DNA from: Selaginella tamariscina
Taxonomy: Eukaryota; Streptophyta; Lycopodiopsida; Selaginellales; Selaginellaceae
Length of the DNA: 64,000 nucleotides
Assembly: GCA_003024785.1 (NCBI GenBank)
Contig: PUQB01000616.1
Span: 81,519-145,518 of the forward strand
Direction of reading: 5' to 3'
Shown: positions 1 through 64,000 of the stretch, in pieces
Layout of the letters: each line of letters begins with the position of its first letter
How positions within the stretch are numbered: the first letter of the stretch is position 1
Program-made: the position numbers and the translations under genes
The notes under the pieces: generated by a model
What the model was told of the DNA's origin: nothing
The model's input: only the letters and a program-made list of their open reading frames with translations
The model's database searches: none

Positions 1-59
1 ATATACTCTAGTAATTAATGAATTAAACAAGCACTTTGAAAGCTTTTTATCCACTTGTT

Positions 60-1227
60 TTATACATTATCAGATAACTTGAGAAGTCCCATTTGCACTT
101 TCTTGATTATGTTATCTGGCCCAGATATAGTGAGACCCCCATCCACCACCAAGTTCTGCCCACTAATAAGCCTCCTTCATCACTAGCAAGAAACAAAGCA
201 GCATCTGCGATAACCTCAGGTTTTAAGGTGACCGTACTTAGATCGTGAGGATTATCCACCGCATTCTCATGCTTTGATTCACTCTGTATCATCTTCCTGA
301 ATTTGCTAGCTAAAGGTGTTTCCACAAGCATTGGGGAAATGCAGTTGACTCTTATCCCATGGTAACAAAGCTCACAGGCTGCCGACTTTGTTATCCCCAC
401 CACAGCATGCTTGCTTATTGTGTATGGATGAAATGCCATACCCGCGCATTGCTGAGTTGATGTATATATACACGTTAGTATCTCTCTCACTCACACACAC
501 CCTCGCACATGTAGTACCTGGCTTACACTGGCTGTGGAAAGGATCGATCCAGACTTGTTAGGGATCATAATTCTAGCAGCGTGTTTGACGCCGTAAAGTA
601 CACCTTTCAAATTTGTATCAACACCTTTCCACATCGAGCATATCCAGCTCCGCAAAGGATATTCTCTTCCTTGAGATGCCACCGTCAAACAACCCTGCAT
701 TGTTGAACATGATATCAAGGGAACCATTGCTCTGCAACCACTCTATCCACCAACTCCTTCACCTGTTAAACATCCTCTTTACTCAGTATACAGTATATGT
801 GGTTTACATTGTATGTGTACACATCTATTTGAATGTGTGTACCAATGGAGATCGATACAACACCTGGGTCTCGTCTGATACATCGCAGTGAATGTAAGTT
901 GCATGAATATGCTTTGCAAGTTCCGAACCGAGATTGTCGTTAATATCTGCTATTACAACTTTGGCACCGTGTTCTACAAACTTTCGAGCAGTTGCAGCTC
1001 CAATGCCACTTGATCCCCTGTTATGATGGCAACTTTCCCCTCTAATCTGTAAATGAAGCTTAATCATGATGAATCAAGAGTTGGGTATCTTATCCTTCAT
1101 ACAAAAATCACTATAACATTTGTGTACAATACTACCTTCCGAGTGCAGCAGTTGAACTTAAGAACCTCAGATTTTGAACTCTGTGCACAGAAGATGTTAA
1201 GAATGGCTTGAATAGTGTTTGAAACAT
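60..1227 (-). CDS. Short-chain dehydrogenase/reductase (SDR), frame broken four times
   Basis: Classical SDR of the plant SDR110C style (relatives include ABA2 and secoisolariciresinol dehydrogenase), an NAD(P)-dependent oxidoreductase; the substrate cannot be inferred. I read four exons: 1136-1227, 864-1046, 518-762 and 60-451, about 304 residues. The ATG at 1225-1227 follows an in-frame TAA. The first exon encodes MFQTLFKPFLTSSVHR and ends with an RFLSSTA-like stretch, suggesting a mitochondrial or plastid presequence. Visible motifs are LEGKVAIITG plus SSGIG (nucleotide binding), FNNAG, VLYGVKHAARIMIP, the catalytic YTISK (Y-x-x-x-K) and a C-terminal SGQNLVVDGG. The frame breaks near 1015-1018 (inside the glycine-rich motif), 725-731, 623 and 167. 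Each is repaired by one base. It is either a real gene with sequence errors or a young pseudogene; breaks of the same kind in other genes favour errors. Confidence 0.8.
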
Positions 1228-2600
1228 CTTCAGGACTTTGAGAAGACTTGTTTACTTGCAGGAGCAGTGAAAATTCCTCTAGCGGTATAAATGAAATGCA
1301 ACTCTATCTTCAAGGAGCAAGTAATTGAGTACAAGTTGTAGTACAAGTTTCGAATAAGCATATTAAACACGTTGATATAGACCCACTAACAACATGCATA
1401 ATGTCTCTATTCTCTCTCACAAGCACACACGCACAAGCACAGGCACAATTTGTCTATGTACATGCATAATATATCCACATCTATATGTCTCCATTTTATG
1501 TGTGATCTATGCGTATATTTGTCACATCGCATGGATGCACATATAACACACAACGTATGGGCCATATCTTTGACTTACTCGTGCTGGGCCATATCTTTGA
1601 CTTACTCGTGCACTGCCGAGCAGTGAACTTGGTACATGTCACATCCTTCCTTTTCCTGAACAGTAGTGCTTTTAAATCAGCAGCAGTGTTCATAGTTACT
1701 TTTGGAGATGTCTTTGTTCGAGGTTAGTACCATGGCCCATGGTTTGTCGTTGCAGAATATTCATTATCCGAAGAACTACATTTAGTTCCTCAATATGAGG
1801 AATTTGCAGCTTAAAGTAGATAAGAACAATTATTTGCGCAGTCTGTACACACAATTATCAACTACGTTTCTGTATATAACATTTCACCATCTGACACATG
1901 ACTACATAAAGATATGACTATCTATAATAATCTACGGTATGGTCAAAGTTTGAATGGTAGATTACCACTCTTTGCCGTACATATTCATTGCTATGTACGA
2001 CATCTGTGAGAAGACAGAATGCTGCGTGTTGCGTGTGTGTAGAGCTCGATGCTGTAAGAAAGTCCAATCACTACGGGTTTCGTAGGGAATGGCACAAAAG
2101 TTTCACAGTGCATTAGTTTAATGCGAACTAAATAAATAACTCTTTAGTAACCATGGAGTTGTATATGCATATCACGTATTGACATAAAAGTTACGAGGCA
2201 GTATTGTGTGAACTTGAAATGCTAGAAAAGCTTGTTGGAAAGTGAAGAGTGAATGAACAGCAGCTATATCGGTCCTAATCACACAGAAAGACACACAGAA
2301 TATATATGTATATATCCACAGACCCACACACATTCATGTATACCGTTATTCAAATAATATTTAAAGTATTAGAAGGTATTACATATACTGCCATTTACAC
2401 ACGTATTGAGTGTGTGTGTGCAATTAACATCATGCTTTAAACATATACATATACACACACACAACATCATATATACTGCCTAGAATTCTTGCAATGAAAC
2501 GTGAAGGAGATTCTTTCTTCTACAAACGCATTAACGAAGTTAGATTGGGGTTCTCTTCTAATAATATATGCACCCACGCACATATACACATGTGTTTTGC
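1228..2600. other. Intergenic stretch, no gene seen
   Basis: AT-rich sequence upstream of the SDR gene. It has short CA/TG runs and one perfect 27-bp tandem duplication at 1558-1611. I see no conserved protein frame, RNA gene or transposon termini. Confidence 0.5.
1558..1611. repeat. 27-bp perfect direct tandem duplication
   Basis: The unit starting TGGGCCATATCTTTGACTTA occurs twice back to back (1558-1584 and 1585-1611) with no mismatch. It contains TGGGCC, which resembles the plant site II/TCP element. The spacer has no other feature to tie it to. Confidence 0.85.
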
Positions 2601-2659
2601 AAGTTGTATGACAAGTGGAAGTTACAAGCTCTCTCTCTCTCACACACACATGACCATCA

Positions 2660-3005
2660 GCTTCTATCTCGTTGCATACCATGGAAGGCACTAAAAATAA
2701 GGAAGTGAGCAGGGTTGTCAACAAAGTCATCCACACAACACTATTGCTTTCTGAGGGCATGCTTTTGACAAGCGACAGTGCCTCTTGCAATGCTCAACAT
2801 GTCAACCATACATCAACAGTTGGCCATATTCGAAATTCCGCATCTCTACATGCTGCACTTCGTTCATTCGTAGGCCAGCTTCTTGCATTCTCTTTAGTAC
2901 ACTAAACATTAGGCTATATCCACCAGGCAACTCTTTACGCGTTTCTTTCAACTGCTCATTCTTCAACCTCAACGGGTTTATACTTACACTAAGGGTACTT
3001 AAAAT
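2660..3005 (-). pseudogene. PPR protein remnant, copy A
   Basis: On the minus strand, coding-like segments read YSLMFSVLKRMQEAGLRMNE (about 2870-2930), then CMVDMLS and LQEALSLVKSMP followed by SVVWM (about 2710-2810). These are typical of the last PPR motifs and the start of the E region of plant organelle RNA-binding PPR proteins. Stops and frame changes interrupt the frame, and no upstream PPR array is present, so this is a fragment. It is closely related at DNA level to the fragment at 4.7-5.3 kb on the opposite strand. The homology continues past the coding part into a spacer of TGTG and GAGAGA runs. It lies just past the 3' end of the MFS exons, on the same strand. Confidence 0.65.
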
Positions 3006-3069
3006 AAAGGTTTAATATTTATTATAAACACAAACACACGCACGCACGCAACACACGCACAGAGCACCT

Positions 3070-4299
3070 ACTTGTTTGTAGCGGGAGCATTCCATGAGGC
3101 GAAGAAACCAAGTGTGAAAAAAAGAATAGCATGTATGCAGCTTGGGAACAAGAACTGCTGCAAGTGGAATACCAGAGCATGTGCTAATCTGTGCCAGCAG
3201 GATTCTACCATGATTTGGCATGAAGCCTGGAAACTTGTCCCCAAGAAAACCACCAAATAAACCTGTCAAAGAAATGTTAAAACAGGTTATATATAGAAAC
3301 TTTTCTTAACTTATACAAGAAAAATGCCATGAGTATACGTGTATACAAGAAAATGTCGTTAGTATATGTATAGAGGAGAGGGCTGGGGTGTTTTGTGATT
3401 GCTGTAATTTCGATTAAGTTATTTGTGGTTTCTATACATATCGTATCATGGGTATAAGAGTTCGCAAGTTTAGACTCTGGCCCCGCAGACAAACACAGAG
3501 AGAGATGTATCTGGAGGAAAACAGCCACTAGACCTCTCTCTCTTCTTGATGCCTTGTGTGTGCTTGCGTATACTTGCGAGTGTGTATGTTATAGGTAATA
3601 AATATGAGTCTATCTCCAAGTACAGAGAATGAACCAAGCAAAGTGTAGTGCGAGTGTTGGAGAAGCCGGCTAGTTCAAGCCACATTGCACCAAATGCGAG
3701 TGCTGAGAAACACCTCCGTTAGTTTGAAAAATTTATGCGAAATGTGTATGCCCAAATGGCTCCCAAAAGCAACCAACAGGACATACATAAATGTCGTGAC
3801 AATGCACACCCACCCACCCACACACACACCTCTTACCTGCCCATGAGAATGTACCGACCACACCTTTGTGCAACCAAGATTTGGAATGTTGGTATGCCCA
3901 TCACTTGCCGAGCTTCCATTGCCAGAGCCTTCACATCACTCCAGAATCCAGACATGTTGCTTGCTTTCCTGCCACCCTATGTATACATGTGTGTATACAC
4001 ACACATGATCCTCTTACCTAAGTATCGCCGGCTGGCGAGGATCCACGGCAAAGATATAAACCAAGACGCCTACTAGAACACTTACAAATGCAACGAGCTA
4101 GAACCATCCAGCAACCACCGCAAAGGATGTGCTTGCAAGAAGAATAGCGAGCAGCCCACCTAGAATGCTCCCTGAAGTTGATGTTCAACGGAGACAATAC
4201 CCCTATGCCAGATTCACCACTGCAATCTGCCACAAGAGATTGTATTGCAGGCACCACAGTCGCTAATCCAGCACGATTAAGAGCCCTTGCCAAAGCCAC
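3070..4299 (-). pseudogene. MFS transporter fragment, UNE2-like
   Basis: Four exon-like blocks on the minus strand match the Major Facilitator family that includes Arabidopsis UNE2 (At1g78130). About 4022-4299: ALARALNRAGLA, then IPAIQSLVAD-like and SGSILGGLLAILLASTSF. About 3841-3980: SGFWSDVKALAMEARQVMGI, then PTFQILVAQ. About 3600-3690: AFGAMWLELAGFS. And 3070-3269: GLFGGFLGD, NHGRILLAQIS and FFASWNAPATN. Splice-like GT/AG borders are visible. Single-base breaks occur in at least three blocks. The N-terminal helices and the final conserved segment after ATNN are not found. A PPR remnant lies where the 3' end should be. I infer a transporter gene truncated by rearrangement. An intact gene with distant missing exons is less likely. 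Confidence 0.7.
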
Positions 4300-4700
4300 C
4301 TAACGTTATACCAATGTGAACAAGCACATTGCAATGTGCTTGCATCTCGTCTGTGTGTGCATATGTGTGCAATCTAGATAATGTGTCGATACAAATAACG
4401 AGCGTTTGTGTATATATAACTTTTCATGTATGAATACATTTTCACGTAGATCGCGATCAAACTTATGTATACTATATTATGCCTAAACTACATCCACCCA
4501 CGTGTTGGAACCGTTCAATTTTTGTTTAAATAGAAGCTAGTGTCTGAACATAGTTGATGCGTGTCTACAGAAATACGAATGTGCGCGCGCGCGTGTCAGT
4601 GTGTGTGTGTGTGAAGAGAAGAGATTAAGGTTCAAACTCTACCAACATATGTCTGTGCATATTATATGCATATACATTTTTCATATATGCAGCTCTATGT
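4300..4700. other. Spacer with alternating GC/GT tract, no gene seen
   Basis: AT-rich spacer between the MFS block and PPR remnant B. It includes a GCGCGCGC tract followed by GTGTGTGTGTG near 4583-4613. No conserved reading frame was found. Confidence 0.5.
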
Positions 4701-4704
4701 AACT

Positions 4705-5240
4705 CTCTACGTGTACAGACACAGTGGACTTTTATGGGAAATGCGGTAACATGGCTGCAGCTGAAGAGGTGTTTAGCAAGATGCATTCTCTTCATTGGTG
4801 GATATAACTCACATGGGGGAGACTTCCAAAATGTTTAGTTTAGTAAAGAGATGGACTATGAATGAATGACGTGACATTCCTGCATATAGACATGCTGCAA
4901 AGCTGCTTTGAGTCCTTGTTAAGGTAGCCAACCATCGAGCATTATACATGTATGGTTGACATGTTGAGCAGAATTAACAGGTTGCAAGAGGCACTGTCGC
5001 TTGTTAAAAGCATGCCCTTTGAAGGCGATAGTGTTGTGTGGATGATTTTGTAGAGGCCTGTAAGAAACGGAACGATGCTGAAGTGGGCAAGGTTCTTTGG
5101 TGTTTCGCAACACGCGCAGAAGGAAGATGTAGCCGCTGCTGCCTATGCGATGACGAGAGATATCTATCGGAGCTTGGGCATGCAACGAAAACAAGAGCAG
5201 ATAGAAGCGGATGGTCAGAGCATGTGTATGTGCGTTGCGC
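4705..5240 (+). pseudogene. PPR protein remnant, copy B with E region
   Basis: The plus strand reads VDFYGKCGNMAAAEEVFSKM (about 4722-4785), later VTFL and EHYTCMVDMLSRINRLQ, then EALSLVKSMPFEGDSVVWM (about 4940-5045). An E-type tail follows, ending near RDIYRSLGMQRKQEQIEADG (about 5150-5213). This is the order seen at the C-terminus of plant PPR proteins (PPR motifs, then the E domain with an -IYxxxGM- signature). Frame changes and stops occur between blocks, and no upstream PPR motifs are present. It pairs with copy A in inverted orientation around the MFS fragment. It could be an active gene only if several errors are assumed, so I call it a remnant. Confidence 0.65.
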
Positions 5241-5289
5241 GTGTGTGCGCGTGTGAGATAGAGAGAGAGCATGTAACTAACTGTCACTT

Positions 5290-6400
5290 CTCATACAACT
5301 CCGTGTATGTGTGCATGTAGGTAAGAACATTAATAGATATATACACTGTATGAACTGCCTCTTTGAAAAGAACATAATTGGGGTAGATGGTATCTGAATA
5401 CATGGGTGTTTTACGGAGGAGAGCTACTTTACCGGCAATCGTTAAGGCTCAACTCCGCACGGTGATTATATGGATGACGCGCGGAGCAATATCTTCGACA
5501 ATCTTGAATAGATATGTTGCTTGCTTACGCTAGAAATCCTTGCGATCTCTGCACCTTCTTTTCTGTCTTCCGCAGACGAATCTCTTCTTACTCACAAATT
5601 CAGATTTTACCTTGACGGATCCAGACCCTCGTGATTGTAATGAATCCACAGCTTTGTGTTCCGTGTATCTCCGCAAGTTGCAAGTTGACAATATTGAGTG
5701 TCAGCTCACCAGCTGAGGTTTCTGCTGAGTGCAGATGATCCGCCACAGAATCTGCATCGTCTTTCTCCACTGCTCGCCAGAGAATCCGTATGCTTGTCAG
5801 CTCTATCCTCAACATTCCTCGCTCGTCCGTGGGTAGATGAAATTTCAAATTTTCATTTAGCTCAAGAGCAAATAAATATATTGTGCACACAATCAGTCAT
5901 GAATAAATACAAATATACATGTCCATATGCATGTTTACCCACTTCTGTTATATTACAATAATAGAGCTTCATGTGTGAAAGGATTCACCAGCTCAACCAT
6001 GCATCACTAGACAGTGTGTGTTTGAAATATACATACATATATACGTACGTACGTATTGAGTATTGTCAGTCTCGCAGCTTCAAATTTTGGCACAATAATC
6101 ACTTTAATAAACTGCTCTCTCTCTCTCTATGTGTTTGTGTGCGTGCATGCATGCGGATCATATAAAACGCTAATATATCTTTGTGCGTGAAAATTAACAA
6201 CTAATTTATAGAAGACCTGTAACAACTCATGTTTGATGCAGGTACATTTTGGTAGTTATTCCATAGTCGTCTTAACTTGAAGCTGTTGCAACCAAACAAA
6301 AGAAACACTACACTGTGTCCATCTATGCAATATACTTTACCCATTTAATGACTTTGCTCTTCTTTATTGAGTGAAAAATTTGTTTCTTCTTCACTACGTG
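5290..6400. other. Spacer, nothing identified
   Basis: Mixed AT-rich sequence. A 96-codon open frame on the minus strand (5600-5890) is not recognisable. There are GTACGTACGTAC and CTCTCTCT runs near 6040 and 6115. Nothing here supports a gene call. Confidence 0.4.
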
Positions 6401-6408
6401 ATCTTTAT

Positions 6409-7480
6409 TCAGAAACTATATAGGCAGGAGTTCAACGAAGTTCCATACATATATTTTCTATTTTTGCCGACTTGTTTCTTACTATCTCTTTGTACTTCAC
6501 CGCCACTATGTCTTTTATATAACCACTCATCCTTTTGCTTATCAATCTTCTGCATCACTCTAAATGCGTTGAGCAAGTCGCTTGAAGTGTATTCACATAC
6601 AACCTTAAACAAGAGTACAATAGATAACCTCGAATCTCTATATTTATCTTCACTGCATGTGCACACGCATGTATGGAATACTTACTGTGCTTCCTCATAT
6701 CCATGGAAAGAGTCCAACACCTCCTTTAGTAGTAAACACTCTGATGTACTTCAAATCAAATGGGGCGTAACAGCGACCATGCCCGAAATTTTCTACACCC
6801 TGTTCAATCATCGAGATATTTAAGCAAGATTTACAATAAATAAACATCTTCTCAGGACTTCGTATATTAATAAATAACTAGTACTTACGTGGGTAATGAG
6901 TCCTTTAAATACACTTTAACACCCATTTGGTTTTTGATCGATCTCTACCTTTACAATAGTTAAATTAGGCAGATTGGAAGCTACTCTGCTTCTACTCCTG
7001 CTCTCGAGTGGAATAGAATCCATATTCAACACCTTCTTCTTGCCTCCCTGCTTTGCCAAAGAATCAGCCTTGGCGCGCTGCTCCACTGTACAGCACTGTA
7101 TGCAAAAATAATTCGGACAACCGCAAATGTGAGCAGATATATATACACAATAGATTCAGATATAAATACCATTAATAATAGGTAGTGTTTGAAACTAGTT
7201 GATACTTATGTATTGATCGCACGGGAACACGCGACATGACACCCGTACGCCGGGGGCTTCTGGTGGGCCGGGAGACAGACGGGGGAAGACCGGCGGGTTC
7301 CTCCCCGGCCCTTAAGGCCGCGCCCGGGGGCATACACACAGCAGTGAGAACTAGTTAGATCATTATCTCTGACGAGCAAACGACTTTGTAACCCCCATTT
7401 CTTACTAACAGGTGATAGTGATTGTGTTTTCTCAACTCTTGATGTCTCTTTCTCCAGTCGCCACCTCACTTACGAGTATA
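6409..7480 (-). other. Coding-like exon scraps of an unidentified minus-strand gene
   Basis: Several minus-strand segments look translated rather than random. About 7440-7350 contains VRWRLEKETSRVEKTQ. About 7070-6940 contains EQRAKADSLAKQGGKKKVLN, followed by a serine/arginine stretch and PNLTIVKVEID. About 6830-6700 contains GHGRCYAPFDLKYIRVF. About 6666-6409 contains SSDLLNAFRVMQKIDKQKDE and KNRKYMYGTSLNS. An acceptor-like TACAG precedes the second block and donor-like GTAAGT follows it, but frames change between blocks. I do not recognise the family. A short GC-rich insert (7218-7335) separates the first block from the rest. It may be a degraded gene or a poorly sequenced one. Confidence 0.3.
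7218..7335. other. Isolated GC-rich island
   Basis: About 118 bp of strongly GC-rich sequence (including GGCCCTTAAGGCCGCGCCCG) stands in otherwise AT-rich surroundings. It has no frame I recognise and no clear terminal repeats. It might be a small mobile-element fragment or foreign insertion; this is inference from composition only. Confidence 0.45.
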
Positions 7481-7499
7481 GACCCACGCAATCCTGACA

Positions 7500-8300
7500 T
7501 ACAGGACGCAAAAATAGAGAGGTAGAACTGCTAATAAAATGTTATTTTATATAAATTTAATAATACCCAAATTTACATTTTTAAGTAAAAACGTTTATCT
7601 TTATTTTACATATACTATATACTATAGTGTTTAATAAGAAAATTTAAATTCTAATTTACTTTTGTTAATTTAATTTAATTTAATTTCAAATTAATTTTAA
7701 TTTACATAAAAGAACACATGTTTAGAAGGGAACAACACTTAAGTTTTTTTAAAGTATATTTCATACATGAAGCTTTCTCACATAAAGTCTTTTTTATTTT
7801 ATTATAAATATAAAATAAAAATATTAATTTATAGAAAAGAATAAAAAATGATTTTCACATAACTATTGGATGTGGATAATTTATTAAAATAATATTACTT
7901 ATATGAAATTATTATAAATAATAATTATTTTCTTTTTACAAAAGCTTCTACATTTTTTATTTTTTATTTTTTGATATTTTTAAACCTAACCCTAACCTTA
8001 ACTAATTCCAATATATAATAAAAAAGCATATTTTAATTTATTGGTATGGACTTAAAAGTTTATCACACTATGTATCCCTTTGTTTGTGGGGATAAGACAA
8101 GCAAGTTTATTATAATAGAGCATAAAATACGCGGGAATAGAAAGATGCAGGACACGAGGGAAAATTTTGAATTGCAAGCGTTCATTATTAACATACTTTA
8201 TTTTGAAACGTAAACGGGAAAGGTATATTCCGGGACCCACCGTCAGATGTAATGCTGGGACCAACGGCTGTGATGGGTCGAGGTCGGCGGGACATGTGTG
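7500..8300. other. Very AT-rich spacer with telomere-like repeats
   Basis: Extreme A/T sequence including a short (AATTT)n run near 7668-7690 and ATTTTTTATTTTT tracts. A degenerate CCTAA array sits at 7984-8002 (ACCTAACCCTAACCTTAAC). No gene is visible. The right end merges into the DUF1218 promoter. Confidence 0.55.
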
Positions 8301-8355
8301 TATTTGAGATTCTTTGCAGATCAGTGAAGCGGGGTTTTTTCTGAAGAACGCAGGT

Positions 8356-9631
8356 ATGGCGGTGAAGGACTGGGCTGAGCGCCTTGACACCAAGGGTAAG
8401 ATCGTCTGCTCCACTGTCGTCGCTCTCAGCTTGCTCTCTGCGATCCTTGGATTCTCCGCCGAAGGAGAGCGCGTCAGGGTACGTATTCTTTGCCCCAATC
8501 TTCGGTCTTTTCTAGATTTTCTGTATTTACCTCAATCTCCCTAAAAGAAGATTTATGTATTCTCTTCAAATCCCGCGTTCTCCGAGTTCCTCCGAGATGA
8601 ATACGTCAAAGAATAGGAAACATCGAGCTATCTCTACTAACCAAAGCTGTTTTCAAAAATACCCATTTGATATTATATGGTCACTGGCTTTACTTACTGT
8701 TCTCTGTTTGTTTCTTGGATAAGAATGATAAGATAAAGTTTGCTATATTTTATTTTGAACTAACATTATATATTCTTTTCAAGCCTGATGAAGTTCGCCG
8801 TGTCAATGGTCTTGCACTTACCCAAAGAGTGCTTCTCTAGGTCTGGGCATCAGTGCGGCGCTGTTCATCCTGGCGGCACAAGTTCTGGTAAATGTATTCG
8901 GAGGATGCATCTGTTGTGAAAGGCGCTCAGGCTCTAAAGTTTCTCTTGTGCGGATCGCAACTATCGGCCTGATATGCTCTTGGTAACAACTAACAACTTT
9001 TTTCTTGTAAATATGAATTTCTAGAACCATACTTCATATACGCAGCATAAACATAATGATGTGCAGCTTTGAAAATATGTTGAGTACATGTCTGTATTAT
9101 AGTAATCATCACATGCATTCACAACCGACATGTGTACATGTGTATATGTTATATACATCTGTATTTGTATGCATTTTTATGTACATATCATGTCATATGT
9201 ACATGTCTGTGCTTGTGTATGTATATACAGAAACTACTATTCTCGTCTGTTTTTGTTTACCTCTGCATATATGTTTAACTGTGGTATATACACATTTATA
9301 CACTGTTAACGTCCGGTTTTAATAGGATCGCATTCTTCTTTGCATTTGTGCTACTTTTGGTTGGAGCAAGCCTGAACCAGCGTCACCAGGACGATCATTG
9401 GTTCAGTGGGCAGTGCTATGTGGTAAGACGTGGTGTGTTCGCAGGTGCAGCTGCGTTTATCATTGGCTTACTGGAGCGCTGGGAGTCATCTACTACTTTG
9501 TTGCGTATGAGGTTCGTAAACATGATTGGCAGAGTCGTCAGCCGGGTGTTACTATGGGACAATCTTATGGTGCTGCTCCGTTCGGTACATATTCTCCCTA
9601 CCCTCAGAGCAGTCAGTTTCCATCACTGTGA
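8356..9631 (+). CDS. DUF1218 four-helix membrane protein
   Basis: Member of the plant DUF1218 family, small integral membrane proteins linked in the literature to secondary-wall and leaf-vein development; no reaction is known. Exons: 8356-8478, 8784-8982 and 9326-9631, about 208 residues. The start MAVKDWAERLD is the first ATG of the conserved N-terminus. Four hydrophobic segments are visible: VCSTVVALSLLSAILGFSAE, LGLGISAALFILAAQVLVN (followed by the conserved GGCICC), IAFFFAFVLLLVGASL, and a last one through GALGVIYYFVAYEV. The tail is polar and tyrosine/proline-rich and ends SSQFPSL. The frame breaks once near 8807-8812 and once near 9455-9462, each repaired by one base. It stands alone, with a 0.4-kb spacer before the next coding-like block. 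Confidence 0.85.
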
Positions 9632-10026
9632 TCTTATTTGCTTTTGTTTCCTCTACTCTTATTTTCTATTTGATATTCAGCTAGCTTGCTTGAATAGAGC
9701 CATGGTATATACTTGTACCATTTTCAAGTCTTGTGATTTCTAATCCTTTAATGCGACATCTTTGTTTCCTTTATATATATTATGTATTACGGAATGTATG
9801 TATGACATGTATGGAGGTGTATGTACCTTATATATGCATCCATGTTAATGTTAGTCTTCAAGCTCTGATGATGGTCGAGGATTAGGCGACGTGCCATGCA
9901 CGCGCAGCTCCTCGATCTATTCTTACGGATTTGTACGCTAGTTGTCACGTTATTAACTTGAAATTGGAAGATTTTATTGTTTTGTGTAAGTGGCTAATTT
10001 GTGACTGTTTAGCTTGTATTAACAGC
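9632..10026. other. 3' flank of DUF1218 gene, possible small exon
   Basis: Mostly AT-rich 3' flank with TATGTATG words. A plus-strand stretch at about 9855-9935 reads SSSSDDGRGLGDVPCTRSSS and could be an exon linked to the orphan exon at 10030-10160, but there is no start codon or family match. Confidence 0.3.
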
Positions 10027-10029
10027 ATC

Positions 10030-10160
10030 CTCTTGGTGGACTTGATGGTGCCATGGTTGGACACACAGACGGACACATTGTATCTGGGCCAATCAAAGAT
10101 CTCCCTGTTGAGAAGAAATACAAAAACTGCTCCCACGTTATTGCACCCATACCTGCAAGG
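10030..10160 (+). other. Orphan exon-like segment
   Basis: Between an acceptor-like AACAG and a donor-like GCAAG|GTAAAT the plus strand reads HPLGGLDGAMVGHTDGHIVS, then GPIKDLPVEKK, then NCSHVIAPIPA. The composition and clean splice borders look like a real exon, but no partner exons or family are recognised. It lies tail to tail with the minus-strand EF-hand-like gene. It could belong to a gene whose other exons are lost. Confidence 0.35.
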
Positions 10161-10166
10161 TAAATC

Positions 10167-11913
10167 TTAGTATTGTATATATTGAGTAAGTATATATTTC
10201 TGTGGTATAGCATGACCAAAGGCACGTGCACACTGCACCGATGCTATAAAAATATTAACATAATATAGCATAATCTTGTCAGTTAGTAATTGATAAACTC
10301 ACCCGTGTTGTCAATTCTATTGAAGACACTTTCAAAGGATTCACGGCGGCCATCTTTGGTCCTCGCACGGGACAACTGCATGAAGGCGGCAATCTGCAAC
10401 ACAAAGTTACCATAGGTAAATGTTAATGTCATTTTAACGGATTATTTTAATGTTTGATTAGGACGAAGTTTATATGCACGTACATCTTTGTCTCGTCTCA
10501 TCGCCAACATGAGTTCTGATTTTGTGATTCTCCTGTAATAATGTATAACATATATCATGTTATACCATATATATATCGTATATCCATATGTACGTTAATC
10601 ATATTAATACCCTTTGTTTTCTGCATCAATCTTGGTAAACATGTCTAGGAGCCTTTGGTACTCCTTGACAGAGATACCAACTGCAGCTGCTTGTGTTCTT
10701 ATGTAAGCTGCATCCCTTGCATTCCTGCTGGCTGTTTCTCACTGCTCCAAATGCAGCTGATAGTTGCTCTAATGATCTGCACACATTAACATTATATATG
10801 CACATATAATGGATTAACTTTATATCATGTCTCTCTAAAACAGTGAGACTCGTCGCAAGTAAGCTAATATGTTATCGTGTTAACTTTATTTTAACCAGCT
10901 AACATGATAATTAACGTTGTTTACATGGTACATGTGTTTATATATATTTTACCACAGAATGAAGCCAAACAGGATAATTCACCTGGCATGGAATGTTAAA
11001 GCAGTGTGGAGAAATTGCTCCAACAGTTGCTGCAGTTGCATATAAGTAAGTTTTACACACACGCAAACAACGTACGTAGATGTAACTAGAGTTACCATGT
11101 AGGGCTCGAAAGGATCGCCGGGGTCACCAGGCCAGCGAGGGTGCCATCCTTCTGAGTGACATTGGCCATGAGGAAGCTCTACACTCCTTGATGCTAACAA
11201 GTGTTGGATAGTCTCAGAGGGTTGCATCTAGTATAACGTTTAGAAGGTTAGTTAAAATACTTACAGAAAATATTATTAATGAAAATATCAAAACTTAATA
11301 ATATTACCCGTGGGACAACTCCACGAGATCCAAAAAGCTGAAGTGAAGCATCCATAGCTAGATTGATCCTTTCTGACTGTAGTTAAAGAGTACAAACTCT
11401 TACATATGTAAATTATATATGAACTTAGCTGTAGATGTGTATGTGAGAGCCATGCATTTGTGAATCCTATACCATGGCATTACGTATCTCTTTGGAAGCG
11501 AATACAGCTTCTGCTGCTGCATAGAGGCTGGCAACTTGCTCCTCTGTGAAGACAGATTTATGTATGCATACACAATGGCCTGTAAATTTAATTAGCATGT
11601 ACCAGTTCTTACGATTGCATTGGTACGCCTCCATGCTGCTGGCGTGGTTGAGCTTCTGCTCAAGCCTAGCACATGCCTCAATCGCTCTAGCCAGGTCTAC
11701 GTCCAGGTATGTATCTCCTGCATTGTGTATGTAAGAACTTATCTGCATTCTCTTTTACATGGTTTACACAGGTGCAAGCGTACGTTTCGTCACGTCTGCC
11801 CATGATTGCATGGCGTAGCGAAGCTGTCGGACCTTGCTGCTTCTTTGGAACTGTGGATCCCTCCAGACAGCACAATCTGCAACAATTGCCTTACAAAGCT
11901 CCTCACACGCCAT
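10167..11913 (-). CDS. Unidentified multi-exon gene with an EF-hand-like loop
   Basis: Successive minus-strand blocks with GT/AG borders read MACEELCKAIVADCAVWRD and SKVRQLRYAMQSWADVTKR (11770-11913), ARAIEACARLEQKLNHASSM (about 11600-11700), EEQVASLYAAAEAVFASKEI (about 11474-11540), INLAMDASLQLFGSRGVVPR (about 11310-11370), TIQHLLASRSVELPHGQCHS (about 11095-11227), AAYIRTQAAAVGISVKEYQR (about 10612-10740), then DAENKGRITKSELMLAMRRD across a junction, and FMQLSRARTKDGRRESFESV with FNRIDNTG (about 10310-10392). DAENKGRITKSE fits a 12-residue EF-hand loop (D1, G6, I8, E12), with weak position 5. A possible last exon ends at a TAA at 10167-10169. Coding-like sequence in another frame extends upstream towards 12000. 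At least two frame breaks occur. I do not know the family; calcium binding is only a suggestion. Confidence 0.5.
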
Positions 11914-11985
11914 GCCAACGGAAGCAGGCGGCAGTTCCCGTGAACCCTAAATGTTCCTCACGTGGCATTTCACCAGTGGACAGTT

Positions 11986-14266
11986 TTACAAGGTATGAAA
12001 CATGTTGGAAAGAAGTACATAGGATGCTGTGCTATGAGACTTCAGTCTGAGGATATGTTCTGAGGCAACAGCCCCGCGCTCCATGTCGCCATGTAGTCTA
12101 CAGGCAGCAAGGAAGGTCGTCCATGTAAAAAGCTTGGTACATGTGGCATGTTTTCAACAAGCTCTTGAGCCCTGTCCAGGTGCCCTGCTCGTCCCAAAGC
12201 ATCTACACGCAGGAGTAGTCTCTCCTGAAGCTTGCATGTCATAGTCCCCATTAATCGAACAAAACAAGCTCCTGCAGTTGTCAATGGATCCCTGTTGCCC
12301 AGACGTAACCAAAACCACTGTGAAACTCTTCTGGCTGGGGATCCAGCCTTCTTGCTGCATTCTTCTGAAGAGCTCCAGAGCAAGTTCACTGCCTGCGTTC
12401 TTCTGTTTGAAAGCGAAGACTGTTAATATTTCCGTCCAGGACTCACAGTTTTGGAGTGGCATTTGGTGGAACATCCCAAGCAAGCTTGGTATGCCCGAAT
12501 TGGGTATAACAACTAAGCATCACATTCCAAGTTGAAATATCCCTCTCCACACTCATCATTTCGAACATTGACCTCGCTTCTTCAACATAACCATGTTCTC
12601 CATAGCACCCTATGATCGAGTTCCAGCTTGAAGCATTGGGATCTAGGATGTTGTCAAAGACAATCCGTGCCTCGTCCATGTGCCCAGCGCGGGCATACCC
12701 CAGCATCATGCTGTTCCACAAGATGGAGTCTCGTTGGCAAGGTGGTATGCTCTCGAATACGGCTCTTGCTTCCTCTATTTCTTGTTTCTCCATGCACAGC
12801 TGAACAACTGCAGTCGTGGAAATGAGGCTTGGGACTGGCATGCATTTGAGAAGGTTCTTCGCTTGTTTGACTTGGCCACAGGTGGCATATCCAGTCACCA
12901 TGGTGTTCCACGACACAATGTTGTGGAATGGCATTGCATCAAACAACCTTCTAGCTTCCTGCATTTGCCCATTCTGGGCGTAGGCCGTGACTATGGCATT
13001 CCACGTGGTAATGCTCCAGCAAGGCATAGTATCTAGTAGTCTTTTAGCCTCATGTAGATCCCCATGTTCGGCATTTGCAGTGATCATCAGTGTCCACGAC
13101 ACGATATCCCTCTTAGGCATTTCCTCAAAGAATGTACTAGCCTCCACAAACTGACCGTTCTCAACAAACGCAGAAAGCAAGGAATTCAACGAGACAATGT
13201 CCACTTGCACTTCTGTTGGCATTTCGTCGTATATGCTCTTCGCTTCATACGTAACACCATGTCGCCCATATGCTGATATCATTATAGACCACGAGAAAGC
13301 ACTTCTTTGTGGCATTATGGCAAAGAGCCTTCGCGATTCACGGTAGTCGTCTATGGCATATGCCGCAATCATGGAGTTCCACGAGACAATATTGTGTTCT
13401 GGCATGACGTTGAAAAGGTTGACGGCTTCACCATGTTCACCAGAATGACAAAATGCAGAGAGAAGTCCGTTCCACGAGTATACATCCCATTCTGGCATCT
13501 CGTTAAACACTTGGTTCGCCCCGTGCACATACCCACTCTGAGCATATGCGGTGACCATGGCATTCAATGAGACCACGTTATGTTGTGGCATTGCAAAAAA
13601 CAACTCGACAGCTTCTGTAAGCTGGTTGTTTGCGGAGAGTGCAGTGATTATACTCGTCCATGATGTGATGTCTCGTTGTGGCATGGTATCAAACAGGTGC
13701 TTTGCTTTGTCGATATGCCCGTCTCGGGCATATGAAACTATCATCACATTACAGAAGCAAATTGCTTCGTTGTCAAACTCTCTGAATGCATCCAGCCGGT
13801 TGAAGAGACTCTCTGCCTTATCAGCATCGTGCAAGTACAAGGACAGCATCGTTGTCAATGAGATGGAGTTCCAAACAGGCATATCATTGAACAAGCTCTC
13901 GGCTTGTTCGATATGCCCTTCCCCGGCATATGCAGCTAACATGGAGTTCCAAGACACTAAGTTTCGGACACCGGCAACCTGATCAAATATGTGTCTGGCC
14001 TTGGCTATATGCCCATTGAGGGCATATGCTTTGAGTATGATGTTCCAAGAAATGATGTTGGGGGCATGTATTGCTGTAAATGCCCTCTCGGCATCCTCCA
14101 GGCTCCCACATCTTCCATACATGTCCACCACAAGGTTTTGTAGATATCTGTTACCATGCAGAGGACTCCGAAGTAAACGTACATGGGCTGCTCTAGCTCT
14201 TGAAAGATCTCCACCTGTACATGTGCGCACTAACCAAGCATACTCCTCGCGTGATGCACTGTCCAT
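11986..14266 (-). CDS. P-type PPR protein with about 18 repeats
   Basis: Pentatricopeptide repeat protein, expected to bind RNA in plastids or mitochondria. It is a single exon starting MDSASREEYAWLVRTCTGGD. About 18 motifs can be counted by their (N/D)-x-x-SW-N-x-(M/I) turns, such as NIISWNIILKAYALNGHI, NIVSWNSMIAAYAIDDY and DISTWNVMLSCYTQFGHTKL. A 607-residue frame is uninterrupted to about 12465. It then breaks where WDMFHQMP should read (12468-12472). LQNCESWTEILTVFAFKQKN, LLRVDALGRAGHLDRAQELV, then TTFLAACRLHGDMERG and SYVLLSNMF continue in shifted frames to a TAA at 11986-11988. No DYW deaminase domain is seen. The PLFDAMPxxNIVSW-type repeats resemble the large PPR families of lycophytes. 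The gene is divergent from the FkbM gene 181 bp away. Confidence 0.9.
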
Positions 14267-14447
14267 TGACTTTGGAGGTATGCATACGTAAAATATTCTA
14301 CTACAAGGAATCTACGCATCCCACGTGGCTCGTCATGCAGATGGTCAATGCTCTCAAGGTTGGAAGATTGGTGCGTCTTAATTGTAGCCATATATGGACT
14401 CTGAAATATAAGGGAATTTAATTACTAGGTATAATCTCCATTTGGTC
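14267..14447. promoter_or_regulatory. Shared intergenic region between divergent PPR and FkbM genes
   Basis: Only 181 bp separate the two start codons, so both promoters and 5' leaders must lie here or overlap. I see no clear TATA box on either side. TACGTA at 14285 and CCACGTGG at 14321-14328 (a palindromic G-box) are the only notable elements. Confidence 0.5.
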
Positions 14448-15471
14448 ATGGATCCGTGGCGGATTGGTGTTTTAGCGCTCATAGGTTTGGGTCTGTTCAT
14501 GTGCAGTCAATTTCTGAGACTACCTTCTGAGTTTTCTGCCTGCCCTTCATTCACCTCTGTAAGTTATCATCTAGAGTCTGCTAAGAGTCACCTGAATTCA
14601 AGTCGCTTCTACGACTGCGATGGATCACCACAGGGATGGCCGATCTTCGCAAACAAAGTGGGTGGTGTTGCACACGAGTATTTCCTGTCGATGCAGGACA
14701 TAGGAGCAGTGTCAAACGAGTTTCAAAGGATGGTTGATGGCAACCTCTTCTGGAAGGCAGATGTCTCCTCCACTATACAGGCGGTGTTAGAGCAGCTGAG
14801 GAGCAGTATTGGTGTAAAGGGTGTAGTTATAGACGTGGGCGCCAATATCGGATGGGCAGCTTTCGCGGCCGTGGCTATGGGCTACGAGGTTGTGGCTTTT
14901 GAACCAGTGCAGGAAAATGTGAACAAGCTGTGCGATGGTGTCCATTTCAACAGAGCTTCGAACCGTGTTAAGATCGTTCATGCTGCAGTTTCTGACTCCC
15001 CAGGCACTGCTACCCTCCACAAGGTCATATATACGTTACTATACTGAGATAGAGCATGACGATGTAAGATTCCGTGTGCAGGTTGTAGGAAGATATGACA
15101 ACACTGCTGTGTCAAAGACGGGAGCGACTGCAAACATAAAGAGTGATGTGATTCCATTTGAAGTTGAGACGGTGACTGTGGATTCTGTTGTGCCGGACGA
15201 TCTCCAAGTGGCGATGATGAAAATTGATGTGCAGGGATGGGAGCTGCATGTGTTTAAGGGGGCAATGAAGCTTATTTCCAGAGATGCAGACCGCGCTCCA
15301 TACATTATGTATGAAGAGGCTGATAACCTGCTGGCTGCTAGCAACACCAAAGCGAGTGAGATTGTTGACTTACTCAACCAAGCTGGATATGTGGATTGTG
15401 TTAAGGTGGGTGATGATAAACACTGTTCTAAGCGCCCGGAGGATCTCAAATGGGCCAAAGCTCAAGCATAA
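14448..15471 (+). CDS. FkbM-family SAM methyltransferase, membrane anchored
   Basis: Methyltransferase of the FkbM (Methyltransf_21) family, which transfers a methyl group from S-adenosylmethionine, usually to an oxygen on a sugar or small molecule; the acceptor is unknown here. Two exons, 14448-15023 and 15082-15471, give 321 residues without any frame break. ATG 14448 begins MDPWRIGV and is followed by a single hydrophobic segment, LALIGLGLFMCSQFL, a likely signal anchor placing the enzyme in the Golgi or ER lumen. The SAM motif is VIDVGANIGWAAFAAVAMGY, followed by VVAFEPVQENV. The second exon carries VAMMKIDVQGWELHVFKGA, the diagnostic FkbM segment (K-I-D-V-Q-G-x-E). The intron is only 58 bp. 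Confidence 0.88.
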
Positions 15472-16478
15472 GCTACCAGATTTCCTTGTCTTATTCGTGT
15501 TCATAAGTAGGGAATGATGTATGCTTGCTGTGGTTATAACATGTGCTGACAATAACATATACTTGCGTGTTTATACGGTACATGTGCATAATTATACATA
15601 TAAAGAACCCTAACCCTAGCCCCAACCCTAACCCTAATTAGGTAAAGAGAATCTTGAGATATTCCGATCGAATATTCTCGTCGTGAGCTAAAACACAGTG
15701 ACGTGGAAGAGGGAATCACGTTCAGTGAAAGGCCCAAGAAAATTTACTGAATGATGCTCTGTGCACTGTGCATTGTGTTCGCTGTCAGCACGTCAACTTT
15801 GATAAATAGAATAGGTAGATATGTTGAACCTGATGATTACACTAAAATAAAATGCGTATTGAATGCAGGAATTATTGTCGAACGGATGGGACGGGACGTC
15901 GCACGGGGCACAGCTACCGCTCGGCGAGTCGGCGACACCACACCAAGCCCCGCGACAGCGACTGCGACCGTCACTTTCTCAGGAACAGTGTACGAGGCCA
16001 CACACAGACACTTTTGCCGTGCCAATGCAACCAGATTCCTTGTTCCACATGCCGCCTTTCTTCTTTACCTAATCTCTTTTCTCTCTCCTATCTCTCGAGG
16101 CGGTAGTCTTCTTACATCTTAGGGCTCCGCATTTGTCCCACTGCCGCCGCCGCGAGTAAGGCAGTCCCGCAATGCGAAATGCAACGCTCGATCCGCTCGA
16201 GTCTAGTGGCGCCATAATGCAGAATGCGAGGTTAGTCAGGGTTTAAATCGACCTTCCGTCAAGGTTTTCGATTGATTCCTAGCTAGGAAGTGCCGCAATG
16301 GGGAATGGGGCATAGTTCAGAGTATTTTCTCAGGTTTAGATTCGGTTTTGATTGAATCCGCAGGGATAGTTTCAGAAATTTTATACGGATGCTAATTTTT
16401 GATCCGGGAATGCATTTCGGAGGTCTTGATCGGTCTATGTTCTGAATAATACGGTTGTTTGAGGTTCTCTCCATCGAA
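15472..16478. other. Intergenic region and leader of callose synthase
   Basis: It contains a telomere-like array (15606-15636) and then a GC-rich block (about 15880-16230) with CpG-dense sequence, CCGCCGCCGCG and a CTCTCTCCTATCTCTC pyrimidine tract. The sequence then leads into the callose synthase ATG at 16479. The GC-rich block is likely promoter and 5' leader. Open frames in it have no family match. Confidence 0.5.
15606..15636. repeat. Short interstitial telomere-like array
   Basis: Tandem CCCTAA-type units (AACCCTAACCCTAGCCCCAA, then CCCTAACCCTAA). The period is 6 bp (TTAGGG) rather than the usual plant 7 bp (TTTAGGG). It may act as a telo-box in the promoter region or be a scar. Confidence 0.75.
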
Positions 16479-19400
16479 ATGGCGACAAACAAGCTACAGA
16501 GAACGTTTACCACAGGTACAATCCCCACAGAAGTTGACAGCGAGGTTGTGCCTTCGTCACTTGCACCGATTGCTGCCATTTTGCGTTTGCCAATGAAGTC
16601 GAAGCGGACGGCCATCCTCGAGTTGCCTACTTATGTAAGTTTTTAAAATTCTTTTCTAGTAGAAAATTACATATCTATTTATTTCAGGTCGGTTCTATGC
16701 CTTTGAGAAAGCTCACGAACAGGATCCAACTTCGAGCGGTCGAGGTTTCGTCAGTTTTAAAACAGCTCTGTTGCAACGACTGGAAAAGGTGGTTCTAGTT
16801 ATGTTCAACTTCTAGACTTAATGAACGAACGAACGATGAACTATATAGCCCAATAAGATGCAAATGTCGACTAGGTTGTTGTTCCAGTGGGGAACCCTTA
16901 GTTGTATTTGAACACATAACTAGGTAGATGCTCGTATAAACACCTTAGATGTTAAATGAGCATATAACTAGAGGCCCGTATGAATACATGTCTTTTGTCA
17001 TGGACGTAACTACTACAGATTGTTTACAGTGGAAATGAACATGAATAACTGCAGTTTACTTTTTCTGTTCCATAGGATGACGAAGCATCGAAAAAGCAAC
17101 GAAAAGAGGAGACTGATCCCAGGGAGATGCAACGTTATTACCAAGATTACTATGATAAGTACGTGAAGGCTCTGGAAGGAAATACGGACAGGTAATGGTT
17201 TTATAACAAAATTCCAGTATAGTAAAGTGTATACGCAAACAAAGGCACACAATAGTAATCGCAATGACAATGCTATTAAAATCACAGGGCTGCGCTTGCC
17301 AAGGCGTATCAGACGGCCGGTATTCTTTTTGAAGTGCTTAGTTCTGTGACAAAGATGGATCAAGGAGAAGAGATTGACGTATGCATTTTTAATTGGTGTA
17401 AAGTTTTATTTTTTTCTGGATTAATAAGCTAGTTCATAACGTGCTTTTGCAGATGCAAAAAATGAATAAGATGGATGCCGAAGTGAAACAAAAGAAGGAA
17501 GCTATCAAGCATTACAACATTCTTCCACTAGACGAGGCTGGTTCATCCCAGTCGATTATGAAGTTACCAGAGGTTCTTTTGTTTCTTACACGATTTTCTG
17601 ATATGTGTGTGTGTGTGTGTGTGACGTGAAGAGTAGTTTACTGTCAGCTACTTAAGCCATAATTTCAACAGGTCAGGGCAGCACACGACGCAATTAAGAA
17701 TGTCCGAGGTCTACCTCCTAATAGAAAAAACAAGACCGCTTCAGACATTCTAGAGTGGTTACAGTTCATGTTTGGTTTCCAGGTTTGTAGAAATCAATCC
17801 CCGATATATAGATTCACTGCAGATGTGTTTATATTATTCCAATAAATTGTGAGCTCGTGTGGTAGTATTCTAGAGCTTTATTATATATGTACACACAAGT
17901 AGAGATTGCTAATACTATAACTTGCAGGAGGATAATGTAGCAAATCAAAGAGAGCACCTTATTTTACTTCTTGCAAATGTTCACATTTCGCTGGATCCGG
18001 AACCAATACCATTGGGCAAGGTACAAATAAAAATAAGTGTAATTAAGAAACAACTTTTAACTTCTCGAGAGTGCTTTGAACAGCTGGACCAGCGGGCAAC
18101 TGACATAGTCATGAAGAAAATGTTCAAAAACTATAAAACGTGGTGCAAGTTCCTGGGACGCAACGACAAGCTCGAGTATGTGATCTTTCAAGTTTCTCTA
18201 CTTAGCACTTTCAGTCATGCTAATTGTTTTGATTGTTGTTGTATGTGTTTCAGGTTGCCAGAGATTCAACTTGAAGTTCAGCAGAGGAAAATACTTTATA
18301 TGGCCTTGTATCTTCTCATTTGGGGTGAAGCTGCCAACGTGCGGTTTATGCCTGAATGCTTGTGCTACATTTTCCATCATGTGAGATAAACATTTTATAC
18401 TTATTATTACGCAGAACCACTTCAACTTTAATTTTTGTCCAATTTTACACAAGTTGTGTTCGTGTGCATCTATTACATTTACATGTTGTTATCTTCCACT
18501 GGCTTCTCCGGTCATTATTTGTATTTCAGATGGCATCCGAAGTTGCTGGAATGCTATCTGGAAACGTGAGCTATATTACTGGTGAGAATATTAAGCCAGC
18601 GTATGGGAGCGAGCCAGAAGCCTTTCTCCGGAAAGTCATCACTCCTATTTACAATATTATTGCCAAAGTATGCTATATATCTGTATTATGGCCGTGTATG
18701 TGTATATATGTGTGTGGGTGTGTGTGTCATATCCGTACAGTAGTATGAGTTCAATTGTAATATACATTTTTATTCGTCTTGATTTCAGGAAAGAGGAGGT
18801 AGTAAAGACGGACCCCATTCTTCTTGGCGAAACTACGACGATCTCAATGAATATTTCTGGTTTGCATCACCTCCTTAAGCACTTCCGTTATCTAATTATG
18901 CTTAAGTTTGCAGGTCCGAAAACTGCTTTCGACTAGGCTGGCCAATGAGGAGTGACGATGAGTTCTTCAGGGGACCAGAAACAGTAAACACTGGAGCTCT
19001 AACAACTGTAAGTTGTAATATGCAAGCAGATACCTTATGTAATATGCTTTACATATATAACTAAGCAAAATTTTGATTGCTTTATTACAGATTTCTGTGA
19101 AAAGCATATTACAATATTTTGCTGGACGTAGTCAGCATCCACGTTCACTTAAGAAAACAGGATTCGTAGAAGTCCGTTCATTCTGGCACTTGTTTAGGAG
19201 TTTCGATCGAATGTGGACATTTTACATTCTGTGGCTTCAGGTTGTTTTTTCAGGCTCTTAATCATTATTTAGCAGCAAATAAACCTGTATAAGAAATATA
19301 TGCGTGTATATGTATGTCTTGTTTATATACGTGTTTGTACGAAATATGTCTGCATTAATGTTTTTGTGTGTATGTATTTTTATGTATCGACATATTGTAC

Positions 19401-22400
19401 ATATGTGCATGTGTATGTTATTGTGTAACAATTACTGATAGTTTATTATGTTTATAGGCAATGATTATTATCGCGTGGAACGGAACAGGTTCTATTGGTG
19501 CAGTGTTCGAAGGTGGTGTTTTTAAGAAGGTTCTTTCAGTTTTCATAACTGCTGCTGCCCTCCGATTTTTTCAAGGCAAGCTGCCCCGCATTTAATATAG
19601 GATTTCGTTCTCTTTACTCACATTATATTTCCACAAATTTCGTGTTGCTTATTATATAAAATAGTATAACAAATATTTGATTGTTGAAAGCATGAACACG
19701 CACACAGGTGTGTATATTCGTGTCTGTTTTTTTTGTTCTATTATTAAATTTATATTAATGAATATCCGTATTAAATTAGAAAACCTGTTGTTATGTATAT
19801 ATTTAAGTGGCTCGAGGTATGTACGGGCATATACATATAGATACATTTTCATAATGTACAATTCTATTGTTTGTTTTATAAATTTTTAAAGTACTTATAA
19901 GTATAGTAGTTTCAAGTATGAGTATATGGTGTATAATGTTGTTAATAACCACGCGAAGGTGTGTACTGTAAGTGTAGATCTTTACTTTTACTCATTGACC
20001 TACGCTATACATGCAAACACTTTGAAGCGTCATATATGCAGTAGTATATATACATATTAGTGTATACATTTATGTAATACAGTTGATATTAAAATAAGCA
20101 TATTTTGTGTGATTATTAAGTATAAATCATGTACAGCATATAGTGTACAGATCATTTGAACTAATATATAATGCTTACATTGCAGCCGTTCTGGATATAA
20201 TTTTCAACTTCAAGACCATACACAGTCTGGGATACCCGGGCTCTATACGGCTTGTCCTAAAGCTGGTAGTCTCAGTATTCTGGATAGTTATACTCTCAAG
20301 TAGTTACGTGCACTCTTGGGAACACCCAACAGGACTAACACGCACAATCAAAAACTGGTTTGGACATTCTAGCGGGCCTTCGGTTTACTTGGTTGCGGTT
20401 ATTCTTTACCTGGTACCCAATGCTATTGCAGCCATTTTCTTCTTCATGCCCTTTGTTAGTCGTTTCGCTGAAGAATCCGATGCTTTGCCTATTAAAGTTC
20501 TCCTTTGGTGGTCACAGGTATGCACATAGCTATAAAATTGTTGTATGTATCATATACTTAGATATTATGTACTGAATAGTTGTCTATCTAATGCATCACA
20601 ATATCGTGCTAAACTTATTGTGCTCTTGTTTGTCACATGTATTATTTATACTGCATCATTGTATATTTCATACCAGCAATGTCTATGTATATGATGTATG
20701 TAGAGTAAGTTCTGCTACTAAAATTCATGTTTTATTCTGTTAGCATCTACATGCAGCACATATGCATGTCTCTATATACACGTTGACATGTTATGATGTA
20801 CTCCGTATGCATAAGCGGTTCTGAACGGTACATATGCATTTCTCTCACCCATATCACTTACAATATACACATTCATTAGATATAACTATACGAAGTCTAT
20901 GTAAACGGATATGGGAGTATGCTATAGTATTATAATGCATATCATTACTATGAATTTGTCTACTTTATATTCTAGTGAATGCAGACTGTATTAACTAACT
21001 AGCATTCCGTTAGAAACGTGTATGCATATCATATTGCCAAATGTGCTGAAAGTGGTGTACGTGTGTGCGCGCGCGCGCGCGCGTCTGCGCTGTCTCTTGT
21101 ATTCTAATTGTGTCAGGTGATTTAGTCCTGATGTTTGTCTAGTGTACATATTTAGTGAATCATATGAATATATATCATGGTGTTTTTTTGTGTGTGGGTG
21201 ACTATGCTCGTACTCTAATATTGTTTATAATATACCATTGTACTACATAGATATTGAATGTTATCTATAGTACGTGTAAGATACATATTTATGATGCAGT
21301 CGTGATGTGTCTAGTATATATACGTATTGTTCACAAAAAAATAATGCGTGTTCTCGTTCTTTTAGCATGCATTAACGGTTTGGTCTACCTATATGTTCTT
21401 CATACCATCGTTCTATTGACTATGTAATAGTATATGCATATGCTGGACACACACACACACCACGTGTACATTAATTGTATTTCTACCTTTATTATGGGCA
21501 TATATGCATATATCTTCATATTGCTCATTTCCAGCCACGTTGCTACGTTGGTCGAGGCATGCACGAGGGGACTGTAGATCTGCTCAGGTACTTACATAGC
21601 TATATTATGTACATCTTTACAAATTCTATTATACTCTATATATATCAATTATGAATATAAATAGTGGACACGAAATAAATATGAAGTTGTACTGATAACC
21701 TAACTTTGTGCAGCTACACATTCTTCTGGTTGGTTCTTATAACTTGCAAAGTGTCATTTAGCTACTATGTGGAGGTAAGACCTTGCGTAATAAAGAATGT
21801 ACGCACGAAATTATGATGTGTGTTTGTGTCAGTTATACACTGATCTTGTTCCATGTTTTTTTTTTCAGATTAAACCTTTAGTAGGACCAACCAAGACTAT
21901 TGTAGATTTCAACCGTGTAAAATACGAGTGGCATGAATTTTTTCCTCACGGTACGTTTGGCATGTATTTGTCTTGTACCTCTCACATTTGTTGTTAATTA
22001 ACAGCAAGAGGCAATATTTTAGTGGTCCTTGCTCTCTGGGCACCGGTTATTCTGGTACGTAACGCTACTATGCATGTATCTATAGATATAAACACATGTT
22101 GTTACTATTGCATACATGCATAGGTTTAAAATATATCTGGAAATATATATATGTAGCATGTGCACATATCATACATATCCACATGTTAATATCTGATGGT
22201 ATATATGATTTTTTAATGTAACTTTACTGGTATACACATTGTACATATTAGTATATGATCGACATAATATCTACCTTTCATACATTTTATGACGTTACAT
22301 ATATGAGACATAACATCTATTGTAATGGTGTATGTTTAATTTCTGCTTTAAAATACTAGGTTTATTTCATGGACATTCAAATATGGTACTCCGTTATTTC

Positions 22401-22509
22401 GACAATCTGGGGAGGAGTAGTAGGAGCATTTATGCGTCTTGGTGAAGTAAGACAACGTACATTTATACATCCGTATAATACCTGCATAGTTGGATACACA
22501 CACACACAC

Positions 22510-22553
<44 letters not shown>

Positions 22554-25500
22554 TATATATAATATATATATTATATATATATTATAAAAGAATATTTTTC
22601 CTGTGATGATATTTAGATTTTATTTATCTTTTATTAATTCCAGATTCGAACTTTAAGTATGCTAAGGTCTAGGTTCCGTTCATTGCCAACGACTTTCAAC
22701 TTGAACTTAATACCCGAAGAAAAAGCTTCCAAAAGGAAAATGCAGATTTTAAAGAAGTTTAAACCTGTGAGTATACTTTTGGCTATACATATGGACAGAT
22801 GTGTATATACACATATGTTTATATATTCCTTTTTGTTTTGCAGTTTGAGCCGGTAGGAAATGACAGGATAGAAGAAGCAAGGTTTGCGCAGCTGTGGAAT
22901 AAAGTCATTGAAACTTTACGAGCTGAGGACTTTATAGACACCAAGTAAGTCCAGTCGTTAATATGTAAAACTATGGCCGTCCAGATGTTATTTTTATGTA
23001 CTAAATTTATAGGTATGTACATGGATACTATAAATAATATATTAATATACTACAGTGGTCAACTCACCTTTACGCATGTGTATATTATATTCATATATTT
23101 TTACATGTAGGTAGTCTTACTATACTGAAATTAGCTGTGCAACTTGTGTTTTACATCATTATTTGATAATAGAGGCTAATATTCATATAATGTAACTGAT
23201 ATAAACTGTATGTGGCTCTGTATTATCTTCTGGCCGTATGTACGCAAGGGTAGTACGCGTATTCTCATGTTAGATAAAAATCATTGTAACACATAGAGAG
23301 AGAGAGATACTTCATGTATATAGATAGATAGATAGTTATATGACGTACGAGAACGTAGTGTTATCCATTCAGGCTGCTGTTTATGTATGTGTGTGGTGTG
23401 GGTGTACACGCAGAGTGTGTATATTATATGTACATATGCTTTAAAACTATTTGTACATTGTTGACAGTGCTATATGTAGACTTACATATTTAATGCATGT
23501 TCTTAATATATACATGAGAGCATTTGTATGCATATTTACAATCGTCTTACAGGAAATGGAGTTGATGTTGCTCCCATACTCAACGGATCCATATACGACT
23601 AAGAATGTGGTACAATGGCCTCCGTTTCTACTGGCTAGCATGGTATTTACTTTGCCTAAACCCTTGTCGTTTACTAAATCCTTAATGTTGTTTAGTCTTA
23701 ACTCTATTCGGATGCAGGCTCCCATGGCTATAGAAATGGCTAAAGACTTTGCTGAAAGAGGCGAAACTGATGATAAGGAGCTTTGGAGCAAGATTCGTGG
23801 AAATGAGTATATGCGATGTGCTGTTGAGGAGTGCTACGAGTTTCTCAAGAATATTTTGAACCACGTTGTTATTGGTGAAACCGAGAGGAGGTAATTTATG
23901 TGCATAGATAGATGTGCATATCTACATGTATGCATTACATATATACATAAATACTTGTGTACTAGACATGATAATTAATGCTAGGACATTGTATATACTA
24001 TTTGCATGTCTACATACCCGTGTAAATATATATTGATACACATGTATATGCATTATATGCGTGCATATTAAGTGTATTACATATAGATGCACATAGGTAC
24101 CTGTATTTACTTACATGTGTTTTGTTGATGCAAGGCTTATTAAGGGCTTACGGATGCAGTGGAGGAAAAGAGGAACGACGGAGAAGTTGTGAGAAATTTT
24201 CGTATGACTGCACTTCCTTTGTTGAAACAGCAGTTTGTTCGTCTACTTGAGCTTCTGGTAATACACACGGACTTATGCATACGTATGCATAATCTACTAT
24301 ATTTAAATATTAAATTACGGTTCTTGTATCATCTCATTTATTATCTTTCATTATAAACTCACGGAGCCGTCTATATACATGCATACACATTTTTCTATTC
24401 ATTGATACATGAACATGAGGCAAAATATTGTTGTTGGTATGCTTATGAATCTCTCTCTCGCTCAATTATTTGTAAATGCAGGAAAAGGAGAATGACACTG
24501 ACAACGACCGTGATAAGGTGGTTTTTCTTCTGCAAGACATGCTCGAAGTGTTCATGCATGATATGATGATAGACGATGCCAGGTGAATAGTTAAATAAGA
24601 CCAAAGACCAAAGAGATGCGTATATATATGCATACGTACCACATATAAACATACATGTGTAAAATTGAGGCGTGCTGTGTGTGCATGTCCTTATCAACTA
24701 TTGTTGTTTACAGAATAAATTTTGAATCAAGTCATGGACTTGCATCAAAGAATGCTGAGAGTCAAAAGGTTCAAAAAGTGCAATATTTTGCTGGGAAAGA
24801 TGCCATCAGATACCCCCTGCCCTACGACCACTCCTGGAGTGAACAGGTAGATATATACACATGTAATCCATTTCTATACATGCATAGCTTGTTTTGCTTA
24901 TACATTGATATTGCTGGTTATATATAGATAAAGAGAGTTAAGCTGCTCCTCACCGAAACAGAGCAGGCAATGGACGTGCCGAAGAACTTAGAAGCCAGGC
25001 GGCGTCTCACTTTTTTACAAACTCCTTATTTATGAGAATGCCTGCAGCGCCTCGTGTTCGGAAGATGACTCCCTTTAGGTATTTATACGTCATGCACATA
25101 AATTCGTACATGTATACACCATTATGTCCACAACCTTTTTGAGTATGTAGTATTTAATGTGTTTGCTGCCAGTGTTTTAACTCCATTCTTTGACGAAGAA
25201 GTGGTCTATTCCAAGGCAACTATTGAAGAAAGGAACGAAGACGGAGTTTCAATATTGTTCTACTTACAGAACGTCTATCCTGGTGATGCATTTTATATTC
25301 ATGAATACTCATCCTTAATTATTTAGCATCTCATTATATGAAGTTGCTGCACAGACGAATGGAAAACGTTTCTGGAACGAGTTGACTGTTCGATTGAAGA
25401 GGAAGTAGAACACGAACTTCTCCGTGAATGGGCATCTTTTCGTGGACAAACGCTCTCTCGAACTGGTATGGCGTATATTTATTTACGTTTATGTGTGTGT

Positions 25501-28500
25501 ATATATACATACAATTATGCATTCGTACATATACATGTACATGTAAATATCTTTTGTCTTGACGCCTGTAGAGCCTAACGAATATGTTATTTAACCTACA
25601 CGTCTAGTGAGAGGAATGATGTACTACAGGACTGCACTGGAGCTCCAAGCTTTTCTGGAATTGGCAAATGAAGATGGTCTGTACACATTTATCTACATGA
25701 TTACACACACGTATACATACATTCATTCATTCATTCATATGTGTAAGCTCATCGTACGTACATATGTTGTGTTTATAGATATTAGAACGGGTTTCAAAGA
25801 GGTCTCAAAGCGCCGAGAGAAGGAGAAAGGGCAGGACTCTTTCTGGGCAAAGCTAGACGCCATAATTGATATGAAGTTCACTTATGTTGTTGCGTGTCAG
25901 CAATTTGGTTATCATAAGCACTCCAAAATCCCAACTGAGGCCTCAAAAGCACAGGACATACAGAAGCTGATGACCAAGTAAGAATATATATTTACGGAGC
26001 AATACTATGTGTGTATATTCTGCATGAAATTCGTATATATTCGCGCTTATATATACGTGAAAGAGCTAAGTATGCATTAAGTTTCATTTGTTGTATAAAT
26101 CATGCATGGACTTCAGTACATTATAGCTGTGTATCTAAGAAGGCATATTCACATATTAACGTCTGCTTGTATATACTACATGAACTTCATTATACTTTTC
26201 ATGCCGACCTGTATATACATGTGTGTGTGTGTGTGTGCATTTGTTGTTACATTATATAACTGGATTCTTTACATTTTAGGTATCCCGCGTTGAGGATTGC
26301 GTACGTCCTCGAAGATGAGCCACTTAAAGACAAAGAGAAGCCTACAGGGAAAACGCAGAAGCTCTTTTACTCCGTGCTGGCAAAATCAGTTGATGGCCGT
26401 GATGAGGTTTGATTTATTATATTATCTACAATCATACAGATAGACAAAGCTGCTATCAATTGCTCAACGTCTATATATATACGATATATATCAAGGAGTT
26501 TGAATGTTCAGGAAATCTACAAGATAAAGCTTCCGGGACCTGTGGTAATTGGAGAAGGAAAGCCAGAGAATCAGAACCACGCTATTATCTTTACTCGTGG
26601 TCAAGGCTTGCAAACAATCGACATGAACCAGGTATCTCCATATGCATACATACAGATTTCCATACCTGCTTGTCTATGGTGCACATATGTACATACATGT
26701 ATCGGTATAAATATACGCATCTGATCATGTACAGATAAGAACCATTATGTTAATAACTGCTAATGCTTCTAAATTTAGGACAATTACTTAGAAGAGGCTT
26801 ATAAAATGCGCAACCTGCTCGAGGAATTTAAAAGTAAACACGGTGTTAGAGTGCCGACACTTCTTGGAGTACGTGAGCATATTTTCACTGGAAGGTAAGT
26901 TACATATATAAAAAGCAGATAATATGCAAATATATATTGAAACTAATACTCCTCTGCACGTTTGCAGTGTTTCTTCACTCGCATGGTTCATGTCGAATCA
27001 AGAAATAAGCTTTGTCACTATCGGACAACGTGTTCTTGCGAATCCTCTGAAGTACGTTATATGTTTGTTTGTTAGTTATTGTTGTGTGCATATATAGGTA
27101 ACAAGTATAACATTAGAGTTTTTGTCCCTTGACCAGAGTGCGATTTCATTATGGACATCCAGACGTGTTTGACAGAATATTCCATATAACAAGAGGAGGA
27201 GTTAGTAAAGCCTCAAAAGTTATCAACCTAAGCGAAGACATATTCGCTGGTATGTCATGCATATTCAAGATGTACATATTCAAGGACATCTGAGTTTTTA
27301 TTGAAAATCGTAATAAATACTCGAATCATATTTTAAGTTTCTGCACATTTATGTGTATATATATTCATATGCAAATTTATATATCTATTTGTATGTATAG
27401 GACCATACTACGTATATTATTTTGTTTTCCAGGTTTTAACTCGACTTTGAGGCGTGGACTTGTGACCCATCACGAGTATATACAAGTAGGAAAGGTCGAG
27501 ACGTGGACTTAACCAAATTTCTACGTTCGAGGCAAATGGCAATGGTAATGAGCAGACACTAAGCAGGTATGTACTACATTTATTTACAGAAACTTGTCGT
27601 CATATGTATGTCCGATAATTGTATATGGTTTGTAAATGCTAGTACGTGTATCGGTTGGGTCATCGATTCGATTTCTTCCGTATGATGTCCTTCTACATTA
27701 CCACCGTTGGATACTACTTCAGCACTATGGTATTATATATCTCTTCGTAGATGCCTGTTTTATTTAGTGTAGACATAATTATTATTCACTATTCACAACC
27801 TTAGAATTTAACGCTCTTACAATCTTTTCTACAGATCGTTGTTCTTACGGTCTACTGTTTCCTCTACGGCCGGCTTTACTTAGCACTTAGCGGTTTGGAG
27901 CGATCTTTAGTGAACCTTGCAAGTTTAAACAGTGACTCTCCTCTACAAGCAGCTTTAGCTTCACAATCTTTGGTACAGCTCGGACTTCTAATGGCTCTGC
28001 CTATGGTGATGGAAATCGGACTCGAACGTGGATTCCGCTCTGCTCTGACTGACTTCATTGTTATGCAACTCCAGCTGGCCTCGGTACTACACTATATCTT
28101 CCATATCAGTGTAGTATGTTTTTGGTGACGTGTCTGTGCTTATTTAAATGTTTATAGAGGATATGTTCATGCATTAGGTTATTTATGTCGGTTTATTATA
28201 AGCTTTTCATTGTGTACACGTATACACATGCTGCACGTCTATCGCATGAACACGCGCGTGTATACACTATATGGGTGTCTATGCATACATAAGCATATTA
28301 TAAACATTTCGTTGTGCTTATGTGTGTTGTATATACACATTCTTACGCATTTCAATGATATGGTATAAACATACACGCACGTGTGTATGTATATGTATAT
28401 AGGTAAATGTACGTGGGTATATTATCACTGCTTTTTGATTGATACGTTTCCAGGTATTTTTCACATTTCCTCGGGTCCAGAGTACACTACGGCCGTACTA

Positions 28501-29213
28501 TTCCATGGTGGTGCCAGATACAGAGGAACAGGTTTATATGCATGTGTGTGTGTCTCTGTTGTAATTTCTTAAACTTCTTTTAATACAGGGCGTGGTTTTG
28601 TTGTGAAACACGAGAAGTTTTCAGAGAACTATAGATTGTATCTCTAGAAGTCACTTTGTCAAAGGATTCGAGCTCATGATGCTGCTTATCATCTACAGTG
28701 TGATGGCACATCACAGCAGAAGAACGCGGTTACATATGTTCTCATTACATTCTCCATGTGGATGTGCTTTAAGGTGACTGCACACACAAATACATTTATA
28801 AAGGCATAGAGATCATACTGCACTAGTTAAATGCTATCCTATATATAAGTTTAATATTAATTTCAGCACCATGTGTCTTGTATATAACGCTTTAACACAT
28901 TTTGGTATCTATAAGGTTTTTGGTGGGACTTGGTTATTTTCCCCATTTATGTTCAACCCATCGGGATTTGAGTGGCAGAAGATAGTGGAAGATTGGAACG
29001 ACTGGAACAAGTGGATATACAGTAAGGGGAAAGTTGGGGTACCCGCAAACAAGAGCTGGGAGTCATGGTGGGATGAAGAACAGGGGCATTTGAGGAGCAC
29101 AGGCCTTATTGGGAGATTGATGGAGGCCATCCTAGCATTGAGATTCGTCATTTATCAGTATGGTATCATTTACCACCTGAATATCGTACAAGGAAAAAAA
29201 GCTTATCTGTAAG

Positions 29214-29303
<90 letters not shown>

Positions 29304-30669
29304 ACTTGTGCTTTTTAGATCTACGGTCTCTCTTGGTTGGTGATTGCGGTTGTTAGTCATACTCAAAGTAAGTACCCCCTTGCTAGCGTGTTTCCGTGTG
29401 TTTGTCATGTGTAAACTCACTACAGGGCTCACAATGTCAATATATTATATAAACTAGTGGTATATATGTTACTCCAGCATATATGTTTAGTTAAGCTGTC
29501 GCTATCCTAGTGTTATAGGTTATGACATATAGACTGTTTACTGTTTATATGTGCGTGCGGGGTATATGTATATTGTATGAGTATATAAAATTTATATTGT
29601 GTGTAATTAGTATATATATTGCAGTTATTGGTTCTACTCAATGTACATAGCGTCCTTATATGCACGTGTGTGTGGGTGTGTGCATAAACCTGGTAACAAT
29701 CTATTCAGGACTGGTTAATACATGGCTTAGTTAGTGGTTCGTATATACATACATACAGAGCAATTTACCATTATATTTAACAAGCTAGGCACTATATACT
29801 GGTACTAAATATTTACCTTCGCCGTCTGCAAAGATAACGTTATATACATCATTACCAACGTGAATATAGTTATGCGTTAACAATAAGAAAAATATTGCTT
29901 GTACATTTAAAACCGAATGCCGTTTATATTGTAGTGTATCAATGATAAGAGTACAGTATTAAAGCAGTTAAGCAACTTCTATACTGATTCCCTATGCAGA
30001 TTGTTTCATTTGGAAGGAAGCGATTCAAGGCCAACTACCAGCTTGTTTTCAGGATGTTAAAGGGAATCATCTTCATCGGATTCGTCTCAGTCATAGTTGT
30101 TCTTTTCGTCTTTGTTCATTTGACTGTGGGAGACCTCTTTGCAAGTGTTCTTGCCTTCATGCCCACAGGCTGGGGACTACTTCAGGTTCGCGATTTCATT
30201 AGCCAGTTGTTAATAAACTTTCCTTTTAAGTTTTACTACCTGTATTTGAGCATGAGAGTCACCTGGTCTAATTTGTATTCATACAGTGCATATGTTATAC
30301 ATACGTTTCTTAGCTGGAATATCTCAGATCATATAAATGTACTTGTGTATATACAGTTATATAGAACTCACTAGATATAATTTTGAGTGTTATAGAAGCA
30401 TCCGACTAACTTGGTCCATTCTTTACACAGATATTTCAAGCGTGTAGACCAATAGTGGAGGGTTATGGAATGTGGGACTCAGTACAGGCACTAGCACGGA
30501 CTTACGAATACATAATGGGGTTGATGCTGTTTGCACCAATAGCAATTCTGGCGTGGTTTCCATTCGTGTCCGAATTTCAGACAAGGTTACTGTTTAACCA
30601 GGCCTTTAGCCGAGCCTACAGATATCCAGAATTCTGGCAGGAAAGAGCAAGAGGGTGACGGATGATTAA
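16479..30669 (+). CDS. Callose (1,3-beta-glucan) synthase, about 46 exons
   Basis: Plasma-membrane glucan synthase (GSL/CalS family) making callose from UDP-glucose. The start [20 protein letters not shown] is followed by [16 protein letters not shown], typical of the intron-rich clade. Landmarks: [13 protein letters not shown] (17672-17782), [32 protein letters not shown] (18254-18380), [28 protein letters not shown] (19091-19240), [38 protein letters not shown] (24928-25078), [29 protein letters not shown] (26512-26631), [20 protein letters not shown] (27137-27249), [12 protein letters not shown], and a C-terminal [13 protein letters not shown]. Exon borders read clearly through most of the gene: for example 18084-18175, 19458-19575 (GC donor), 20186-20517, 23718-23890, 27835-28083, 28916-29208, 30000-30185, 30431-30669. 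About ten single-base breaks occur (for example 16586-16588, 24152, 25011-25016, 27494, 27505, 28466, 28641, 28700, 30614). Repairing the last restores [10 protein letters not shown] and moves the stop to 30667-30669. About 1,900 residues, the family's usual length. Confidence 0.95.
20518..21534 (+). other. Largest callose synthase intron (1,017 bp)
   Basis: Intron between the WWSQ and [12 protein letters not shown] exons, with a GTATGC donor and TTTCCAG acceptor. It is dominated by TATGTA/TGCATA words and contains a GCGCGCGCGCGCGCG tract at 21065-21083. No gene or transposon is seen inside it. Confidence 0.75.
21061..21083. repeat. (GC)n/(GT)n alternating tract
   Basis: GTGTGTG followed by a perfect run of alternating G and C. 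Such alternating purine-pyrimidine sequence can adopt Z-DNA (known property); here it lies inside an intron. Confidence 0.8.
22497..22586. repeat. (CA)n(TA)n compound microsatellite
   Basis: An intronic run of CACACACACACACA is followed by TATATATATATATATATATA and interrupted ATATAATATA repeats, about 50 bp after the donor of the LGE exon of callose synthase. Confidence 0.9.
29218..29299. repeat. (CT)n(TA)n compound microsatellite
   Basis: About 25 CT units followed by about 15 TA units, beginning 10 bp downstream of the GTAAGT donor of the exon ending GKKAYL (29208). It occupies almost all of this short intron. Confidence 0.92.
29368..29999 (+). other. Second-largest callose synthase intron (632 bp)
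   Basis: AT-rich intron between the [12 protein letters not shown] and [12 protein letters not shown] exons. It holds only TATATG-type words, and no embedded gene is visible. Confidence 0.7.
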
Positions 30670-30985
30670 GCATGCATACATACACTTCCGGTAACATTTT
30701 TCCAGGTTAACTATCAGATAGTTTCTAGGTGGATGTTTTGTCTTTATCTCTTAGTACTTCACGGACTGCCATTTCAACACTGCAACTTTGTTAGATCTTT
30801 TGGAATTTAGCAACTGCCTAAGATGGAAGTGGACTTTTAGGAAAGTCTTATGTCAGGCATTTTTTCATTCGGTAGTTGCCTAAGAGGAAACACTAACTCT
30901 TAAAGGTTCGTTTTCTCTTTCTCATTGGTTTCTGATCTGGTGTTTGTTTTCTTTCTTGTACGCAGATGATGATCGTGGTTTTATA
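30670..30985. other. Callose synthase 3' flank / zinc finger 5' flank
   Basis: About 315 bp containing the 3' untranslated region of callose synthase and the leader of the C2H2 gene. A pyrimidine-rich stretch (about 30910-30960) precedes a splice-like CGCAG at 30961-30965. No other gene is seen. Confidence 0.5.
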
Positions 30986-31749
30986 ATGCTCGGTGCTCCA
31001 CGGAAAGCTTTTAAACGTTCATACGAAGACTTTGATGTTAGTTCCCACTGTCTCCAGAATGATTCTAGAGTAAAGAAGCCCATTCATTATTGGGACTTTC
31101 TTAGCGAGGGAGGCAACGAGGCAGATGTACAGAGTATCATGCTCTTTGGTCGGACAATAACAGTGAGGAAACAGCGGGTAAGTTCTGAATTTCAAAGTGG
31201 GAACTTAGAGACGATGGAGTCAAGTAGCTACATGAACAGGTGCGGGTCAGAGGGTCGAGGATGGAGTCAAGTAGGTACAAGCTCTTAATTGGTTTTGAAG
31301 AACCAGAGAAGCTGTTCAAGTGTCAATTTTGCTTTAGGGAGTTCGATAACATGCAGGCCTTAGGTGGGCACCAGAATGCTCATAAAGGGGAGAGACAGGC
31401 GGCTAAGAAGTTAGCAGTGAGTGCTAACAACTATCTGTCCGGTTTGGGTCCAATGGTCGTTCCTCATTGTAATCAATACAGGTACGAGCCTGAGGAAGTA
31501 GATTCGAGTACAAGCTTCATATCTCAAGCTTTTAGTCCGGTGCTTTTGGATCAGCTCCGGCCTGATGCCACAGTGGATACAACTTACGAGGCTCCTCCAA
31601 ATCCTCTGTATGGGGATTCTTACGGGTACCCGAGTCTCAAGAAGCAAGTGGAGGATTCATATGGGTTTCTGAGTCTAAAGAAGCAAGTGGAATACGTGGT
31701 GGGCTCTGGCACTGTGAAGAATGTGTGTTCTCTTGATCTTGGGCTCTGA
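30986..31749 (+). CDS. Single C2H2 (QALGGH) zinc finger protein with terminal EAR-like motif
   Basis: Plant-specific C1-1i type zinc finger, probably a nuclear transcriptional repressor. The finger [20 protein letters not shown], followed by H, carries the plant QALGGH signature. The protein ends in CSLDLGL, a C-terminal LxLxL EAR-type repression motif that recruits TOPLESS co-repressors in related proteins. The start is taken at ATG 30986 ([20 protein letters not shown]), but an upstream exon joined at about 30965 is possible. The N-terminal part and the finger are in different frames, with the break at about 31235-31260. There MESSSYMNR and MESSRYKLL look like a short tandem duplication. 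Near the C-terminus [13 protein letters not shown] is followed by a second LSLKKQVE, a 12-residue direct repeat. Confidence 0.82.
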
Positions 31750-32286
31750 CTGATGCACGTGAGTTGGTTTTTTGGTTGTGAGCTGTAGATCAAGTTCCAA
31801 TCAATAGATATGCATATTTCTAAGTAACAGGATATTCCCTTGTACTACTACAAAGATGTACTCTTTTGAATCCAAGATGTGTGTCATGCGTACGTATGTT
31901 ATATAAAGATGATACAATAGTTGTTGTGTATGAGTGGAAACAGGATTTGAGATGTGTTAACATAAGCATGACTCTGTTTTGAGTTCGTTAACGAGAAGTC
32001 CACTCTCCTCGTGGTCCCACTTACTCCTTGGACAAGCTGCGTGCTCTCCAACAAAAGACACATTTACATAGCATGCAATTCACTCATCCATGCATGCATT
32101 ATAAATGAAATAAATCATCTATTTAATGCTTAATTAGATATGTAAGATGGGATATGAACTTTGAAGTTGTAGGTCCGATCTATTTTCTGTAATGCAAGCG
32201 TACGCTGTTCACGAGTTACTTAGAAACAGAAAAAAGAACTTGTGTTATTAAATTCTTTACTAAAAGCACAAAAAGACATACCCGTT
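31750..32286. other. Convergent intergenic region
   Basis: 3' flanks of the zinc finger gene (+) and PDH gene (-). AT-rich, with no coding-like frame. Candidate AATAAA-like signals are present (for example AAATGAAATAAATC near 32104), but none is decisive. Confidence 0.5.
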
Positions 32287-33537
32287 TTAAATCAATCCCT
32301 GGCACATCTGCTCTACCTTAGCAACAATCTGAGCCGGTTGAACAACAGTAGCATCCTCCAAAGTTGCGGCATAAGGGGTAGGCACATCCTGAGACGACAA
32401 ACACTCAGGTCTGGCATCCAACTGATCCCAGAAGTTGTCCAAAATGCTGCCCTCAAACTTGCACCAATCCCACCAGTCCTCATGCACTCCTCTACAATCA
32501 GCACCTTGTGTGTCTTCTTGATAGAGTTTCCAATGTGAAAAGATCAAACGGCTTAAGAGAGCGGATATCGATGATCTCGGGATCATACCCCTTGCTTACA
32601 AGAGTCTTAGCTGCATGAAGAACAAAATGCCGCATCCTAGAGTACGTCAATATTGTCAAGTCCGTTCCAGGACGCACAAGCTCGGCCTCCTCAAGGCAAC
32701 ATACATAGTCTTCATCAGGGATCTTTTCTTTAGGTTGTAAAGTAGCACATGCTCAAATAGTATAACCGGGTTATCACTCCGAATCGCTGCCTTCATCAGA
32801 CCCTTTGCATTGTATGGAGTGGAGCAGGCAACCATCTGTAGGCCCGGCACAGACTGGAAGTAAGATTCTAAACGCTGTGAGTGCTCAGCTCCAAGCTGCT
32901 TTCCAACACCACCAGGTCCTCGGATCACGATGGGTATCTTGAACTGCCCACCTGAAGTGTAGTGAAGCATTCCCGCATTGTTGGAGATCTGGTTGTAAGC
33001 CAACAGCAGGAATCCCATGTTCATCCCTCGACTACAGTGCGTAGTCCAGTCATAGCAGCTCCAATACCCATACCAGTGAAGGAGTTCTCACAGATCGGTG
33101 TGTCAAGGACCCGTAAGTCACCAAACTTAGTTGCAAGTCCCTTTGTGACTTTGTAAGAGCCACCATAATGACCAACGTCTTCTCCCATAACGCAGACGGT
33201 TGGATCTCTGCCCATCTCTTCTTCAAGTCCTTCACGGAGAGCATCAAAGAGCAGGACCTCGTGACCAGATCCCGTAGGTGCCTTTGGTTCGGAAGTGCTG
33301 GTTTTACCTGCAGAAGTTGCTCTCACAACCAATGAGAGCATCCTCCTCTCTGCAGAACAAAAAAGAGTTAATATACTTTCAAGTTCTCTTTTGATGAATA
33401 TATCTCGAAAGAAAAAAATTACCTTGAGCAGCAAGAACTGGAGAAGCTGTGAGGTTAACTCTGCTGCCCATAAAAGACGGAGAAGGCAGATTTCCAGCCA
33501 TGGAAAGCATGTTCTGAGCAAGAGCTGCCGGCGCCAT
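32287..33537 (-). CDS. Pyruvate dehydrogenase E1 component subunit beta, plastid type
   Basis: Beta subunit of the thiamine-dependent E1 of the plastid pyruvate dehydrogenase complex, which converts pyruvate to acetyl-CoA for fatty acid synthesis. Exons: 33423-33537 and 32287-33349. The first begins [16 protein letters not shown] and is serine/alanine/proline-rich like a transit peptide. The second reads [95 protein letters not shown] sequence, [20 protein letters not shown] and [20 protein letters not shown]. It ends at TAA 32287-32289. Four single-base breaks (about 33025, 32728, 32531 and 32447) all restore family sequence when repaired. About 390 residues, close to the usual length. Confidence 0.93.
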
Positions 33538-34126
33538 TTCGAACGTTCAGAGATGGATCCCAAGCCAATTGAGTTTGCATGCAAATGCCCGCTGAGAATC
33601 CAGAATGTAAAGCTCATATAATGGCGATTGACGACGGCAATCTCTAGATCCACATACAAAGACGACATTGTTCTTACCTCGATGGAGCTGCTCGCCGATC
33701 AGGAAGGCTCCGTCAGACGCTAAGAAACAGGGCTCAATCTGTACTTTAACCTGGCATTCATCGCCATAGCCACCATACAAAGAATAAGAAGTAATCGCGG
33801 CCGTCGACAGATGCATGCAGGACGAGCGGTCAGGAAAGAGCCACATTATTCCGCGAGTTTGGCCACCCACCTGGACTGTTTTTTGACACCCGTCCACGTC
33901 AACACCAGTGGACAGGCTCGTCCACGTCAACACCGGGCCAAAAAGAAAATTCTTTTCCTCATCATGTATGTGTGCTCAGAATTCTAGGGCATGAAAGAGA
34001 TGATGATGCGGCTTCAATTGTCAGGTAATCTTCTGCACGCTATCGAGTTCATAGAATAAAAAATTGCCATGTGATTCGTTTCAGGGAATCCTCAATCATG
34101 GGATTGCTAAAAATGGAGTAATCACG
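33538..34126. other. Divergent spacer between PDH beta and F-box genes
   Basis: Promoter region for both genes. It contains a 128-codon minus-strand open frame (33547-33933) that I do not recognise, and a direct repeat of CGTCCACGTCAACACC at about 33891 and 33920. Near 33985-34023 an ATGAAAGAGATGATGATGCG stretch ends in CAG|GTAATC and might be an untranslated or first exon of the F-box gene. Confidence 0.4.
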
Positions 34127-35094
34127 ATGAACAGGTTGCTTAAGGTGGTAAGCACACCCTTGGAACAAGAAACCGATGAAGCAGTTTGTGACGTTTTCGA
34201 TGAATTGCCAGAGCACATTGTCGTGGAGGTGTTTGGTTCGCATCTCCTGTCTCCAGTTGGCCTGCTGCAGCCTGTGCAAAGCGCAAATGGGCTTCTTTCT
34301 TCAGGTCTGACGAGCTATGGAGGATTGCTCTGCTCAGAAGATGGCCTCAAGTAGCAACCGGACAAAGATGGCCTGGCCCTATAGGTCGTGGTTCTTACAA
34401 ACGGTGCGTTGGCTGTGTGTGTGTTATATGACATAGTTTCTCTCTTATATACATGAGATGCATGTATAGCTTTGCTTGGGGAAATAATTATGTTCTTTTT
34501 TGTAGTCGTTATACAGCGATGCATGTAAGCAAGAAATATTTGGCTCTCGTAGATGTGGAGGCGCAAGAGGTAGCAGGACATGTTTTTCTGTATTTGAAAG
34601 AGCAACTTGAATTGGCTACCTCGTCTGTTTCGTACGGGCTTTTGCATGGAACAATCATTGGTAAGCTGAAACATACATGTATCTACTTGTGCGTAATGCT
34701 ATGTACTCAACTTATGTATAAGATTATATAGGCTCAAATCTTTCTTACTTATCGTGCTAGATCAATTTTTGGCGTGCCAGAGGGCAGGTGACGAGGCACA
34801 AGATCTAGCCTCACAGATATGGGTGGCTGTCATTGATAACTTGAAAGAAACAGAACAGACGTTTCATCTGCTTATGGGATTGCAGAAGAATGGGAGGTAA
34901 CTGTTACATGTATTATTTTTACACACACATGTGTGTGTATGTATGCATGAACTCCATTGTTTTGCTTAACCTCTTTGTAGGTGTTCTTGCCATATCCATA
35001 TTGCAAGCCTCATGCAGTTCAGTGGAGGCTCTTCGAGCGCCTTTTCACAGATTTTCGTCATCACATCTTGCCAACGTACAGTGTCCGCAACTAA
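34127..35094 (+). CDS. F-box protein
   Basis: Probable substrate adaptor of an SCF ubiquitin ligase. Exons: 34127-34403, 34506-34660, 34761-34896 and 34981-35094. The start MNRLLKVVSTPLEQETDEAV precedes the F-box core FDELPEHIVVEVF. After one frame break (about 34235) it continues FRSDELWRIALLRRWPQ. The rest reads RGSYKRRYTAMHVSKKYLAL, VDVEAQEVAGHVFLYLKEQL, SYGLLHGTIIDQFLACQRAG and VFLPYPYCKPHAVQWRLFER, then LFTDFRHHILPTYSVRN. No kelch, LRR or other substrate domain is visible. A second break lies near 34885, where KNGR should read EEWE before VFLPYPY. About 225 residues, with alternative upstream starts possible. Confidence 0.75.
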
Positions 35095-36223
35095 CACGTG
35101 TAGGAGTAACAAATGTTGTATATTGGCGCGCGGTAGCTAAACTATAAATACTCATCTTATTCAAGCTTTCCTTGTCGACAAACAATAGGTTGTCCAAAAT
35201 ACACACACACACTTATGGAGGACAAAGTCATGGATGGATGGAGAGAGACATATGCCCTCAATGGTCAAGTAAGTGAATTGCTTTCCTTGTTCCGCTTCAA
35301 CAGGGTGTGATAACTTACAGCAACGCATCGGTTGAACAAAGCAAAGACTATGTGGGTGTAACAACTTAACTGAAGCATGGTCCACTGAAACAACAGTTAT
35401 GAGCATAAAGCATGTTACGTACTGCCGAGGAACCTGATATGCATGTTACTTTCGAACAATTCGCGCAGTGATTCTGAAATGAAAGTGTGTGAACCGAATT
35501 GAAAGCTTTCCACGTACGCACCCGCACCTCTATCAACAAGGAACAAACAAAGTAGTAGTAGCAATATTCACTGAACCACATTTGTTACGCATTTCTGTAC
35601 AAACTCAATCGACATCTTTCTCTTTGGGGCACGCATGACTCGTTTATGGGGAAAGGAATGAAATCATGCCAACGGTGAACTTACAGAATCTTATAAAAGC
35701 AATATTGATTTGATGTACCTTGCATAACATAGTTTCATTGGCTAGTCAATACTCATTACCCCACCCACGAAGAAAAGAGGCAAATAATTGACTAAGTTTA
35801 GACATACTTATGATGACACCATGTATGATATGTATTCCAAAGAGTTAAATAAAACGAGTTATGATTAAAGAGATTCGGCGGTATAAAGTTAACGGCGACG
35901 ATGTACCGAGGGAATCGACGGTCCGCATGTATTGCTGTCGGCGGCGCCGTACGATCAGGTGGCGGATCCGTACATGAACCGTGCTATTACCTCGGGCACG
36001 GAGGTCATTCAATATTTCGTTTTCCAAATTAAAACAAACCGCATGGCGAGGCTAATAATAAATTGGCCTTAAACACGGCGGCTTAAATATATATATATCG
36101 TGTGTTGCCAGCGGAACCGCAAGAAGAGTGTTTGATATGTTTCGATGCCTTGTCTGTGTGGACTCCGCGGCTGATTGATGCTCCCTTATCCCTACATTCA
36201 TCGCATAGTTCGGGATTGATACC
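35095..36223. other. Intergenic, no gene seen
   Basis: About 1.1 kb between the F-box and MATE genes. The left part is AT-rich. A GC-richer patch at about 35870-36010 (GGCGACGATGTACCGAGG, GGCGGCGCCG) belongs to no recognisable frame. Nothing else is identified apart from the MATE promoter at the right. Confidence 0.5.
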
Positions 36224-37798
36224 ATGTATGACGAGGTGCAGCAAGGAGACAAGAAGACGGAGCTCTACACGGCCTTGCATGAGTGCCCATCAGTGTCTGA
36301 GGTGAGAAAGAACACAAAACACAAATGCCCATCTCAGGAATTTCTTTCATGCAGGTGGTAGAGGAGCTTCGTGAATTGGGTCGGATCGCAGTGCCCATAA
36401 CGGCCATGAATTGCGTTGTCTACATGCGTGCAATGATCTCAGTTCTCTGTCTCGGCCGTCTCGGAGGCCGAGAGCTTGCCGGAGGAGCGCTCTCAATCGG
36501 CTTCACCAACATCACCGGCTACTCGGTGCTCTTCGGACTCGCATCCGGTATGGACCCAATTTGCTCGCAGGCATTCGGCTCAGGGAACTGGCCCCTCATC
36601 GGGCTCTCTCTTCAAAGAACCATACTCGTGCTTCTCACAGCCTGTGTCCCGATCAGTCTCTTATGGATCAATCTTAGCCGAATCCTTCTCGGACTCGGAC
36701 AAGACCCAACCATCACCGAAGTCGCCAGTATCTACTGCCTCTGGTCGCTTCCAGACCTCGTTGCCAACAGTATTTTGCAGCCACTTCGGGTCTATCTCCG
36801 TTCCCAGGGTGCCGCCGCCCCGATGATGTGGTGTTCGGCTCTTGCCGTGGTGCTACACGTTCCGTTAAACATCCTGTTCGTGTTTGTCCTCCGCCTCGGA
36901 GTCCCTGGAGTGGCTATAGCGGCGGTTCTCACCAACTTCAACATGATTCTCTTTCTCTTTGTCTATCTCCGGTTCTCAGGTTTGTACAAGCGGACATGGG
37001 GGGAAGGTTGGTCAAGAGAATGTTTGCGGGAATGGAGACCGCTGCTTGCTTTGGCACTGCCTAGTTTTTGGGTATCTGTCTGGAATGGTGGTGGTACGAG
37101 ATCATGACCCTGCTGGCCGGGTATCTGCCGAATCCCCAGGTTGCGGTCGCCACCACAGCGATACTTATCCAGACTACATCGCTCATGTACACAATACCGC
37201 TTGCACTGAGTGCTAGTGTGTCGACTAGAGTCGGAAACGAGCTCGGGGCAAACAGGCCAGACCGAGCACGCCGGGCGGCACACGTAGCACTCGGTTGTGC
37301 AGTCGTGGTGGCAACAGCCGGCCTAACGTGGACTACCGTTCTGCGACATCAGTGGGACGCGTCTTTACGCGGGATAACAGTGTCTTAGCTCTTACTGCCG
37401 CCGTCATGCCGCTCATGGGGCTGTGTGAGATCGGAAACTGCCCACAGACGACGGGTTGCGGCGTGCTGCGCGGTACCGCACGGCCGGCAGTCGGTGCCCG
37501 GATAAACCTCGGCTCGTTTTACTTTGTTGGGACGCCTGTTGCAGTGGCTCTTGCATTCTGGTTCAAGGTGGGTTTCGGTGGGCTGTGGTATGGTCTACTA
37601 GCTGCACAGGTTGCCTGTGCATTCTCCATTCTGCTTGTCGTGTGGAGAACGGATTGGGCGTATGAAGCGGAGCGTGCTAAGAAGTTAACGGGTGTGGAGC
37701 TTGAGATGGGCAAAACGGACAAGATTGCAAACCAAGAAGAAGGTGGCACAGTTGACGAACAAGACGACGATGAGGAACGGTGTCTGCTCAAGCAATGA
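36224..37798 (+). CDS. MATE efflux transporter (DTX48-56-like)
   Basis: Multi-antimicrobial extrusion transporter exporting small organic molecules by cation antiport across plasma or endomembranes. Exons: 36224-36301 ([20 protein letters not shown]) and 36355-37798, about 507 residues with the usual 12 helices. Family landmarks: [110 protein letters not shown], and [20 protein letters not shown]. The last follows the ZF14/ADS1 subgroup. The C-terminal tail is acidic ([14 protein letters not shown]). Two frame breaks, at 37065-37069 (T5) and 37354-37356 (G3), lie between perfectly conserved motifs and look like lost bases. Confidence 0.92.
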
Positions 37799-38200
37799 GA
37801 GAGCCCGACTATTCTTTTGTAGGGAGGGATATTTGTCTCATTGAAGATTTAGGAAGTCGTATATAAAGTTGACCTTTGTGTTGCTGGGAAAGGAACAGTG
37901 TCTGTTGGTTGGGGGCAAGCAGTTTTTGTTACCTTTATTCTAACTTTGTACTTGGTGTGTCGCTTTTGTTCCGGCATGATACTCCAGAAATATGATTTTT
38001 ATTTGTGAAGAATGTGGTGGAATTCTTGGTTGTGAGGGACTCTTGGATGGGGACGTTGAAGCTGCTCCACATGTATGGTGGGAAATATCTGTATTATATC
38101 TTTTATTTACTGCATTTTTGAGCACACAGTGACTCGACATGTCAGCCGTTGGATTTTGTCCATTTGGGGATTTTACTATGGTCAAATCTGCTGAATATCG
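37799..38200. other. MATE 3' flank, no gene seen
   Basis: About 400 bp of 3' flank and spacer. No conserved frame is present. Sequence homologous to the upstream region of the collapsed Em copy begins at about 38200. Confidence 0.5.
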
Positions 38201-38209
38201 AGGTGAGAT

Positions 38210-38281
38210 GTGGCAGCTTGCATGTCTGTGCAACGTGTTGGCATATCAGAGGCGCTTGGGATTTTACATTTTGTATAAATC
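38210..38281 (+). promoter_or_regulatory. Em promoter: RY element, ABRE core, TATA box
   Basis: ATGTGGCAGCTTGCATG contains TGCATG, the reverse of the RY core CATGCA (38219-38224). ACGTG at 38233-38237 is an ABRE core. GTATAAAT at 38273-38280 is a TATA box about 100 bp before the ATG. This trio is the known architecture of ABA- and embryo-controlled Em promoters (ABI3 on RY, bZIPs on ABRE). All three are conserved in the duplicate at 39.2-39.3 kb. Confidence 0.7.
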
Positions 38282-38381
38282 TGAACAGCCTGGAGGTAAC
38301 TAGCACGGGTCCTCGTATCTTTGTTTTGTCTCATACTCTTTTGCTGTTTCTATTCCTATTTTTTGGCTGTTTGTGAGAGAG

Positions 38382-38858
38382 ATGGCTCAGGAAGCACCTA
38401 TCCAGGACCGAAAGCAGCTCGAGCAACTCCCTAGTGGGGAGAAGGAGGAGCTTGATCAGGCTGCGCGTGAAGGACAGACTGTTGTTCAGGGCGGTACCGG
38501 TGGTAAAAGCCTGGATGCGCAGGTTCGCCTTGCTGAAGGTAATAGCTACATGTTGTTTGCTTGTGTTTATGTGGAAGTTTATCATTCCTCACGTTTAATA
38601 CCTTTCTTATATGTTTTATGGGTTTGTTTTTGGGGATTAGGATGCACGTTGTTTCTGTTTCATATGTTCTTACTCATTTTGTGCTGTGTAGGGCGTCAAA
38701 AGGGTGGTGAGGCACGCAAGCAGCAGATGGGAACTGAGGGTTATCAGGAGATGGGACGTAAAGGTGGACTGTCAACCATGGATAAGTCTGGTCAGGAGCG
38801 CGTGGAGGAGGAGGGTATTCCAATAGATGAGTCAAGTACAAGACCAAGAGTTAGATGA
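38382..38858 (+). CDS. Group 1 LEA protein (Em, LEA_5)
   Basis: Em-type late embryogenesis abundant protein, a very hydrophilic protectant accumulated during desiccation under ABA control. Exons 38382-38538 and 38692-38858 encode 107 residues with an intact frame. It starts [20 protein letters not shown]. The diagnostic 20-residue LEA_5 repeat is present once ([20 protein letters not shown], then GGLS), preceded by [17 protein letters not shown], where the intron splits the final glycine codon as in other plant Em genes. It ends SSTRPRVR. The upstream RY, ABRE and TATA elements support ABA and dehydration control. An ATG-like GTG nine bases upstream is in frame, but the ATG at 38382 fits the family. 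Confidence 0.95.
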
Positions 38859-39194
38859 ATATGACTGTAGATGTGGTGGATGTAGTAATGTGAAAAGCTT
38901 TGTCAGTTGTCTTATTTTATAAACTCTTTCCATTCTGTGTGTGTTTGTGTTGATTTAACGTTACTCGTGGTAGTGGCAGTACAAGTGTGGATGCTACCCA
39001 AATGGTAACTCATAGGCATGCTACCAAAATCCAGTGGTTTTGCGGACTTGTTGGTCACTAGCTGTCTAAGCCATAAGGAAGCACATGGATAATTGTTTCT
39101 TTGAAACAACAGTTTACACACGTACGTGCACATCCGTCACTCTTTGGTATTCATACACTAAGTTTGTATTCAACCATAGCCTGCGTTACAACGA
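38859..39194. other. Em 3' flank, nothing else seen
   Basis: 3' untranslated region and spacer of about 340 bp between the intact Em gene and the promoter of its collapsed copy. No conserved frame is present. Confidence 0.5.
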
Positions 39195-39450
39195 GTCCTC
39201 GAGGCTATCTTTATAATATCCTATCTATGGGCGTCAGGAGAGCAATGAAATGTGGCAGTTTGCATGCCTCCCTAACGTGGCATAGGTAGATCTGGATTTT
39301 GCCTTTTGTATATAAATGTGAATATGTCTCACATTGAAGTCCTTCGTATCTGTGTTTTGTCTCTTGCATTGCTTTTTTGTCTTGAAAGATGGCCCAGGAA
39401 GCGCCTGTAGAGGAAAATTGATACAAGGCCAAGAGTTGAAAGGTTGTTCC
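39195..39450 (+). pseudogene. Collapsed duplicate of the Em gene with retained promoter
   Basis: A second copy of the Em upstream region (ATGTGGCAGTTTGCATGC, ACGTG at 39275-39279, TATAAA at 39310-39315, CTTCGTATCTGTGTTTTGTC) leads to ATG 39389, which reads MAQEAPVEEN and then stops at 39419-39421. The following bases, GATACAAGGCCAAGAGTT, match the last codons of the intact gene (-STRPRV-). The LEA_5 repeat, the intron and everything between have been deleted. It is probably transcribed from a near-intact promoter but can encode only a 10-residue peptide. Confidence 0.82.
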
Positions 39451-39650
39451 TTTCTGTCTTATCCGTAATGTAACTAATACAAATTTTGAAACCAGAAACT
39501 ATCTCCCGTGTCAACTGATTGAAACTCCGATTACACAGAGTTAGTAAGGTGGCTGATGGCTACCTGCGAATGACATTCTAGAGCACAGTAATCCTTAAGA
39601 TTTATTCAGATTGTTTTATTTAAAACAACAAGTATTATACAGTTAGTGTA

Positions 39651-42600
39651 CTAACTTCTACTAGTGATGGCATAGTCCTCAATGAGATGTACTTCCATAC
39701 CTTTCAATAAGCCACTACTAATGTTGTTTGATTCATACGCCCCTTGTGGTGAAATGTCCTCCCATGCTTCTTCAACTGCAAAAGGAGCATTTTCTTCTCC
39801 TGAACTAGGAAATTGTACGAAGCTCTTCTGTGCTGGTGCATCCTTAACCCCTAGACCGTTCGCACCATGTGCTGTATAAGAGCTTCATCTTCTTTGGGAA
39901 CTGCCTCTGTCTCCGAACCCTTGCCCTTCATCTCTGCTCTAGGTGCCTCAGGGGCCTCCTTAGCAGCCTCGGCCTCTTCTACAGCAGGTTGTGCACTTGG
40001 TGCCTCTTCCAGCGTTTCTGTAGAGAGCTGGGCATCTGCTGTGAGAGCTGGTTCCTCTCGCTTTTCCTTGGCCTGCTCCTGATCCTGTTGTGTATCCAGG
40101 GCAGCGGGAGCGGCATCACCTTCTGCATGTGAGATCTCTCTCAATGGACGAAGCTCATTCTCTCGCTCTTCAAAGGTCTCTGTGATGGCCTCAACCTCCT
40201 TAGGCTGTGTGCTTGGTTCATCAAGTGCCACCTCCTTCTGCACACATTCCTCTAGTGCGCACACGGAATCCTTGGGCGCTGCACGCTCCTCTCCTGTGTG
40301 TTGGTCCTCTATCTCTGCAGTGGGTGTAGCAAGCAACTTTATCTCTCCCTCTCTGGGGTCTGGGACTTGTGTGCTTGGTGCCACCTCAAGAACATTTTCC
40401 TGCTCCTGATCTTGTGGTGTCCCAGGGGCACCTCAAGCTCGATAGGAGCGGTATTGGCATGCATGTTCTCCATCTGAGTCACCTCCACCGCAGGTGTCTC
40501 ACCTACAACATCAGCAGAAACCTCTGGAGCCTCCTTGACATCCTGAGGCTCTTGCTCGACAGTGTCCTTCAATGGTTCTTCCTCGGCATGTGGGGCTTCC
40601 ACAGTGACAGAAGGCTCCTCCTGTTTCTTGTTCTGGGTGATGAAGATTTCCACCTCTTTTTGCACACGTTGCTCTGGTGTCTCCACGGATGCTGCCTGCG
40701 CATCCAAAGCACGCTCATCCGCATGAGCGCCCTCCGTCTCCTCAGCCTCTACCGTAGGTGCCTCTGGCACAGCTGGCAGCTCTTCAAGGGTTGAAGCTTC
40801 CTCATGAGTGCCCTCAGCCTCTTCCACAACAGGTTGTGCGCTTGGTGCCTCCTCGAGGGCCTTTTTTGTTGTTTCTGTCGAGTGCTGGGGATCTGTGGTG
40901 AGTGCTGGTTTGTCTTGCTTCTCCTTCTCACTAACGCCATGATGCTGTGGTGTCTGCAGCAACACCTCAGGCAGTGCTTCCTGAGTTGGAGCAGTATCTC
41001 GGTCTGCATGCGTGCTCTGCGTCTTCTCAACCGGGAGTCCAATGTCTCTCAATTCAGAGGCCTCAAGATCCTCCTCCACAGCAAGCTGCACACTGGGGAC
41101 CTCCTCCTTGACAGCGTCCTTCAATGATGCTTCCGCAGCAGGCATCTGTAGTGAGAGAAGGGTCTTCTTGCTTCTCCTTGCTTATCAACGTGGGATCCAC
41201 CTCTGTTTGCACACGTTCCTCTGGTGACTCCTTGGACGCCTCGGGTACTGGCTCCACGTTCAGAGCACGCTCCTCGTCTGCATGTGTGCCCTCCAGCGTA
41301 GGTGCAGCAGGAAGCTCAATCTCTCGCTCTTCGGCCTCAACGTCTTCCAAAACACGTTGTTCACTTGGGGTCCACCGTTGGGCATCTGTGGTGAAAAATG
41401 GTTTGTCTAGCGTCTCCTCAACCAATGTGCGCCTAATGTACTGCTCCTCATCCCGTGGTATCTCCAGAGGGACCTCAGACGCTGCCCCCTCAGCAGGATT
41501 AGCATCCCCGTCTGCATGCGTGCTCTCCATCTCCGTCAACTTCACTGCAGGTGCCTCGGATGCAGCAGGCGGCTTGATCTCTCTCTTTCGTAGGTGTGTG
41601 GTACATTTGGGACTTCTTCCTTAGTACCCTCAGCCTCTTTCACAGCAGGTTGTGCGCTTGGTGCTTCTTCTGTCGTTTCTGTTGAGGGCTGGGCATCTGC
41701 ACTAAGAAATGGTTTTCTTGCTTCTCTACCTCGACAAATGTGCACTCCTGATCTTGTGGTCTTTCAAGGGTCACGTCAGTCACCACCTCCTCTGCAACTG
41801 TGAACTTCTTGCCGTCTCGCTCTCCAGAGGCCTCTGGAGGCTCCTTGACGTCCTCAGGCTGTGCTACGGCAAGATGAATGCTTGGCGCCTCCTCCACAGT
41901 GTCCTCCAATAGTGATTCCACAGTATGTGGGGCGGTGACCAATGTGCTCGCCACCTCCTCTTGCAAATGTTCGTCTACTGTCTCTACTGATGCATCAGCC
42001 ACTGCCTCTGCATGCGGAGCACGCTCCTCATCCCCATGTGTGTCCTCTATCTCCACAGCCTCTGCCATAGGTGCCTCGGGCACAGCAGCCTCTGTTACTT
42101 CTTCTGCCTCCACAGAAGGTTGTGCAATCTCTCGCTCCTCTGGGGTTGCGACGGCCACTTCTGCAGCCGGTTGTGCGCTTGGCGCCTCCTCCAGACTGTC
42201 TTGCTTCACATCTGAGGGGAGAGCTGGTTCGACTTGTCTCTCCTCTTCGACCAGTGTGGGCTTAACGTCCTGCTCATCTGCATGTGTGCTCTCCCTCTCG
42301 ATTACAGGTATCTCTGCCATCTCTTGCGCTCCAGCGGCCTCTGGATCTTCAGCCTCCACAGCAGTTGGTGCCTCCTCCTTGTTAGCGTCCTCCAATGGTG
42401 ATTCCATGGCATGTGGGGCATTTGCGGTGACAAAAGGGTCTTCTTGCTTCTCGTCCTCGGTGGCAAACGTGGGTGCCACCTTTTTTGTACACGTTCCTCC
42501 GGGGTTTCCACGGACACTGCCTGTGCATCCTGATTACACTCCTGGTCTGCATGTGTGCTCTCCGCCTCCACAACCTTCACCTTAGGTGCCTCAGGCACAG

Positions 42601-45600
42601 TGGGCAGTTTGATCTCACGCTCTTCAATAGCATGTGGGACCTCCTTGTTAGGAGCCTTGGCCTCTTCCACAGTTGGTTGTATGCTTGGTGCCTCAAGGGT
42701 GTCTTCCGTCGTCTCCGTGGTGGAATCTTCAGTGAGAGCTGGTTCGCCTTGGTTCTCCTCCTCAACCAATGTCCGTGTAGCATCCTCCTGCTCTTGATTC
42801 TGTCGTGTCTCCAGGGTCACCTCAGGCACTGTCTCCTCAGTAGGAGCAGCATCTCCATCTCCATGCGTGCTCTCTGTTTCCGATGGAGGTGACTCGGGCA
42901 CAACAGGCAGCTCTATTTGGACGTGTGGTTCCTTCTTAGCTGCCTTCTTAGCTGCCTCAGGCTCTTCCACAACAGGTTGTGCATTTGGTGCCTCGGCAAG
43001 AGTGTGTAAAGTGTTTTCTATCGAATGCTGGGCATCTGCGTTGAGAGCTAGTTCCTCAGGCACTTCCGCCCCAGTGGGGGCAGCATCACTGGTCTCAGTC
43101 TCCGTCATGGCCGGGACGTTGATCTCCCACTCTTCAGAGCTCTCTAGAACCGTGGGCGTAGGCTCATTGACACAATCAACATCCACGGTATTTTGTACAC
43201 TTCGTGTCTCCTCAGCGTCCTTCAGTGGTGCTTCCGTGACATGCAAAGCATCTGTGAGAGAAGGCTCCCCTTGCTTTAAAATTTCATCATTGACAACCAG
43301 TGTGGACGCCACCTCTTCTTGCATATTTTTCTCTGGTGTCTCCGTAGATACCTCGGGCACTGCCTCTCTAAACGTACCATGCTCCTCGTCTGCATGTGTG
43401 GCTTCTGTCTCAACAGCCTCCACTATAGGTGCCTCGGGCATAGTGAGCAGGTCCATCTCTCTCTTTCTGGGGCTGTGTGAGACCTCTGAAACTTCTTCTT
43501 GAGCTACCTGAGCCTCTTCCACAGGAGGTTGTGTGCTTGGTGGCTCCTCAAGGATCGTTTCTGTCCACTGCTGAGCATCTGCTGCGAGAGCTGGTTCGAC
43601 TTGCTTCTGCTCCTCAACCAATATGGGCCTAACGTCTTCCTGCTCCTGATCCTGCACTACCTCAGCACGAGCAGCATCTCCCTCTACATGCGTCCACTCA
43701 GTCTCCACAGCCTCCACCACAGGTGCCTCTGGAGAAACGGGTAGGTCTATCTCGTCCTCTTGGTGGACTTCGTCCTTAGTGAACTCAGTCTCTTCCATTG
43801 TAGGTTGTGTACTTGCTGCCTTCGTTTCTCTTGAGAGCAGGGCATTTGTGCTAAGAGCCGGTTCGACTTGCTTCTCCTCCTCGACCAATGTGGGCATAGT
43901 TTCCTCCTGCTCCTGATGTGGTGTCTCCAATGGCACCTCAGACACTGCCTCTTCAGTGCGAGCAGCTTCTCTGTCTGCATGCATACTCTCCATCTCTACC
44001 ACCTTCACGGCAGGTGCCTCAGCCGCAAGCCGAAGGTCAATCTGTAGCTCTTCAAAGGCGGGTTCAGCCTCAGGCTCTTCCAAGACATTTTGCACGCTTG
44101 GTATCCCATCCTCGACAGCATCAAATGGGGCATCTGCGGTAAGAGAAGGCTCCTTTTGCTTTTCGTCCTTGGTGACCAATCGAGACGCCACCTCCTCTTG
44201 TAGAAGTTTCTCTGGTGTCTGTACGAACGCCCTGACCACTGGAGCATGCTCCTCATCCACACTTGTGCACTCCCACTCTGCAGCCTGGTTCATCTGTCGT
44301 TCTTCGGGGCCTTGTGGGACTTCCTCCATAGGTTGTTCGATTGGTGCCTCCTCGAGGGCGCCTTCCATCGTTTCCAATGAGTGCTGGGCATCTGCAGCGA
44401 GAGCTGGTTCGCCTTGCTTCTCCTCCTCAACCAAAGTGGGCTCGACGCCCTCCTCCTGATCTTGTGTGTCTCCACGTGCATCTCAGAAACTGCAGTGGGA
44501 GCAACATCCTCGTGTGCATTCTTGCCCTCGGCCACCACCACAGTAGGGAGCTCGATCTCTTGCTCTTTAGAGGCCTTTGTAAGAGCCTTGATGTACTCAG
44601 CCCCCTCCACAACAGACTGCACACTTGGTGCCTCCTCCTTGACAGCGTCCTTCAATGGTGATTCCGCAATATCTGGAGCATCTGCAGTACCAGAAGGATG
44701 GATGATCAACGTAGGCGGTACCTCCTCTTGCACACATTCCTCTGGTGCCTCTATGAGCGCCTCATGTACTGCCTCTGTATCTGTACCATGTTCCTCGTCC
44801 GCATGTGTGCCCTTCATCTCCACACCCTTAGGTGCCTCAGCCGCAGTTGGCAGCTCAATCTCTGTCTCTGCAAGGGCATGTGCCTCGGGTGAAGCGGGTA
44901 GGTAGGTTTGTGGGATCTCTGGAACTTCCTCCTTAACTGCCTCAACCTCTTCCACAGTAGGTTGTGCGCTTGGTTCTTCTTTAAGGGTGTCTTCCGTCAT
45001 TTCGATCAAGCGCTGGGCATCTATTGTGCGAAATTCTTCTCCTACGTTTTGATCCTGTGGTGTCTCCAGGTGTGCATCAGGAACTGCCTCCTCAGCACAA
45101 GCAGCAACGCCATCTGCATGTGTGCTCTCCGTCTCCATCACGTCCACTACAGGTGCCTTTGCCTCAACCGGGAGATAGATATGTTGCTCTTCAGAAGCCT
45201 CTGGATCCTCGCATTCAGGCACCTTGGCGTCCTCACTCTCATAGGCAGGCTCCTTGATGTCCTCATTCTCAAACTGCGTGCTTACTCCACACTGTGTGCT
45301 TGGTGCCTCGTCCTTCAATGGTGCTTCTAAGGCATGTGGGACATCTGAAGGATCCTGCTTTTTGTCCTCAACGACCAACGTGGGTGCCACCTTTTCTTGC
45401 CCATGTACCTCTATTGTCTCACTGAACTCGGGCAATTGCTCCTCTTCTGCATGTGTGTTTTTATCTCAACAGCCTCCACCACAGGTGCCTTAGCAGGCTG
45501 CTCGATCTCTTGCTCTTTTGGGGGGTGTGGGACCTCTTGGACTTCCTCCTCAGCGGCCTCATCCTCTTCCCCAACAGGTTGTCCGCTTGATGCCTCCTGG

Positions 45601-48600
45601 ATGGTAGGTGCCTCGACTGCAACCGGGAGCTCAATCTCTCGCTCTTTAGAGGCCTCTACAGGTGTAGGCTCCTTGACGTCCACAGACCCCTTGGCATCCG
45701 CAGCCTCATGGTGCGCACTTGGTGCCTCCTCAACAGTGGCCTGTGGGGCATCTGCGGTGAGAGAAAGTTCCTCTTGTTTTTTATTCTCGGTGACCAACGC
45801 GGGCGCCACCTCCTCTTCCACACGTTCCTTTGCTATCTCTGATGATGTCTCAGGCCTTGCCCGTGCATCCGGAGTACGCTCCTCGTCAGCATGTGTGCCC
45901 TCTGCCTCCATAGGTGTTTTGGGTGTAGGAGGCAGCTGGTTCTCTTGATCGTTGGGGGCGTGTGGGAAATCATCCTTAGGGATCTCTGTTTCTTCTTCTT
46001 CTTCGACATTAGGTTGTGCCCTTGGTGCTCGGGTGACTACTGTCATTTCTATCGAGCTATGGACATTTGTAGTGAGAGATGGTTCGTCCTTCATGTCCTC
46101 CTCTTCCACTGCCTCCTTAGTTAGGCCAGCATTCCCATCTGCATGTGTGCTCTCTGTCACCTCCACTGCAGGTGCCTTGGCTGCAATCGGAAGCTCGATC
46201 CCTCGTTCGTCAAGTGCCTCAGGAACCTGCCCTGGAACCTTTATGGAAGGCTCCTTGACGTTCTCAGACTCCTCCACAGCATTCTGTGCCTCGTCCTCGA
46301 CATCATCCACTTCCGTTGCTTGCGAGGCATCTGCGGTGAGAGAAGGCTCCTCTTGATTTTCATCTTCGGCGACCAATGTGGGTGCCACATCCTCTTGTAC
46401 ACATTGCTCTGGTGTCTCGACTGATGCCTCGGGCACTACCTCCATATCCGTAGCTCGCTCCTCGTCTGCATGTGTGTCGTCTATCTCAGCACCCTCCACT
46501 GCGGGTGCCTCCAGCACAATGATCTCTTGCTTTTCGGAGGGTTCAGAAGGGTGTGGTACTACTGGGACTTCCTCCTCAGATCCCTTGGCCTCTTCCACAG
46601 CAGGTTGTGTGTTTGGTTCTTCGACCGCTATTGTTGAGGACTGGGCATCTGCAATGAGAGCTGGTTCAACTTGCTTCTCCTCCTCTACTAATGTAGGCCT
46701 AACGCTCTCCTGTTCCTGATTTTGTGAGCTCTTGAAAGGAACCTTAGACACCCCCTCCTCAACAGAAGAAGCATCCCAGTCTGCATGTGTGCTCTTCGTC
46801 TGCATCACCTCCACTGCAGGTGCCTCAGCCTCAACTAGGACCTCAAGCTCTCGGTTTTTAGAGGCCTCTGGAAGCTTTGGGGCATGCTCCTCGATGTCCA
46901 AGGCGTCCTCCACATCATTTTGTGCGTCTGGTGCCTCCTCCAATAATTGTTCTGGGGCATCTGCGGTGAGAAAGGAGGTGGTTGATGACGACAAGAAGCA
47001 AGGAGAGCCCTCTTGCATACGTTTCTCTGGTGTCTTCACGGACACCTTAGACACTGTTTCCACATCCGGAGCCCACTCTTCATCGGCATGTGTGCAGTCA
47101 ATTTGCGCAGTAGGTGTCTTGGCTTCCTCCTTAGTGGCCTCGGCCTCTTCCACCACCTCAAGGGTTTCTATCGAGCGTTTGTCATCCTTCTCCTCCTCGA
47201 CCAATGTAGGCTTAACATCCTCCTGCTCATGTGGTCTCTTGACGGGAACTTTAGACACTTCCTCCTGAGCAGAAGCAGCAACCCCGATCTCCGTCTCTGT
47301 CACCGCCTCAGCTACAATAGGAAGCTCGATCTCTCGCCCTTCAGAGGCCTCCGGAACCTTCAGGGCAGGCTCCTCAGTCTCCTCCACAACAGGCTGCAGG
47401 CTTGGTGCTGCCTCCTCTACAGCCTCCTTCAATGGTTGTTCCGAGGCATCTGTGGTGAGCGAAGGCTTTTTCGTCCTCAGCAATCAAGGTGGGCGCCACC
47501 TTCTCTTGCGCACGTTCCTCTGGTGTCTCAATGCCATTGGAGGTCTCAGGCACTCCCTCTGCATATGGAGCATGCTTCTCTGCATGTGTGCCCTCTGTCT
47601 CAGCACCCTCCATCTCTGGAGTAGTGGTGATTTCTTGCTCTTCGGTGGCATGTGAGACCTCTGGGAATTCGTTCTCAGCGGCCTCATCCTGTTCCGCAGC
47701 AGGTTGTGAGCTCGGTGCCTCCTCCTCTGCCAATGTGGGCCCATCCAGAGGTACCACAGGCACTACCTCCTCATCTGCATGCGTGTTCTCCATCTCCGTC
47801 ACCTGCTCCGCAGATTTCTCGGCTGCAACTGGGAGCTCGTTCTCTCGCTCTGAAACTTCAGGGGCAGGTTCTTTGTTGTCCCCAGCCTCCTCCACAGCAT
47901 GCTGCGCACTTGGTGACTCCTCCTCAACAACATCCTTGAATGGTGCTTCCGCATCTGTGGTGAGAGAAGGCTCGTGCTTTGAGTTCTCGGTGACCAACGC
48001 GGGCGCCACCTCCTCTTCCATACGTTCCTCTGCTGTCTCTGTTGATGTAGCTGGCACTACCCGTGCAACCGGAACACACTCTTCGTCAGCATGTGTGGCA
48101 TCGACCATATGCTGGATCTGTTGCTCTTTGTGGGCGTGTGGGACCTCTGGGACATCCTCCTTAGCAGATTCTGCTTCTTCTTCTGCCTCTTCCGCATCAG
48201 GTTGTGCACTTGGTGCCTCCTGGGGGGTGATTGTTGTCGTTTCTATGGTGAGAGATGGTTCGCCCTCACCTTGCTCGACCAATGTGGGTCCAACGTCCTC
48301 CTCCTGATCCTCTGATGTCTGAAGCGTCACCTCGGTGGGGGCAGCCTCTGCATGTGTTCTCACAGCCTCCATCACCTCAGGTGCCTTGCCCCACGGTAGG
48401 CTCGTTGATGACCTCAGACTCATCCGCAGTAGGTGTGCTTAGTGCCTCCTCCTCTACAGCGTCCTTCAATGGTTTTTGTTGCTTGACAGACATCTGAGGT
48501 GAGAGAAGGCTCCTCTTGCTTCTCATCCTTAACGACCAATATGGGCGCCACCTCCTCTTGCACACGTTCCTCTGAGGTGTCCACAAACGCCTCGGGCACT

Positions 48601-51600
48601 ACTCCATATCAGTAGCTTGCTCCTCCTCCACATGTGTGCCCTCTATCCCAGCAACCTCCACCGCGGGTGCCTCTGGAGCAACAGGCAGGTTGACCTCTCG
48701 CTCTTCGGAGGGGTGTGAAACCTCTGGGACTTCCTCCTCAGTGGCCTCATCCTCTTCCCCAGTAGGTTGTGGCCTTGGTGCCTCCTGGAGAGTGTCTTCC
48801 ATCACTTCTGCAGTGGATGGGACATCTGCAGTGAGAGCTGGTTTGACTTGCTTCTTCTCCTCAAGCAATGTCGGGCTAACGTCTCCTGATCCTGTGGTGT
48901 CTCCAGGTGCACCACGGGCGCTGCCTCCTCAGCAGCAACAGCATCCCCGTTTACATCCGTGCTCTCCATTTCAGTCACCTCCACCTCGGCTGCAACTGGG
49001 AGCTCAATCTCTCGCTCTTCGGAGGTCTCTAAAACCATAGGTGTAGCCTCCTCAGACTCCTCTACAGAAGTCTCGGCATTTGGTGCCTCCTCCCCATTTG
49101 CGATGAGATCCTGCTTTTTGTTCTTGATTTTTTTTTGATGACCAACGTGGGTGCCACCTCCTCTTCCACACGTTCCTCTGCTGTCTCTGATGATGTGTCA
49201 GGCACTGCCCGTGCGTCCGGAACAGAGTCTTCATCAGCATGCGTGCCTTCTGTCTCCAGTGCCTCCATAGGTGTTTTGGGTGTAGCAGGCAGCAGGGTCG
49301 CTTGATCTATGTGAGCGTGTGGGACCCCTGGGACATCCTCCTGAGCAGCGTCTGTTTCTTCTTCTGCCTTCTCCAAAGTAGGTTGTGTGCTTGGTGCCTC
49401 CTTGAGGGTCGTTTCTGTCGAGCTTTGGGCATGTGGGGTGAGAGATGGTTCATCCTCCACGTCCTCCTGTTCCTGAAGCGTCACTGCAGGCACTGTCTCC
49501 TCAGTGGGGGCATCATTTCCGTCTGCATGTGTGCTCTCTGTCTTCATCATCTCCACCGCAGGTGCCTTGGTTGCAACCGGAAGCTCGATCCCTTGTTCTT
49601 CAGGGGCCTCTGGAACGCCTTCAGGCTCCTCCACGGCATTCTTTGCCTCCTCTGCAGCTTCCACTTTTGTTGCTTGCAAGCCATCTGCGGTGAAAATGGC
49701 TCCTCCTGATCTTCATCTTCAGCGACCAACGTGGATGCCACATCCTCTTGCACATATTTCTGTGATGTCTCCACCGATGCCTCGGGCACTACCTCTGTAT
49801 CCGTAGCTCGCTCCTCGTCTGCATGTGTGCCATCTGCCTCGGCAACCTCCACTGCAGGTGCCTCGAGAGCAATGGGTAGGACAATCTCTCGCTTTTCAGA
49901 GCTTTCAGAGACCTCTGGGACTTCGTCTTCAGCTTCCTTGGCCTCTTCCACATCAAATTGTTCGCTTGGTGCCTCTTCCATCGTTACTGTTGAGGACTGG
50001 GCATCTGCAGTGAGAGCTGGTTCGACTTGCTTCTCCTCCTCTACTGATGTCCGCCTAACGTTTTCCTGTTCCTGATCCTGAGGTCTTTCGAGAGGCACCT
50101 CAGGCACTCCCTCCTCAGCATAAGCGGCTTCCCTGCCTGCATGTGTGCTCTCTGTCTCCATCACCTCCACTACAGTTGCCTCGGCCTCAACTGGGAACTC
50201 AATATCTTGGTTCTCAGAGGCCAATTGAACCTTCAGGGCAGGCTCCTCAGCCTCCTCCACAGCAGAATGCATGCGTGGTGCTGCTTCCCGCACAGAGTCA
50301 TTCAATGGTTTTGAGGCCTCTGTGGTCAAAGAAGGCTCCATCTCTTGCTTTTCATCGTCAGCAACTGCGGTCAGAGAAGGCTCCGTCTCTTGTTTTCATC
50401 GTTAGTAACCAATATGGGTGCCACCTTCTCCTCTTGCCCACGTTCCTCTGGTGTCCCAATGGAGGTCTCAGGTAGTCCAGATGCATCTGGAGCGTGTTCC
50501 TCCTCTGTCTCTGCACCCTCCATCTCGAACGCAGGGGGCAGCTCGATTTCTTGCTCTTCAGTGGCATGTGGGACCTCTAGGAATTCCTCCTCAGCAGCCT
50601 CATCCTCTTCCCCAGAAGGTTGTGCATTTCGTGCCTCCTCAAGGGTGTCTTTTGTCATTTCTTTGGACAACTGGGCATTTGCAGTGATATCTGATTCGAC
50701 TTGCTTCTCCTTCTCTACCAATGTGGCCTAACGTCCTCAGGATTCACTGCCTCCTTAGCAGAAGTAGCATTTCCATCTGGATGTGTGCTCTCCATCTCTG
50801 GGGGCTCATTCTCTCGTTCTGAAACCTCAGGGGCATGCTCCTTGGCGTCCCCATCCTCCTCCACAGCATGCTGCGCACTTGGTGCCTCCTCCTCAACAAC
50901 ATCCTTCGATGGTGCTTCCGGGGCATTTGCAGTGAGAGAAGGCTCCTCCTGCTTTTCGTTCTCGGTGACCAACTTGGGCACCACCTCCTCTTCCACACGT
51001 TCCTCTACTGTCTCTGTTGATTTGTCATGCGCTGCCCGTGCATCCTCCTTGTCAGCATCTGTGCCCTCTGTCACCGTAGGTGTTTTGGGTGTAGCAGTCA
51101 GCTGGGTCTCTTGATCTATGTGAGTGTGTGGGACCTCTGGAACATCCTCCTTAAGAGTCTCTGTTTCTTCTTCTGCATCTTGCAAAGTAGGTTGTGTTCT
51201 TGTTTCGTCCCCAAGGGTGACTTCTGTTGTTTCTGTCAAACTCCGGGCATGTGTAGTGAGAGATGGTTTGTTCTCCGTGTCCTCCTGTTCCTGAAGCGTC
51301 ACCGCAGGCACTGCCCCCTCAGTGGGGGCAGCATTCCCGTCTGCATGTGTGCTCTCTGTCTTCGTCACCTCCACCGCAGGTGCCTTGGCTGTAACCGGAA
51401 GCTCAATACCTTGCTCTTCAGGGGCTCCTGGAACCATCAGGGCATGCTCCTTAGACTGCTCCACAGCATTCTGTGCCTCCTCGACAGCGTCCGCGTCCAC
51501 TTCCATTGCTTGCGAGGCATTTGTGTTGAGAGAAGGTTCCTCTTGATTTTCATCTTCAGCCACCAACTTGGGTGCCACATCCTCTTGCACACATTTCTCT

Positions 51601-54600
51601 AATGTGTCCACTGATGCCTCGGGCACTACTTCCATATCCGTAGCTCGCTCCTCGTCTGCATGACCCTCCACTGCATGTGCCTCGAGTGCAATGGGTTGGA
51701 TGATCTCTCGCTTTTTGGAGGTTTCAAAGGGATGTGATACATTTGGGACTTCCTCTTCAGCTCCCTTGGCGTCTTCCACAGCAGATGGTTCGCTTGGTGC
51801 CTCCATCGTCACTGTTGAGGACTGGGCATCTGCAGTGAGAGCTGGTTCGACTTGCTTCTCCTCCTCTACTAATGTGAGACTAACATTCTCCTGTTCTTGA
51901 TCCTGAGATCTTTTGAGAGCACCTCAGACACTCCCTCCTCAACAGAAGCGGCTTCCCTGCCTGCATGTGTGCTCTCTGTCTCCATCACCTCCATGGCTTC
52001 CACTGGGAACTCAATATCTCGGTTTTCAGAGGCCAATGGAACCTTCAGGGCAGGCTCCTCAGCCTCCTCCAAAACATGCTGCATGCTTGGTGCTGCTTCC
52101 ATCACAGCGTCCTTCAATGGTTGTTCTGAGGCATCTGCGGTCAGAGAAGGCTCCATCTCTTGCTGTTCGTTCTCAGCAACCAACGTGGTTGCCACCTTCT
52201 CCTCTTGCCCATGTTCCTCTGGTGTCTCAATGGAGGTCTCAGGCAGTCCCTTTGCATCTGGAGCATGCTCCTCCGCATATGTGCCCTCCAACTCAACACC
52301 CTCCATCTCGAGCGCAGTGGGCAGCTCGATTTCTCTCTCTTCGGTGGCATGTGGGACCTCTGGGAATTGCTCGTCAGCAGCCTCATCCTCTTGTTGAGCG
52401 CTCGGTGCCTCCTCGAAAGCGTCTTTTGTCATTTCTGTGGAGAACTGGGCATCCGCAGTGAGAGCTGGTTCGACTTTCTTCCCCTGCTCTACCAATGTGG
52501 GCCTAACTTCTTCACGATCTACTGCCTCCTCAGCAGGAGCAGCATTGCCATCTGCATGCGTGCTCTCTATCTTTGTCACCTGGTTGGGAGGTTCCTCGGC
52601 TGCAACTGGGGGCTCATTCTCTCGCGCTGAAACCTCATTGGCAGGCTCCTTGGTGTCCCCAGCCTCCTCTATAGCATGTTGCACAGTTGATGCCTCCTCC
52701 TCAACAACATCCTTCAATGGTGCTTCCGCTACATGTGGGGCATCTGCGGTGACAGAAGGCTCCTCCTGCTTTTCGTTCTCGGTGACCAACGCGGGCACCA
52801 CCTCCTCTTCCACACGTTCCTCTGCTATCTCTGCTGATGTGTCAGGCACTGCCCGTGCATCCGGAACACACTTCTCTTCAGCATGTGTGCCCTCTGACTC
52901 CAGAGCCTTGGTGAGAGATGGTTTGCCCTCCTCTTGCTCGAGTAATGTGGGCGCAACGTTTTCCTGTTCATGATCCTGTGATGTCTGAAGCTTCACCTCA
53001 GCAAGGGCAGCATTCTCCTCTGCATGTGTTCTCTCAGCCTCCACCATCTCCATCACCGCAGGTGTCTTGCCCACAGCCAATTTGGGGTAGGCTCCTTAAT
53101 GTTCTCATACTCCTCCGCAGTACGCGTGCTTGGTGCATTCTTGTCCTCAGAGACCAACGTTTGCACCAACTTCTCTTGCACACATTCTTCTGGTGTCTCT
53201 GTAGACACCTTGATAACTGGCTCCATATATGGACCATGGTCGTCGCCATCTTGTGTGCTCTTCATCTCCACAGCCTCCATTGTAGGTGCCTCGAGCACAG
53301 CGGGTGCAGTGCCATGTGGGACCTCTGGGAATTCCTCGGCCTCTTCCACAACAGGTTGTGCACTTGGGGTGTCTTCCATCGTTTCTGTCAAGGGCTGGGG
53401 ATCTGCAGTGTAAGCTAGTTCCACTTGCCTAGCTTCCTCATGATCTTGGTCCTGCGACTTAGCAGCATCAGCATCTTCATGCGCGCTTTCCGCCTCTGTA
53501 ACCTCAACCGTAAGTGCCTCGATTGCAGGCAGCTCGATCTCTTTCTCATTATATGGTATTGGTCCCTTCGGGCTCCGTCCTTGGGCTCTTCCCCACCAGT
53601 TTGTGTGGTTGGTGCCTCTAAAATGTTTTCTCTCCTTTCCCTCGAAATATGGGCATCTGGAGCGAGAGATGGTTCGTTTTCTTCCTCCTCGATCAATGTG
53701 GGCCTAACGTCCTCGTGCTCCTGATCCTGTGGTCTCTTGACTGGCACCTCAAACACTGCCTCCACAGCGGAAGAACCATCCCATCTGCATGCATTCTCTC
53801 TGTCTCCGTCGCCTCTACTTCTGATGCTTTAGCCACAACTGGAAGCTCAATCTCTTCAGACGCCTCTGGAAACTTGGGGGTAGGCTTCTTGATGTCCACA
53901 GCCTCCTCAGGGCATTTTGCACACGTGGTGCCTCCTTCTGGATAACGTCCTTCAATGGTTCATCTACGGTGACAGAAGGCTCCTCTTGCTTCACGTCCTT
54001 GTCAACCAGCTTGGATGCGACTTCTTCTTTCACATGTTCGTCTGGTATCTTAACAGACATTGTCTCCGCATCTAGAGCCTGCTCTTCACTGGCATGTGTC
54101 TCCTCCATCTCCACAGCAGCAAGCAGCTCGACATGTGGCTCTTCAGGCGCGTCTGGGATCTCCAAAACTTCATACTTAGTGGCCCCAGCCTCTTCCGTAG
54201 CTGGTTTAGCACTTGATGCCTCCTCAATGGCGTCATCCGTCGTTTCTATTGAGTGTTGGGCATCTGCTGTGAGAGATGATTCGTCTTCCATCTCCTCTTC
54301 GACCAATGTAGGTCTCATGTCCTCCTGCTCTTGATCCTTTTCTGTCTCTAGTGGCGTCTTATGTATTGCCTCAGTGGGAGCCATATCCCTGTCTGCATGA
54401 CTACTCTCCGTCTTTGTCACCTCTCCTGCAGTTGACTCGCATCCAACTGGGAGGTCGAGGTCTCGCTCTTCATAGGCCTCGGGAACCTTTGGGGCAGGCT
54501 CCTTAGTCTCCTCAATAGCAGGCTGCGCCCTTTGTGCCTCCTTGACAGTGTCTTCAGTGCTTTCTATTGAGCCCTGGGCATTTGCGGTGAGAGATGGTCT

Positions 54601-57600
54601 GTCTTGCTTCTCCTCCTCAACTAATGTAGACCTAGCGTCCTCCTTCTGATCCTGTGGTGCCTTCATCGACACCTCAGGCACCTGCTCCTCAGTGGAGGCA
54701 GAATCCTGGTCTGCATATGTGCTCTCAGTCTCCGTCACCTCCATTGCAGATGCTTTGGAGGCAACAGGGAGGTTGAGCTCTGAACTAGGATCATTGATTT
54801 CCTCAGCCTTCGCCATGGCATTCTGCATGCTTGGTACCTCCTCAGCTTCCTTCAATAGATGTTCCGAGGAATCTGCTGTGTCCTCTTGCTTTTTATCCTC
54901 GGCATCCAACGTGGGTGCCACCTCCTCTTGCACAAGTTTCTCTGTTGTCTCAATGGAGGCCTCAGGCACTCCCTCTGCATCCGAAGCAAGCTCCTCATAT
55001 GCATGTGTGCCCTCTGTCTCAGCACCCTCCATGGTAGGTGCAGTAGGCAACTCGAACTCTTCGGTGGCATGTGGGACCTCCGTGACTTCCTCTTCAACGG
55101 TCTCATCCTCTTCCCCAACAGGTTGTGCGCTTGCTGCCTCCTGGAGAGTGTCTTCCATCACTTCTGCCTTGCATAGGGCGACAGCTGGTTTGACTTGCTG
55201 CTTCTTCTCCTCGACCAATGTGGGGCTAACGTCTTCTTGATCCTGTGGTGTCTCCATGGGCACCACAAGTGCTGCCTCCTCAGTAGCAACAACATCCCCG
55301 TCTACATTTGTGCTCTCCATCTTAGTCACGTCCACGATAGGTGCCTCGGCTGCAACCGGGAGCTCAATCTCTCGCTCTTCAGAGGCCTCTAAAACCATAG
55401 GTGTAGCCTCCTTAAATTCCACAAACATCTTAGCATCCTCAGACACATCTACAGCATGTCTAGCATCTAAGGTGAAATAAGGATCCTCCTGCTTGTCGTT
55501 CTCGATGGCCACCTCCTCTTCCACACCTTCCTCTGCTGTCTCTGATGATGTGTCAGGCACTGCCCGTGCGTCCGAAACAGACTCTTCGTCATCATGTGTG
55601 CCTTTGGTGTCCTGTGCCTCCACCATAGGTGTTTTGGGTGTAGCAGGCAGCTGGGTCTCTTGATCTATGTGAGCGTGTGGGACCTCTGGGACATCGTCTG
55701 TTTCTTCTTCTGCCTTCTCCAAAGTAGGTTGTGTGTTTGGTAACTCCTTGAGGGTGACTGATGTCGTTTCTGTCGAGCTCCGGGCATGTGTGGTGAGAGA
55801 TGGTTCGTCCTCCACGTCATCCTGTTCCTGAAGCGTCACTGCAGGCACTGCCTCCTCAGTGGGGGCATCATTCCCGTCTGCATGCGAGCTCTCTGTCTTC
55901 ATCACCTCCACCGCAGGTGCCTTGGTTGCAATCGGAAGCTCGATCCCTTGTTCTTCAGGGGTCTCTGGAACCTTCAGGGCAGGCTCCTTGACGCCTTCAG
56001 ACTCCTCCACGGCATTCTTTGCCTCCTCCTCTGCAGCTTCCACTTTTGTTGCTTGCAAGCCATCTGCGGTGTAAAATGGCTCCCGATTTTCATCTTCAGC
56101 AAGCAACGTGGATGCCACATCCTCTTGCAAACATTTCTCTGATGCCTCCACTGATGCCTCGGGCACTACCTCTGTATCCGTAGCTCGCTCCTCGTCTGCA
56201 TGTGTGCCATCTACCTCAGCAACCTCCACTGCAGGTGCCTCGAGTGCAATGGGTAGGACAATCTCTCGCTTTTCAGAGCTTTCAGAGACCTCTGGGACTT
56301 CGTCTTCAGCTTCCTTGGCCTCCTCCACATCAAATTGTTCGCTTGGTGCCTCTTCCATCGTCACTGTTGAGGACTGGGCATCTGCAGTGAGAGCTGGTTC
56401 GACTTGCTTCTCCTCCTCTACTAATGTCAGCCTAACGTTCTCCTGTTCCTGATCCTGAGGTCTTTTGAGAGGCACCTCAGGCAATCCCTCCTCATCATAA
56501 GTGGCTTCCCTTCCTGCATGTGTGCTCTCTGTCTCCATCACCTCCACTACAGTTGCCTCGGCCTCAACTGGGAACTCAATATCTTGGTTCTCAGAGGCCA
56601 CTGGAACCTGCAGAGCCTCCTCCACAGCAGGCTGCATGCTTGGTGCTGCTTCCACCACAGCGTCCTTTAATGGTTGTTCTGAGGCATCTGCGGTCAGTGA
56701 AGGCTTTGTCTCTTGCTTTTCGTCCTCAGCAACCAACGTGGGTGCCACCTTCTCCTCTTGCCCACGTTCCTCTGGTGTCTCAATGGAGGTCTCAGGCAGT
56801 CCCTTTGCATCTGGAGCATGCTCCTCCGCACATTGAGAGGTCTCAGGCAGTCCCTTTGCATCTGGAGCATGCTCCTCCGCATATGTGCCCTCCAACTCAA
56901 CACCCTCCATCTCGAGCGCAGTGTGCAGCTCGATTTCTCTCTCTTCGGTGGCATGTGGGACCTCTGGGAATTGCTCGTCAGCAGCCTCATCCTCTTCCCC
57001 AGCAGGTTGAGCGCTCGGTGCCTCCTCGAAAGCGTCTTTTGTCATTTCTGTGAAGAACTGGGCATCTGCAGTGAGAGCCGGTTCGACTTTCTTCTCCTGC
57101 TCTACCAATGTGGGCCTAACTTCTTCACGATCTACTGCCTCCTCAGCAGGAGCAGCATTGCCATCTGCATGCGTGCTCTCTATCTTTGTCACTTGGTTGT
57201 CAGGTTCCTCGGCTGCAACTGGGGGCTCATTCTCTCGCGCTGAAACCTCAATGGCAGGCTTCTTGGTGTCTCCAGCTTCCTCTATAGCATGTTGCACAGT
57301 TGGTGCCTCCTCAACAACATCCTTCAATGGTGCTTCCGCTACATGTGGGGCATCTGCGGTAAGAGAAGGCTCCTCCTGCTTTTCGTTCTCGGTGACCAAC
57401 GCGGGCACCACCTCCTCTTCCACACGTTCCTCTACTATCTCTGCTGATGTCTCAGGCACTGCCGGAACACACTCCTCTTCAGCATGTGTACCCTCTGTCT
57501 CCAGAACCTCCACCATATGTGTTTTGGGTGTAGCAGGCAGCTGGATCTCTTCGCGTGGGACCTCTGGGACATCCTCTTCTGCTTCTTCTTCTGCCTCTTC

Positions 57601-60600
57601 CACAGTAGGTCGTGCACTTGGCGCCTCCTCAAGGGTGACCTCCTTTTGCTCGACCGATCTGGGCCTAAGCTCCTGATCCTGAAGCGCCACCTCAGTCGGG
57701 GTAACATTCTCGTGTGCATGTGTGCTCTCAGCCTCCGCAACCACAGGCTCCTTAATGTCCTCCTCATTAGGCATGCTTGGTGCCTTCTCCTCTACAGCAT
57801 CCTTCAATGATGCTTCCATGTCATGTGTGGCATGTGCAGCGAGAGAGGGCTCCTCTTGGTTCTTGTCCTCAGAGACCAACATCGGCACCACCTTCTGTTG
57901 CACACATTCTTCTGCTGTCTCTGCAGACGCCTTGAGTACTGGCTCCACGTCTGAACCATGTTCGTCGTCAGCTTGTGTGCCCTTCGTATCCACAGCCTCC
58001 ACTGTAGGTGTCTCGGGCACAGCGGGCGCAGCACCATGTGGGACCTCTTGGACTTCCTCCGCAACTTCCTTAGCAGGTTGTGCAGTTGGTAACTGCTCAA
58101 GGGCGTCTTCCATCGTTTCCGTTGAGTTCTGGCCATCTGCTTTGTGACATGGTTCAATTTGCTCAACCAATGCGGGCATAGCTTTTCCTGCTCTTGATCC
58201 ACTTGCGACATCTCAATAGCATTAGCAGCATCAGAATCTTCATGCGAGCTTTGCGCCTCTGTCACTTTCGCTGTAGGTGCCTCGGTTGCAGTGAGCAGCT
58301 CGATCTCTTTCCTCCGGACTTCATCCTTGGCCTCTTCCCCAACAACTTGTGAGCTTGGTGCCTCTCTTAAAACGTTTTCTCTCATTTCCCTTGTAACTTG
58401 GGCATCTATAATGACATCTCGCTCATGAGAGACCTCTGGAACGTTGGTGTTCTCAGACTCCACGGCATTCTGCGAGCTTGGTGCCTCCTTGACAGCATGC
58501 CTCAATGGTGCTTCTGTTGCTTGCCAGGCATCTGCGGTGAGAGAAGGCTCCTCTTGCTTTTCGTCCTCAACAACCAACGTGGGTGCCTCCTCCTCCGTAT
58601 GTGTCTCCTCCACCGCGGGTGCCTCAAGAACAACGGGCAGGTTGACCTCTAGCTCTTCGGACGGGTGTGAAACCTTTTGGACTTCCTCCTCAGTGGCCTC
58701 ATCCTCTTTCACAGCAGGTTGTGCGCTTGGTACCTCCTTGAGGTTGTCTTCCATCGTTTCTGTCAACAGCTGGGCATCTGTAGTGAGAACTGGTTCAACT
58801 TGCTTCTCCTCCTTGAACAGCTGGGCATTTGTAGCGAGAACCATTTCAACTTGCTTCTCCTCCTTGACCAATGCGGCCCTAACGTCCTCCTCCTGATCCT
58901 GTGGTCTCTTGAGGGGCACCTCAAACAATGCCTCCTCAACAGAAAGACCATCCCCATCTGCATGCATGCTCTCTGTCGCCGTCACCTCTGGGAGCTCCAC
59001 CTCTTCAGACGCCTCTGGAGCCTTGGGGATAGGCTCACGTGGTGCCTCCTTCTGGATAGCGTCTTTCAATGATTCATCTACGGTGACAGAAGGCTCCTCT
59101 TGCTTCACGTCCTTGTCAACCAACTTGGATTTCACATGTTCATCTGGTATCTTAACAGACATTGTCTCCGCATCTAGAGCCTGCTCTTCACCGGCATTTG
59201 TGTCCTCCATCTCCACAGCAGCACGCAACTCGACCTGTGGCTCTTCAGGCGCATCTGGGATCAACATAACTTCATCCACAGTGGTCTCGACCTCTTCCGT
59301 AGTTGGTTTAGCACTTGATGCCTCCACAAGGACGTCATCCGTCGTTTCTATTGCGCTGTGGGAATCTTTCGTAAGAGATGATTCTTCTTGCTTCTCCTCC
59401 TCGACCAATGTAGATCTTATGTCCTCCTGCTCTTGTATCTCCAGTGGCGTCTCATATACTGCCTTAGTGATAGCAATATCCCTGTCTGCATGAGTACTTT
59501 CCGTCTCTTTCACCTCTACTACAGTTACCTCGGCTGCAACCGGGAGCTCGATGTCCCCCTGGGGAACCTTTGAAGCAGACTCCTCAGTCTCCTTGAGAGT
59601 GTCTTCAGTGCTTTCTATCGAGCGCTGGCCATCTGCAGTGAGAGCTAATTTGGGCTCCTGTGGTGTCACCTCAGGCACCGTTTCCTCAATGGGGCCAGCA
59701 TCCCTGTCTGCATATGTGCTCTTATCCACGACAGGCGGAAGGTGAATCTCCCGCTCTTCAGAGGCCACCTCCTCTTGCACACGTCGTTCATCTGGTGTTT
59801 CCGTAGATGCCACGGGCACTGCCACTTTATCCATAGGATGCTCCTCGGCGGCAGCATGTGTACCTTCTGTCTCCGCAGCCTCCACCATAGGAGTAGTGAG
59901 GAGGTCGATCTTTCGCTCTTTGCGGCCATGTGGGACCTCTGGGACTTCCTCCTCAGATGCCTCAGGAGGTTGTGCGCCTGGTGCCTTCTCAAGGGCGTCT
60001 TCTGTCGTCTTTGTCAAGTGCTGGCCATCTGCAGTGAGAGGTGGTTCGACTTGCTTCTCCTCCTCAACCAATCTGGACCTAACGTCCTCCTGCTCTTGCT
60101 CCTGATCCTGTGGTGTCTCCAGGGGCACCTCAGGGACTGCCTTCTCAGCCTCTGCCTCTGGAGTAACATGCAGGTCTATCTCTCGCTCTTGTGGTACCTT
60201 TGGAGTGGCCTCAGCCACTTCCATTGCAGGTTGTATATTCTCTGCCTCCTCAACGGTGTCTTCCATCGTTTCTCTTGAGAGCTGGGCATCTGTGGTGAGA
60301 GCTGGTTGGTCCTCCTCAACCAATATGGGCTCATGCTCCTGATATTGTGGTGTCTCCAGGGGCACCTCAACTTCCCCATCTGTATGCGTGCTCTCCGCCA
60401 CCGCAGGTGCCTCAGCTGCAAGTGGAAGGTTAATCTCTCGGTCTTCAGAGCCACGTGAAACCTCGGTTGCAGGCTCTTTGACGTCTTCATAAATCTGCAT
60501 GCTTGGTGCCTCATCCTCGACAACGTCCTTCAATGGTGGTTCCATGGCATGTGAGGCATCTGCGGTGAGAAAAGACTCCTTTTGCTTTTCGTCCTTGGAG

Positions 60601-63600
60601 GCCAATGTGTGCGCCACCTGCTCTTGCACACGTTCCTCTGGTGCCCCAACGGAAACCTTGAGCACTCCCTCTCCATCCGGAGCACGCTCCTCATCTGCAT
60701 GTGTGCCCTCTGTCTCAGTAGCCTCCACCATGGGTCCATGGGGCGCAGTGGGCAGCTCGATCTCTCGCTCTTTTGTGACATGTCGGACCTCTGGGACTTC
60801 CTCCCTAGCGGCCTCATTCTCTTCCACATCAGCTTGTAAGCTTGGTGCCTCCTCGAGGGTGTCTTCCATCATTTCTGAGCATTGGGCATCTCCAATGGCA
60901 GCTGGTTTGACTTGCTCGTCTTGCATGTCCTCCTTAAACAATGTAGGCCTAACTTCTTCTTGATCCTGATCCTTCAGAAGCACCTCAGCTGCTGCCTCCT
61001 CAGTGGGAGCAATATCCGCATCTACATGAGTGCTTTCCATCGCTGCCTCCACTGCAGTTACCTCGGCCCCAACTATCTTTTCAGGGGCCTCTGGAACCTC
61101 CTTGATGTCCTCAGCCTCCTCCACGGCAGGCTGCACGCTTGGTGCATGGTTCAATGGTGCATGTGGGCATCTGCGGTGAGAGAAGGTTCCGCTTCCTTCT
61201 CGTGCTCAGCTGCCACCTCCTCTTGCACGCATTCCTCATTTGTTTCTACAGATATCTTGGGCACTACCGCCGTGTCCAGAGCATGCTCCTGTTCTGCATG
61301 TGTACCCTCCGTCTCCACCATAGGTGCCTCGGATGGCTCGATCTCTTGCTCTCTGGGGGCGCTTTCCTCCTTAGCGACCTTGGCCTCCACAGCAGGTTGT
61401 GTGTTTGGTGCCTCCTCAAGGGCGTCTTCCTTCGTTTCCATTGAGCCCTGGGCATCTGCGGTGGGAGCCGGTCTCTCGTGCTTCTCCTCCTCGACCAATG
61501 TGCACATAACGCCCTGATCATGTGGTGTCTCCAGGAGTAACTCAGGCTCTGCCTCCTCAGCTGGGAGTTCTTTCTCGCACCCTTCCAGAGCAGGTTGTGC
61601 ACTTGGTGTTTCCCTGAGGACATTTGTGTCTGTCGAGAGATGGGCATCTATGGTGAATCCTGATTCATCTTGCGTCTCCTCCCTGGGCCCAACGTGCTCT
61701 TGCTTTACACTCGCAGCTTGTTTTAGGGCACAATGTGTTGTGTCCTCCGGAGAGACCTCCTCAAGCACATTTTCTTTTGTGGTTTCCCTAGGTAGCTTAG
61801 GCACTACTTCCATGTCTAGGGCTCGATTTCCATCTGCCGTCTTTTCCACCTCTACCCCAGGATTTTCAGGAAGCTCTTGAACCTTTTCGGTTCTCATTCG
61901 TGTTGATTTCTCTCGCTCCTCCTCCTTAATTAGCATTGGAACAACAACCTCATACTGCACATGTTCCTGTGGCGTCTCCTCCTCTCCATCTGCATGTGTG
62001 CTCACTACTTCTGCCACAGGTTCCTTGGGTGTAATGGCGAGGTCAAACTCTCGCAGTCCAGATGCCTTTGGATCCTCTGGGACTGCCTGCTTCACATCTT
62101 CCGACTCTGTAGTAGCAAATTGTGAACTTCGTGCTTCCTTGTCCATTGTTTCCTTCCAGACTGAGGCATCTGTAATGGGAGTTGGTTGCTCTTGCTTTTC
62201 CTCAGCAAATATTAGAGCGTCTTGTCCTTTCTGGAGCATTGTTGAAGCGTGATCATCATCTGCAGTTTCGCTTTCCGAAAGCCCTTCAGATGTAACAGGA
62301 AACTGAGCCTCTTTTGCCTCGTGAACCTCCTTGGCTCCCTCAAAATTCTTCACCGCAGGTGCATACACAAGGGTGTCTGTTGTTTGCAGTATGTGTGGTG
62401 AAAAGGTTGGTTCTTCCTTTGCTGCAGCGTCGTTTTGCACTTGCTGTTTTGACGAGACCTTGGACACTGTTTCAGTGACTGAAGTAGCCTTACCTCCACG
62501 TGTTCTCTTTGTCTTTGCAAACGGTGCTTGAGGGGTAGCAACCCGTGGCTCGGTTTCTGGCTCTTCAGTAACCTTCTCCTTGCCTGGGGATTCCTGAACA
62601 TCCTGTAGGTGGGGAGCACCTTTTGGTATCCAAGAAGTCTCCCGTTGCACTTGCTCTCTTTGTGTCCCTTCATTCGCAGGAACCTGGTTTGCATGCCTGC
62701 TCTCCAGAGTATTTTTGCCTTTCAAGTGTCGCACATCTGCTGGTTCTTTCTCCTTCAGTAATGGTTGAGCCTCTTTCTTGAACACAGACGCAGGTGGTTC
62801 CCACACAGCCTTGTCCACGTGTGATGTTATCTGAGTACCTGGCCCTGCAGTCTCCCTCTTCATTGTGCGTGGAGTTCCTTTTGGTACACCTGGTGCTTCC
62901 TCAGCTGTTGAGCGTTTTTTGACTACAGGTGAAGCATTTCGGTCCTCCGCGGCTTGGGTGGAATGTTGCTAGCTTGCTCACTATTTGTCTCCTTGCCAAC
63001 CTTTGACTTTATACTGATGTCCGTCCAAGATGGAGGTTCTGCATCACTTGGTGGCGTTGAGAGTTGATTCTCTTCGCTTGTGTCCGCAATTTCTTTTTTA
63101 ACTCAGTATCTTTTGGCCCTCTGGTTGTAACACTTGCTTCTTTCTCATTGACCTGCAACTAATCAACTTTTCAAACCTGGTTGAACTGCTTTTGTCACTA
63201 TTACCTTTGGTATTTTTGTTACTTCGGTTGTCCCTGTCGGGTCGCTTTGGAGCTTTGCCATCTGTGGTGCTTCAACCTTATGTGGTTTCTTTGATGGGAT
63301 GACTTTGCCAGTGGAACTCAACGATGCTGTTTCAGTCACTGAGGGCTTGCCAGGTGCATCCTCTCTTGAGACGTCCTGAATAATTGAGGTTGACCAGCTG
63401 TCCTTGTCGCTTTCGATGTTGATTCTGGTGTAGAGCTTCTCTCCACCACTACTCCAGCACCTTTCATCTCCTGCTTCGGTAGCCTCCTTGTATTTAGTTC
63501 CGGGTACTTGTTGCATTTGATCAGACTGTACTGCCCTTCCAACCATTTGTTCGGAAGTCTGTGCTTTCGTGGCTTTGCTTGTGGGTTTGGTTTTGGGTGT

Positions 63601-64000
63601 TACTTGGAGCTCCTGCTGTGATCAAACCATTCAGCTCAAAATAACGAGAAGCACAGCTACTTGCCTTCACAGGAGAATCCTTGGTTGATCTCTTTTTGTC
63701 TGATGTCTCCTGATTCTTGGTAACAAGCTCCCAGTCGTCACCGGGCTCCTTAGACTTATCATGTTCGAGCTTCACAGGTACAACTGCGCGTTCGTTTCAC
63801 CACCTTTGGGTGGTGAAGCCACCTTCTCTTGCGTTGGTGGCTTGCCTTTGGGTTTTGCTTTTGCATCATTCGGTTTTGCGGTTCATGAACTGGAACTTGT
63901 TTCATGGGCTTGGTTTGCTGAAGCTGGAGGAGCAGTCTTGTGGCTTGACAATTGGCTTGCTTTTGCATATGAACAGGCAATTACCGAGCTTTTGTGCTTT
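39651..64000 (-). CDS. Giant acidic repeat protein, 5' end outside window
   Basis: The minus strand from the window edge to a TAG at 39651-39653 reads as one low-complexity protein of at least about 7,700 residues. It is rich in Glu, Ala, Pro, Val, Thr and Asp and nearly lacks Cys, Trp and Gly. The longest unbroken frames are 53815-58179 and 57804-61154. Neighbouring frames overlap and continue the same repeats, so the roughly two dozen breaks look like indel errors. N-terminal (right) sequence is non-repetitive: DDWELVTKNQETSDKKRSTK (about 63700-63760), FELNGLITAGAP, ESDKDSWSTSIIQDV, then basic PPKPRRTE- and VFKKEAQPLLKEKE-like parts. Repeats run from about 62.0 to 39.9 kb. The C-terminal tail reads DAPAQKSFVQFPSSGEENAP, then VEEAWEDISPQGAYES and MEVHLIEDYAITSRS. 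No enzymatic domain, membrane segment or signal peptide is visible, and it is probably disordered. I recognise no family. It converges with the Em pair. Confidence 0.7.
49110..50340 (-). repeat. Recent internal duplication, copy 1 (pairs with about 55490-56720)
   Basis: About 1.2 kb here matches the stretch 6.38 kb to the right far better than ordinary units do. Shared features include GTGTTTTGGGTGTAGCAGGC, ATGTGAGCGTGTGGGAC and GGCACTACCTCTGTATCCGT. It encodes the same ATDTEVVPEASVE and VTMEEAPSEQFDVEEAKEAE segments as the partner. Confidence 0.8.
51900..53060 (-). repeat. Recent internal duplication, copy 2 (pairs with about 56450-57560)
   Basis: This block and its partner about 4.5 kb to the right share long near-identical runs, encoding MTKDAFEEAPSAQ, FPEVPHATEEREIEL, EMEGVELEGTYAEEHAPDAK, GLPETS and NQVTKIESTHADGNAAPAEE. 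Together with copy 1 this indicates unequal crossover or replication slippage over multi-unit blocks. Confidence 0.8.
56786..56881 (-). repeat. In-frame 51-bp tandem duplication
   Basis: A 45-bp sequence (GAGGTCTCAGGCAGTCCCTT onward) at 56786-56830 recurs without mismatch at 56837-56881, offset 51 bp (17 codons). The protein therefore repeats AEEHAPDAKGLPETS. The paralogous block at 52.2 kb has one copy. Confidence 0.93.

Follow-up and report, generated by a model that had tools for sequence, protein, structure and literature searches.

Does a long minus-strand stretch of acidic repeats in Selaginella tamariscina encode one giant protein, or is it a decaying locus? The window (the whole stretch of DNA analysed, 64,000 nucleotides) corresponded to C967:81519-145518, and the locus was present on three contigs, C967, C749 and C510, of an assembly of 300,702,823 bases in 1,391 contigs. 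A table in PMC8558194 gave for this species an estimated genome of 150 Mb and a 300.73-Mb PacBio/Falcon assembly; the indel errors and redundant contigs at the locus fit such an assembly. The window held most of the gene, whose start lay outside it, on C749.

Reading frame across the three contigs

In a stop-to-stop translation from 63.8 to 39.65 kb, the same composition passed from one minus frame to another, across all three. The frame was followed by Viterbi frame decoding, trained on ten long ORFs. From window position 63820 down, 30 frame shifts were decoded in C967: two at introns, one beside the stop codon and 27 of indel type, 22 of which decoded as single-base losses. Twenty-three of the 27 were absent from the other version of the locus (10 absent in C749 and 13 in C510), and four (near window 61165, 53082, 44469 and 42490) were not resolved by another contig. 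C749 and C510 carried additional breaks of their own at other places. True stop codons, named in the original prediction as the sign of a false reading, did not occur in the decoded path (window 63820 to 39638) of any of the three contigs, and each of the four remaining shifts could conceal one. Continuous coding was thus upheld for the decoded paths, but the window by itself, with its 27 indels, was not one open frame.

Stops appeared in two other settings. Within the first ~180 bases of C967, an error-rich contig end inside exon 2, the decode hit a TGA at 63885; exon 2 was open on C749. In a genome search with a repeat ORF, a stop was flagged inside seven of the 74 matches listed, all seven at 0–20 columns from a decoded shift, because these matches extended beyond a frame break.

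By BLAST over ~30 kb, C967 agreed with C749 at 99.78% (50 gap openings, 5 mismatches) and with C510 at 99.75% (49 gap openings, 7 mismatches). In a MAFFT alignment of the three contigs, indels made up 64 of the 74 columns that differed within the gene; over the whole ~29.9 kb there were 120 indel and 33 substitution columns, a ratio less extreme than that from BLAST. Of the 78 gene columns in which C967 and C749 differed, 43 fell within the initial 2 kb, where C967 ends. C967 was the same as C510 for the initial ~14.2 kb of the alignment and the same as C749 from ~13.65 kb to the gene end, so just two independent consensus versions existed at any point. A three-contig majority consensus kept the breaks and seemed to favour real shifts, but the vote was misleading, because in each part C967 repeats one of the other two contigs (first C510, then C749) and one version is counted twice. 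A merged reading, taking either version at each site, ran without a stop before the true one and kept four unexplained shifts within the repeats; it picked the frame-keeping version throughout, and so favours the frame by construction and is not independent proof.

The neighbouring MATE transporter gene, recognised by its MatE matches and unrelated to the repeats, was used as a control. It lay in three frames in C967 and C749, and 462 of its codons were open in C510, where it had its own break further on. The FkbM gene and (by eye) the PPR gene in the window were split in the same way. As contig-specific breaks also occurred in the MATE gene, the breaks at the giant gene are best read as mostly long-read indel errors. 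With the indels resolved, no intron was needed inside the repeats, as had been predicted.

A decaying or untranslated locus with genuine frameshifts would account for the 27 shifts in the window copy, for the four that no other contig resolved and for the breaks retained in the majority consensus. Such a pseudogene would be expected to share its breaks between contigs and to have accumulated stops; real frameshifts were rejected for the 23 breaks that another contig contradicted, in view of the stop-free paths and the MATE control. When the unit consensus was randomly substituted to the observed divergence (mean 0.29), 130±10 stops arose, with a minimum of 107 (200 runs, 5,969 codons); these codons came from stop-free ORFs, and the decoded paths are therefore the proper comparison; they contained none, apart from any that the four remaining shifts may conceal, against the ~130 expected without constraint. 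Decay is accordingly very improbable, and the reading frame very probably belongs to one coding gene. This frame, apart from the four remaining shifts, is strongly supported, on grounds beyond what the original prediction could draw on.

The ratio of mean dN to mean dS was 0.55 for units more than 93% identical (3 pairs), and 0.93 (4 pairs), 0.85 (12), 0.62 (84) and 0.55 (168) in the next falling identity classes, a summary of 271 of 978 unit pairs with those below 65% identity left out; single pairs reached 1.6–2.2. With two classes close to 1 and such single pairs, these ratios count against the preferred explanation; they are weak and are not the main argument for a coding gene. Constraint is weak and seems to bear more on composition and frame than on exact residues.

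Gene anatomy and copies in the genome

The features of the gene are listed in Table 1. Both C967 and C510 stopped within exon 2, at window 64000, and C749 ran on, being the one contig with exon 1 and the greater part of exon 2. Exon 1 began with ATGGGGAAGTGC, giving a protein start of MGKCSSKER. Intron 2 explained the frame change at its place, and the stretch was identical in all three contigs. The splice model, with conventional sites, would join the MGKCSS start to the frame of the window. The unique N- and C-terminal parts of the original prediction both exist, but the N-terminal part contains predicted introns and starts outside the window.

Table 1. Predicted features of the giant repeat-protein gene (window positions unless a contig is given)
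Feature	Position	Strand	Details
Exon 1	C749:390531-390635, outside window		35 codons; MGKCSSKERVGKAVVSKINAAQKAQSSSNDNNNSK; read by eye
Intron 1	between exon 1 and exon 2 on C749		67 nt, GT-AG; splice sites by eye
Exon 2	C749:390703-391521; 3' part = window 63665..64000	(-)	3' part ends DDWELVTKNQETSDKKRSTKDSPVK; splice sites by eye
Intron 2	63616..63664	(-)	49 nt, GC-AG (AAG/GCAAGT ... CACAG)
Exon 3	63205..63615	(-)	lysine-rich, QELQVTPKTKP…TEVTKIPK
Intron 3	63153..63204	(-)	52 nt, GT-AG
Exon 4	39651..63152	(-)	~23.5 kb: unique lead-in, repeats, unique C-terminus; TAG at 39651-39653
Repeat array	39942..62530	(-)	83 unit matches, some partial; limits converted from residues 653-8193, +/- few bases
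Unique C-terminal ~96 residues + stop	39651..39941	(-)	ends AVEEAWEDISPQGAYESNNISSGLLKGMEVHLIEDYAITSRS
Two AATAAA polyadenylation-like signals	39601..39620	(-)	31-50 nt past stop, read directly

Among the matches listed in searches of the plant's own genome, this locus alone was hit: all 74 matches of the repeat ORF and all six of the N-terminus, both counts being lower bounds, lay on C967, C510 and C749. We infer that one nuclear locus, with four exons by predicted splicing, encodes a protein of ~8,290 residues and ~900 kDa. The giant size had been foreseen, at no less than 7,700 residues, and is here corrected upwards.

The repeat protein and its relatives

The merged protein had 8,289 residues (three undefined), a pI of 4.19 and a net charge of −1,447, and was rich in E (19.6%), A (12.2%), V (9.3%), P (8.7%) and T (8.2%), with 116 aromatic residues (W, F, Y). 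Its repeat unit of ~104 residues, rich in E/A/V/P/T, had the consensus IELPVAPEAPAVEVVETESTHADEEAAPAEEAVPEVSLETPEEHEQEEVAPTLVEEEKQEEPSLTADAQHSTETMEDAVEEAPSAQPAVEEAEDAKEEVPEVP, with the best-kept stretches E-x-E-x-T-H-A-D, P-T-L-V-E, L-T-A-D-A and E-E-A-P-S-x-Q. An iterated profile (a 104-position HMM) matched 83 times, in part incompletely, and between residues 653 and 8193 (7,541 residues) the matches covered 7,076, which confirmed one minus-strand repeat family of more than 22 kb. Distant multi-unit blocks were 84–89% identical in protein (e.g. 88% over 353 query residues), which suggests that the array expanded through duplication of blocks.

Charge was divided sharply along the chain. The head (residues 1–446) carried a net +21 and the array −1,421 over 7,194 residues; per 100 residues, the charge was +14 for residues 1–35, +3 to +5 from there to 446, and −20 from 1000 to 8193. 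In charge–hydropathy plots, all seven segments tested fell on the disordered side of the line. An AlphaFold2 model of one unit, from an alignment of 39 window units (one over-long unit of the 40 single units listed was omitted, and an alignment of tandem pairs of mixed unit types was unused), had a mean pLDDT of 61.6 and a pTM of 0.14, and DSSP returned nothing on this model. The protein is predicted to be largely disordered. A survey of huge proteins cautioned that almost wholly disordered ones may be prediction artefacts (PMC11573180); against this warning, the present case was built on the frame and used no gene predictor. The giant acidic, disordered repeat protein of the original prediction, in one very large exon, is thus supported by the DNA and by prediction.

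Domain searches gave a single sub-threshold Pfam match in five window pieces of the gene (three of them repeat-bearing ORFs), a single unrelated and sub-threshold Pfam match (E 0.31) in the N-terminal 446 residues, and one sub-threshold NCBIfam match in three ORFs. A 1,465-residue repeat ORF had no match in PDB (E up to 0.01). No protein homologue was detected for this ORF or for the 446-residue N-terminus (E up to 10) among candidates of 0.55–1.75 times the query length, the ~7,990 sharing most words, a scope in which a homologue of several thousand residues may be missed. In the control search, the neighbouring PPR ORF matched 2,111 of 7,990 candidate proteins, and several of these belonged to Selaginella moellendorffii, indicating that plants were represented in the protein database. 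Among the papers listed, the literature search yielded no prior description of this protein. Within these searches no family, structure or paper was found, in agreement with the claim of an undescribed protein, and as far as they show, the gene is very large and unnamed.

The protein is larger than BIG (568 kDa) and midasin (730 kDa), as had been claimed, but it is not the largest predicted land-plant protein: a published survey of plant proteomes has a Helianthus model at 12,581 aa (pI 11.75) and a Pyrus model at 11,880 aa (pI 5.37). The survey also lists a Gossypium ‘titin’ of 806 kDa, and plant ‘titin’ and misin fall there in the acidic range (PMC6681478). Plant models labelled titin, futsch or filaggrin are likewise very large; those labels are annotation names. 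Titin Ig/FN3 domains or an intermediate-filament rod were not found in the five Pfam-scanned pieces, nor was there a PDB match for the 1,465-residue ORF.

Candidate functions

The best explanation, with a probability of roughly 0.45, is a lipid-anchored basic head bearing a disordered polyanionic spacer or brush, made from one four-exon gene. By eye, the MGKCSSKER start was lipid-anchor-like. By rules that we take to apply, MGKCSSK fits N-myristoylation at Gly2 (Ser6, Lys7), with Cys4 as a possible acylation site. The simple PROSITE pattern for myristoylation disfavours Lys3, yet NCS-1 and hippocalcin, both MGKxxSK proteins, are myristoylated. The basic head, through its putative lipid anchor, would sit on a membrane, and the last exon would supply ~7,500 residues of disordered acidic units of ~104 residues, with a net charge of about −1,420. 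Together, such a head and such a polyanion point to an entropic spacer or brush tethered to a membrane, which would keep membranes or partners apart and may bind cations and water, and the unique C-terminal tail may carry a partner. A rough coil estimate, by arithmetic, gave a span of ~100 nm or more and a contour of ~2.8 µm. A spacer or scaffold role, as proposed before, is plausible, and the exon outside the window adds to it the lipid-anchor-like N-terminus. The mechanism itself, with its anchor, location and function, is put forward tentatively, at slightly less than the odds of the explanation as a whole.

The whole would be PCaP/MARCKS-like at giant scale. MARCKS and BASP1 of animals are small, myristoylated, E/A-rich, acidic and disordered, with a basic membrane-binding segment; they are compared here by architecture alone. 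PCaP1 and PCaP2 (MDP25/MAP18, DREPP family) are also small proteins. N-myristoylation keeps AtPCaP1 at the plasma membrane, the VEEKK residues of PCaP1/MDP25 bind calcium, and a PEVK-rich domain occurs in PCaP2 (PMC6471457). Their likeness to the giant protein, whose N-terminal anchor is putative, is one of working, not of membership; no DREPP Pfam domain was found in the N-terminal 446 residues.

A different reading, possible though clearly less probable, is a giant soluble protein of the cytosol, similar in type to RBB1 (At5g40450), in which the acidic repeats would be a scaffold in the organisation of the vacuole membrane and cytoskeleton and MGKCSS would not be lipidated. RBB1 (REGULATOR OF BULB BIOGENESIS1) is itself plant-specific and cytosolic, with 2,890 aa and putative orthologues of up to 3,715 aa; of its ~40 BLASTp hits, most are confined to a C-terminal region of 75 residues, and the word ‘repeats’ is absent from the text of the paper (PMC4411111). 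Both are very large plant proteins without recognised domains, but this is a weak criterion and no proof of kinship: the likeness is one of description, with no demonstrated sequence relation, and RBB1 differs in length (2,890 aa vs ~8,290) and in being cytosolic, against the lipid-anchor-like start of the present protein. Binding to ATG8 was considered through the W-x-x-[LIV] motif rule: fitting sequences lie among acidic residues close to both ends (GDDWELV and EEAWEDI), so that the protein might tether ATG8-decorated membranes. Twenty-three [WFY]xx[LIV] sites were listed, including residues 286 and 8253, but such short motifs arise by chance, and four of 14 tryptophans fitted against an estimated ~2 expected from the L+I+V content. 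The motif idea did no better than chance, and a tether of this kind is most improbable.

Somewhat behind the RBB1 type stands a hydrophilin related to desiccation: a disordered polyanion, made in abundance, would retain water and ions and shield membranes or proteins on drying. It would suit the extreme hydrophilicity and charge of the chain, its host, a resurrection plant, and the LEA_5 gene ~0.8 kb downstream. LEA proteins are hydrophilic and disordered, the latter predicted here as well, but no LEA Pfam domain was matched at E up to 1 in the five gene pieces, three of which were repeat-bearing ORFs, and a 900-kDa product of a single locus would be odd for a bulk protectant. The LEA_5 neighbour, which had been taken as suggestive of a role in desiccation, though perhaps by coincidence, is a real gene, but the link is weak: the two genes converge tail to tail and so have no common promoter. 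This hydrophilin is therefore an unlikely account. The boldest form of the anchored-spacer reading is more speculative still: a lipid-anchored polyanion of ~900 kDa might form a brush of at least ~100 nm on the membranes of the resurrection plant, holding water and counter-ions and separating membranes during drying, as a plant-invented giant counterpart of the MARCKS/PCaP type made by duplication within an exon.

The protein would rank among the largest of land plants with a gene anatomy that can be drawn, in a lineage used for studies of survival of drying. Such genes can be missed, as indel errors here broke a coding stretch of ~24 kb into over two dozen fragments. Should the lipid anchor prove real, this locus would offer a testable case of a plant building a giant disordered membrane spacer.

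Contig ends within the giant gene

Contigs C967 (which holds the window) and C510, of the same assembly, shared an end point in exon 2 of the giant gene (window 64000 and C510:1). Across this gene C967 was a mosaic, one part being identical to C510 and the other to C749, a third contig carrying the locus. The assembly totalled 300.7 Mb, against a genome estimated at 150 Mb in a review (PMC8558194). The common end, the mosaic and the excess size pointed to redundant, perhaps chimeric, contigs.

Neighbouring genes

Genes near the giant gene in the window
Feature	Window position	Strand	Basis
PPR gene and FkbM methyltransferase gene	12045-15468	minus (PPR), plus (FkbM)	
Many short exons, callose (glucan) synthase-like	18000-30400	plus	judged by eye
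MATE transporter gene	36280-37830		
LEA_5 (Em-type) gene	38304-38855	plus	

The LEA_5 gene was convergent to the giant gene, with about 0.8 kb between their 3′ ends. The short exons looked like a callose (glucan) synthase gene; a Pfam scan of a single ORF within them (20113–20526) gave no match.

Frame breaks in neighbouring genes

Like the giant gene, the FkbM gene and, as judged by eye, the PPR gene of the window were divided among frames. PPR-like reading frames, also judged by eye, were seen on C749 upstream of giant-gene exon 1 (sequence L004, 5192–7824). The MATE frame was broken in C967 and C749 and open for 462 codons in C510, providing a ready control for indel errors.
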